Of a stretch of DNA of 64,000 bases, positions 1 to 64,000 are shown piece by piece (position 1 is the first letter of the stretch; every line of letters starts with the position of its first letter). The translations under genes were made by a program, and so were the position numbers. The DNA is taken from positions 744,001 to 808,000 of the forward strand of contig NW_026570273.1 in NCBI RefSeq assembly GCF_019649055.1, in the 5' to 3' direction. The notes beneath the pieces are model-generated. The model saw only the letters and a list, made by a program, of their open reading frames with translations. It made no database searches and was not told where the DNA came from. Source of the DNA: Paramacrobiotus metropolitanus. Taxonomy: Eukaryota; Tardigrada; Eutardigrada; Parachela; Macrobiotidae.

Positions 1-2444
1 TGGCCGCTTGTTATTGCGTGCAGACAATCCGACCGGTTCGCTTTGGCAAGGATAACCCGCAATCTCCAAGCCCCGTTTAACTTCGTTGTTCAGTTCGACA
101 TGCCGCGACCATCTACCTTTACTGCTTGAACAGGACAGTCCATGGTGGCCGTTAATTTCCACATGACTCCCACAATTCACGCAGTCGTGTTCCTCTACAA
201 CAGGAAGCCCAAAGCGTAGAGCGACGCCCACTCTAACTTCCTCGTCTCGCAGGAATGTACGCAGATTAGGTGCTGGGAGGGCATTTAACCAAGCGCCAGA
301 GTCGCGGTGCAGGGCAGCCAGTAATACGGCCTTTTACGTTTTATTCGTGGCAGCTAATCTCAACGAGGATACGACACGGTCTATCGGTGGTCGATCCCAT
401 GTCCACTGGAACTTTCTGTTCTCTTCGGCTGGGGCCTCGCAAAGGGTGTACTTCGTCCACTGCTGTACTACAGGATCCAGGAGCGCCGCCGTCGCGGGCT
501 GGTAGATTTCCGAGACTAACGCAATCACCGAATACGCCGATGCCAAAAAGGCAGGAAATACAAGCGATTCAGTGGTTCGCGGCCCCAGTCCACCATCCCT
601 AACTGGCAATGCCATCTGGCTCCACTGCAGATCTGTGGCTCGTATATTCAGCATGGACTGCATGGCGGCGCGCACGCATTCGTCCATAGCGTTCATAAGC
701 GCCATGTGCTCGTAGCATCTTGATGTGCGGAAGCCGTATAACAACTTGGGAATTAACAAGCAGTTTTTCAACAGGTACAGGCTAAAATGCGCTGGTATTT
801 CTTTAAGGCGGCCAAGAAAAACTTTCAGCGGAGCACACTTGCTATGTAGGAACGTGACACACGATGCGGGTGTCAAGGGAGCTCCCAGGAGAACAAAATC
901 CCCTTCCTTAATGACGCGCATCTCGGGCCATACATTCAACACACGTTGTGTAGGGTGCTGGCGGTCTGCAGAAAATTGTCCCACTGCATAAACTTCACAT
1001 TTATCCAGGTTCAGCTCCAGCCCCATTCTGAAACCACGGGATATTATTGAACGCACTGCCATTATCACTTTCTCCGCCGGTCCAGCGAGTGTGACATCGT
1101 CCAAAAAACCAACTGCAACCTCGCACGGTAAGTCATCATAAAGTGGTAGAGTGGCCAGGCTGTATCCAAAAGGGCCATTCGGATCTCTCTGTTGTACTCC
1201 CGTCTCTGACGAAAGTTGAAATTCATCACAGGACAGAGGGACGAATGGCGATAACATTGCCAAAAATACCGGTAATAAGCGGGGAATTTAGAACGTATGG
1301 CAGCAAGGAGAACATCACGGCGCAGTGTGTTAAAGGCATTTCGGAAATCCAGTTTAACGATCACTTTTGCGTCCGTGTGTACCGCTTCCGCGAAGTTTCT
1401 AACTGCATGCACCGCCGCTTCCGCTCCTCCTCGGATCCCAAAACCAACTTGAGAAGGTCGGAACATCGCGGCGGCTTCGTCAGCGCATCGTTTACTCACG
1501 ATCTTAGACCACACTCTTCTGATAGTTTCACCGACAGCTATTGGCCGCAAGCCGCCGTCCTTCTTACATAGCGGCACAAGATTCGCTCCAAAAATGTATG
1601 GCCTGATGTCCTCGGGTACTTCTTTTTGGAGCGCCATGGTAGACAAGTCTGCAAGAGCGACACATAGCTCGCTCAAAGTGTCATCCTTACGGCCAAGCAG
1701 ATCTTTCAGGTGTTGCGGGCGGAGGCCAAAAACCCCTCCAGCAGATTCGGGCGGAAAGCTGAAAACAGCTGACATCAGTTCGGCTGGAGAAACTGCTGGA
1801 GTTTGAATGGAATCGTCAGGTGGCGGTGGAAACTGACAATCATCTGGTGCGGGTGGATGCTTATCGCGAAGTGACTCCACTGTGCGGGCATTGATATCTG
1901 CAAGCTTGTCATCCGCTAGCAACACTCTGATGGCGCCTTTAACATTGCCATCCTGCATCATAGATGTTACCTGGGCGCGCAGTCTGTCGGGTCTCGCACC
2001 TTCGTTAGTGGACTGCTCTCGGCGGGGGGTCGTCTGGCGCTTGTCCAAGGACAGATCAGCGAGGTTTTTCCTGATAACTGTAGCAAGAGAGTCTTTCCGT
2101 AGAGCCTTCGCTGGGGGGAGCGAGAGAGCAGTTGGCGCAAAAAGCAACAGAGCAGTCCAACTGGCTGAATCGTTGTTTCGGACGCAGTCGCGGACCAGAT
2201 CAGTCAAAATCCGGGCACACTGCCGTCGCACCGCCTTGGGGATTCTTTTAGGGATAGAGTAGCGGTCCCCTTCAATAAAAGCCTGCAGGGGATGCTTCGG
2301 TGGTTCGCTTGGTAACGATGGTGGGGACAGGTTGGACGGAGAACCGGAGGTCTGCTTGCGGGAACATGCTCGCACATGCAGTTTCAAACCCGCGCCCTGC
2401 GTAAATAATCTTGGGCAGTGTGGGCATGGCTGATCGCGTACCAT
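1..2444 (-). mobile_element. Non-LTR retrotransposon (restriction-like-endonuclease type), partial and frameshifted
   Basis: The start chosen is the ATG at 2444, which directly precedes a CCHC zinc finger (Cys7, Cys10, His23, Cys27) like the N-terminal fingers of R2/NeSL-type elements. A reverse transcriptase follows: LRPIAVGETIRRVWSK, the block KLDFRNAFNTLRRD, then GVQQRDPNGP and the active-site block FLDD (usual FYLDD or YLDD). Reading all of it needs frame changes near 1240-1250 and near 333. Downstream is a CNCGSH...HHGLSC zinc knuckle, then EPVGLSARNNKRP at positions 60-1. In this group KRP normally opens the KRPD motif of the restriction-like endonuclease, so the endonuclease should lie just outside the window. 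The two shifts suggest a dead copy. The clade assignment rests on motifs only. Confidence 0.85.
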
Positions 2445-2790
2445 CGTGAACAGAACATAAAAACACTGACTTGTTGAAATCTCTATACACCGAGACACCA
2501 CCATTCGACACCAAACTTTTATTGCCGTAAATGAAGTTCGGTGGACAAAATGACAGCTACATTTTGCAAACTTCATTAGTTTGGAAAATTCATTTGCCGG
2601 TTTATCGGGTAACAACATGTATTTAGCATGCACAACTGCATATACGACGCCTATAACGAGCCGCAAGCAGAAGGAACAATTGAATCAAACGCTGAAATTT
2701 TTTTCTTTGAAAAGCCACTGCCACGACGGGCTCGAAAGTGCTGATTGTTACAATAGTACTCGTTTTATGGTAGCAATTTCAGCACAGTAT

Positions 2791-3217
2791 TTATTGTTTA
2801 AAGCATGTCTCGCTAAATTGTTCGCGGATTTGTTTCTGTTTTTCCGTGAGCTCAGCCCAGCACTGTAAGAATCCTGTGGTGTAATCATCATTGTACTCGT
2901 TCTGTTTCCTCATCACCTTATCCAAGTCGCGCACTAGCTGAAGGATTTGTTGTGCTCTGTTTGGATTCTTGGATAAGTCGCGTGTGATTTGCCGTAGCCA
3001 CAACTGGAGTTCGTTTTGGCGATGGATAAAGCCCGCTTGCATATTGCGCAACGTTCTCATTAGTTCGTCTTCCCTCTGCTGCTGGATTTTGAACAGTTCT
3101 TGCATTTGCTGTCGGTCCATCCTCCGGTTTACTGGAAGTACTGTGTATCTGAATGCCGACTGGTTAGCTTGCAGGTTCAACCGGTAATGTTTGACCTGCG
3201 TTTTTTCTCCGAACCAG
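2791..3217 (-). CDS. Candidate last exon of an unknown glutamine-rich coiled-coil protein
   Basis: This open frame begins after a good acceptor (TTTTTTCAG ending at 3218) and runs about 141 codons with no upstream stop inside the exon. The product is rich in Gln, Arg and Glu, with heptad-like runs such as MQELFKIQQQREDELMRTL, so a helical or coiled-coil protein is likely. The stop codon overlaps an AATAAA sequence (CAATAAATA), which fits a terminal exon. I found no ATG in the exon and could not place earlier exons to the right. I do not recognise the family. It lies about 350 bp upstream of the retrotransposon reading frame on the same strand, with no sign that the two are related. Confidence 0.45.
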
Positions 3218-4435
3218 CTGAAAAAACTTCAAATTTTTCGTTGTAGTAACTCAGTATTATCATGGATTCAACATGTACGTGCACAAGCATGTAATCATAA
3301 TATCGGACTAAGGAAAGTACATAAATTAACGCTGTTTTAGTTCAACGCATACTCCAAAAAAACGCTCTATGGTTCGGACACTGCTGGCGATACATATATG
3401 TCAGTGAAGTGGTTTGTTTATGGCAGTTCGTATGTATTAAAAAAAAGCATACCTGCGTCTTGATGGCGTTGTCCTTCAAGCAGTGATGTGCACCGGTGAA
3501 ATATGATGCATTAATACATTAATACATTACGCGTATATGTTCAGTAAGTAAAGGTTGCTATAACGTTAATCTCAGCTGGAAACTTTAAAGGAACGTTACA
3601 TAATACCGTTATAATATCGCAAACGTAATACCGTAATTATAGTTATATGAATACTAATCATCTGTGCCAGGACTTTGGCCCCTCTCCTTTGAGGCAAAGG
3701 ATTTCGGCTTCTACTTTACCAATTTTGCTGCTTTAAAGTACATCAGAATTCTCTCAATGTGGCGGTGGATCATAGATTGTTGATTTTTTGCTAAAATCAT
3801 TTGGCTACGTCCAGTGGTCAGTCGTAAGCTTGTTACCATGGACACGATAAGAAATGCATACACATCTAACCCGACCTGACCCAGCGGAACACTAGCATTC
3901 TAGCAGTATCTTTGCTCGTATTTTTTAGTACAGTACAAAGTATCAGCGTAAACTATGTGTAAATAACTTCTGTACACTATTTAGCCAGTCCGTGTTGCGA
4001 TAAACATAAGTATGTTCATTACGAGTATGTAAGAAAACGAAAAGCAAAGCATCTTTGTGTGTAATACTGATAGTACTTACGTAAAGTATGTAGGCAGGTC
4101 ACTGAAAACTATAATATCGCTCATTCTGATTGTTTCTTTAGTTTTACCGGCATAATACATAAAACTGTAGAAATTAAAGCATTGCAGGTAATAATGGTCG
4201 TACAAGCCAATATTCATCCGTGCTCAGCTTGTAATATATCTAAACGAGCTAGAACTGGTATTAATTGCTAATAAATGGGACAACAACAAAATTTAATGGT
4301 ATGTCGAGTGTATTTGTATACTGCAAAGCGACAATCATCGATTTCACGGCACGTTGTCATGGATAATTCACACAAACTCGTGACTGTTACGCGCAAAAAT
4401 CGCGCTGGAATTTAAGTTGTGTTCCTGAGCAACTA
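3218..4435. other. AT-rich stretch, no gene seen
   Basis: I see no convincing reading frame, RNA gene or repeat. Upstream exons of the coiled-coil candidate could lie here but cannot be placed. Confidence 0.4.
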
Positions 4436-4800
4436 TACAGTACCGTATTCGACCATTTCGGCACAGGGACATTTCGGTATTGGACCATTTCGACACAGGG
4501 GCGTTTCGGCATTGGACATTTCGGCTGCGTAATCAACCGTAGCTGCAAAGCCGGTTTAGATGTGAGACGGCTGCAATCTGGTATCACGTGTGCGCCCAAC
4601 ACGGCAAAGATGCAGCAGGAAAAGTGATATTAATTGCTAAAGCGAAGGGAAAGAGTTGCCGCTTGCCTCGTACTGAGAGTTACAAATTTCCTAAATATTT
4701 TCGAATTTTGGATTTTATGCCGAAATGTCCATATGCCGAAATGGCCGTATGCCGAAATCAGAAATGTCTTTAAGCCGATATGGTAATGTACCGTACAGTA
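4436..4800. mobile_element. MITE-like element with TA-flanked imperfect terminal inverted repeats
   Basis: The left end (TACAGTACCGTATTCGACC at 4436) and the reverse complement of the right end (TACTGTACGGTACATTACC from 4800) match imperfectly over about 27 bp, both running on into CATTTCGGC or CATATCGGC. Short direct repeats of CATTTCGGC sit inside the left arm and GCCGAAATG repeats inside the right arm, so the element can fold back on itself. TA at both edges and the CAGT start recall Tc1/mariner/pogo-type non-autonomous elements. No long open frame is present. Family assignment is inference. Confidence 0.5.
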
Positions 4801-6471
4801 CTCGGTAGGTGACGTCTCCTCATTAAAGAGTGATCGCCACGCATACGCTCCGGTTGCGCTTGTTTTTGCATAGAATACCACTCACTTGAGACAGTCTGAG
4901 TACTTATTGCTGCCGCTGAAGCCCTGATAAAAATTTCAAAGAATGCATAGAATTAATTGACATTTGGAATTTTTTTTGTGCATGGTGCGACGCGTGCATG
5001 TGTTGATTTGTCGCAGGCGATCGGCACAATGTTGTATAAGTATGAGAAGAGGAGAAAGCGTTTACCTTGTTTTTTTTTTCTGCGTTAAAGTCTTCAGATT
5101 AAATGTCGGAACGCTCAGACAACTTTGGAAAACGTACCTTCTCGCGCTGACTATCATATTTCATACACAGCCATTTGCAAACATACAGTACATGTATAAA
5201 ATATTTCTTCACAAAAAAAACAAACGAACTAACAGTGGTTTTTGACCTTACTTTCTTACTACATTTAGTACGCCACAATAGAAAACTTTACATATGCATT
5301 TACGTGTTTTATGCGATGCTTAAAAACTGAAACTTTTACAGCAGTTAATTAATTCGACTCAGTTTGCTTGAGTACGAATATGTTTCGTTTTGGGTTTTAA
5401 AAACCTTTTCAGGTTGGTCACATATTTCGGATAACACATACCGTAAATTTTGTCGCTCAGTATTATTTCGATATCATTAAGTGTTCGAAGCCAGATCTTT
5501 TTGCCGTACATATTTGCCGAGTACATATTTGTACGGTTAATGTGGAAACGGGAATGCATTAATTGCCGCTTTTGAAACTCCAGCTAACAGCTGTCTGCGT
5601 TAATCGAGGCGACCTTTGTAGTTGAATTGCATAGACGCCTTCGACTACGCAACAATCATCTGATTTTCGATATCAAACTGGAAAAACCGTTTAACAAAAA
5701 CTGTTTCAAGTAAGTACCCTTCCCCTGAAGCATCACCGAGTATCTCTTAAACGGAAACCGCCGTAACTACCTATGGTCGATTGCGACTTTTAAAAGATCA
5801 CGACAACACACTATCAATAAATGCCATGCTAATATTATGTTTTGAAAAAATTCTACTTCTGACAATTCAAAGTTGTTAGTTGAAGCCTTGTGAGAATGTG
5901 CATTCCATAGAGCGATACTGACAATACTGCCATGTTGACGGAATTGTTATTAGTATTTCTACGCTTTTTGGCTTGAATCGGTAACAGAATAAGAGCGGCG
6001 TCTTATTTGCGGGCTGCATACAACAGTTCAATGCGTCTTGTTTCTTTACTAACTTCGGCTATTGGATGACACCGCTCCTAAAGTGACATCGTTCAAAAAT
6101 CCTGACACGTGGCAATCATGTGAAGGAGAAAAAATGGCCAGAAATACAATCAGTCAAAATATTAATAAAGTTAAACAACAGTTTAATTCGCGTGTGGCGA
6201 AGAATTTGCGGCATGTTTTGTCTACAAAATGGCTACGCTTTATTCTTGCTGTTAATAATAATCCTTTCAGTCTCCAGAATCTCCACAATTGCAAGCGCCG
6301 GGATAACTGTTCTAGTGCAACATTAAAATTGCAACAGCTGAACTAATGTAGTTCTAGTTATCTATACATGTACCAGTCGATTTGTCTATGCAATATGCCC
6401 ATTTTAATTTCATCAATCTGTGCCATGTCTGAAGGCTAAAAATAAGGAAGTAAAATTTCCGACTTAAACAT
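4801..6471. other. No gene seen
   Basis: Only short unsupported open frames are present, the longest about 94 codons at 6062-6346 on the plus strand, with no recognisable motif or splice support. Confidence 0.4.
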
Positions 6472-6477
6472 TTTATT
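6472..6477 (-). terminator. Poly(A) signal AATAAA of the MFSD6-like gene
   Basis: AATAAA on the minus strand, about 115 bp past the stop codon of the transporter gene. Confidence 0.5.
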
Positions 6478-6591
6478 TTTCCTATCAATATAGATAAAAC
6501 TCAGAGTGCAAAAACCGGTAAACTGCAACAGCCAGCAAGTTGCCATGAACACCAAGAACAATGAAAAAGTTATTCAAACGATTACATTACA

Positions 6592-9500
6592 TTACTCTTG
6601 TTCGGACGTGGGCACCGTTCCGTTGGGACGATGATGCAGCACCGGTTCTTCGTCCAGATACGGAGCGTTGGGGCGCTGATGAACCGCCGCTCCTTCCTCA
6701 CCATACGGCGGCGGTGATTGCCGCAGGCCCCCGTCGGGATAGAGCGCTTCCTCGCCGGATAGCAGCGGCACCACCGGCAACGGCTGGCGGTCCGGCTCCG
6801 TACGGTCGTAGATGCCGTCGTCGGGGAATTCGTCCATGAACGGCATTTTGGCCATCTCGTCCTTCATCGACGGACCCGTGTAGATCGGATAATTACCGCC
6901 TATACAAGAAAACACGGATTATCATCGCTCTGACGCATTGGATTTATTAATTACTTAATTTGGCAAATTATTCGATATTTAAAGCTAAAAAGGCTTCGCA
7001 AAATAATTTCACGGAAATATGAAATTTCAGGTATTAACAGTTTTAGTTCTTTTACCGATCTTGGAAGGTGTTTCACCGGTGACCATGGAATTATCCTGGT
7101 CGTATCCCTTTTCAATCGCCTTCCGCTTGGCATTGCGACGGGGTTTTGTCACCAGGAGAAAGTTCAGAGGATAAAAGAGGAAGGCTAAGCAAATATAGCT
7201 GCACAGCAATAACAATTCATTGTAAAAACTACCTCGTATTAATCAGTACAGAGCGAGAAAATGTGGTGGCTTACAACACGGCAAAAATCTGGAATGTCGC
7301 TCGCGAACCGTAAGCGTTCATAAGGAAACCGCTAATCAGCGCTCCAAAGCCTTTACCTAAAAAGATTTCCCACAAAAAAAAACAGTATTAGAGGTCACAC
7401 TAAGTCGTAAATTCAAAAAGCAGCAATCAGCAGAAGAGACAATTCGCACAACTCGTCAGAGGTGCAGAAAATGTCGTACGTGCAGAATACTCACCAAAAC
7501 AGTAATGGGAGGCAAACACGATGCCTTGCAGCGACGCCACGAAGGTCGGTGACAGTTTGGCAGCATAGCTGGCGGCGGTGACGACAACCTGTTGAAACGA
7601 CCAAAAAAAAGTTAGATAATGGATTGCCCGTTGAATAATCATATATATAAAATATTAGGAGCGAGAACTGTCCCAACGAAACATCGATTCATTGAGAGGT
7701 GATGCGGATTGCGGACTAAAGTAGGTATCGTGTACGATGATCGTAGAGCAGTGGTTTCCACAGTTTGACAATAGAACGCAGACCGAAACGAAAAGCACGC
7801 GCACATTTGGTACATTAACTAGTTTTGTCAACGCTGAGCAGAATGGTGAACCCAAGTTGAATTTTTTTATTGCTTTATACGGTACAATCAGCTTACCAGA
7901 GAATGCGAGACGCCTTCAAAGATCTGTAAGGGTAACACCCAGTACGCTTGCCCGACCGGGACGAAAGATAAGCCGAGAAAGCGTATGGCGTACGCCACCA
8001 CCCCGGCAATGAAGAGTTTCGTGTGGCCGAAGCGCTGGATCAGCTTACTGGCCAGCCCCATGGCCGGGATGCCAAAGAGCCCGCAAACGGTCTGACTGAG
8101 ACCCAGCAGGACTTTGGACGAGTGCAGGTCCTCCAGCATGTACCAGAACAGGAAACTGCAAAATTAAAAAATTAACTGATTAACATCAAGCTGAGTTTCA
8201 ATCAAAAATCAGTACGTACACGATAAAATACATGATAAAAGATAAATTAAATAAATAATACAGTTACACAATATTGAATTAACAATCTATAAATAGATAT
8301 AGAAATAGACTGTTAAATCCAGCCGGGTACCTGGTAATAAATCCAAATCCGCATCCACAGAAGAAGACAATAACGGTCATACTGATAACACGCCGGTCAG
8401 CCATCACCACCAGAATATTTTTCATCAGACTCTGCGCCGGCATACGCAGCTGCATCCGCAGGAAGATGACCACAATGGCGGCCAGAATGTGCATGGCGGA
8501 GAACACGTAGAACGCCGGGCCGTAATCTTCGAACCCGTTGAGTTCTTCGGCCTGAAATGCGTTTCAGAAATCTTTAATATACCGTAAATCGTGAGAAACT
8601 TCACTGTCGGCGATTGGTAATAATCTATGCTGCACGCACTTTTGCAATTAGAATACCAGACAGGGGCGGCAGCAAGGAGAAACCGATCATAGAAAACATC
8701 TTCTGGAAGCCCAGATCCGCTTTGTGGTCTTGACAGAGTGCGATGGCCAAGGAATCCAGTAAAGGCACCTGTTCGTAAAGAGATAATAATGCACTGGAAT
8801 TACAACTACCGGGAATTTGATTTAAAAAGAGCATGTTTTAACTTATAAGTAAATTGAAAATTAAAAAAATAATAAAAAAGATAATAATAAAAGAATTGAA
8901 ATAATACAGTCAGCAACTGTAATCAAAAATTGAAAAAATAGCAGAGAATTTCCGGCAGTTTTAGAAAATTTTCTAAAAATATTTTATTTTATTTTTTAAT
9001 TCATTTTTTTTTATTTTTAAACCGCTTTTTGGCAACCGTTTTTAAACTAAGTTTCGGCCAAATTCATGTTATCAAAAAAATTTGGTTTAAAATTTGTTAG
9101 CTAACGAGAGTACAGAATAATATCACAAATTAAAGCCAAAATAACAGCAGAACTGATTAAATTTCTTAAAAAAAGTTCCAACAGAAAACGTTATTACTCA
9201 AAACATTTCCCATTTAAAAATCAAGTTCGAAGACGAATAGGGAGTCAGTCAAGCGAAATTTTGTTAACGAATAATTTCTTTTCGTTAAAAATAACAGTAT
9301 TATGCATGGTTAGCTGAGCAATTTTGATTTTTAGTCAGTGAGACATTCTTACCGCCATCCACATAATTGTGGTTGATGTCAGACGGAACAGGCAGTAAAA
9401 GCCCAGCGTCGCGGCCTGGCTACCGGTGTCATTGGTAGCTTTGCCGATGACCTTTGGTCGCGGAACTGGACACTTCAATCGCTGAGCCTGAAAGTCTTGT

Positions 9501-11583
9501 CCTATGGCGCAGTTAAAGGAGCAGTTGGATTTGATGTCTTTGCAGCGAGACTTCAGCTGCTCCGAACAGAAATGGGCCGAATCGTTCTTGTCTCCATGAC
9601 ACACCGCCGGGTCCAGCTGGGGCGGCGCCAGCTGGTTGGTCTCGGCACAGTCGGCGTAACAGTCCCTGCAAACATTCAGCAATTCAGACAAAACATAAAC
9701 AAACGCTGGATTTCTTGAAATTCGAAATCTAGTTAGCATATTATACTAATTATAGGAAAATAACCGCGCAATTTTCGACAGAAAAATTACTGATAATTTC
9801 TTTACATACTTCTATAGATTTTGGGTAAATACTTTGTTCAATTTATTTTGGGCATAAAACTTTTCTAAATTGTGTCAATACATGATTACATTTCATGGCA
9901 CTCCGGCCGCTATCTAACAGAATGATGCTTGTAGCACTTCAAATTTAATTATGAGCCGCAAAAAAATGCTACTAATATCGACCTAAAATTTAATTTTTCC
10001 CAAAATCGCTTTATATACAGAGTATTTCGATTTTTAATTTCCTTCAACATTTTGCAATTTATTTTTGTGAACTAATCCGTAACTTTTGGAAGGATTTCGC
10101 CACTGCACAACGATATCTGGCACTCTGAAACTTTTCGTAGTAAAATTAATAAAAGGAAACCATCGTTAGTTTTACAAGTTCTCTTACATTTAAACGCTTA
10201 AAAGCAAAAACAAAAAATCTTTAAATTTGTGATGTATGCAAGTATGAGAACTTGTGAAATTTTAATGTTGCATAAAACATTAAGCTTTAGAAAATAACTA
10301 GGAAAACTGAAACTTAAAATGGTAAATTTGAAAATAAGCAGAAACTCCGAATAAACACTGAAAGTCAACTAAATATACTGCTGTTTTGAATAAATCATTC
10401 TCCCGCGCGCTACAATAGGTAGCCGTTAACTGACCCTAGGCGCAGATGCTGCACATCCATCGCCGCCAGAAAATCATCCACCGCTGTTTTATTCTTCTGC
10501 GGGCATCCCAATAATGATGAGACGTCGTAGCCGAAGGAGCCGTTGGCATGACAGCGGAAGCTGAGATCCGCCACCGGGAACGTCTCGTTGGGACTGAGCT
10601 CCAGGGGCGGTTGGTAGGCCGGCGTTACGAAGTACAGCAGTAAGTGGAGTGTCACGCTGAGCACGGTGGCCACGATGAAGACCAGCCGGTAGTTGCCGAT
10701 TTTGTCGGCAATTAACCCGCCTAGTGGCGGTCCGACGGCGCTGACGAAAGGTAGCACGGCTAGGATGATGGCCGTCTGCGGTACGGTAATACCTAAACCT
10801 ACACGAAAATGTAAATTTTAATATCATTGACTAATAAACATTTATGTATATTTTTTCTTATATTTCTTATACTAGATCATTTTATTTGTTTATATTAACT
10901 TTTTAAATGCCTTTATTAAATTTTTTACAGATATTTTCTTCGCATACTGGTATTAAATTGTTATTGGCATTACTAAATAGCATTTTATAAACAAAAGCTT
11001 CGAATATTTTATCAAAAGAATTTGAATTGGTTACACATTGCACCATAACAATTACAGTTCAAATAAAAAAAACACCAAATTTTTCTGGATAGTAACTGTT
11101 GTATTTGTGTACAGACCCCGTTTACATGAAAATTTATGATTCAGTATAATTTTATGGGTAAGGCACACTTTAATACAGTTCTAAAAATCTGCTAATTATT
11201 AACTATTAATTAAATAATTATTATCATTGTTATTTACAAGCAGTAATCGATAATAACATTCGAACATTTCTGATAATTTTTCAGCGTTCATAAGAACCGA
11301 TTCAACACAAGCAAGAGCAGGACGATAAAACAAAAATTAAACAAAATAGAATTCCATAATGAATTATCTACACTAATAATTTATAACTGGCTTTGTATAG
11401 CTGGAAAGCTTACTTCGCATGTGGACGGCCATAAAAGGTAGCAGCGCCGATATTCCTAAAACCAGAGCAAACACCATTCATCACAGACGCTTCAATCATC
11501 CCGCGGGCGCAACAAGTACCTCCATGGACGAGGAACATCAGTCCCTTCAAGGGAACCAGCTTCGTATTCACTTTACACTGCAT
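6592..11583 (-). CDS. MFSD6-like major facilitator superfamily membrane transporter, 11 exons
   Basis: Exons from 5': 11583-11520, 11455-11414, 10798-10435, 9665-9353, 8768-8640, 8551-8331, 8155-7897, 7588-7495, 7356-7275, 7198-7056, 6899-6592. All introns are GT-AG, phases agree, and the sum is 2019 nt (672 residues plus stop). The first intron is only 64 bp. The N-terminus MQCKVNTKLVPLKGLMFLV leads into a first membrane helix; HLRLG and GGLIADKIGNYRL follow (the loop 2-3 motif). Next come a Cys-rich hydrophilic stretch (about residues 140-250, on exons 3-4), then GLFGIPAMGLASKLIQRFG, ASYAAKLSP and GKGFGALISGFLMNAYG, which are MFSD6-family C-half blocks. The last exon encodes a Pro/Glu-rich cytoplasmic tail. 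MFSD6 substrates are poorly defined, so I assign none. An in-frame ATG also lies upstream at about 11607. There are no breaks in the frame. Confidence 0.9.
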
Positions 11584-11607
11584 CGTGAATCCCAGTAAAA
11601 TGCACAC

Positions 11608-13225
11608 TCTATATCACAGATTAATTACACCGGGTGACGAGCGTTGCGAAAAATAAATTATTCCAATGCAATCAAATAAGATTACAATTAAATTCCATTT
11701 AATCCATGGCGCAGATGATTTAAGAAAAAACTGAAAGAATGATGCAGGAAAACCACAACACTGAACCAGTGATGTGGCGCTGATCAAGCAGCCGCAGAAT
11801 CCGATAAGATTGTTATCCGTTGTATGCCAAACTGAACAAGGCGCGCCCGGATTTATCCGGCTATATTTTTATATACGCGTCCACCGCTGTTTACACCGTT
11901 CTTTACGCAATATACACGGCACAACAACAACGGCATAATTGTCTTACAAGACAGCTCACAGCTGCTATCTTGCCGCAAGACAATTACCGGAGCCGGTTGT
12001 TCGGTGATATTTTCTTCAAAAATTTTCTGTTGATTTCACGCGTTTTACGGCTTCCGTGTGGAAAGCGGTGAAGTCGGCGCTTTTTCGCGGCCGGTGACGC
12101 CTCAAGTGGCTGACTAACGGAGTACCCTGCGGCTTGAAGCGCGACGAAGCCATATAATCTTGAAAATAAGTCTTTTCTTTGCTTTTCGCTGAAGACAGTC
12201 GCTCGAGCACTTCCGGCAAGTACGGCAAACATGGTTGTAAATAATTACCTACACTTTAATCGTGACCAATCCGTGGTTCCGGTATGTCATATATTTCACT
12301 GACCGAGCAACAGAAATATTTCAGTTTTTTAGAAAAAAAAAACACGATCGAGGTGTGGTTAACACGGTGTAAACAAACATCCGTAATTTCTTTAATCACA
12401 ACGGGAGAACAGATAATTAGAAAAATGCATTTAGAAAATGTCTGACGCAAATTAAAAAGCTTCATATAAAGTTCTAAAAATTTCCAATTTTGTAAATATA
12501 ATATAGCTGCGACTTTTCTTGTCGCCGTGACCTTTATGGCATACATCGACTACCGCTGTTAAAGAAACTATTAACGCTCGTCAACAGATCAGATCAACTT
12601 TTGCTATAGAACTTTTCTTTATTAAATACCGATTATTCAATAAAAATTGCTGTCACTGATAAACGAGCTGCACATACTACTCTGTACAACACATTTTTTA
12701 ACCAGTACGCAGTGAGCTGAAAAAAGAGAGGCCATCAGTAATCAAGAGTCAAAGAGGCTAGCTTAACGAAGATCGTCGAAATGACAAAGGACAGCGCGCG
12801 CTTCGCATTCAGTTTGAATCGGCAGTTTTTTAACCGGTTTCTGGTGTTTCTCAACAGTTCGCCATGTACCTCGTAGTGTGTACAGTGCATACATACTGTA
12901 ATCCATACATACAATTGTTGACGGTGTCATCATCGATCAAGTGTCTCTTGTTACACACCGCCAAAATGTAAAAGTTAAATGGCAGATCGCACCATGCATC
13001 GATGAGGGAAAACTGTAGTAGTGGAATTTTAACAGCAACACTGTTTTTATATTGCATTGTGCACTCATTCAGTCATTCTCAAAAGCCAGTGATGTGTTGT
13101 AGCTATATCGGTTCTACAGCACCTTGCTTTACAGGAAATCGTGGCGTGACAAGAAGTCGTTAATGATTTTCCTATTCCACATTTAACAACAAGCGCGCAC
13201 AATTGAGTTTCTTTAAATTGTTTTA
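11608..13225. other. Intergenic region with one ambiguous open stretch
   Basis: On the minus strand at about 12232-11984 two overlapping frames are open: one begins with an ATG in fair context (MFAVLAGSARATVF), the other reads LPYLPEVLERLSSAKSKEK. I cannot tell whether either is an exon. The rest shows nothing recognisable. The promoters of the transporter and of the first phosphatase gene should lie here. Confidence 0.3.
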
Positions 13226-15800
13226 ATGGCGCGAATCGGCATGCTTACTTTTATGCGGATAATCGCCATTACATCGTTGGCTTCCGCGCAAAATCACACC
13301 ACCGATATCGTGACCGAGCAGAACACGCTCATCCGCCAAACCCTGGATAATTCGCGCTTCGAATCTGGGAAACCAGCCAGCGGCGCTTCCGTGGATCCAA
13401 GTCAACTCCGCCTTGTTGTCGTGGTGAGTACAAGCGCCATAAATCACAGCGTTTGTCATCATTACGTTGTTCATACAAATATGCAATACTGACAATGTAA
13501 ACTAGGAAAAACAGGGGCTTCATTTTAACGCATATTGCGCAAACAAGCGCTTCACTGCTCGGATACAGTCCGGTTGATTTTATGCCGACAGTACTCTTTG
13601 TGCCTATTTTTTGTTGATTTTATTAATAAATCTTGGACCACGAACGTCGCATTTCGACTTTTTCTGTTTGACATTTACAATTTCTATTCATATTACACAT
13701 CATAAGTACAAACTAAGTATCAAACGTTTTGGTACTTAGTCCCCACCCATCTGTTTTGGTCCAAAACAGATGAGTGATGACAGGACAGTAAGACAAGAAA
13801 AATACAGTAGAATTATACGATCAGCAGAAGAGCGTCGATTCACTTTTGAATCGACATATCGACTTATTAACGCTCACTACAATGATCACACAAAAACTCT
13901 TCTAGATACATCGTCATGCAGAGCGGACGCCGGTCTTCAGCATTCCCTGGGGCCGCAACGTCACCCGGCAATCGGCCATCCCAACCGATGCCCAGCTGAC
14001 TTCCCGCGGCGTCAAACAAATGTACGAGTACGGACAGTGGATACGGCGACGTTACCAGGCCTTCTTCGAGACCAACGATCGCATCCCGAGTCAGCGGATC
14101 ACCATCATCTCCTCACACACCGACCGCACCATCACCAGTGCGCAGGCCCTGGCTGCCGGGCTCCTTCCCACGGAGAACACGACCCGCCGCTGGGATTCGG
14201 AGCTAGGAAAATACTGGTATCCCATTCCAGTTTACGCGCAACCTTATCACGATGACCTGTACCTGTTTAATTATGACGACGCGGATTGCCCGCTGATGGG
14301 ACGGCTGCGGCGGACCATCAACGAAATGCCTCTGGCAAAGCAGCTGGAAGCCGAGCTGGCGGTACTTCATTGATAGCTAAAACAATTCAAATTACTAAGA
14401 AGATAGACACAGAACGTTCCTTTCACAGAACGATAAGGAGAAACTACTTAGAATGCTAACCCGCATTAAAAATTTCAATTATAATCTGAACTCACCCGTC
14501 GATTGAGAAACAATTTAAATTATTACAGTAAAATAAAAAACCATGATTACGAACAAAAATTTTTGTTATTTATTTTGAATCAAAAAGTACTTAACGTTCT
14601 TATTTGTTTATGATTTCGCTAATTGGACATAATTTAAATGTAAAACAGTCATACATTTTGAATTTATTAAAAACTTTGACAGGATTTCAAGCGTGCGATA
14701 ATGAAAGCATCCGGCATAGCAAACTACGATTTCTGGGGCACTACAACGGCCATCGAGGACGCCATGCGATACGCCTTGGAGTACCCGCAAACCAACGCTA
14801 TCCCGCCCTGGATGAACACCACCCTGTTGGACGCCATTGAACGGATCGCCGGCATGCGAATGCACCTGATTGCCGGCGGCAACGGCGACCGGCAACGGAC
14901 CCGCCTGAAGACCGGCCGGTTACTCGATGACATCTTTCACCGCATGGAGAAATCCACGAAGGACAATGCGCAGAATCTGCTGAAGATGGTCTTCTACTCT
15001 TGCGTAAGTCAAACCTGTCTTCCGCTTGAAAAACTGCTATCAAAACTAAAACAATGTCCACTCTTACAATGTAGCACGATGAAAACGTGAGCGCTATACT
15101 GGCGGCGTTGAATTTGTTTAATTATACCCTGAAAGGACCAAATTTTGGCATACCAGAATTTACGGTAAGACTTGCATACTGAAAAAACGCTTCAATCTGC
15201 TTTTGAATATTCACACGTCTTTACAGGCTTCAGTTATCTTTGAATTATTCAAAAATAATTCTGTGCGGATTTTATTGAAAAACAAGTACGGTGTTGTACA
15301 ATTCGGCTCGTGGCATTCGCGGTTCAATAAGAAGTTCGCGCTTTGTAGTGCTCAAGACGAATGCGGCGATCCAATTGTACTGCGACATCCGGAGTACTAC
15401 AGCGACTTCTGCCCGCTGCAGGAGCTGCGCCATATATTAGATGACGTCATCGTCAGTAAAAAACAGTTCGATGAAGAATGCAATTCTCTGCCAACCGGTT
15501 AGCATAACTAAATGCCGCTTAATAAGTTTTATCAGTTAGAAATTTTCGTTTGTTCGTCCTTTAGGAAGCTGGGCCACAACCGTTGCGCCGGCTACGCCGT
15601 TGCCTTCGACCCACATCGATAAGGTAAAAAATCCTAACGGTTTAGCACTGTACCTGTAATTCGAACACACCTATAAGGGGACAACTTTACCATTTACTCC
15701 GCGAAAACATTTAAGTAAGCGGTGTCATAAATTGCAGCTCATACGTGACAAACGCCGCGTCCGGCCGGGCAAAGGATTTCCGATGGACGTCAAAATATGA
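13226..15800 (+). CDS. Secreted histidine acid phosphatase, copy 1 (intact)
   Basis: Exons 13226-13423, 13906-14361, 14683-15003, 15075-15164, 15227-15285, 15349-15497, 15565-15623 and 15738-15800 join in phase to 1395 nt (464 residues). A signal peptide spans residues 1-21 (MARIGMLTFMRIIAITSLASA). The catalytic loop is RHAERTP (residues 69-75; family consensus RHGxRxP, Gly replaced by Ala). The second catalytic pair is HD at 326-327 (HDENVSAIL), the usual spacing from the first His. IISSHTDRTITSAQAL is the conserved middle block. Members hydrolyse phosphomonoesters outside the cell or in lysosomes. The tail is basic (LIRDKRRVRPGKGFP) and has no membrane helix, so the enzyme should be soluble. 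The 63-bp fifth intron has no in-frame stop, so a retained form would stay open. First of three tandem copies. Confidence 0.85.
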
Positions 15801-16161
15801 ATGAGTTGCATTTGACCACTTTGGCTTGATACTACAGTTGCGAACTAGTCCACTCAGTTCTCCCGGAAGAAAATGTTAGTTAGATTTAAAATCAGATGGT
15901 GTGCGCTGAATACAAACATGTTATAAGCACTGGCAAACCGGAAAAGCTCATGGACAAAACGTTGATATGTGACGTGACATTCGACCATTCCGGGATGTGA
16001 AAGCAACACGACAGTGCATACTCATTTCATTTACTGTTGTAAAAAAGCCGCGCTTCCGAACATCTTCTATTTATAAACAGCACTAGTTCACAAGCTAGAC
16101 GATATTCTGCCCATTCGACAGTTCGCTATAACCGCGACATTTAACTCATAAAATCCTCAAA

Positions 16162-18569
16162 ATGGCGCATAGCGGTAGGACAGTTTTTCTGCGGATAAGC
16201 CTTCTCGTAGCGCTTGTTTGCGCGCAAAATCGCAGCATTGAAATTGTAACCGAACAGAAGATGCTCATGCTCCACACACTGGACAATTCGCGCTCCGATT
16301 CCGTGAAGCCGGTCAGCCATACCTCCGTGGATCCCAACCAGCTCCGCCTTGTGGTCGTAGTAAGTAAGCTATGTATATCGCCAGTTACGGCATTTGTCAT
16401 TGTGATAAAAAAAATTAGATGCTTCGATCGTACGTATATGCGCGTCTCTGTTTGAATCCGATGCTTGCGATTTGTGCGCAGTGAATTTGCCGCTGTCGCG
16501 CACTATTTGCTGATTTTATTAGAGTATTGAAAATTCAAAACCGTCAACCGACTGGCCGATTTGGAATTTCCGCTTTTGCAGTCTTATACACCTGCTGTGC
16601 AATGGATCGAAGAATCAATAATAATTTCGATCAATGGATTGATGCATTTCATGTTAATGCAGTTATTTTTGAACGATTCATACAGGTGCAACGCCACGCT
16701 GAGCGAATGCCGGTCTTCAGCGTCCCTTGGGGCCGCAACGTCAGCCGGCAGTCGGCCTTTCCCACCGACGCCCAGTTGACTTCCCGAGGTGTCAAACAGA
16801 TGTACCGCTTCGGGCAGTGGATGCGGCGACGTTATCAGACCTTCTTCGAGACCAACGATCGCATCCCCAGTCAGCGGATCACCATCATCTCCTCACACAC
16901 CGACCGCACCATCACCAGTGCGCAGGCGCTCGGCCGCCGGGCTCCTGCCGCCGGAGAACAGCACCAGGCGCTGGGATTCGGAGCTGGGCAAATACTGGAA
17001 TCCGATTCCGGTTTATGCGCAACCTTATCACGATGACCTGTACCTGTTTAATTATGACGACGCGGATTGTCCGCTGATGGGACGGCTGCGGCGGACCATC
17101 AACGAAATGCCTCTGGCAAAGCAGCTGGAAACCGAACTGACGGTACCAGACTAACCGCTGAGTTGCAAACTCCAATATCTACGAGTTTTCAGTGTTAATT
17201 TTCTTCTGATATTAAGAAATTTTCGACAAAGCTTCGTTCAGTATAACTTGCCCCAGCTAATATTTACTGAATGCGTCTCCACTAAATCAAAATGAAATTA
17301 ACGTATGGTTTCAACATTCTTTTGGAAAATTTCCCATATGTCTTTCCGAAATTAGGGTTTGAATTTCGGGTGAATTGCTCACGCTAACGTTGGATTTTTT
17401 TATGTAAATAAACACCAACTGAATTTTGGACAGGACTTCAAGCACGCGATGATGAAGGCATCCGGGATCGGAAACTACGATTTCTGGGGCACCACAACGG
17501 CCATCGAGGATGCCTTGCGTTACGCTATGGAGTACCCGGAAATCAACGCCATCCCGCCCTGGATGAACGCCACGTTGTTGGAGGCTATTGAGCGGATTGC
17601 CGGCATGCGGATGCATCTGATTGTCGGCGGGAACGGCGACCGACAGCGGACACGCCTGAAGATCGGCCGCCTGCTTGATGACGTTTTTGGCCGAATGGAG
17701 AAAGCCGCCCAGGACCATCCGCAGAATCTGCTGAAAATGGTCTTCTACTCTTGCGTAAGCTGAAGTAATTTCTCGCCTGTATATTGTGAACTGGAAAAGA
17801 TACACTGTTGATCAATTCCTTTTGGTGCAGCATGATGAAAACATCGGTGGGTTACCGGCGGCTTTTAAACTTATTCAATTATACACTGAAAGGGCCAAAT
17901 TTCGGCATACCGGATTTTACCGTAAGGTTCTTATAGTAATATTATGCATTTAAAGCTTCAACAATCGGACTGTCAATGTGCCGTGTTTTCAAATACAGGC
18001 GTCGGTTATTTTTGAATTATTCAAAAATAATTCTGTTCGGATTCTACTAAAAAACAAGTAAGCTGTGCAAAAAATCTGATCATGAGATGCATTTATATGA
18101 GTGCATGAGATATGAGATGCATTAAATTTATTTTTCTTCAGTGCTCAGGATGAGTACGCTGATCCCATTATATATATCGTGGCATCCTGAGTGCGGTACG
18201 GATTTTTGCCCGTTGCGGGAGCTGCGGTATTTGCTGAAAGACGTAATAGTCAGTAGAAAACAGTTCGATGAGGATTGCAGTTCTTCACCAGCTACTGAAA
18301 GTTAGTATACTGTGAAGTGCGCGCAGTAATTTTGCTGGTTAGCATTATAATTTCTTGTTTGCGTCGTAGAACGCAACCCACAACCGTTGCTCCAACGACA
18401 CCGCTAACTCCTACTCACATCGACAGGGTACGACATTGCCAGCGCCGGCAAATAAGTGCAAATAATAAAGAAATTGCTTTCTAATAAGAAACTGTGTTAA
18501 TTACAGCTCATACAGGACAAACGCCGCGGTCGACCCGTCCCCGGATTTCCCATCGGCGTCAGAACGTGA
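16162..18569 (+). pseudogene. Histidine acid phosphatase copy 2, frameshifted
   Basis: The exon plan is that of copy 1: 16162-16359, 16686-17142, 17434-17754, 17831-17921, 17999-18057, 18142 to about 18300, about 18370-18428, 18507-18569. A signal peptide (MAHSGRTVFLRISLLVALVCA), RHAERMP (Pro kept, Thr changed to Met) and HDEN are still visible. Against copy 1, exon 2 has one extra base at about 16930, exon 4 one extra base at about 17870, exon 6 four extra bases in a TATATATA run at about 18170, and exon 7 is one base short at its start. These break the protein after the first catalytic loop. Splice sites are preserved and exons 2 and 3 are very similar to copy 1, so the duplication looks young. 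Sequencing errors are possible but four independent ones are unlikely. Confidence 0.8.
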
Positions 18570-19155
18570 ATGCAAGACCAGTTGATTATCCATGTTGGCG
18601 AATTAGTCAGCGCAATTTTCCAAAAATTAGAAAGTTAGATGTTAATCGAGTTTGCGGAAATGAACAAAGCCGATGCACCGTCATTTAGCCGGAAAAGCAA
18701 TTTAGAACTTGTGGCGTAATGTTCGGTTGCATAAGTATGTTGCTGTTTTTTCTCTGTGCATGCTCGTATTATCGGATGTTGATGTGCGAGTGTGTGAGTC
18801 AGAGCAACAGTGTTCCTTATCGTGTGTTGCACATTCTTTTCAACGTAAACGCATCCACACGGAAGCCGACAGTTTAAATGATTGCAAATAAAGTACTACT
18901 ATAGCCCACATTTTAATTTTCATATTCGGAAACGTGCAGCAAACTGCCGGCGTGCATATTTCTCATCAGCCAAAATCTGTACCCAGCAAGGATTTCAAGT
19001 GGATGATACTTGAAAACAGTTGCTTTGCATGGAAGTCGTTCACTCCGATTCGACTTGCGGATTATCGAACCCTGTCATCCTTTCACGCCGGTATTCTGGT
19101 TTCCGGCCCGAAGAACCTGAGTTTCGTAATATAAGAAGAAGAACCTTCCGACGTG
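18570..19155. other. Spacer between phosphatase copies 2 and 3
   Basis: No supported gene. It should contain the promoter of copy 3 and the 3' end of copy 2. Confidence 0.4.
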
Positions 19156-22081
19156 ATGTACGCTGTAGTGTGTTTCTTGGTGTTGGCGGCGGTCAAGTGG
19201 GCAGCGTGCCAAAACACCGATCAGTATAACCAGTATACTCAGAGCTTGTTTCCGGATGGTAGCAGCGGCGGTACCTACGCTCCGTACATAGAGACTACAG
19301 CATATTCCAGTGCCAGCTATTCCGATTATACTGTCCCAACTACTGGTGTGAATGTTGCTGATGTGGAGCGCGCGGATGTGAGGATACAGAATGATTCGTT
19401 GCCTATATCAAACACTGAAGCGTCCGTTAGCCTGGATGAGCTATTACTTGTACAAGTGGTAAGCCGCCAGCGTCGCAGCAGATCTGCACACAACCGGCAA
19501 CGTATACTCTTTCCACAATTTTCGATAAAATCATAAAAAATTAATCTATTTTTGAAATTAATAAGTAAATTAAATTGTAAATAAAATTTTTGAGTAAATT
19601 AAATTAGCTTAATAGCATATGTTTTATTCTTTTGATCACATTTTTATGATAATTTTACATCATATCGCATTGGTATCCGTTTATAAAAATCTTCGCAACG
19701 TGTCTCGTGAATTTTGCGAGCTGCTTTAGTAAGGCTGCTTTTGCTATAATAAAAAAAAACGCTGCAAAAGTGTACAAATAATGCAGTAACCAGAAATCAC
19801 CATATTTTTTAAATGCGTTTTAACTATTGTTATATTTATTTGCTTTTCGTTTGTTATGACGGGTGCATACTACAAGAAAACCCCAACTAAATTGCTGGGG
19901 AAAACCCCAGCTACACATTCTGATTTATTAACTGATTCGTGCAACTGGATCATGAAATCTCGTTACCCGGCTTGCCTGCATGTTCGCACAATCTTAATTG
20001 TTTTGTAATTTGACTAAAAGGTTCATCGCCATGGAGAGCGCACATCCCTCTTCCAAATTCCCACCGCCGGCGAGGTACAACGCCAGAACAGTCCCTCCAT
20101 CGAAGCCCAGCTGACCTCCAACGGGATCCGACAAATGTACGAATACGGACAATTTATCCGCACCCGATACCACGCTTTCTTCGAGGACGGGGAGCGCGCA
20201 TCCAGTCAACGTATTAAAGTGATTTCCTCAGCCACCGATCGGACGATTAAGAGCGCCCAGGCCCTCATCGCCGGGCTGTTGCCGCCTAACGGTACGCGGC
20301 GCCAATGGAATACTCCGCTGGGAGAATACTGGAATCCATTTCCGGTGTACACGCGACCGCGCCATCATGATGCGCTACTGCTGAACTACGACATGGACTG
20401 TCCGGAATTTGCTAAGTTGCGCAACAGTATTGGGGAATTGCCGGCCGCTAAATTACTGCAGAATGAATTGCAGGTATTCTCGTACCGTCAGAATTATACA
20501 ACGAAAAAGGCATTCGACGTTTTTAAATAGTGTTGTTGTCTACCTCGCATATAAATCGTAAGATAACGAATTTTTGCACTGAGATAACTAATTCGGCTTG
20601 TACTTCAATTATTCTGAAAACTGTTGGGTTAAAGAAATATTTAATCCAACAAAAACATGAATGGATTAAGTAACAGTATTATAATCCATTTTTTATTTAC
20701 TGTGCTATCAGCTATTCGTTAGCTTCGATTTAATTAATCTGCGTTTATTCTACGAGTTATCAATTTTATTAGTCCTTAAAGCTTGCGCAGTGATAGAGGT
20801 TACTTTAAATTCCATGTTGATTTCAGGGATTTAAGGAAAATGTGATCAAAGCAACCGATGTCATGGAATACAACTTTTTCGAAACCACTACTCGCATCCA
20901 CGACGCGTTGCTGCATCAACAGCGTTACGCCAACGATAGCAGTTACCCGAAATGGATGAATCAAAGCCTGTACGACACCATGGACCGCATTGTCAATATG
21001 CGAATGCACTTGATTGTACGATTAATTATCTCTTTCACACGAGTAAATACGGCACTTGCCGACGGTAGTTAAGGTTACATCACTGCAGGCCGGCGGAAAC
21101 CGGGATCGGGTACGGACTCGCTTCCGCGTGGGACATTTGCTTAAAGAGATCGTCGACCGAATGAACACGGCCGGCCAAGCGTATAAAACTGGGAAGTCGA
21201 ACGAGCTGAAGATGGTTCTTTATTCTGGTGTAAGAATCACGCAACTGTAAATTGTCGCTTTGAAATTTAAAAAAAAACACGACCGTTGCTTAGCACGACG
21301 AAAACGTTGCTGGGATTTTGGCGGCGTTGGATTTGTTCAATTATACAGTGGCTGGACCCAACTTCGGCGTCCCAAAATTTACGGTAAGTCTCACCACAAC
21401 GATTTGCATCGGGTACTGCTTGATCGCAACTCTGTAGGCTTCCATCATTTTTGAATACTTCCGGAATAATACAGTGAGGGTTCTTTTCAAAAACGAGTAA
21501 GCTTACATCGCCTGAAATTAGTGAAGTTGATCAAGAGCTGCAGTTTACAAAATGACCTTTGTAGTCCCGACAACATGGCCGCCGACCCGAAAATTCTCGA
21601 TCCGCCGCACTGCGGTATCTACTGTCCATTAGATGCATTCACCGACCAGATTCGTGACCTTGATGGTTGGGAGAAGCGGAGTGGAAAGAAGAATGCGGGC
21701 TGAATAACTTCACTAGCAACGCAAACCATTCAACTACCACTGGTTCGAAGACTGGAATTTCATCTGAGAATGTGGAACACCTAAACTGAAGTTTTCTTTC
21801 CCTTTCATGTAGGCGTTATTGGCCTTCCGGAATCCATCATCATTGCCGGTGTACTGGTGGCTTTCTGCCTCCTTCTTTTAGTGGCGGCGATTGTTGGTGT
21901 GTGCCATTGGAGGATGCGACGCGTGACCTATCACCAGGCCTCACCGGTATTTGCCCAACCCCTGCGCAGTTCAGCACCCAAAGACGTGGAGAATGCTCCG
22001 CCGTCCCCGTTGGTGTATGTGCGTCCCAGTCAAAAGCTGCTGAATGCGGTGGAAAATGGTGTGCATGATTCACGGTTGTGA
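19156..22081 (+). CDS. Histidine acid phosphatase copy 3 with C-terminal membrane anchor; possible frameshift before the anchor
   Basis: Exons 19156-19458, 20021-20473, 20827-21015, 21089-21229, 21294-21383, 21438-21496, 21565-21742, 21813-22081. The ATG at 19156 starts a signal peptide (MYAVVCFLVLAAVKWAACQ). Then come a Ser/Thr/Tyr-rich segment, the loop RHGERTS (residues 104-110; Ser in place of Pro) and HD at 363-364. Copy 3 splits the exon that is single in copies 1 and 2 with an extra 73-bp intron. The last exon encodes one helix (IIIAGVLVAFCLLLLVAAIV) and a cytoplasmic tail, as in lysosomal acid phosphatase. Exon 7 is two bases long relative to copy 1 near 21662-21668. Read straight, the protein stops at TGA 21701-21703 before the anchor; with the shift it joins the anchor in phase. 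I cannot tell mutation from error. AATAAA lies at 22407. Confidence 0.75.
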
Positions 22082-22406
22082 ACAGCATTGGTCCTGTAGC
22101 TTTAAAATGCATGGCTGATAATTACTCAAAGAACCTTAAAAATACTTAACGAAGGACACCAACGCAGTAAGCGCAAGGTATACGCTAGAAATGACTAACG
22201 CCCAAGAAGATGCCCATTACCAAGCGGAATGATTTAAATTTTCTGTATCTAATAATATTTGAAATTTATTTATTGTGCAATCTGGTTTGGGCAACCTTCG
22301 ACCGCTATATGTAGGCAATGTTTAATAATAATGCAGGTCGGTTTCTGTCACAAATCGACACATATTGTTATGGTTTTCAAACCGTTTTCCCGCACCGGTT
22401 TGGTTG

Positions 22407-22412
22407 AATAAA
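22407..22412 (+). terminator. Poly(A) signal AATAAA of phosphatase copy 3
   Basis: AATAAA about 325 bp past the TGA of the anchor exon, in an AT-rich context. Confidence 0.4.
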
Positions 22413-22700
22413 TTTTTTATTTAAGTAATCTCAATTGTGGCTGTCAACTGGAAGCGCAGACAGAAGTATCGATCATTCTGTGACATTTCCCAGTTCAAAC
22501 TGCGGAACGAGCCCCTACATCTAAGAGTGACAACTACTAAGAGTTTATTTACGAAGTCCAACACGCAGACAAGCTGATGTCACCTACGGAATAAAAGAAG
22601 GGCATACAGGTAAAGCAGAGTACAGTAATCGAAGCCAACTTTGTACGCCACATGAAACGAAATATGGAAGTGGAGTTAAAGTACCGATCCGAGGAGCTAA

Positions 22701-22800
22701 ATCCAAGCAGTGCCGCTCTACAGTAGTATAGGCTTCTGGCAAAGCTTCTGGTATAGCTTCGCCAGAAGCCTATACTACTGTAGAGCGGCACTGATCCAAG
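22701..22800. mobile_element. 86-bp palindromic mini-element, hAT-like ends, 7-bp target duplication
   Basis: Two perfect 33-bp inverted arms, 22708-22740 and 22761-22793, each starting CAGTGCCGCTCTACAG at its outer edge, enclose a 20-bp spacer. ATCCAAG stands directly outside both arms (22701-22707 and 22794-22800), a clean target-site duplication. CAGTG ends and a 7-8 bp duplication suit the hAT superfamily. No coding capacity. Confidence 0.75.
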
Positions 22801-24426
22801 ACAAGTCATATACACTATACAGTATACGAGTACCTTTAAAGTCATATGTACAAGTACTGCAAGCATAGACTGCGGCAGCTTAACATCAAGCGTAGTCATC
22901 TATAATTATCGACTGTAATTATTTTTATGTATTATTTATGAGTTTTCTGTGTTTTTTGCGTCATTATCATTTTATTAACGTTATCATGTGTGTTTTTCCG
23001 GTTGTTTGCCATTAACAGTGCAAGTACAATTGTGTCATCACCGATCCCTGTTTACTATGTTGGATTTTATCCCTAATCCAATGCGCAGCTACATACGAAC
23101 AGTGTTCCTGGCTCCTTATAGGACCGCTTCCAGCTCTCTCAGAGGAAAGAAACTAAATACATACATTAATAAAACTTGCAAGGTATACGATTGATATTAA
23201 CTCATTGTTTCCCTTTTGCGTAAATTCAGACATGATCTCACAAATGCATGGGGGCATAAATGAAGCCGAGAAAATTTTCAGGACGAATATCAGTTAGACT
23301 TGCATCTGTCATCACTTAGTGCCTTAGAGCAGGGCCCAGGCGAAGGTCTCCTCTATTCTAATTGTGGTAATAATGCACAAGTGGGCCAATGTAACTTAAA
23401 GGGGAGTTTTTGGGTTGAAAGTGAGGAAGGCGAAAATGCTGCATATTTGCCGAGCTGCGTTAATGCAAAGCTGCAGACATGCTAGAATGCCGCGTTCAGC
23501 AAGGACTGAAATAGTGTCCAATTGTCCATTAATGGACACAACGCGGCGGGTTGCGAGACTGTATGATTGCGGACTTGCCGAGCTGCGGACTTGCGGATGC
23601 GGTTTTACCGGATTGCGGTGCTACCGGAATGGCGAGATTTGTGGTGTTGTTGAGACTTAACGAGACAGGTAACCACCAGACAACGCCCTAAGATGTAAAA
23701 TTGAGAAGCATTGCAGGGTACGTACGTGAATGTGCGTCCGTATGTGACTTAAAAATTTTTTACGTATACAAGTTTGTAAGTAAATTCAGTTATGAAGTTC
23801 AGGCTTTGTGAACTATAAATTATTTGCGGCTGCGCCGTAACTTTATCAAAACTTTGTAATGCCTTTGCTTGATTCTTGAATGCAAGTTCTATCAATTGCA
23901 GTTTCCTCTCATGCTGATGTTCAGCAGCCACGAAAACCGAAGTTTTCGAAAGTGGCACGCCTGTTCGTGTCGTGAGACTTGCAGACAGCGGATCAAGAAC
24001 CTGAACAACGTACAGAAGAGGAAGAGATATGATAACGGAAAGGTGAAGTTTGCTCATGGTAAGTTGTAAAACTTTACTACACAATATGGAAAACCATAAC
24101 ATTAAATTCATTATTAGGTCACAAGAGCGTTTTCCGAAAGTATCTGTAACTGCATATACGCAATAGGTAAGTCTCAAGTGTATTCATTTTTTTTAGCGCC
24201 GACCCACAAATCGTCAGTTCCCCGCATGAAAATTTTATCTGTTCGTTTCCCTTAAAATCTAAATTGACTTTAATTTTTGGCATGACAATTTACTCTACAG
24301 AAATCAGAACTCCTGAAAGGTGCTATTACGAGCATGCGCATAAAATATACTACATACAATCTTGATAGGTGAACTGCACTTTTCGAATTACTACATTTAC
24401 GAGTCTATAGACAGTCGAAATCTACT
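22801..24426. other. No gene seen
   Basis: This holds only short frames without motif or splice support. A 16-bp perfect palindrome (TGTCCATTAATGGACA) lies at 23523-23538, within a stretch (23410-23640) of repeated GCGGACTTGC/GCCGAGCTGCG-like words. Confidence 0.35.
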
Positions 24427-25602
24427 CTACATTTGCACTGCGGTGAATTCTCCTAAAACATTAATGCGATTCCATCGGCAAGAACTCGGAATACTGATGT
24501 CGGTGCGTCCAGTTGGTTCATCCGTGGAGTAGCACGATTGGAATCGTCCCAGGAATATCTTAAATCCTTTCCGGTAGTTTCTGTTCAGCATAAACAACAA
24601 TAAAGGATTTATTAAGGAGTTGGACCAAATTACCGCCGGTATTGCAAAGCCACTGTAACCGTACGATCCATTGCAACTGGATGTCAGGAGATACTTCTTC
24701 TGCAACAATGTCGCCAGACCGTCCTCCCCTTGTCCCATTTGATAAAAATGACTAACAACGCTCGGCATCACGCAGCCAAACAACACCAACAGGATCACGA
24801 CAAACACCCTAATTGAACGGAATTCGGGGCTGTCTGCCACCCGTCGGGCGATGTTTTTTTTCGACCTAGTTTCAGGCAGTAAAACGGCGTTATTGACACG
24901 CCGTCGAAGAGCATCCGCTAGCTGTATTCGCCGGTAGGCCACAAAAATCATGTGCCCATACATTGCGAAGGTAATGCACAATGGAGCAATGTTCTGCCCT
25001 ATCACGTCAATAGCGTTGACCGCGAGTTGCAAACAGACAACACAAACGCAGGGTTTCTGCATGAGGCGCGTGCACGTATCATTGGTTTGGAAGTGGTACG
25101 GATACAAACCGAATGTGGAGGGAATGAACAATTTTGCGTAAGTGAACAGGGTGGGAAATATCCAGCATAAAAATATGGCGGGAATGAGCAATGATCGGAC
25201 CCATCTCCGATGGAAGCTGGGATGGAAAAGGCGGACGTGTCGTTCCACTGAGATCGCTGCGGCATGGGCCAAACTTGTGGCGTTGAAGTATTCACTGGCA
25301 GCTATAAAGAACTGGCAGAAAGTGTGCCCCGCCGACCAGCAGTCATCCTGGAGCCAAAAACGAATCCGTAGAGGAATAATGATGGAGCATAGTCCGAAAT
25401 CGGCCACAGCATCGGATATTAACAGCAAATTTGGAAAGGTCCGCAACTTTCTGGCGCTTAAAATCGACGCACAAAAACTGAAATTAGCTAAAAAAGCGGC
25501 GGCTGGAATGATGTAGACAACGTAATAGGGCGTGAGCTCAGCTCGTTGAGTGCATGCACAGTCTAGTTGTGGGTCCCAAAAAGTGTTAATGTCGACCGCC
25601 AT
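24427..25602 (-). CDS. Rhodopsin-like (class A) G-protein-coupled receptor, intronless
   Basis: A single 391-residue frame starts at the ATG at 25602. Seven hydrophobic segments are visible: about 25-49, 57-79, 95-119, 136-158, 187-222, 264-286 and 315-339. Helix 2 carries LLISDAVADFG (the LAxAD site). Helix 3 ends ERH (120-122) in place of DRY. Helix 6 has FGCVMP where CWxP is usual. Helix 7 ends NSLINPLLLF, matching NPxxY with Phe/Leu changes. Candidate disulfide cysteines are C88 or C96 and C177. The loop between helices 5 and 6 is basic (ALRRRVNNAV...RSKKNIARR), as in G-protein contacts. The ligand cannot be read from sequence. Lack of introns fits a retroposed or lineage-expanded receptor. 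The frame is unbroken. Confidence 0.88.
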   Translation of the reverse strand: MAVDINTFWDPQLDCACTQRAELTPYYVVYIIPAAAFLANFSFCASILSARKLRTFPNLLLISDAVADFGLCSIIIPLRIRFWLQDDCWSAGHTFCQFFIAASEYFNATSLAHAAAISVERHVRLFHPSFHRRWVRSLLIPAIFLCWIFPTLFTYAKLFIPSTFGLYPYHFQTNDTCTRLMQKPCVCVVCLQLAVNAIDVIGQNIAPLCITFAMYGHMIFVAYRRIQLADALRRRVNNAVLLPETRSKKNIARRVADSPEFRSIRVFVVILLVLFGCVMPSVVSHFYQMGQGEDGLATLLQKKYLLTSSCNGSYGYSGFAIPAVIWSNSLINPLLLFMLNRNYRKGFKIFLGRFQSCYSTDEPTGRTDISIPSSCRWNRINVLGEFTAVQM

Positions 25603-26608
25603 AAAATAAATCCATTAAAACCAATTGGTCTTACATCTAATCGTGAATAAAACACCAGTCTTTTAATGTCGAGCAGAAGTACTGTATGAACTTAGCACAC
25701 CTGCTCCCAATTAAAAATATAGCTGTGCTGTACTGTACTCCTTAACCACTAAACACCATAGGCCAACCCTTACAGGTGGACTTGAAGAGTGGGAGACTAT
25801 TTTTATGGTGTAAAATTTCTTATGATAGTAAGCACGTTAGGCACCTACATGTAGAGAGTGTACTGTGTTCGACAAACGCTTCCGAGTTCTAACTGCCGTA
25901 CGGTTTTCTTACGCTCCGCAGTTCACGCATTGTTTGTAAACTGGCCGGCTTAATTACGACGATGCCTCATAACGACGATGCGGTTCCACAGTACGAATAC
26001 AAATATTTGATCATGGTAACAATGTGTGCCAACGTGCCAGATTATCGGTCTTATCACGAATAAACATATTTCGAAGGAGGGGCGTGGACTGCTGCATGTA
26101 AGTAAGTAGTAACTACGAACGCTGCCACTTGTAACTTGTAAGTACTCGTAATAATAAGCGCGGCGCTGAACTGTGACTGTATCTGTAATCAGGTCCGTCG
26201 CGAGACCCCTGCGCTGTTTTAAAAATAATGCTGCTCTCATGGTTCTTACCGGAAATTTTCTCCTAAAAACAAGTATCACGGCACAAATGCACACTAAGCA
26301 CCAAAACAAAAAAGCATCACGCTTGAATTCTATCGTGACATCGTGCCATTAATAAGTACCGGCATAATACTTGAATTTTACGGCATGCTACATCCAAAAT
26401 ATTAACGGGTTACAACACAAACTGGTAGCCATTAAAATCTAGTCATAGAAAACGTTTGTCTGCGAATGGTAATAGTTTCGTCTAAGAACAAAATTCCTGG
26501 TAATCGAGTTAGTTAGTAAAAAGTTAAGCAATTATTGCGTAAATTTGCATAATAAGCCGTAAGGAGCGATTTAAAGTGTTACCGGGCTGATCTATTCGGT
26601 AAAGCCCA
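25603..26608. other. No gene seen
   Basis: This is upstream sequence of the GPCR. Nothing else is recognisable. Confidence 0.4.
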
Positions 26609-27186
26609 TCATGACATCGCTCCACGATTATTCTTGCAATTCCAAGGAACCAGTACCACGCCACCCTGGGGAATCACCTTAACCAACGGCGAATCAAAAT
26701 ACGCATCCACCCGCAATCCTACATTGACCACGGTTAAATGGACGTGGTCATCCCCGCCCAATCCCACCGCCAGTCTGTTGCTGACATCGATCACAGCAAC
26801 CAGTCGTCGTAGAAGTGCTGCGCTGTGTGCGAATGATAGCCTTCAACGTCCACACGGATCTGGCGCACCAACGGAAAGGGAAAGATGTGCGTCATCAGGT
26901 GGATAGCGTGCTCCACGGCGCGGCTCATGGCGCCGTTATCCGCTTGGAAGTAGAAGCTCAACATGGGGAGGTAGTCTTGATCCTGTGGTTAACCTGGGTC
27001 GTTGCGGCATTCGATCTCGATGAGGCGGTACGGCTGCGGATCGTATTCACCAATAACGCTGTAATTGCAGTAACGGTTCAACGGGATCGAAGGTTCCAGA
27101 ATAGGCGCGAAGGTGACAGGTTCGTCGGCGATGATGTGGCGAGCTGCGGCGAAGTGAAGGACGAACAGTACAAACACACCGTACAA
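26609..27186 (-). pseudogene. Unknown secreted-type gene, paralog A, broken
   Basis: A hydrophobic N-terminus (YGVFVLFVLHFAAARHIIA) without a clear ATG is followed by EPVTFAPILEPSIPLNRYCNYS, IEIECRNDP, VRQIRVDVEGYHSH and HLTVVNVGLRVDAYFDSP. The same blocks occur in paralog B at 30.7-31.2 kb. Compared with B, this copy has an in-frame TAA just after CRNDP (about 26990) and is one base short near 26815, so it cannot make a full protein as it stands. A spliced form skipping the TAA is not supported, because the copies align without a gap there. I do not recognise the family; the paired conserved blocks suggest it was once a real extracellular protein. Confidence 0.6.
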
Positions 27187-27920
27187 AAATGATCACATCT
27201 TCTGTTTCTTAAGCGGAAAAAAACAAGTAATTTGTTGTCAGTGTAAATACAGACAGTGTTAAGCTGCTTTATGCATAAAGGTAAACCAATAAAAATTTTG
27301 TCTGATGGCTGTTTTATATACGTGCGATAAATCTGATCGCGCAAAAAACCGGACTGATGGTATCTTTTCCCTCGAAAATCTAAGATCTAATTGCGTGAGT
27401 ACCGTTAACAGCGTATGAGATGTCCGACCTTCGCACTAGGTAATTGTTATGCTTTATCCAGTGCATCTTCTTTGCGTAGCAATATTAGCGGGAGACGGAA
27501 CAGTGTGAAAGTGAACGCGACTGCAGGCAAATTGCGGCGGACATTTTGCCGATTTCCGATTTATCTTGTTTATGATCTTTGCGTGCAACGTTAACAAGCT
27601 CGGGAAAAATAAGGAAATGTTACCGGTGCTAGAACTGACTTTGCGAAAGCCGATCGCGGTACAGATTGTGTTTTAGAAATATTCCCGGAAATGGCTCTCG
27701 CATCATAAGTTTTTTTACTTTACAAGTCTTTTTCTATAGCAAACGCGATGCCATCCGTATAGACCGAAGGCGAGAAGTGCTGTAGTGAATTCTTTAATTC
27801 TCATCATAACAGATCAGATAAAGTCATGTATTCACATTGTGCGAATTTGCTGGAAATGATGATGAGCAGATCTAGACCTGGCTGCTTTGAATGGGAAGCT
27901 GATTGTTTTCATTGTATCGC

Positions 27921-27991
27921 ATGGAAGTCTTGATTCTGTGGGTGTCGTGTGTATTGGCGGTCAAGGCTTTTATCATACCCGTGGAACATAG
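27921..27991 (+). CDS. Possible signal-peptide exon of an unknown gene
   Basis: An ATG opens MEVLILWVSCVLAVKAFIIP, a good signal peptide, followed by a possible donor (AG/GTGTAC) at 27992. I could not place a second exon, so this may be chance. Confidence 0.2.
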
Positions 27992-28390
27992 GTGTACAAT
28001 TACTACTATAGTAGATGTGTCCCTTGTGCAATGGTATCAGAAGCCAGGCGCAAAAGCGCAAAAAAGGCGCAAAGGTCAAAGTACTTTTTCAAACTGTATT
28101 ACTATAATACACACACTGTGTTATAACAGAAACTTCTTGTATTTCAATCTATGCCAAATAGAAACTACTTGTATTTCAATCTATCTGCTGTAAAACGCCA
28201 TGCATGCGTTTTACAGCATCTGCCCGTCCGCTTGGAGATGGTAAAAAGCGAGCCGTGCTTCTCGTAATTCTCAACATTACACAATTTTCCTTCAGAATTC
28301 GACAACAGTTACAGTTATAGTACCCGATTTCGGCGCACATATCAAAGGCTAGTAAAGGGACAGATCGAGTGGTAGCGTACATGAAATGTA

Positions 28391-28767
28391 CTAAAATATT
28401 CGACCGGGAAAAGCCTCCTCTGACTCCGTAGTCCCGGTTGAGGGTTGCGGTACAGGTGTGGTAGTGGTGGCGGGCACAGTGGTAGAGTACTCGTGCAGTG
28501 CCTTTAAATCTGAACATGCGTCCTGTTCCGACTGGGTGCCACAGCAATTGCAGCTAGAACCATACGCCAGATCGCAACCTTCTTTCAGTTGCATATCACA
28601 CGTGCTGCCAAATACTGCGAAAACCATCAAAACGTCACTCGAAATTAGGCCACGACATTTTTCCTAATGCGAAACTTACTCTTACCGGTGGGCGTAGCCG
28701 TGGCAAAGGTCATTATCATTTGCAGTCCCAAAATGCCCACAAATATAATCGATAACCGTACAAGCAT
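28391..28767 (-). CDS. Small cysteine-rich secreted protein 1
   Basis: Exons 28767-28686 and 28614-28391 join in phase to 101 residues. Exon 1 is a signal peptide (MLVRLSIIFVGILGLQMIM) ending ATPTG. Exon 2 holds the Cys pattern C-D-x5-GCD-x4-G-x-SCNCC-x7-C and then a Thr/Pro/Glu-rich tail. The same domain and the same exon border occur in the divergent gene at 29.5-30.2 kb. Past the stop, in another frame (about 28390-28260), a second copy of the domain is readable (MCAEIGYYNCNCCRILKENC), as if a two-domain protein had been shortened by a shift. I know no named family with this pattern; a disulfide-rich extracellular role is inference. Confidence 0.55.
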
Positions 28768-29474
28768 TTCACTAGCGGATCAACTCTACAACAGTTACCA
28801 GTAATTACGCTTTATCTACGTGCGGAAGCGTCCGTTACAATAGTGCAGACTTAATTTGCAGCGAAGGGACCTCTTAACTGAATTAGGGACAGTATTTACA
28901 AGAGGTTTGGGGAAAGGCCAAACATTTTTGCTAATATTTATGTATAACGAGGACGTGGCATCAAACACATGTCCTGTTTTTTGGCGTCTGCCGATCGTTG
29001 AGACAAATAATGCTGACGGTGCTCCTACCGAATTTCTCACTGCACTTGGACAAGTTTTTGAGGAAAACTTCTCAAGTGGCTCGATGCATCGCCATGTCTG
29101 CACCGTTTAATGTAGTAGATTCGAATGCATTCTATATCGTACCAGTAAAAATTTACACGGTGAAAGATCCACGTCTGATCACTTGAGAAATCTTTTTCGC
29201 AGAACACATGCTCGGCTAGAGGGTATAATTTCGACTGGAGCGCAGTCAGCATTATCGATATGAACGGTTGGCACTTGGCAGACGGAGACCGTGCTTGGTG
29301 CCAAGACTTTCCCAAGAATATAAGCGAGAAAGTTCTACCTTCAAAAGCAGTAATTTTTACAACTGCTGTCTGATTTGTTCGGTACTTCTTCGCTTCTGAT
29401 ACACTTTCTAGTACCGTAACACCCTTTCGGAGAAGAACTTTTCTTTGCTGCATTATATTGCGTCAGCTATTAAA

Positions 29475-30215
29475 CTGGTTCCGTTTTTATCCGTAGTGGT
29501 TATTTCTGGAGTATTGATTTTGATGACCTTTACAGCGGCTACACCCATCGCCACCGGTAAGACCAAGTTATCACATTAAGAAACGTTATACTCTGAAGAT
29601 GCTTCGTGTTCACGATTTTTCTGAAACACACGCTTCTCTGTTCGAGTCGATACAGTATATGCACAATGGATGTCAGGGTGTGTCCCTGACGCACAAAACT
29701 TTTATTATATATTTATATTTATAAATTATTTTGCAATGAGTTCTAATATAAAGTAGGTAACAGTTTCTACTTTTTTTATAATTAGTTCTATATTGTGTTA
29801 GCCTAATTTTAAGTGGCCTTTTGGTGTTTCTGCAGTTTTTGGCTCGTGCGATATAAATGTGGAAGCAGGATGTGATCTGGTGTTTGGTGCGAGCTGCAAC
29901 TGCTGTGCTACCGAGACGGAAATGAAAAGATGTCAATTTTTGATGGAAATGCATCAGTACGATGCCACCACGCCTATCACGGCTGCCACACCGGACCGGC
30001 GTCCTATCTCTAAAGCGAAGAGGCAAGCTGTAATGAGTAAGCCCGATCCGAACTACTCTTGGAATGCTCAGCTGCGCCTGTGTTATGCTGAGCCGGGTCA
30101 AGAGCCTTTAAAGTGCGATGTGGATCGGGGTGAAAACTGCCAATGCTGCGCTCTTTACAGAGAGCAACAGGAATGCAGGATTAATTTGTACTCATCGAAA
30201 TGGATTGGTCGATAG
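29475..30215 (+). CDS. Small cysteine-rich protein 2, two domains, start codon unclear
   Basis: Exons are about 29475-29556 and 29836-30215, in phase. Exon 2 has two copies of the Cys domain: CDINVEAGCDLVFGASCNCC...C, then after a basic Pro/Thr linker CYAEPGQEPLKCDVDRGENC with QCC and C. Exon 1 encodes a hydrophobic stretch (VPFLSVVVISGVLILMTF) aligned with the signal peptide of protein 1, but the codon matching its ATG is AAA followed by CTG at 29475. The only ATG (29523) would leave a very short leader. Either there is an upstream exon, a non-ATG start, or the gene is dying. It is transcribed divergently from protein 1, about 0.7 kb away. Confidence 0.5.
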
Positions 30216-30680
30216 ACGACATTTAAATTCTTATGTCATCGAATGTTTTCTTATGCTAACTGTTCATACAAACGTATAAATATGTATAAGTTCGGTGCTT
30301 ACTTCATGCAGTTTCTTAATAGTGGGTGTTGTGTAATATCGGATCACGAGAGAAAAAAAAACTTTGTTTGTTATCAAGTTACTAATACTGTTGTTGTTGC
30401 TGTACGCTGTGTTCATATGCTCGTACGTCACGTTCCTTTGGAAATTTTCGGAAGTACAATTATGAAACTTTGGAAACACAATTTGAAAATTGTAAGCATT
30501 AGTAATCACAGATGCAAGCATTAGTTAGTTACTACTTGCTGCAAATCGATATGTCCGATTGAAAACTAATTGCATATTGCATATAATTGCACATATTTCA
30601 GTCAGCAGAAGAACGAGTAAACAGGAAAGTGTCGCGGGGCAATCTCTATTTATTTACTTCACACGTAATCGTGGATTGTT
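30216..30680. other. No gene seen
   Basis: This is the spacer between the Cys-rich gene 2 stop and the 3' end of paralog B. No motif is seen. Confidence 0.4.
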
Positions 30681-31226
30681 TTAAAAATTCATCGGCAGCA
30701 GTATCACTCCGTCGTACCGCACCTTAGGCTGCGGCCAATAAAACTTCGTATCCATCGACAATCCGGCGTCGGTCACGGTTAATTCAACATAATCATTTCC
30801 TCCAGTCCTTCAGTCAATCTACTACTACTGACATGGATGACGGCTAACAGTCGTCCATCGAAGTCCCGCGCCGGATGCTGGCGATAGCCGTTAACGTCCA
30901 CGCGAATCTGGCGAACCAAAGGCCTTGGGAATGTTTGCTTCACTTGCTGAATGGCATCCTCCACGGCGCGGCTAAGCATCGTAATCGCCTTGGAAATAGA
31001 CCATACTGGGGCTCGCCATCCAGACATCTTCTTGATTTAGTGCAGATTGTGGATCGTTGCGACATCTAATGTCAATGAGCCGGTTAGATTTCGGATCGTC
31101 GAGTGCACCCCGGACGCTGTAGTTGCAGTAGCGATTCAAATGTTCCAACGGCTCCGGAATGGGCGTGAAGGTCACGGGGTAGTTGGTGGTAATGCAGCGT
31201 GCAGCGGCGCAGTGAAACATGAACAA
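30681..31226 (-). pseudogene. Unknown secreted-type gene, paralog B, broken
   Basis: This is the counterpart of paralog A: FHCAAARCITTNYPVTFTP, LNRYCNYSV, IDIRCRNDP, LSRAVEDAIQQVKQ, VRQIRVDVNGYRQH and VELTVTDAGLSMDTKFYWP. The frame is open where A has its TAA. However, B is two bases short near 30980 (after FQGDY) and one base short near 30805, so it too cannot be read through. The lesions differ from those of A, so both copies decayed, or were misread, independently. The product is unknown. Confidence 0.6.
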
Positions 31227-33331
31227 AAAACACAGGATTTATATCGCACAAGATCTTGCTCCGTACCAGAGGAAACTCAACAGATATTTGATCGTTGTAC
31301 CTGGTAACGATTGCGCATGCTAACTAGATTTGTACTTAAATGTGGAGTGAAATTGGTCTTGTCTGGTGTCTGTTTATTTGTATATGCGAGCAAGGAACTA
31401 CACTGCACCCGGAAAAGCGAGATAGCATCTTGCCATCGGAAGTCTAATCGCATAAGTGCCGTAAAAAGTACATGAGCTGTCCGACTTCTGTGGTTGTTAC
31501 GTTCTATCCAGGACATCTTTTCACTTATGCTCAAGTGATTCAATACGGCGTACCGAACATGTGCGAGTGCTGCTGTAAGATATTTGCGACACACTGATTA
31601 CAGATTTTCGTAAAATCGTTTTATCAGTGAACTTGGGGGCCTAGGGGCTACCGTTCACAGCATGATAAAGAGCCAGAAATCAGGCGCCTGCTTTCGACGA
31701 CGCTACAGATAGATTGTGCAGTTTTGAACAGCACGAGAAATGAGTCGCTCATCGGGGTTTTGCTTGTTTTTGTTTCCAATTGATAGGGCGTAAAGTGCAA
31801 AGGTCTTCGCACAGATCGAAGGCGGAAATGACTAAGAAGAGCGAAAACTTTCTGACAGATGCTTTGATTCAAATAAAACATAAGAGAGATTTTCTCGTTT
31901 TCTCGATAAGTGATTTCGTCCCTTTCCGCATTAAGCACCGCACGTAGGGGCAGTACTAGTAACTGATTAAATTATGATTTAGTTAACACCAGTGCGATAG
32001 GGTATCACTGCGCGCAATGCGGTGAAAAGAAATTAGTTTTCTACCGGACTCACTCACAGTGCTTCGTTTTCTACCTGACTCAAGCGTATGCAACTAGGAA
32101 ACCAAGTAGCTTAATAAAGGCACTTATTACGATGCGCGCCTGTATGAACATGGTTTTTTGCTTGTAAACGTATCACTGCAGAAAGGTGATGTTATTGCAT
32201 ATATGCACCAGTTGGCGGAATTTTCAGCACCACATGCAAATTATAAAATATGATAGAAAAATTGTTCGAAGCGTTATCGAGAACACAACGACTTCGACAG
32301 TGTTTCGATTATATATGTGATCACTGATGACTGTTTGCAGTTAAAACTTCTATAAGCATGGAGTGCATTCGGGCTTCCGCTTTTAACATAACCGAGGAAC
32401 ATGACGTAATAATAAATGTGGAGTACAATGGTAATACTGTATATACTATTGAATAATTGCTGATATCGTGCTGAAGTTATGTTTTGCTAAACATATACTA
32501 TTCTCGTCGATGTGTGATCTCATGGTCTTTAACAATATCGGCTAACGGCTGCACTAATACCAAAAATACAAAGTAAACTGGAATCGAGGAGACTTTCATC
32601 CGATCGAATACCATGGTTGTTGATGAGAGCCGCGTTTATGATCGATCTACCGTGAAAAAGAAAATCTAACGGTCTTTTGTTGAAGAAATTGTTGCCGAAA
32701 CCGGCTTATTGTAACATTCGCAAAAACTAATCGTTGCTGCTAGCCTGTTAATCGACGATCAAAGTAATCGTTCGCTTGGGAAGCGGTTGTGCACAGCAAA
32801 CCCACATTGGTCCTCAGGATCAACTATCCACATTTTTCGCACTGCTAGAAACCTGTAGAATTGGCTTTCAAGGTCCAGATTTCGTGTACTGAACAGTGGT
32901 AAAGAGGAACACAGTCTTCATTTTAATGGCCTCAGTTTGGTTAGACAGTTTTCTGAAATTTTTCATAAAGATTGGTAAGAAAGAAAGGGAAACGAATTTT
33001 CAACAAAGGCAAGAACGAAATTTTGAAGCGCTATAACTTATTAATCGCATTTTCTGCCGTATTACGGTACCATTAGGCTTACTGGATCATAACAATTCAT
33101 GGAAAATATGTAAGCTGTTTTGCTGTGACGCAGGTTTAGACTAGGGCAATGAATATTGTGCGAAAACTATCACAAGTGCCAAATCTTAAAGCCATATTTC
33201 TGCACACACTATCAGACCGCACATTAGCCGCAGATGCAGTCGGGTGGTAAAATACGAGCAGCAGCTCGGCAGCTGCGGCTAATGTTACCGCAGAGTTGAG
33301 GCGCCATCTTCTGTATGCCTTTGATATTAAG
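31227..33331. other. No gene seen
   Basis: A 13-bp inverted repeat (ACATTAGCCGCAG at 33221, complement at 33273-33285) stands just outside the Harbinger left end. Otherwise I see nothing. Confidence 0.35.
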
Positions 33332-33352
33332 GGTATTCGAAACTGAATAAGC
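33332..33352 (+). repeat. Left terminal inverted repeat of Harbinger element
   Basis: 21 bp, 20 identical to the complement of 37396-37416. Confidence 0.85.
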
Positions 33353-33490
33353 GACATAGATTAGCCGCGAAAGTGCAACAGCGCGAAACGTGACAAATTT
33401 GAAGAGATAAGGAATCGATTCATAACTGGATCATTTTCACAATCACGCCATAAGCGTTACGCCCTCAAAACGCGCGAAAAGTCAAAATGA

Positions 33491-33514
33491 AAAAGCTACT
33501 CGCGAGTAGCTTTT
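33491..33514. repeat. 24-bp perfect palindrome in the Harbinger subterminal region
   Basis: AAAAGCTACTCG followed by its exact complement. GCGCGAAA words stand on both sides (about 33375, 33473 and 33519), typical of subterminal protein-binding sites of DNA transposons. Confidence 0.6.
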
Positions 33515-33719
33515 CTAGGCGCGAAAGGCGCTTATTTCCTTTATCTGACAGAACACATCGATAAATTCAACAAGTTCTTCTCAACTTACATCAGTTCTTT
33601 GCGGCGTAGTATATACATATATTTATATGTATGTCCACCTTTCCGTACTCGTATTATCGTATTGATATTTAATTACGGGATTATAATTAATAATTAATTT
33701 GCAAAACACTCGCTTAATC

Positions 33720-35523
33720 ATGTCATCGACTGCGGCGCCTTCTAAGAAGAAGCTGAAATCAGACAGAGCAAAGCCTGTAACCATCGCTCCATTGCCCAGT
33801 ATCTCGACTGTTCCTTCTCCATCTGTGTCCACCATTCCATCTCCTGTTGCTACTACGGCGAAGCCACGCAAGCGAGCCACTCGGGACACTAGCCCACGCG
33901 GCTATAACACATGGAGTGAGAGCGAAGACAGAACCTTAGCTGACTGGCTTAGCGAGAAGGCAAACTACGACCGATGGAAATCTTCTGGGAAAAAGAAAGA
34001 GGGAGGAGAGAAGAAAATCCGTGTTGCTGCAGTCATTGGGGAGCACGTGGCAAAGGAATGCAACACCGAGCGAAGAACGGCTAAGCAAGTGAAGGACAAA
34101 ATCGGAACCTGGGAAGATAAGTACAAGAAAGCAAGCGACTGGGTGAACAATAATGGAGCGGGACTTGTTGATGCCAACCTGGATCGCGAAGGCAGATTGA
34201 AACAGCAGACGATCGAAGGTACTTATATACAAAACAGTGTGTGTTATGCCTTCAATGATTTTTGGATGCTGTCATTTGCATTGCAATTAAAAAAACTTAC
34301 AAAAAACAAATTTTAAAAAAATTTTAAAATTTAAATAGTCTTGATTTCACTGTATAAGAAGTTCTTGACAAATATTAAAAGGTTTCTTAATCTTGTAGAC
34401 CAAAATGTGAAGTTCCAAATTTTAAATCTGCAATGGCAGATCGTTTTCTTTTACTGAGAAAATAGGAAATAAGCAAAAACCTAATTTTTGAAAAAACATG
34501 TTTTTTGCATTTTTTGGGACATAACATTATGTAACAAGTAGTATTATATGACATTATTATAGACTTGTACATGTTGACTTTGTGTCAGCTGTTCTCTTAA
34601 CTTTTAGTTGCGGTGAAGAAAATGTTCAAGTACTTTTATGAACTGGATCCTGTTTTTGGCTGCCGCCCGGCCATTGAACCACCTTATATAAGCCAAACAG
34701 ATGTTGAGCCGCAGGACGATGAACGAATGTTGCTTGGCGACTCCGGATTACCGGGTAACGATATATATCTCAACCTTTATTGAGTTCCGTTTGCTGTTAT
34801 GCGGCAAAAAACCCCTATTACAAATTAGGGGAAAAGGCACGCATAACCTATTCTTTTTTCAAAGTTTTGTAAACAAAACTCGTGCAACGGAAGCAACAAT
34901 AAGGTAAAAAGACCGCTTGCTCTCCTCTACTTTACACATGGATTTTTTTTTTTGGTATTTTAAAAAAGGAACATATAAAGAACAGATTACATCGAATAAA
35001 GAGTATGGAAAGGACAATCACAATACAAATTATGCGGGATATGTGGCAAACCACAGTGCAACACACACCAGATGAGTCTGCGGCATCACAGTCTTCAAAA
35101 TCAACCGACCTGCGCGTGGCTGCTGAGGTGCAACAAGGCGATGAAGAGTTCAAGAGCTACAACGACATGCGGTTGGACGGCGACGTTCTGGATTCCGATT
35201 CTGACACCGATAAACCAAGCCGCTATACTAAAGAAATCAATGGGAAGACGTCGAAAACCAAAGTCAAGCCGGCTTCCAAGGCGCCGCTGTCATTTAGTGA
35301 GACTTTACTGCAACTGGACAGGACTCATGCCAGCCAGATAGAGAAACAGATGGAGCTTTCCCGTATGCGCATTGAACAGAAAGCTAAACTGGAGCAAGAT
35401 AGGATAGATTTACAGCGGAAACAGTTGGGGGGAGATGACAAAGACCGAAAAATTAAGGAAACGGAACAAGAGCTGCGCCGGATGGAGCTTCGCATTAGAA
35501 TGCGAGAATTAGGAATGGAATAA
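33720..35523 (+). CDS. Myb/SANT-like DNA-binding protein of the Harbinger element
   Basis: Exons 33720-34218, 34608-34754 and 35057-35523 join in phase to 1113 nt (370 residues). A Pro/Ser-rich, basic N-terminus leads to a Myb/SANT-like trihelix domain at about residues 62-140, with tryptophans at 65, 76 and 131 and the block TAKQVKDKIGTWEDKYKKA. Exon 3 encodes an acidic stretch (DSDSDTD) and a long charged coiled coil (SRMRIEQKAKLEQDRIDLQR...ELRRMELRIRMRELGME). In known Harbinger elements this partner binds DNA and the transposase and brings the transposase to the nucleus. The ATG at 33720 is the first in frame. Both introns have normal GT-AG borders and no lesion is visible. Confidence 0.8.
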
Positions 35524-35772
35524 AGGGCTGTTTTAACGCCAGTTGGCAGGTCTGTATTTCCGGCACATGACCAGTCTTATTGTGCAACAATTTTCTTATC
35601 ATCGTTGTTTTATGTACTCGTATAATTAGTTCTTATTATTGTTTATGTGTGTTGCTTTTATACTTGTACAATTACAGTTACAATGGTACATATTACAGTA
35701 CTTTACAGCGTAACGCAAATAACAGCGGTGTTTTTATTTCTTCATACAAGTATTGATTTGCCACATTAAAAA

Positions 35773-37050
35773 TTACTCAGCCATGCTTGTTAGTACAGCA
35801 TTTTTAATTCGTTCTCTTTTTTGTGATCCTTCTTCCGCTAGAGGAACGATTTCATCCGCTTCGTTGCCGGGTTCATCAGATGCCCGTTTAGGTAGCTCAC
35901 CCCATGTTGGATCATAAGGATCTCTTGTATCGATGCAAATGTTATGTAATACAGTACATGCACGGAACCACATAACTGCCCGAGCGTGATCAGCTTTGCA
36001 TGCAATTAATACTCGTAGACCTTTTAAGCACTGAAACCGGTTTTTTAACATACCGATGCAATGTTCGACTTTAACTCTCAGACGGGAATGCTGCTTATTA
36101 AATCGCCGGTTGGCAATACTTCTTTCTTTTTCGCCTTTCCGGTATGGGGGCAAAACTGTGGTGCTTACAGCATAAGCGCTGTCGGCAAGTATATATTCAT
36201 CCTTTTTGAAGTACTTTCCCGAATTACGCCAAAGCTCGGTATTCTTGTAAACGCGACTGTCATGAGTTGCACCCGTAAAACCACAACACGTATACGTAAT
36301 CCGTTTGTTGTCATCGCATACTACCATTGCGGAAAGGGAGTAGCTCTTCTTTCTGCTGAAATAATCTTCTCCATTCAGTGCCGGCTTGACAGCCAGGACG
36401 ATGTCAGTTCCGTCCACAAATCCAATGCAGCTTGGGAAATGGTGACTGGACTTAATCCGGTGTTTAATTTCCTTTTTTTCGGCTGATGTTGGCCACCGCA
36501 CTACGTCTTTTTCGATAGAAATTAAAGCCAGTATTACTCGCCTTGTGCTTAAATCCACCGTTCCTTCTGATACGCCGAACTTTCGAGCAACACATCCCAC
36601 AAAAGCAGCATTTCCGGATGAACCCAACCGGCATAAAGAAATGGCCAGTTGCTTTCGAACAGGCATTTGAGAGTAGTTAGATTTGTTTGTAAAAATTTTA
36701 TGATTCGAAATCCGGTTAAGAATTTCTTCAAATGTTGTACGGGACATTCGCATTTCTTGCCGGAAACGATTATCGTCCAAATTAAAAAGTAGGTCGTCAT
36801 AAAAAGCGTGGGATTTCGGGATAGAATGCCGCTCCACATATTTTACATGATCAAGATACAGCCGCAACATAATTGGTGATGTTAGGTCATCCAACAATCC
36901 ACTACAGTAGTTTTCATCTTCAGATGAATCGGATTCACTGCTACTGCTTTCGACTTTCAGCTGATAATTTAAAATTTCCTGGGATTTTTTCCGCAATATG
37001 ATGTGCTCAAGTAATGTGGCAGCTGACTGACGGAAACTGCGCCTTGGCAT
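35773..37050 (-). CDS. PIF/Harbinger DDE transposase
   Basis: An intronless 425-residue frame starts at the ATG at 37050. An acidic Ser-rich segment at 34-47 is followed by a helix-turn-helix (about 150-173, VARKFGVSEGTVDLSTRRVI) and a DDE_4-type catalytic core. Asp213 lies in GFVDGTDI, Asp290 in YILADSAYAV and Glu329 in RVKVEHCIGMLKNRF. ATHDSRVYKNTELW (261-274) is the usual conserved block between the first two acidic residues. All three catalytic acids and the C-terminal region (HNICIDTRDP) are present, so the protein looks functional. It excises and inserts the element together with the convergent Myb-like protein; the two stops are 250 bp apart. Confidence 0.92.
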   Translation of the reverse strand: MPRRSFRQSAATLLEHIILRKKSQEILNYQLKVESSSSESDSSEDENYCSGLLDDLTSPIMLRLYLDHVKYVERHSIPKSHAFYDDLLFNLDDNRFRQEMRMSRTTFEEILNRISNHKIFTNKSNYSQMPVRKQLAISLCRLGSSGNAAFVGCVARKFGVSEGTVDLSTRRVILALISIEKDVVRWPTSAEKKEIKHRIKSSHHFPSCIGFVDGTDIVLAVKPALNGEDYFSRKKSYSLSAMVVCDDNKRITYTCCGFTGATHDSRVYKNTELWRNSGKYFKKDEYILADSAYAVSTTVLPPYRKGEKERSIANRRFNKQHSRLRVKVEHCIGMLKNRFQCLKGLRVLIACKADHARAVMWFRACTVLHNICIDTRDPYDPTWGELPKRASDEPGNEADEIVPLAEEGSQKRERIKNAVLTSMAE

Positions 37051-37395
37051 TTTAGCAAACTATAGTTTAATTATTTACGGAATAATAAATGCAATCGCAA
37101 GCGGTGTTCCGATAGTACTCGTAATAACCGCAATAATAATAACCGATAGTAATAACCGCAAGTAATTATTTACGTTATAAGTTAACAAGTAGATGTATGT
37201 AGACGGTATAGCACATGCTGCCACAATAAAATGATGTCCTACAGCAGTGCAAAAGCAAGAAAAGCTGTCGGGTTTAGCGCTCTCGAAGTAAGACGGCGTG
37301 AAGGAATGTGTGATGCATGATCAGTTTTTGTTTACTGGTTCATATTTTTATGCATCAACAATCACGTCCGCTGATAATCGCGGCGAAAATATTCA

Positions 37396-37416
37396 GCGTA
37401 TTCAGTTTCGAATACC
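37396..37416 (-). repeat. Right terminal inverted repeat of Harbinger element
   Basis: Complement of 33332-33352 with one mismatch. Confidence 0.85.
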
Positions 37417-37473
37417 ACCATTTATTTATTCATGTCATTAACGTGTCTTAAAAAAATTAAAATTCTTTTCACC

Positions 37474-37728
37474 TTATTCTGCAGATGATTGCTTACAAAT
37501 GAAACCGGGATGATGTTTCCGGGAAACGAAAAGCGGATCGACTTTTTCAAAAGTGCTGCCGAGGTAACCAGCCTTTTTCAATAAAACGACGAAGGTTATT
37601 AAAGTTATTACGGAGCCGGTGATAACATTATGCTTATTGGCGGCAGCGCGTAGCCAGCGATTTGGGGATGACAATGCTGGTACTGCCACCATCCGTTCTC
37701 GATGACCTTTCAATTCAGCAACTGACAT
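37474..37728 (-). CDS. Possible 84-residue single-pass membrane protein at the satellite edge
   Basis: The ATG at 37728 (MSVAELKGHRERMVAVP) opens an 84-residue frame with a basic segment (RWLRAAANKH), one hydrophobic helix (NVITGSVITLITFVVLLKKAG) and a polar tail ending KQSSAE. The layout resembles small mitochondrial or ER membrane proteins, but I do not recognise it. The start codon lies in CATGT, the first bases of the first satellite unit, so the array abuts or created the present start. The frame is also open backward into the array, hence an earlier start cannot be excluded. The 3' side is 58 bp from the Harbinger end. Confidence 0.4.
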   Translation of the reverse strand: MSVAELKGHRERMVAVPALSSPNRWLRAAANKHNVITGSVITLITFVVLLKKAGYLGSTFEKVDPLFVSRKHHPGFICKQSSAE

Positions 37729-40700
37729 GTACGGCAACCGGCTTCGCCGGTGCCGCACATGCGAGTATATCAGCCGGGCTTGGCGGCCCCCGCTACTGGT
37801 ACGACTGATAAACTCACATGTACGGCAACCGGCTTCGCCGGTGCCGCACATGCGAGTATATCAGCCGGGCTTGGCGGCCCCCGCTACTGGTACGACTGAT
37901 AAACTCACATGTACGGCAACCGGCTTCGCCGGTGCCGCACATGCGAGTATATCAGCCGGGCTTGGCGGCCCCGCTACTGGTACGACTGATAAACTCACAT
38001 GTACGGCAACCGGCTTCGCCGGTGCCGCACATGCGAGTATATCAGCCGGGCTTGGCGGCCCCGCTACTGGTACGACTGATAAACTCACATGTACGGCAAC
38101 CGGCTTCGCCGGTGCCGCACATGCGAGTATATCAGCCGGGCTTGGCGGCCCCCGCTACTGGTACGACTGATAAACTCACATGTACGGCAACCGGCTTCGC
38201 CGGTGCCGCACATGCGAGTATATCAGCCGGGCTTGGCGGCCCCGCTACTGGTACGACTGATAAACTCACATGTACGGCAACCGGCTTCGCCGGTGCCGCA
38301 CATGCGAGTATATCAGCCGGGCTTGGCGGCCCCCGCTACTGGTACGACTGATAAACTCACATGTACGGCAACCGGCTTCGCCGGTGCCGCACATGCGAGT
38401 ATATCAGCCGGGCTTGGCGGCCCCCGCTACTGGTACGACTGATAAACTCACATGTACGGCAACCGGCTTCGCCGGTGCCGCACATGCGAGTATATCAGCC
38501 GGGCTTGGCGGCCCCCGCTACTGGTACGACTGATAAACTCACATGTACGGCAACCGGCTTCGCCGGTGCCGCACATGCGAGTATATCAGCCGGGCTTGGC
38601 GGCCCCGCTACTGGTACGACTGATAAACTCACATGTACGGCAACCGGCTTCGCCGGTGCCGCACATGCGAGTATATCAGCCGGGCTTGGCGGCCCCGCTA
38701 CTGGTACGACTGATAAACTCACATGTACGGCAACCGGCTTCGCCGGTGCCGCACATGCGAGTATATCAGCCGGGCTTGGCGGCCCCCGCTACTGGTACGA
38801 CTGATAAACTCACATGTACGGCAACCGGCTTCGCCGGTGCCGCACATGCGAGTATATCAGCCGGGCTTGGCGGCCCCCGCTACTGGTACGACTGATAAAC
38901 TCACATGTACGGCAACCGGCTTCGCCGGTGCCGCACATGCGAGTATATCAGCCGGGCTTGGCGGCCCCCGCTACTGGTACGACTGATAAACTCACATGTA
39001 CGGCAACCGGCTTCGCCGGTGCCGCACATGCGAGTATATCAGCCGGGCTTGGCGGCCCCGCTACTGGTACGACTGATAAACTCACATGTACGGCAACCGG
39101 CTTCGCCGGTGCCGCACATGCGAGTATATCAGCCGGGCTTGGCGGCCCCGCTACTGGTACGACTGATAAACTCACATGTACGGCAACCGGCTTCGCCGGT
39201 GCCGCACATGCGAGTATATCAGCCGGGCTTGGCGGCCCCCGCTACTGGTACGACTGATAAACTCACATGTACGGCAACCGGCTTCGCCGGTGCCGCACAT
39301 GCGAGTATATCAGCCGGGCTTGGCGGCCCCGCTACTGGTACGACTGATAAACTCACATGTACGGCAACCGGCTTCGCCGGTGCCGCACATGCGAGTATAT
39401 CAGCCGGGCTTGGCGGCCCCCGCTACTGGTACGACTGATAAACTCACATGTACGGCAACCGGCTTCGCCGGTGCCGCACATGCGAGCATATCAGCCGGGC
39501 TTGGCGGCCCCGCTACTGGTACGACTGATAAACTCACATGTACGGCAACCGGCTTCGCCGGTGCCGCACATGCGAGTATATCAGCCGGGCTTGGCGGCCC
39601 CCGCTACTGGTACGACTGATAAACTCACATGTACGGCAACCGGCTTCGCCGGTGCCGCACATGCGAGTATATCAGCCGGGCTTGGCGGCCCCCGCTACTG
39701 GTACGACTGATAAACTCACATGTACGGCAACCGGCTTCGCCGGTGCCGCACATGCGAGTATATCAGCCGGGCTTGGCGGCCCCCGCTACTGGTACGACTG
39801 ATAAACTCACATGTACGGCAACCGGCTTCGCCGGTGCCGCACATGCGAGTATATCAGCCGGGCTTGGCGGCCCCCGCTACTGGTACGACTGATAAACTCA
39901 CATGTACGGCAACCGGCTTCGCCGGTGCCGCACATGCGAGTATATCAGCCGGGCTTGGCGGCCCCCGCTACTGGTACGATCGATAAACTCACATGTACGG
40001 CAACCGGCTTCGCCGGTGCCGCACATGCGAGTATATCAGCCGGGCTTGGGCCCCCCGCTATGGTACGACGATAAACTCATGTACGGCAACCGGCTTCGCC
40101 GGTGCCGCACATGCGAGTATATCAGCCGGGCTTGGCGGCCCCGCTACTGGTACGACTGATAAACTCACATGTACGGCAACCGGCTTCGCCGGTGCCGCAC
40201 ATGCGAGTATATCAGCCGGGCTTGGCGGCCCCGCTACTGGTACGACTGATAAACTCATGTACGGCAACCGGCTTCGCCGGTGCCGCATGCGAGTATATCA
40301 GGCTTTGGCGGCCCCCGCTATTGTACGACTGATAACTCACATGTACGGCAACCGGCTTCGCCGGTGCCGCACATGCGAGTATATCAGCCGGGCTTGGCGG
40401 CCCCATACTGGTACGACTGATAAACTCACATGTACGGCAACCGGCTTCGCCGGTGCCGCACATGCGAGTATATCAGCCGGGCTTGGCGGCCCCGCTACTG
40501 GTACGACTGATAAACTCACATGTACGGCAACCGGCTTCGCCGGTGCCGCACATGCGAGTATATCAGCCGGGCTTGGCGGCCCCCGCTATTGGTACGACTG
40601 ATAACTCACATGTGCGGCAACCGGCTTCGCCGGTGCCGCACATGCGAGTATATCAGCCGGGCTTGGCGGCCCCGCTATTGGTACGACTGATAAACTCACA

Positions 40701-43700
40701 TGTACGGCAACCGGCTTCGCCGGTGCCGCACATGCGAGTATATCAGCCGGGCTTGGCGGCCCCCGCTGTTGGTACGACTGATAAACTCACATGTACGGCA
40801 ACCGGCTTCGCCGGTGCCGCACATGCGAGTATATCAGCCGGGCTTGGCGGCCCCCGCTGTTGGTACGACTGATAAACTCACATGTACGGCAACCGGCTTC
40901 GCCGGTGCCGCACATGCGAGTATATCAGCCGGGCTTGGCGGCCCCCGCTACTGGTACGATCGATAAACTCACATACGGCAACCGGCTTCGCCGGTGCCGC
41001 ACATGCGAGCATATCAGCCGGGCTTGGCCCCCTGCATTGTACGACTGATAACCACATGTACGGCAACCGGCTTCGCCGGTGCCGCACATGCGAGTATATC
41101 AGCCGGGCTTGGCGGCCCCCGCTGTTGGTACGACTGATAAATACATGTGCGGCAACCGGCTTCGCCGGTGCCGCACATGCGAGTATATCAGCCGGGCTTG
41201 GCGGCCCCCGCTACTGGTACGACTGATAAACTCACATGTACGGCAACCGGCTTCGCCGGTGCCGCACATGCGAGTATATCAGCCGGGCTTGGCGGCCCCG
41301 CTACTGGTACGACTGATAAACTCACATGTACGGCAACCGGCTTCGCCGGTGCCGCACATGCGAGTATATCAGCCGGGCTTGGCGGCCCCGCTACTGGTAC
41401 GACTGATAAACTCACATGTACGGCAACCGGCTTCGCCGGTGCCGCACATGCGAGTATATCAGCCGGGCTTGGCGGCCCCCGCTACTGGCGGCGACTGATA
41501 AACTCACATGTACGGCAACCGGCTTCGCCGGTGCCGCACATGCGAGTATATCAGCCGGGCTTGGCGGCCCCGCTACTGGTACGACTGATAACTCACATGT
41601 GCGGCAACCGGCTTCGCCGGTGCCGCACATGCGAGCATATCAGCGGGCTTGGCGGCCCGCTATGGTATGACTGATAACCACATGTACGGCAACCGGCTTC
41701 GCCGGTGCCGCACATGCGAGTATATCAGCCGGGCTTGGCGGCCCCTGCTACTGGTACGTCGATAACCATGTACGGCAACCGGCTTCGCCGGTGCCGCACA
41801 TGCGAGTATATCAGCCGGGCTTGGCGGCCCCGCTACTGGTACGACTGATAAACTCACATGTACGGCAACCGGCTTCGCCGGTGCCGCACATGCGAGTATA
41901 TCAGCCGGGCTTGGCGGCCCCCGCTACTGGTACGACTGATAAACTCACATGTACGGCAACCGGCTTCGCCGGTGCCGCACATGCGAGTATATCAGCCGGG
42001 CTTGGCGGCCCCGCTACTGGTACGCTGATCGATAACATGTACGGCAACCGGCTTCGCCGGTGCCGCACATGCGAGCATATCAGCCGGGCTTGGCGGCCCC
42101 GCTACTGGTACGACTGATAAACTCACATGTACGGCAACCGGCTTCGCCGGTGCCGCACATGCGAGTATATCAGCCGGGCTTGGCGGCCCCGCTACGGTAC
42201 GATGATAAACTCACATGTACGGCACCGGCTTCGCCGGTGCCGCACATGCGAGTATATCAGCCGGGCTTGGCGGCCCCGCTACTGGTACGACTGATAAACT
42301 CACATGTACGGCAACCGGCTTCGCCGGTGCCGCACATGCGAGCATCAGCCGGGCTGGCGGCCCCCGCTACTGGTACGACTGATAAACTCATGTACGGCAA
42401 CCGGCTTCGCCGGTGCCGCACATGCGAGTATATCAGCCGGGCTTGGCGGCCCCGCTACTGGTACGACTGATAAACTCACATGTACGGCAACCGGCTTCGC
42501 CGGTGCCGCACATGCGAGTATATCAGCCGGGCTTGGCGGCCCCGCTACTGGTACGACTGATAAACTCACATGTACGGCAACCGGCTTCGCCGGTGCCGCA
42601 CATGCGAGTATATCAGCCGGGCTTGGCGGCCCCCGCTACTGGTACGACTGATAAACTCACATGTACGGCAACCGGCTTCGCCGGTGCCGCACATGCGAGT
42701 ATATCAGCCGGGCTTGGCGGCCCCCGCTACTGGTACGATGATAACCATGTACGGCAACCGGCTTCGCCGGTGCCGCACATGCGAGCATCAGCCGGGCTTG
42801 GCGGCCCCTCACATTGGTACGACGATAACTCACATGTACGGCAACCGGCTTCGCCGGTGCCGCACATGCGAGTATATCAGCCGGGCTTGGCGGCCCCGCT
42901 ACTGGTACGACTGATAAACTCACATGTACGGCAACCGGCTTCGCCGGTGCCGCACATGCGAGTATATCAGCCGGGCTTGGCGGCCCCGCTACTGGTACGA
43001 TTGATAAACTCACATGTACGGCAACCGGCTTCGCCGGTGCCGCACATGCGAGTATATCAGCCGGGCTTGGCGGCCCCGCTACTGGTACGACTGATAAACT
43101 CACATGTACGGCAACCGGCTTCGCCGGTGCCGCACATGCGAGTATATCAGCCGGGCTTGGCGGCCCCGCTACTGGTACGACTGATAAACTCACATGTACG
43201 GCAACCGGCTTCGCCGGTGCCGCACATGCGAGTATATCAGCCGGGCTTGGCGGCCCCGCTACTGGTACGACTGATAAACTCACATGTACGGCAACCGGCT
43301 TCGCCGGTGCCGCACATGCGAGTATATCAGCCGGGCTTGGCGGCCCCGCTACTGGTACGACTGATAAACTCACATGTACGGCAACCGGCTTCGCCGGTGC
43401 CGCACATGCGAGTATATCAGCCGGGCTTGGCGGCCCCCGCTACTGGTACGACTGATAAACTCACATGTACGGCAACCGGCTTCGCCGGTGCCGCACATGC
43501 GAGTATATCAGCCGGGCTTGGCGGCCCCCGCTACTGGTACGATTGATAAACTCACATGTACGGCAACCGGCTTCGCCGGTGCCGCACATGCGAGTATATC
43601 AGCCGGGCTTGGCGGCCCCGCTACTGGTACGACTGATAAACTCACATGTACGGCAACCGGCTTCGCCGGTGCCGCACATGCGAGTATATCAGCCGGGCTT

Positions 43701-44817
43701 GGCGGCCCCGCTACTGGTACGACTGATAAACTCACATGTACGGCAACCGGCTTCGCCGGTGCCGCACATGCGAGTATATCAGCCGGGCTTGGCGGCCCCG
43801 CTACTGGTACGACTGATAAACTCACATGTACGGCAACCGGCTTCGCCGGTGCCGCACATGCGAGTATATCAGCCGGGCTTGGCGGCCCCGCTACTGGTAC
43901 GACTGATAAACTCACATGTACGGCAACCGGCTTCGCCGGTGCCGCACATGCGAGTATATCAGCCGGGCTTGGCGGCCCCTGCTACTGGTACGACTGATAA
44001 ACTCACATGTACGGCAACCGGCTTCGCCGGTGCCGCACATGCGAGTATATCAGCCGGGCTTGGCGGCCCCGCTACTGGTACGACTGATAAACTCACATGT
44101 ACGGCAACCGGCTTCGCCGGTGCCGCACATGCGAGTATATCAGCCGGGCTTGGCGGCCCCGCTACTGGTACGACTGATAAACTCACATGTACGGCAACCG
44201 GCTTCGCCGGTGCCGCACATGCGAGTATATCAGCCGGGCTTGGCGGCCCCGCTACTGGTACGACTGATAAACTCACATGTACGGCAACCGGCTTCGCCGG
44301 TGCCGCACATGCGAGTATATCAGCCGGGCTTGGCGGCCCCGCTACTGGTACGACTGATAAACTCACATGTACGGCAACCGGCTTCGCCGGTGCCGCACAT
44401 GCGAGTATATCAGCCGGGCTTGGCGGCCCCGCTACTGGTACGACTGATAAACTCACATGTACGGCAACCGGCTTCGCCGGTGCCGCACATGCGAGTATAT
44501 CAGCCGGGCTTGGCGGCCCCGCTACTGGTACGACTGATAAACTCACATGTACGGCAACCGGCTTCGCCGGTGCCGCACATGCGAGTATATCAGCCGGGCT
44601 TGGCGGCCCCGCTACTGGTACGACTGATAAACTCACATGTACGGCAACCGGCTTCGCCGGTGCCGCACATGCGAGTATATCAGCCGGGCTTGGCGGCCCC
44701 CGCTACTGGTACGACTGATAAACTCACATGTACGGCAACCGGCTTCGCCGGTGCCGCACATGCGAGTATATCAGCCGGGCTTGGCGGCCCCCGCTACTGG
44801 TACGACTGATAAACTCC
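37726..44817. repeat. Satellite/minisatellite array, about 79 units of 90-91 bp
   Basis: Units start CATGTACGGCAACCGGC and follow head to tail. The 90/91 difference is four or five C in the GGCCCC(C)GC run. Each unit has two foldbacks. The first runs from CATGT to ACATG around ACCGGC-TTC-GCCGGT. The second has arms GAGTATATCAG and CTGATAAACTC. Units at 37726-40040 and 42834-44817 are nearly identical; those at about 40040-42830 carry many small deletions and substitutions. GC content is far above the flanks. Open frames run through in several phases on both strands, a result of the stop-poor unit, and change frame with each C4/C5 switch, so they are not coding. Confidence 0.97.
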
Positions 44818-47639
44818 TATGTACGGAAGGCTTTGCAGCGCGCTTCATTGAAGTACGAGTACTACTGCTTATTTACGCTACTTTATTTTCTACTGCGCCT
44901 ACTGGGTACGGTCTACCGTATAATTCTACATTAACTACTGCCCTAGCCACTAACCTACGTTGAACGGCCCAGCCGTTAAGGAAAACGAAATTTTACTATT
45001 TGGCTCTTACCATTAACGCGGACACATGCGGTGTCATCGAAAAATAATACAAATCCTTAAAATCTGCAGCAATAAATCATTTTAAATTATTATCGCTTAT
45101 TTATACAATGTACTTATTCATGAGCGATCAGTTACATACATTATCATGTGTAAATTCGTTAAATTAATACGATCTATGACTGAATCGATTTTTGCGTATT
45201 ACGATTATGTACTATACTTTTCGTGGCAGTCCACGCAAAATAGGCTGCTTAAAGGGCACTTTTGCTTTACTATACCGATTTTGCTTTCGGCAATGAAAAA
45301 GCGATATACGTGCGAATAAATAAAGAATAAATAATTAGGTTTCATTGAAGCATTATTGTCCATGTTGCGCAAATTGAATATGTGCAGCATGGACCGGGGA
45401 ATTATGCGCTAATTATTTAACCAGAAATATTATCCATAATATGTTCCGCTGATCGAGCATATGCGTTCCCTTTCAGAATTCAGCGGGAATATTTCAGCCC
45501 GTGGTTTTGGATGTTAATTGTGATGTTTTGCGGACTAAAACAATTGAATTTAAAGAAAGCTTTTACAGTTTGCTTGATGTTTTGCATTTTTAGATATTTC
45601 CTTTACTTATATAATTTACAGAATTATGTATATATTTGTTGTATAGGCAAGTGCTGCAACGCTTTTTTTGCGACTACAAAAATTTCAACGAAAATCGAAA
45701 AAATTAAATCAAAACAGCCACTGTGCTACGGCACAATGACACAACACCCATATCTTGCGAAATTTTAATTAAATTATTAATTATATTTGATTACTACCCT
45801 TCGCTTAATTCCAATTTGTAGCTCATTATTTTTTGAAAAACGTAATTTTGTTATTATTTTTGAAATATGCAATTCAACAATTATATGCGTTTTCATAAAA
45901 TGTAAAATGCAACCAGCATTATCAAATATTCTGCAATCAGTGGCGGAATTAATCACTGTGGATCCATAAGTCGGCTTGCATTTTGAAGCTGCCAGACACT
46001 TCTAAATCGTCCAGGGAAAACTCAGGAAAAATCTCGAAAAGCATAGCGCAAGAAAAAATTTAAAAAAATTAAAATTCTCAAAATTTGCTTTGCTACTGAC
46101 GACATAGTTCAGTCTCCATATTAAAAATTATCACATATCGCTGCACAATTTACCCCCGTAATCAGAACATATTAACACTGTGTGCCTATTTTCAGCAACA
46201 AACTTTCAGTTAATCCGTAAAACGAGCTCACTCTTAATAATTCCGAATGCGCCTCAGTTTACGACAGGCCTCAACAATTCAAAAAAAATCTCTGTTAAAA
46301 TGCAGAACAAAAATTGCCACAGCAGTTAAACGACTCAAATTTTAAAAAAAAATAGAAATCAATGAATATTTAAATATAAGGCACTAGTTTACAATGTTTT
46401 TAATAAATTAAGTAATTTTATTTTCCATAATTACAGTTTGCACCGTGTAATAATATTTATCATTTTGAATTTTAATATTCAGTAAATGTCCAAGTTAAAT
46501 CAAATTGCACCGGTGCTGCAATTTATTGTTTTATTCTCTGTTAGTACTGATTTTAATATTGGACTTACAGATACAGATACAAGTTGCAATTCGTGATTCT
46601 CGCCGAGAATGCAGACTGGCAGTGTGTCGTTTTGACGTCACTAACATACAGGGATTTTACGGTGCGCCAACAGGAGAACTACGCATTCGCTCTGTTTCTG
46701 TTCGCGTGCTGTCATATGGGCGGTGGTGTGATACCGTGGTAATAGCACTGTCGCTTAATTTAAGAATATTGTAAATATTTTTATCACACGTTTTTTCTCG
46801 TTTGAAGAGGATAGTTTTCTGTAAATTTTCATGTACCTGCCCAATTAACAAACATCATGGTTTGCAAAAACGCGCTGTTTAAAAAGTGCCGGGATAAGCA
46901 CTTGTTGTTATGGGCCTACGATGACTTCCCGGCGCGCCTTAGGCGCACGGCTCCCAACCGCCACAGGGCGCCATCCGGGCGAGAATCGTCAATCAGTCAG
47001 AAATTATCCTCGCTGCTGTATTAAAAAAGTTCGATAACCGGGAAGGAAGAAAAGGAAATTAAATAGACGATGATTTGGGCACCGGGAAAAAGTACTCGTA
47101 ACAGACTTACAGAGTAGTTCAAATAAAATAAAAATTTGTTCAAATAAAATAAAAATATAAATCAGTCAAAATAAAATAAATCAGAAATTATTAATTTATT
47201 TGGGGCGGTTCTGTAGAATGAGGTACAGTAAGTACAGATACTTAACGAATTTCGTCGGGTTACTTAGGACATAAACTCGCCACTTCACGCCACTTCTTCG
47301 CTCTTGATCATTAGGGCGTGTTTAATACTGTTTTAACTTTTAAATCATTATTTTGTGATTTGCCACTATTTTTCCCGTTCTCCATTTTCCAATTTATTCC
47401 GTATTGTTTTTTAGTTTCCGGATCTCTTCAGGTTTGTTGTTGATAAATTAAATGGACACGGGTCACACGGGCCAGATTGTCATCTGACATCCACGACATT
47501 CGCGCCCGCCGGACCAGCAAATGCTCGCTGCTGATGAAATCTCTGCACAGTCCGTTGCGCTCATCGCCGCGAGCCAAAACTGGACGATCCACGACGCGCT
47601 CACCTTCCACCGCGCGCAGCTCTCCCGCAGCTTCCCCGC
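44818..47639. other. AT-rich intergenic region, no gene seen
   Basis: The last partial satellite unit decays at 44818-44830. Near 47110-47150 an 18-bp word (TTCAAATAAAATAAAAAT-like) occurs twice. No supported gene. Confidence 0.4.
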
Positions 47640-50600
47640 GCTTTTTTCCGCCGGGTGGGCATTTTCGCGGGGGCCTGTGGCATCTTTTACATGTGGCATC
47701 TGTCCAGTTTGTTTGAAAATGATCGGCTCTTCTGTCTTTTCGCATTTATCGCAGCTGGAACGGGAAATGACATTCCGTACGGAACAAGTGAGGTTTTATA
47801 TGGCGTATCTGGTGTTTGTCCTGTAGACGAAGTGACTGCTGCCGTACGTTGTACAGGGTTTGATAATAGCTACCGTGTTTAACTTTACGTGATCGCATTT
47901 TGTCTGCTGGTTTTCTCACTTTTCTGTTGCTTTTTAAATTTTCGAGGATTCTAACATTTCTGCTCAAACATTCTTAATTTAATATGGTTTAATGTTGTTT
48001 ATTTGTCAGGAAAACGTTACTGGTAGTGGCTTGATGGGTATTTACGCCATCTGATCCTTTACTTGGTTAAATAATTTTGAAAAAACCTGATTTAATTCGT
48101 TCAGTCATTTTTTACAAATAATTTATAATTTATTTTTTTGTCTGGCCGGTTGTGAGCCTGGTAAACTGTGGCTAATTTTTCCCTGTTTTTAGGGACTGTA
48201 TTATTAGTTTTACAAACGCATTGTGGAGGCGCCGAGCTTTTCCAACAGCGTGATGGAGATTATATGCACGACACCAGCACGGAATATCCCAACAAAGTCA
48301 ACTTCATTAATCGCTGCATTCTTTATCCGGAAGAAGGTCTGTGCTCCTTGTTAATTTGCCGTGATTCAGATTCAATTATCGACAGTTTTCTTTACCGTTA
48401 TGTAATGTCAACTAATGCGTCTTTTTTCGCCTCATTATTACCTTCGTTTTGACTCGTTTGTTTAAAACTTTAAATATAAACGCAAAAAGTGTGATATATT
48501 AGGTTTTCAAAGCTAGATTATTTTAAAATATTCCTGTTCTTAAGCACCTGAAAAATCTAATTGATATTTTTTGCTTAAAGTACAAATATTCTGATTGATA
48601 CTGTTTTACAATTTTATCACTTCGGCGCGAGCCAGAACGTTACAGAGGAAATTATGAACCCGCGTATGCTACGATAACTTGCATTTAACCACTGTATGCA
48701 AAATTATTCAGTTGAAAACTGCAGGAAGTGTTTCAGAGCTGTTGAAGATACTTCCCGCAGCTTATGCTTGGCCAAATAAATTCAAAATATGTCCTGTTTT
48801 TATTAAAATGAAAAACTCTTGAGAATTGAGAAGTAAAAACTTCGTTGAAAAATGAGTGAAAAACTGAAAGCGTGTGTTACCATACTGGAATGCGCTGAAT
48901 TGTGATAGGTTTTTCTGACTGGCATATCTAGCCAGTAAAGTCCTGTTTTTTTTTCAAAGGGAAAAATCTTTAAATTTGAAGATAAAAAAATTGAAATGAA
49001 AAATTAGTGTGAAAATGAAAAATTAGTGTGAAACATTATAAGAGCTTGATATTGATTATAAGAGCTTGAAAACACTATCGCGATAGGTTTTTCTGGCCGG
49101 CGTCTACCGCATCTACTCCACCGTCACCCGATGTCCTCGACATAACCACCGTGCCGTGTTTCCGCGTCAACCGCAGGGCCGGACACTCGTCGGCGACGGC
49201 CTGCACGGGTCTGGGAGATCTCTTTTACCTGTAATTACTGGGAGTGTTCGGTCTGAACGGTCTGCCGTTGGGCGTCCTCTTTTTGACCGGCTGGCTGCTC
49301 AGCGAGAGCGTCGGCGGCGGCGTCATCACACTGCACTGTGCTTCCTGTTCTACCACGGGGGAAGCCACGCGGGTCATGTGGACGCCGCCGCTGCGCGAGA
49401 GCTTCGGCTATCCCTTCTTCGTCATGGAGATGATGGCCGTGGCGTATCTGGTGAAGACGGGCTCTCGCAGCTGGCAAATGAACGCGCTGGTGGGCGTGAC
49501 GTCGGGGCTGTTTATTCTGCAGTGGCAGGTGAATTTAATTGTAAGATGGTGTTTTTCATTTTTATGGTATTAGTATTTACTGATGTTTTTACTCGTACTT
49601 AATTTTTTTTTGGATTTTTGCCTGAGCACAAATTCGGCTCCTGGATGTTTTAGTATTTGAAAAATAATTTACTAGATTATTATAGATTTTCCTGTGGCAT
49701 CTTGCTTTTTGTCATATTTCAAATTTTGGAAGACTAAAAAATGCTGGTAATTGTTTTGATTGAGAATTAAGCTACTCCAGCTTTGTCAGGAATGTAATAT
49801 TAAGTACGGTTGTCGTGAATAATTTGATTAATAATTACTGCAATAATATTTTAGAATTCTGTATAAGTATTTCATTAAAGATTGCGTAATTATTCCTTAA
49901 TTGGCCAATGTTACCGATAACTACAGAATTTGCTCCGTTTAAAAATTCGCATCTAATTGTTTTTTTCAAACTTGCTTTCTTTATTTCATAGTTGGCCATT
50001 TTCATCGGTGTATCAATTGTTTTAATTTAAAAATTCCCTTATTTTTTGAGACTTTCAGATTTGTAATATTTTTTTAATTGGCAATTTTGGCCGATATTTT
50101 GATTTTAGTCTGTTTAAAATTTCCGTTTAAACGTGAGTATTTTCCGCAGTTGGCTCCCTTTATCCCTTTCGCAGACCGGCGTCCTGCTCTTCCTCTTCAC
50201 CGCCTGCTACCGGAAGTACGCCCTCCTGGAGTTCTTCTTCCTTTTGACGGAATTCTTTGCCGTCCGCAAGGTGCAGCTGGCCGAACGTTTCGGCTACATG
50301 ACGTGCTGGCGGATGGCCGAGTTTATCGGGTGTGTGCTGCTGGTGCCGGTGTGGATGATGCGCATATCAGGCAGATTGTCCGGGCCGGATTCACCAGCTG
50401 GAAGAATTTCCATACCATGCTGTATATGTGCGCGCCGGAGTTTGATTTTATTGGAGGTATAGTTGCTACATTCGTTGCGGGATTTCCGATTAATTTGGCA
50501 CACGTGGAAAATAACAATTACAATTTTTATTACACTAATTATTATTAATGATTAAAATTATTTAGTTATGATTTATTAGTTTTAAATATTAATAAATATT

Positions 50601-50937
50601 AATATTGAATGTTGTGGAAATCTGGTTAGTTCAAAATAATATTGATATAAATTTAGAGAAATTAATGTGGTGATGGTGTATCTCAAATGGGGCGCGATAC
50701 TGAGATTCGGGTTGAACTTGGTTTCATCCTTTCAGACATTTGGCAATAGCCCTTGTAGTTTTTGTTAATATTATGAGATTACGAAGTTTGTAATAATAAA
50801 ATGATGGCGTTATTTCCTTCCTTTTATCGTCAGTCGTAACTGGTTAACTTGTTTCTCACTTATGATACTGAGGTTGTAGTGCAGTGGCTATAAGTTTGAG
50901 CGCTCTGTCGTGCATCCGCATGCAATTATATATATAT

Positions 50938-51746
50938 GGAACGTTTCGTACCAAAGAAAAAAACTGGAACGTTTTTTTCGTTCTTGTAGTCACTGTAGTC
51001 ATCCGTAGACAACCTGTAGACTCCCTGTAGACAACCTGTATACATCCTAAGAAAACCTAAGAAACCAGGTGACTACAGTATGTCTACAGTGGTGTCTACG
51101 GGCTGTCTACAGGTGACTACCGGTGTATACAGGCAGAGTATCGAGCTGATGCTAAGAAGGGCTCCCTGTATACAGCGGTAGACATCTGTAGACATCCTGT
51201 AGATATCCTGTAGATATCCTGTGGACAGCCTGTAGACAACCTGTATACATCCTAAGAAAACCTAAGAAACCAGCTGACTACAGTATGTCTACCTGGGTGT
51301 TTACGGGCTGTCTACAGTGCGTCTACAGATGTATACAGCAGAACATCCAGCTGAACCTACGAAAGCCTGCCTGTATACACCGGTAGACATCTGTAGACAA
51401 CCGGTAGACACCCTGCAAACAACCTGTAGACACCCTGTAAACATCCAAAAAAGCCTAAGAAACCAGGTGACTACAGTGTCTACAGTGGTGTCTACGGGCT
51501 GTCTACAGATGACTACCGGTGTATACAGGCAGAGTATCGAGCTGAACCTAAGAAAGGGTGCCTGTATTCAGCGGTAGACATCCGTAGACAACCTGTAGAC
51601 ACCGTTGTAGACACGCGGTATACATCCTAAGAACCAGGTGACTACCGATAGGTCTACAGAGTGTCTACAGCATGTATACAGATGTCTACTGTGACTACAA
51701 GGTGCGAAAAAACGATTCACTTTTTTTCCTTGGTACGAAACGTTCC
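50938..51746. mobile_element. Inverted-repeat element with internal foldback tandem repeats
   Basis: The ends are GGAACGTTTCGTACCAAAGA (50938) and its complement ending at 51746, matching imperfectly for about 57 bp inward to TTGTAGTCAC. The interior is about 3.5 units of roughly 200 bp, marked by CCTAAGAAACCAGGTGACTAC near 51050, 51255, 51455 and 51630. In each unit CTGTAGACA words on one side face TGTCTACAG words on the other. No coding frame. It sits in a lost-intron region of the DPY19 relic. Confidence 0.7.
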
Positions 51747-52701
51747 ACAGGTGAATTATACGTAACGTTATTGAATACGTACTCCAAAAATTTAAGCCAA
51801 AAAATTTCTTCTTGACTTTTTCGTCCGAGTTTAGACGGTGTAGTGAGGCTGTCCCTCTGTTTACTTGAAATACGAGTATGTTGATTGTTTAATTTTATTT
51901 CCGGTTTATTCGTAATTCGAAACGGGGATCGTCATTTTCATTCTAACGTTTTTACAGTTTAAAATTAATTGTAATTCGTTCGTGTGCCATATTGAATTCT
52001 GCTATCCCGTTTAGGTTTTACGAACAGTTGACCCCTGAATAGTTTTCGCTGTAGTTTTTCGTGGGTATGAGCTGAACCTGTTTTTAATACTTCTCCGTGG
52101 TGATCTGGTATATTCTAACGTATTGATTTTCAGACTTTGTGGCCATAAATTCATAGCATTTTACAGTCGGCTTTTTGAAATTATAAAAATCTGTATCCGC
52201 TTTTTTAGGCTAGCGTAAGCTTCACGCGGAATACGAGCTTTCTCTTGTCTTAATTTAATTCGGTCACTGCATATTAAAAGGATTTATTTATAAGTCTGAC
52301 AAATTTATACCCAAATAAAAATGTATTGAATAAAAATGAATAAAAAAGTTTTATAAAAAAATTGAAATTATAAAAAATTAAAATTTATACAAGTTGACAT
52401 TAGAAAATTCACAATTAAACTGACGTGGATTTCACGATAGGAAAGTAAGATTACGTTCGCTTGGTATTCAGCTTCACTCGTAAGTCGTAAGCCTGCAATG
52501 TGCATTCTTTCACTGATGCAGTTCAGCACTAACACGTGTAGAGCAGTGGCATTTTTGTAAGCGGCCTGTGGTGTTATGCGGCTCTCGGCTTTCCTGTCTG
52601 TGGCAGATAATATGTTGATATAATTGTGTAAAGCATAACTTTTTAATTAGCCGAATTGTCTGCAGAGAGTAGTACTAATTAATGTTACTGGTACTGGTAG
52701 T

Positions 52702-52752
52702 AAAAATGGTACTGTTACCGGTAGTGGTACTACCAGTAACAGTACCATTTTT
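52702..52752. repeat. 24-bp stem hairpin of TACTGGTA-type words
   Basis: Arms 52702-52725 and 52729-52752 pair with one mismatch around a 3-base loop (AAAAATGGTACTGTTACC... ). GGTA/TACC words continue on both sides (52680-52790), suggesting a degenerate simple repeat that became palindromic. Confidence 0.6.
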
Positions 52753-53002
52753 ATCCTACCAAATTTACCAAGTAACGGTATGAACTACCAAATTTTGTCC
52801 CCTTTGCGTAAATGTGGTGAAATGCTTAGAAAATATATTTTTGCTTGGGTTTATTGTTTAAAATAAATTTGTTTTTGCTTTATGATTGTTGTTATGTTTA
52901 TTTCTGCTACGGCAGATGCCATGTTTGCCGACCCGATGGCCACACCATAGCCAACCTGAGCACCGGACGTCCGATTGTCAACCATACGCATTACGAGAAT
53001 GC

Positions 53003-54270
53003 GTAGATACAGTCAGCGATTTTGAATAGTAATTTAATCTAATTCCAAATTTCTTGTATAATTTGATCAGGTTTTATTATGGCTATGTTTTCAGGGAGAA
53101 AACGTTGAGCGTGTATTAGATGTACAGCCGGAAATCCCCGCGGCAAGTCCACCGTATCTATCGGCAGTTGGGCGTGAGTTATGTCGTCTTTGAGAATTTC
53201 TACTGCTGGCGCAGACACAAGAAGGTTTTCCTGCAGGATTGATGAGTGTACGAGAGTATGATGAATCGTAGAGCCGTGGCTGTGCGCGTACATCTAACTT
53301 GTAAACGTAGTGGTTTTCATGTACACCATTGTACGACAGTACCAGTACAATTATAATAAGCACGTTCTGCTGAACAAAGTAATTTTAAAATACTCACATC
53401 ATGGAATTTTTTCACGGTTATTATTTGTACCATATTTTATTTCCGTATTTGTACAGTATAAAATACCTATAATTGCCTATAAATGTGCAGTCGTTGTAAT
53501 TGCCCATATACTCGTACTGTATTATAGTAAAATATACTTGTACAGTACTTCCAGTTGTATGTTAAGTTTCATGTGATGTTCCTAAATTTCTATCGTGCCG
53601 AAAACTGATTTTCGCTTGAGTTTTTCGTCAGCCTTTTTTTACCAGATTTCTCCTCTTAGCGCTCACACATTATTTGGCATTTATTCTTGATCAAAGCGAT
53701 TAAAAGTACACCACAGTATCGAAACGATTTATATCGAATATAGAACTAATCTAAACCCTAGATAAACATCAAAATTAAATTTGGAAAGCGGATAAAAGGT
53801 TCAAAGTCGTTTAATTTAAATGAATAAAATCACAACAAAATGATAATGGGGAAGAAATTTAAATTTGATTAAGAAAATTAAATCGGATGGTATCACCAGT
53901 ACATGTATGATATATCGTAGAGTAACTGGAGTTGTGGCTAAGTGCGTTTAACAGAGTGATGTTTGATTTTTTTCCGAGTGATACTGTAGCATGCGAAACC
54001 GCGGTAATCATGGAAAATTATGATTGAATTTATATCGGCAACCAATTTAAATTAAACTGAGAAAATTAAAGCGGATTTGTTTCGAGCGATATATTACGCG
54101 AAAGCGCTGGATTATTCTAATTAAATGCCAATTACAGAGTACAGTATGTATTCACTAAAAAAAGTGTGGATGTATATATTCGAAATGAATTCTAGAAAAT
54201 TGGTAACTGATTTTTTAGTGAAGGATGTCGTACGAGAAATCATTGCGACATTAATTGATCATGTTTGTAG
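53003..54270. other. Intron-like gap of the DPY19 relic
   Basis: No exon of the family and no other gene is recognised between the two last DPY19 blocks. Confidence 0.4.
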
Positions 54271-54924
54271 AGCGGGCTGCGCGGTGCCGGAGACGTAGGA
54301 TGTGGAGGCGCCGGCGCGCCGACTACGAAGCGTGCTGCTGGCGGGTGGCCTCCGATCCTTATCCCTTACGCGGATGCACGGGAACGACGTCTACGAGATC
54401 CTCTAAGTGTGAAGAACGCCCGCACTGTGAATGGATGCCCTAGTCTCTTAACTCCGTTGATCGCGGAATGTGTTTTTTTATAATGAATTTTCTTGCCGGT
54501 TTTTTGCAGCGTGCGTGCAAAAAATCTGTGTGTGTGTGATCTGTGTTTCGTAATAAAGTTCTTGCCACAGATTTTCGTTGTGAGTCTGTGACCAGAATAT
54601 TGTATGATACGTGTAGATTTTTTCTGATCGGTTCTTTTTTTGGACCCACAGAAGGTTTTTGTAATATTTCTGGGCGATATGCCGGGCCACCGGAAAGCTT
54701 TCGGTGTTCATCGGTTTTTGAGAGGGCTTGTACAATACATGCATGTAGCAGAGCAGTTTTACGAAAACACTGTGTTTGTTCTGATTTTAGAATAATAGTA
54801 ATCAAATTTAATAATTTAACGACATAAACTGGCATTACGGAATTATTTTTATTGTTCTCTGAACAAGGTAGATCACACTGTTGTTTTTTAATTATTAAGA
54901 TTATTTCTGCTATTTACTTGCTTG

Positions 54925-55342
54925 CAACTAAACTTCCAGCCCAATCTTTTTTCATATATAGCCCCACAAACTGGTTGTGTGAGTGAAAACCGCTCGATGG
55001 AACTTGGCGGGGGGCCGCCTAGCTTTCTGGTGGTAAAGCACGGTGACACTGACATCGTCAGCGGACACAATTAACATGCCCGTCAAATCCAGCCAGACTC
55101 ACTTTATATAATCGTCCAGCTGCTTCACATAACACAGAAGAGGTGACCGTGGAAACGAACAATCGGCCCTGTGGCACGAATATGATGTGTATGGCACGGT
55201 CACCTGGTAGAATGTCTTTGGGGTGAGCGTTTGCCGAAGTCGATTTCGGCGGATATCACTGACTACAGACGGCGGCTGTAAAATAGTTACAACCGTCAAA
55301 GAGTATGGATTCCTGGATTGCAGGGACCAGTTTAGCTCTGTG
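54925..55342 (-). pseudogene. FMRP-N-terminus-like gene, degenerate partial copy
   Basis: The reading LQSRNPYSLTVV...TLTPKTFYQVTVP...CSFPRSPLLCYVKQLDDYIK, then VWLDLTGMLIVSADDVSVTV, parallels the second half of the intact gene at 58.7-59.7 kb almost block by block. A TGA (about 55101) interrupts the frame between YIK and VWLD, the region after LWGY is shifted, and a stop precedes the block at about 55345. The Tudor-like first half is not recognisable. It is therefore a broken second copy. Confidence 0.65.
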
Positions 55343-55981
55343 CTTTAACGACTAGCGCACACTGCATCTCTTCTGCCGAATCCACCCACTAACAGTCGAA
55401 TCGCTCGGGAACTGGAAACTCTGAAGGGCATCTGCCGAGTTGATCCGTTTCATCCGCCGGACTATCAGTGGAAAAAATGGGGAACAAAATGCATGTGTTC
55501 AAACTTTCGAAAATAACCGCTCATCCCGGCAAAAGGTATCCGTTGTTTACTGATTTTTCAATGCTGAACGTGCCCCTGTAAAATTTTACATAGGTACGAA
55601 CAGAATACACCGGCACTAAAAACTGCCTTTAGCTAGCTCTCTGCTTTTGCCTGAAAAAGCGGGAATACATAACTGAATCGGTTTTAATCCAAAATATAAA
55701 GGCATAGTTTGATTTATGCACGCGAAACCATCAACTTATTCCATTATTTATTCAGAAACTGCAATTTCAGGTTAAAGCGATTTGATTCTTTCCATATTGA
55801 GTTAAAAATGTCCTTTGACAGTGGGGCCTACTGTCGATAAAATAAACCCGTTCATTGCATGCGCATGTACCCATAATTCTAAGAGTAAAAATGATACGCT
55901 TTACAGTCTTTACTGTAAAATTTGACGTTGATCAATCGAATTTTCAGTGGTGATCTGGAAGACTGGTATAAACTTAGAAAG
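55343..55981. other. No gene seen
   Basis: Possible remnants of the first half of the broken FMRP-like copy could not be recognised. Confidence 0.3.
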
Positions 55982-56979
55982 TCAGCCAGTAAATCGAAAC
56001 CAGCTCTGAACGCCGCATGAACTGAAGTATTCCTCTCCAACCAAACGGGGTTTCCGAATTAACACTTTCAAAATTTCTGAATGGAATCCCAGTACGTGAC
56101 AATATGGAATCGTGTTGATCGGCGGACAGTAATCTTCCAGTCCCCTTTTTAAGGCGTCGAACGCTACTGCATTTATAGGCCAGCGTTCCAGATCGTTCTT
56201 CAATCGTTCCCCTCCTTCCCACTGCGAATAATGCGGGCATTCCACGGCATCGGATAGCTTGCCGTGTATAGTACAGCGGAGATTTAGCGCATCCAGCACT
56301 TGTGAAATTCCCCTCACTGAGTCCTTCATGGTTGTAGTCGAGCAGCAGAACGTCCAGCCGTCACCCAGAAGGTTCTGCAGCCATTTTATTTCGTCCGGGG
56401 TTGCCATAATTATTTCTAGACAACCGGTGAACATCCATAACAGAAATATGTTAACGTCTATGGTACACACTAACCAGAACATTTGGAAGTGTGTTTGCTT
56501 ATTGTACCTAACGTAAGTTGCTCGGCGCTTTTGATTTCATGATGCAGGAAATGTGGAGGTTATTGACTGCGGGATACCAACATAGCTCGTGAAAAAGGTC
56601 CAACATATTATCGAGCCAGTATACTGTAACTGTACAGCGGTAAGATACATAAACCTCTAACTGCAGCTGCATCTCTTTTATTAATCGCATGGCCGTGTAG
56701 CTGTGGCTGGGAGGAAACTGCTTCAGTATCAAACTTCGTGTCGATATGGCGGTGTACTTCAGCAGTGCTCTCGCCAGGTATATAGGGTGATCTGAACGGT
56801 CGGTCGGAGCATCCAGAATTACACACTTCTCTGCCGTGACGCTTGACTGAAGTCTTGACCATCTTCGACACACTCTGCAACGTACGATAATTTGCAGCAG
56901 ACAGTCGGGAAAACCGGCGGTAATAAAATATACACTTCAGAAAACCGTCCGCTACCACTATACGCTCCGGCGTAACTGT
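55982..56979 (-). pseudogene. Unknown two-exon gene with one frameshift
   Basis: Exon 1 (about 56979-56516) reads TPERIVVADGFLKCIFYYRR and LSAANYRTLQSVSKMVKTSV, then shifts by one base near 56835 and continues TAEKCVILDAPTDRSDHPIY, LKQFPPSHSYTAMRLIKEMQ, NNLHISCIMKSKAPSNL. Exon 2 starts at an acceptor (TTGTCTAG) near 56417 and reads QIIMATPDEIKWLQNLLGDG to SWFRFTG and a stop at 55982, in phase. The long consistent frames and a splice joint that keeps phase support a real gene. The frame change near 56835 means it is broken or carries a base error. I do not recognise the family. Confidence 0.5.
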
Positions 56980-56999
56980 CTAAAGGTAAAATTCACGAT

Positions 57000-58747
57000 C
57001 CGCTGACGATTTTTTACCGTCGAACGGTTTTGCCGACGAAAGAGCAATAGGTTTTTGCGGACGGTTATTTCTTCCACGCAGTTTTTTCGGTTAGGATTGC
57101 ATAATATTTAGGATTGAACCCTAACGCCATTTCACAGCAAATCACTATTGACGGATGGCACTACAATACAGAAATTTGACTTTCTGTACAAACAAAGGAG
57201 ACTGCTATCGGCATTGCAAATGATCAATTGACTAATGTTCAAATCCACCACAGTAGCGACTAGCGACCACACTTTTTTAATTGCACTACATTATTGTACT
57301 ATATAGGTTATCGAGTTTACGGTGATGCCAAATGGGGCAGCAAGTCAAAACTCTGACCTCCGTTTTCCTTCCCGACAAGTTCCTCGCTGACCGGGAATCT
57401 ACTTTTCGGTCTGGATCAGAAACCATCTGTATTTAAAACTGCACTCTAAGCAACTCTTTTGATAACTTTTCCTAGTATCAGCGGAAGAATTCCAAAGCTT
57501 TTTCCACCTACTATGCTGACGTTTCCGCTTAGATACAGTATATGCGTTGAATCAATTTTGTAGTGCCCCTTCTGCGCTCTATGGGTTGCCATCACAAGGC
57601 TTCACTTTCTTATTGCCCATAACGAACTGTAGCAAAATCAATAGGCTTTATTCAACGAGTAGAGTGGACAGTGTCGCAAGAAAAATAGATCAACAAATTT
57701 GAATGAAAACTGAACAGCATGTAATACTCAGATGACCCGTATGTAGAAAAATTACCTTGATCTTTGTTTCGGGCAGTGGTGACAGTAGTATTTTGCTGCG
57801 AACTGAGGTGCCATTAGTAATTTTAGTCTCACTATGACTGTAGAAAAGCAGCGGAAAAGTGATATGAGAACCCTATGTGCCTCAGAGCGTTGCAACAACT
57901 GATTTTAAAACGGTGTAACCAAGCACTACATAAACAAATGAACTCCCACTAACCGTTTCAGATCTGTCTGTGTTATTCTGTCCAAGTTTTGTAATGTCTC
58001 CCGCAGTAGTATATCCGGTAGGGTATGTAGATGTATTGTTGGAAGTGCCTCGTGATCCTGAGATATGCCTTTAAAAATCAGGGCACCTGCAAATTACTCA
58101 AATGAGCTAACTGCATTGGAGCACTGTTACTGTATTTCTTTTCTTAATCTTTTTATGACCACTACCACTGCAGGGTATGTTTACCGCATCCTGCTTTTCT
58201 CTGAGGCAATGTTTCTGTTTTTTACAGCCGTGCAGTTTCTCCCATGAGTAGAAGCGTAGAAAATTTCTACACTAAATTGAATAAAATCCTCACCATCCTA
58301 ATTTTCATTGTATAAAAATGATACTTTTATATTATCGAGACGATACGGCGTTTTCCGATTCTTCGTCTAGAAGCTGTATGCTAAGAATAAAATTTCGTTA
58401 CTGACAATTTGACATACCCGCGACTTTTGATTTTGATGCCAACCAATTGGGAAAAAACAGTAGTTTTCGGATCGTTTTTGTGAGCCATGCATCCACTCGA
58501 GTGGTACCGCCTAAGCTCAAAACAAAAATCTTTGCAAAGCAGTTATGAACGTACCAGAAAGGTGTTACAAAAATTGTATTTGTCTTGGATTAGGTATCGA
58601 AGTTTTTAACGGATAGCGCTGCATGAACTGAGATCACATTGGTCATTTCACTTCATTCTTCCACTGTACTACTACAATTCTTTAAGCAAGATTATCAACT
58701 CTGTGGTTTCCTTTAGCGATTACGATAACTACTACCCAGTAGGGTAC
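57000..58747. other. No gene seen
   Basis: Short unsupported frames only. Confidence 0.4.
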
Positions 58748-59673
58748 CTACTGTAATTGACTGCACTGCAGCAATGACTCGTCGCTTAAACAGAAAGCTA
58801 AACATCCAGCCAAACCTTTTTCAAGATATCGCTCCATAAAATTGTTGTATAAGTGATAAACCAATCGATGAAATTTCTTGGGCAGTCTTTTAGTTTTGAC
58901 GCGGCAAAGCACGGTGACACTGACATCGTCTGCAGATATAATAAGGGTGCTCGTCATTTCCAGCCATACGATCTTCATACTAACATCCAGTAGCTTCATA
59001 TAATACAGAAGTGAAGACCGTGGAAAAGTGCAACCGCCTTTGTTGCATACTGCGTACGGCAGCAACGGCACGGTCACTTTGTAGAAAGTCTTCGGTGTGA
59101 CGGTTCGCCAAAATCGTGTTTGACGGATACGTATATCAGTGGCTAGTGTCGGCGGGAATACATTATTTACAACGGCCAAGGAGAACGGATTCCGGGACTG
59201 CAGTCGGACCACGATAAATTGTCCACCCTCGTGCTCGGCTCGGCGGTCACCGTCTTCAGGCACCACTGCCATGAAGGTGACTGTTCTCCAGGTCAGAGGC
59301 TGATCCCTATCCGTGGAAATGACAACCACTATTACACGGTCATACCCAAGACAAGAATTTCAGTAAAAGGAATCCCTTTCACTCACAGCGCGTCTCGAAC
59401 GAGTACCTCCACCTTGGAATTCACTTGGAGTGGCTGGAGGTAACGTTCGGCGTCATACTTTTTGGATGGCAATGTGCGGATGCAGGAGAATTCAACCAGT
59501 TCCCTTGACGATGGGCCATTATTATGGAAGTCGATAATGAGTCCATCGTCAGCAACATCCGTAACATATCCCCGCCGTATTACGTCATCTCGCACCACGT
59601 CCACTGTGAATTTAACATTAAAATATGAGTAGTATAGCTTATCTAACAGAGTCTCCAGCGTTCTCGAACACAT
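58748..59673 (-). CDS. FMRP N-terminal-domain-like protein (tandem Tudor/Agenet plus KH0-like)
   Basis: Exons 59673-59387 and 59306-58748 with an 80-bp GT-AG intron join in phase to 281 residues. The first part, VDVVRDDVIRRGYVTDVADDG, LIIDFHNNGPSSRELVEFS and IRTLP, then SKVEVLVRDALDQPLTWRTV, has the order of FMRP Tudor/Agenet 1 and 2: F-NN then R then a hydrophobic-F block, and a VEV strand followed by a Trp. After that, TVTPKTFYKVTVPLLPYAVC and LIISADDVSVTVL parallel the KH0 region of FMRP. In FMRP this module binds methyl-lysine or partner proteins. No KH1, KH2 or RGG region follows. Similarity was judged by eye, so the family call is moderate; the gene structure is well supported by a decayed paralog at 55 kb. 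Confidence 0.55.
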
Positions 59674-61490
59674 TATTCGGCAAAGAAAATTTTTCTTTGT
59701 GTACACATTCTATCTGCTGAAATTATGGCTATCTGCCGATCGAGTTCGATTACAGTGCAAGCATGGGTTGCCTGGTACATTTGGTGCTAAGTAGCGGTTC
59801 TTCGGATCGATAATTCAACGGCATGTGGTGCTTGCGCTGCGCACTTTCTTTGATCGCGTGCTGGATTGACTGGTGCGAGCGACTAACGATATTCATTGCA
59901 GTGAATGCTCTCTGTATGTACTTATACTTCATAGTCAGCTTTTGTTCCAACTGCTTAAAGATGTACTTAAGAGGCAATTTTAATACTCGTTTAGGCCTTG
60001 CTTAGTTATTGGTTGTAACACAGTTTTACGCAATGCATTACAGCGGTACAAAAAATACGTCTCGTTTTTCAACCAGCGCTTCTCTATGGGTCTCCACTGA
60101 TGGTGATGTGCGCTCACTGGTTCTTGCTATGCACTTTTGGTGATTTTATTCTACTTTTTTAAGCGTGAACGACTGGTCAATTTCAGTTTCTTTAGTCCTA
60201 TACGGTATGTATATGGGTAATTTCGTAAAACGGTTTATTGGCAGCGATTCGGCTAGGAGTTTTGCAGATGCCGTTGTAAACCACCGAAATTAGCACTAAC
60301 AAAATTACGGCGGCTTCGGCTGCTAAATCGCACACGATCTCACCCACGTGTTTGACAACGGCGGGACACTGGTCCTGGAACAGCCCAGGGCAACCAGAAA
60401 ATTAAGTGTACTGTAGGTATTGCAACGATTGCAGGTGCTGAGAACGATGCGCGAGTGGTGATGGTTTTAAAAGCGACTGGTGGGGCAAAGAAACCGCTTC
60501 TCTGACAGCCCAGTACAAAGGCTCTTTATTCGCCCACTTCACATCCGCCCAGACCACTATTCGCCCTCTGTTCGCATGCATGTGGGCGACTAGATTGCTA
60601 CCGCATCATGAGACAGGAGATCGCTGATAATTTAAACTGAAATTTCAGTACCGGAGCTTTGCGCATCTCGTCTGGGAGTCCATGAGATTGACCTTTTGTC
60701 GTTTCTCATTTCTACGTGACCGAGCTTTTCCATTCTAGCAGGTAGCAGCCAGTTTGTGGAACGGAATTAAGCTACCCAAGGACGCACAATTACAGTGGCA
60801 GAATAAACCGGCTGTTTCAAAACCTCTCTGGATTACCTCCAATGGAAGATGTAAAGTGGACTCAACGTTTCTCGCATATTGGTTCAAACTTGTAGTAAAT
60901 CTGATTTTTACTTTGCGTTGCCTTGAACGTTTTTTTTTGTATACGGCAGTTTGCCAACTAATGCAGGAAGTTATCCTGATCGTTGTAGACGTTAAGCTGA
61001 ATAAATAAACAAACATCAAACAAACGGCTGTCAATTTGGCCGTTTGTGGGCATTTTGCATTGGGCTGTACTAGTGGTTTGCACAGGCAAATTGAAGCAGA
61101 GGGTCCGATAATGCAAACCGCTCGAGCTCTTCCCTTAATCTCTAATAAAAGGTCGTGGAAATGATTTTACCCTGTTGCGAAATATAGCCCTGTCGATATG
61201 CGAAATCAGTCGTCGTCTAACAGCTTGCAAATTCATATGGTGTTAAGTCTCTTCTGGGGTAAAATTCTTAATAAAAATTCGGTTTATCGACTGTAAAACA
61301 CCTGTAGAAACGATACAACCATAAATGAAAAATGAATCTCTTATATAAACTACCACAACAAATGAAAACCGCAGCTAAGCATGCTCGTTCGGTAAAGACA
61401 CACGCTCCCTACTTTACAATGGAGGAGGTACTAAACAATCGGATTCCTGACAGGGTAGGTCCTTGTAGGGAGTTGACTGGACAAGTCGTC
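59674..61490. other. No gene seen
   Basis: This includes the promoter side of the FMRP-like gene. Nothing else is recognised. Confidence 0.4.
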
Positions 61491-62121
61491 CTACTTCCAA
61501 AGCTTTGGAAATGTCTTCTTTGCTTCGGACGGGGATGATTTCGGAAAGGAATTTGGCTCCGCGTAATCCGCAAAAGCTTGTTGGGCGGTTTTGCCGTCCA
61601 GGTTGATAACAGCACGTTTCTCCTGATTTATACCTCGATAGAAATTCTCGTAATCAAAATACTTAGTGCTGGGCTGATTCGCCCACAGCTCATCCGCAAA
61701 ATCGATCATGTTTCCCAGCTGCGGAAGTATCTGTAGGTCATGTGGAACATCCAACAATTTCTTGTGGATATAGTAGGCCGCGGGCGGAGTTTTCGAAAGG
61801 TGAGGGCTGTAAAAACATATTTATATTTTTTGTTGAAAAAACATATTTTTGTTTTACATATTTCAATTTAATACGTTTGCTGAATCTGGGATATGTGGTG
61901 CAAAATCCAATAAGGCCTTCGTTTACTTATCCTAGGTACATACGTTTTCGTTAGGGATTCTTTCGTCATACTAACGAGTTCTGGGAATTTATCCTTCCCG
62001 CATTTGAATAAGAAACCGTAGTAATCAGGCAAGGTGTCCTGGTCCTTGAGAAACTTGTACACATGGGCGACCCGAAATCCCCTCTTATTCAAGAATTGGT
62101 TCTTCAAATGAGTTGGCGATG
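61491..62121 (-). CDS. Unknown protein, last two exons
   Basis: Exons 62121-61944 (acceptor TTTTGCAG, donor GTATGT) and 61806-61491 (acceptor TTTTTACAG) join in phase. They read SPTHLKNQFLNKRGFRVAHV, FLKDQDTLPDYYGFLFKCGK, then after the joint PHLSKTPPAAYYIHKKLLDV, MIDFADELWANQPSTKYFDY, and end FPKLWK. The product is soluble and has Tyr/Phe/Lys-rich segments; I do not recognise it. Earlier exons are needed, and the signal-peptide exon at 62.9 kb on the same strand is a candidate first exon. Confidence 0.5.
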
Positions 62122-62744
62122 CTGCAAAATAACGTTTTTCCAGGAGATTGTTCCTTTTACAGAGTACATTATTAACTTAGAGGACGACAATCTTACTAAA
62201 CATATCATGAGCTTCAGAAGTCCGCCTGCGCAGTTAGCACTGTTATTTTATTTTGATTGTCCACCTGTTGGTTGCTTAAATTGCTTCTCTGGAAAAACTG
62301 AAAGTGTTTTATTGAAATTTACCGAGCTGATTGCTGTCTAATTGAAACCACCTTTATATGCTGGTATAACATTTTAGTTTCTTTACAAAATCATTAGCCC
62401 CGAGTAACCAAGTATGAGAGAAATGAAGGTATTGCAAAGCCTGTAATGGGTCTGTCTGATTGCAATTCTACATGTGTTCAAACTGAGCAACTCCGATTCC
62501 TACAATTAAATAAGTACTCAAGATTTTTATTTTACATCACTGTTGAAGTTAGTTGGGAAGGAAGCACCAGGGATCGTTTATTTCTTCCACGAAATTTCTA
62601 CTCCTTTCTCACTAATTAAACCGAATTCTAAATAATCGGCATTTCCACAAATTCACACAATTTATACTTCTACTTATAAAGCCGACTATAATTGTAACTG
62701 TGTCCGCCATTAAAGCAGCAATTATCTCGGAAAACCTTGTTTTT

Positions 62745-62921
62745 ATCGCCAAAATGTCAAATCTCTTATAAAGCAGATCGTATCTCCTACCCGAAGTGAT
62801 AAGTAAGACATGCTCATCAGGAGCCTGCGGCTGCGAAAAAAATACCACCGCACTGCACCCTTGTAAAGGTCACCAACGTCAACAGTCCAGCGAGAACCAA
62901 AATCGGCAGACGGGCAACCAT
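62745..62921 (-). CDS. Signal-peptide exon of an unknown secreted protein, with a poly-T frame break
   Basis: The ATG at 62921 opens MVARLPILVLAGLLTLVTF + TRVQC, a strong signal peptide. The straight frame stops shortly after GGIFFAAAGS. If the run of seven T were six, it would continue SQPQAPDEHVLLITSGRRYD and LLYKRFDILA, which looks like normal protein. It lies 0.6 kb upstream of the two exons ending at 61491 and may be their first exon. Confidence 0.4.
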
Positions 62922-64000
62922 TGTGGTGGCTGGTTAGCAGTATAAAGCTAGCAATCAGTTAGAAACAGACCGTTCACTACAACACTACGGACTGAATCAC
63001 TATCTCAAGGGTAAATTTAAATCACAATAGTAATACGGAATTCACTTTCTTATATACGTATATACGGTAAAATTTTGGCAGCCAGCAGTTTATTCTTTTC
63101 TCCGCCCGCCAACCGCTGGTACCGGTAATGCTGACTGCGCTTCTGCCGAGCTGGTGCACTGCGACCGAACATTTTTTCGGGAAAATCACCTTCAAGTGGC
63201 TAGCCATCGCAGTACTGATGTGTAATATTACTGGAATCGTGAAGGTATTACATGTACAGTAGTTCGATCGAATACTATAAATGATGACAGTGGCATGTAA
63301 GAAGGGCCTTTCTTGAAATCTGATCTATGATTTCAGTTAACGATGAATCTTAGCATGCATTTACGCACCCTGTCACTTGAAAATGTTTTTGGGAAAGAAT
63401 TTTTAAGCGGTAAGCTTTATAAATTTACACATTTGAGTGTTTTCTCAAATATATAATTGTGTACGGAGTAGTTTGTTTCTGGATATTATACCTGACTACC
63501 TGAGTAAAGCTAACAGGCTCGCTACATGGCGCCGGAAATTTAAACCATCTTACGAACCAAAAAATTCTGCGTTCGGCAAAAGCCAGTTTATTAAATGCGT
63601 CGCAACACTGACAACACTATTTTGCAGTAAGTTACAATTAATTTTTCGCGCCAGACTCTGTGCCTTGCTAGTTGCCAAACACAAAAATCCGTAATTAATT
63701 CCATAAACTTATCATCACCGCATAAAGATCTGCACGAGGGACGAAAAGAAGTTAAGCATGTATGTCTTTCCGCAACTACATAATATTATTATTTGTGTAA
63801 TGAGTCTTGTGTGATAAAGTCGTGATCGAGATAGCCGTTAACACTTTACTGGTATGCCGGGCTGTACAGATGGTTGCACGCAGTCCGGTTTTGTAGGAAA
63901 TTATGACTGTACGATGTAATATACTTCTATACAATATGATGTAATATGCGCTTTTGGATAACTTGATCTCAGCGTGCTCACATCATGTTCTTCGCATAAC
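62922..64000. other. No gene seen
   Basis: Only short unsupported frames up to the window edge. Confidence 0.4.

Follow-up and report, generated by a model that had tools for sequence, protein, structure and literature searches.

Dyad symmetry is a feature of some satellite DNAs, TmSat2 of Tribolium madens being an example, in which a dyad of about 600 bp lies within a 704-bp monomer (PMC13081366). The repeat that we describe here shares with such satellites a monomer whose internal inverted repeats can form hairpins or cruciforms, but theirs are multi-megabase (peri)centromeric arrays, whereas ours comes to ~13 kb in total, lies at a gene flank, and consists of 90-bp units, each composed of two short palindromes. 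The TCAST-like elements of Tribolium castaneum (PMC3411249) resemble it in forming short arrays dispersed in euchromatin near genes, without a signal of local homogenisation. Those elements occupy 68 sites near many genes, however, while we find seven sites that belong to one gene family and share the same collinear position. Concerted evolution of arrays on different chromosomes has been reviewed (PMC8122249), and there too units are homogeneous across loci; here, in contrast, the flanks are decaying paralogous pseudogenes, so the divergence of array and flank can be contrasted directly. MITEs and foldback elements likewise have a hairpin-forming unit, but dispersal and target duplications are both missing from the present case. 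We think it probable that this repeat is a minisatellite of the 5' flank of DPY-19 that was copied along with the gene, and that has since been homogenised across dispersed loci by exchange.

The window, meaning the whole 64,000-nucleotide stretch of Paramacrobiotus metropolitanus DNA that was analysed, contains the following array and, within its first unit, two hairpins.

37720-44826, plus strand: tandem array of ~79 units of 90/91 bp (Tandem Repeats Finder, TRF; unit count)
37726-37761, unstranded: hairpin 1 of the first unit, CATGTACGGCAACCGGCTTCGCCGGTGCCGCACATG (sequence; z -5.35 against 2000 shuffles)
37763-37815, unstranded: hairpin 2 of the first unit, with arms GAGTATATCAG at 37763-37773 and CTGATAAACTC at 37805-37815 (sequence and fold; z -2.27 alone)

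TRF reports a period of 90, 79.2 copies and 96% matches, and a count of hairpin cores gives 79, spaced by 90 bp (37 cases), 91 bp (25) or otherwise 84-92 bp, the two main lengths corresponding to a C-run of four versus five C. These head-to-tail copies of a non-coding unit place the array among satellite or minisatellite DNA. A coding repeat was also considered and rejected, as long open frames occur only in pieces, broken by the mixed 90/91-bp spacing. Each unit consists of hairpin 1 (36 nt) followed by hairpin 2, and the two have CATG in common at their junctions, so that the array reads nearly alike on either strand. Hairpin 1 has the form CATGT-A-CGGC-A-ACCGGC-TTC-GCCGGT-GCCG-C-ACATG, with 15 bp paired, one A.C mismatch and one bulged A; in hairpin 2, the two arms listed above pair with each other around a G+C-rich inner stem.

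The predicted folding of the unit is stronger than that of dinucleotide shuffles, which we ran in sets of 200 and of 2000. As DNA, a single unit folds at -22.4 kcal/mol (z -3.2), and as RNA it reaches z -4.3, with 0/200 shuffles as good in either case; the reverse strand reaches z -6.0. An RNA trimer folds at -154 kcal/mol (z -11.6), and in that prediction the pairing shifts in part from hairpins to unit-with-unit duplexes. Against 2000 shuffles the unit gives z -4.75 and hairpin 1 z -5.35 (0/2000 for both), while hairpin 2 alone reaches only z -2.27 (42/2000); we therefore rate hairpin 1 as strong and hairpin 2 as moderate. Aligned in circular form with its own reverse complement, the unit scores 36, the maximum for shuffled sequence being 26. 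An Rfam search with the unit gave no family match near threshold. The initial annotation had described about 79 copies of a 90/91-bp unit divided into two inverted repeats meeting at CATG, which TRF and the core count bear out; its figure of 13/15 paired positions in the arms of hairpin 2 is correct, and the comparison of unit and trimer with shuffled sequence that it had proposed came out in its favor.

We searched the whole assembly (169.8 Mb, 533 contigs) for the unit, the copy numbers below being those of the assembly, in which stretches are possibly collapsed. Arrays occur at seven loci only: C53 (the window), C172, C56, C70, C54, and, both on contig C8, C8a near 465 kb and C8b near 1120 kb. 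Ranked by size they hold about 79, 25, 21, 11, 3, 3 and 1 copies, ranging from the ~79 units of C53, through the 3-unit arrays of C70 and C8a, which have unique flanks, to the single unit of C54. Their summed length is about 13.1 kb, with 143 recognisable cores. Hairpin 1, allowing ≤3 mismatches, has 142 sites in the genome against 0 for a backward-read control, and the seven arrays account for these 142. An exact match to the hairpin was not found in viral or prokaryote contigs. The unit may act as a landmark for replication or chromatin, as the initial annotation suggested. The long, abundant centromeric arrays that define a centromeric satellite are not what we see, and a centromeric role is unlikely for ~13.1 kb in a 169.8-Mb assembly, possible gaps notwithstanding, located at a gene flank and made of a unit that lacks a CENP-B box.

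Outside the arrays we found just three fragments of the unit: a 72-bp inverted piece at C56:644133, 45 kb from the C56 array; a 53-bp inverted piece at C54:278267, about 0.8 kb from the C54 unit; and one at C57:774544. The last of these is located at the tip of a foldback MITE (C57:774349-774719, L016) with TAGTGACGTTGCGCAA termini and many copies of about 160 bp, a MITE unrelated to the unit, and is made up of two stretches of the unit that meet at the common word CTGGTA. No target duplications were seen at any of the three fragments, which look like template-switch scars, as would fit a break-prone hairpin. These data bear on the proposal of the initial annotation that the unit may have expanded from a foldback mobile element, and equally on its reading as a MITE. 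The palindromic build of the unit and the fragment in the C57 MITE tip would agree with such an origin, but the assembly holds no dispersed full units, with or without target duplications, the unit is absent from the other sampled copies of the C57 MITE, and the arrays always sit at one collinear gene position. We consider a foldback origin extremely improbable. The search for dispersed single units that the annotation had suggested thus tells against this part of it, while its folding claim stands; what it missed is the tie of the arrays to the copies of one gene.

That gene is DPY-19, which encodes a C-mannosyltransferase. At all seven loci the array lies in one collinear position, directly upstream of a DPY-19 copy or its flank, and searches with the flank, the first exon, the exon 3-4 region, the 3' exons and PF10034 found no DPY-19 copy without an array, so that, within the limits of the genome search, the association is complete both ways. 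Unit-like sequence was not found in other parts of the DPY-19 loci. Matches to PF10034 were obtained at C172, C53, C70, C8a and C8b, and at C172 the exon pieces, joined by eye rather than taken from a verified transcript, match the C. elegans C-mannosyltransferase dpy-19 in a PDB comparison (7zlg, E 2.7e-85). The C172 exon pieces are open and cover most of the family profile, and this copy looks intact. The copies at C53, C70, C8a and C8b are relics with stops or frame changes within exons, and C56 and C54 have kept the 5' flank alone, with no recognisable exon; judged from these reading frames, the host gene looks dead at six of the seven loci. In the window, the edges of the array, the DPY-19 relic and an adjoining transposon are arranged as follows.

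33687-37426, unstranded: Harbinger-type transposon adjoining the array, outside the described system (Pfam; copies of 37060-37426 elsewhere at up to 98-99%)
37690-37722, plus strand: left edge also present at other loci, GATGACCTTTCAATTCAGCAACT (seven-locus alignment)
44810-44854, plus strand: right edge, CTCCTATGTACGGAAGGCTTTGCAGCGCGCT, near-identical at C53, C54, C56 and C8b (alignment; pairwise identity 90% over the first 28 bp, then 47-68%)
44827-45060, plus strand: DPY-19 family upstream flank, with 73-84% identity to its counterparts at the other array loci (genome search)
47489-47805, plus strand: remains of the first DPY-19 coding exon detected, now spread over three frames (tblastn with C172 peptides)
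48193-48332, plus strand: DPY-19 exon relic with one stop and a frame change (tblastn with C172 peptides)
49130-49561, plus strand: DPY-19 exon relic, 79% amino acid identity to the C172 gene, one stop (PF10034 search; tblastn)
50136-50542, plus strand: DPY-19 exon relic with a frame change (tblastn with C172 peptides)
52944-54403, plus strand: 3' DPY-19 exon relics with a stop in each (PF10034 search; tblastn; 3' exon search)

Within this relic, at 51051-51601, there is a second tandem repeat, with a 205-bp period of 11-bp CTGTAGACAAC-like words that are partly inverted. The Harbinger-type transposon has a DDE_Tnp_4 transposase open reading frame at 35773-37059 on the minus strand, plus two further open reading frames, and the near-identity of its end to copies elsewhere indicates a recent insertion, at a distance of about 300 bp upstream of the array. 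We rejected the array as a part of this transposon, since the repeated end stops at about 37426, ~300 bp short of the array, and the copies elsewhere are unmatched beyond that point.

The similarity between loci extends well to the right of the array, as sequence 2.5-3.4 kb beyond its right flank also recurs at other array loci. The sequence abutting the array at C172 has its counterpart in C8a and C70 some 380 bp farther downstream, which points to a local deletion at C172, the loci being otherwise collinear. On the other side, going upstream from the array, the loci lose their similarity within tens of bases, as they might if array and DPY-19 copy had moved together in a gene-capturing transposon whose terminus was the array. 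We regard this as very improbable: C53 and C8b resemble each other (69%) over another 130 bp, located about 115-290 bp upstream of their arrays, and the seven-locus alignment shows no common terminus or target duplication.

Arrays and flanks have diverged to very different degrees. Relative to C172, the other DPY-19 copies are mostly 62-80% identical over about 9.5 kb including introns, and with C8a and C8b reaching up to 85% identity to each other the overall range between copies is about 62-85%. The unit consensus, on the other hand, is shared unaltered by C172, C8a and C8b; at C53 and C70 its C-run differs by one C, and at C56 it differs by one loop base, near-fixed and private to that locus, that leaves the stem of hairpin 1 unbroken; the single unit of C54 is about 97% identical. 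The mean number of differences per unit is 3.73 in comparisons within a locus and 3.76 in those between loci; C172, C53 and C56 have several minor variants in common. To the left of the array, identity is 99.5% in the first unit and falls to 59% and then 28%, while to the right a near-identical collar of about 28 bp remains, and identity falls from 90% to 57-68%. Since flanks that are 25% diverged would predict ~22 differences per unit in the absence of exchange or constraint, neutral drift cannot, we infer, explain the identity of the units, which are more alike than the divergence of their loci predicts, as in a satellite under concerted evolution. Tandem homogenisation within C54 is not the cause at that locus, where a lone unit is still ~97% identical; the private base at C56 argues against free exchange at every locus.

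Identity across loci would likewise result from purifying selection, and the unit could be a regulatory or structured-RNA element (an enhancer, insulator, promoter element or source of double-stranded RNA) that is kept at each copy by its function, with or without conversion. The array has been lost at 0/7 copies, the fold is strong on both strands, and the stem of hairpin 1 varies less than the remaining columns (6/30 variable columns against 37/55, p 3.6e-5), a test that is weak because the divergent units cluster mid-array, are deletion-rich and perhaps contain read errors. Against selection, the arms of hairpin 2 vary without compensation, no Rfam family was found, copy number ranges from 1 to 79, and cis-regulation of six host genes that look dead would be pointless. 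On balance, selection appears an unlikely explanation, though one with some weight.

The near-identity might also be partly an artefact of assembly, in which noisy long reads were polished with short ones that align to every unit. The Paramacrobiotus sp. TYO assembly (170.5 Mb, GC 43.5%) was made from Nanopore reads with Illumina polishing (PMC8277472), which would apply here if that is the assembly we searched. Trehalose synthase genes, which that paper deals with, occur in the searched assembly; as for a nematode origin, a control search for cuticle collagen gave no hit, although it matched nowhere at all. In the window array, moreover, divergent units are confined to the deletion-rich middle (units 25-57), with perfect units at either end, which is the opposite of the usual satellite pattern and the reverse of what unequal exchange predicts; these middle units may hold uncorrected long-read errors. 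Polishing, however, cannot convert a divergence of 20-35% into identity, and the 3-unit arrays with unique flanks at C70 and C8a also match the consensus. As a partial source of the identity, an artefact is quite improbable.

Returning to homogenisation by exchange, the minisatellite would have arisen in the 5' flank of DPY-19 before the gene was duplicated. Gene and array would then have been copied to at least six other sites, at the DNA level because introns are retained in the copies, and the duplicates would have decayed into pseudogenes. Throughout, the arrays would have swapped sequence, most likely by ectopic gene conversion together with unequal exchange, leaving units near-identical genome-wide. 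The two-hairpin unit may itself trigger this exchange, as hairpins or cruciforms would stall replication and be cut, and repair could then copy from any other array. A bolder idea, which we put forward tentatively and think rather unlikely, is that the unit is a self-homogenising recombination hotspot that overwrites itself across the genome while its genes rot, or else that the arrays of dead copies are kept for a role in trans, for example as double-stranded RNA. With seven paralogous loci whose flanks have diverged measurably, and with arrays that range from 1 to 79 units, the system is a natural experiment, on a small scale, in the pace at which tandem arrays at dispersed loci become alike, and in whether units that form hairpins do so more quickly. 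Its result would bear on why dyad symmetry is so common among satellites.

Elsewhere in the window, a histidine acid phosphatase (branch 2) gene is present in at least three tandem copies at 13740-20530, and a non-LTR-type reverse transcriptase open reading frame (RVT_1) with an N-terminal zinc-finger-like motif lies at 334-2684 on the minus strand.
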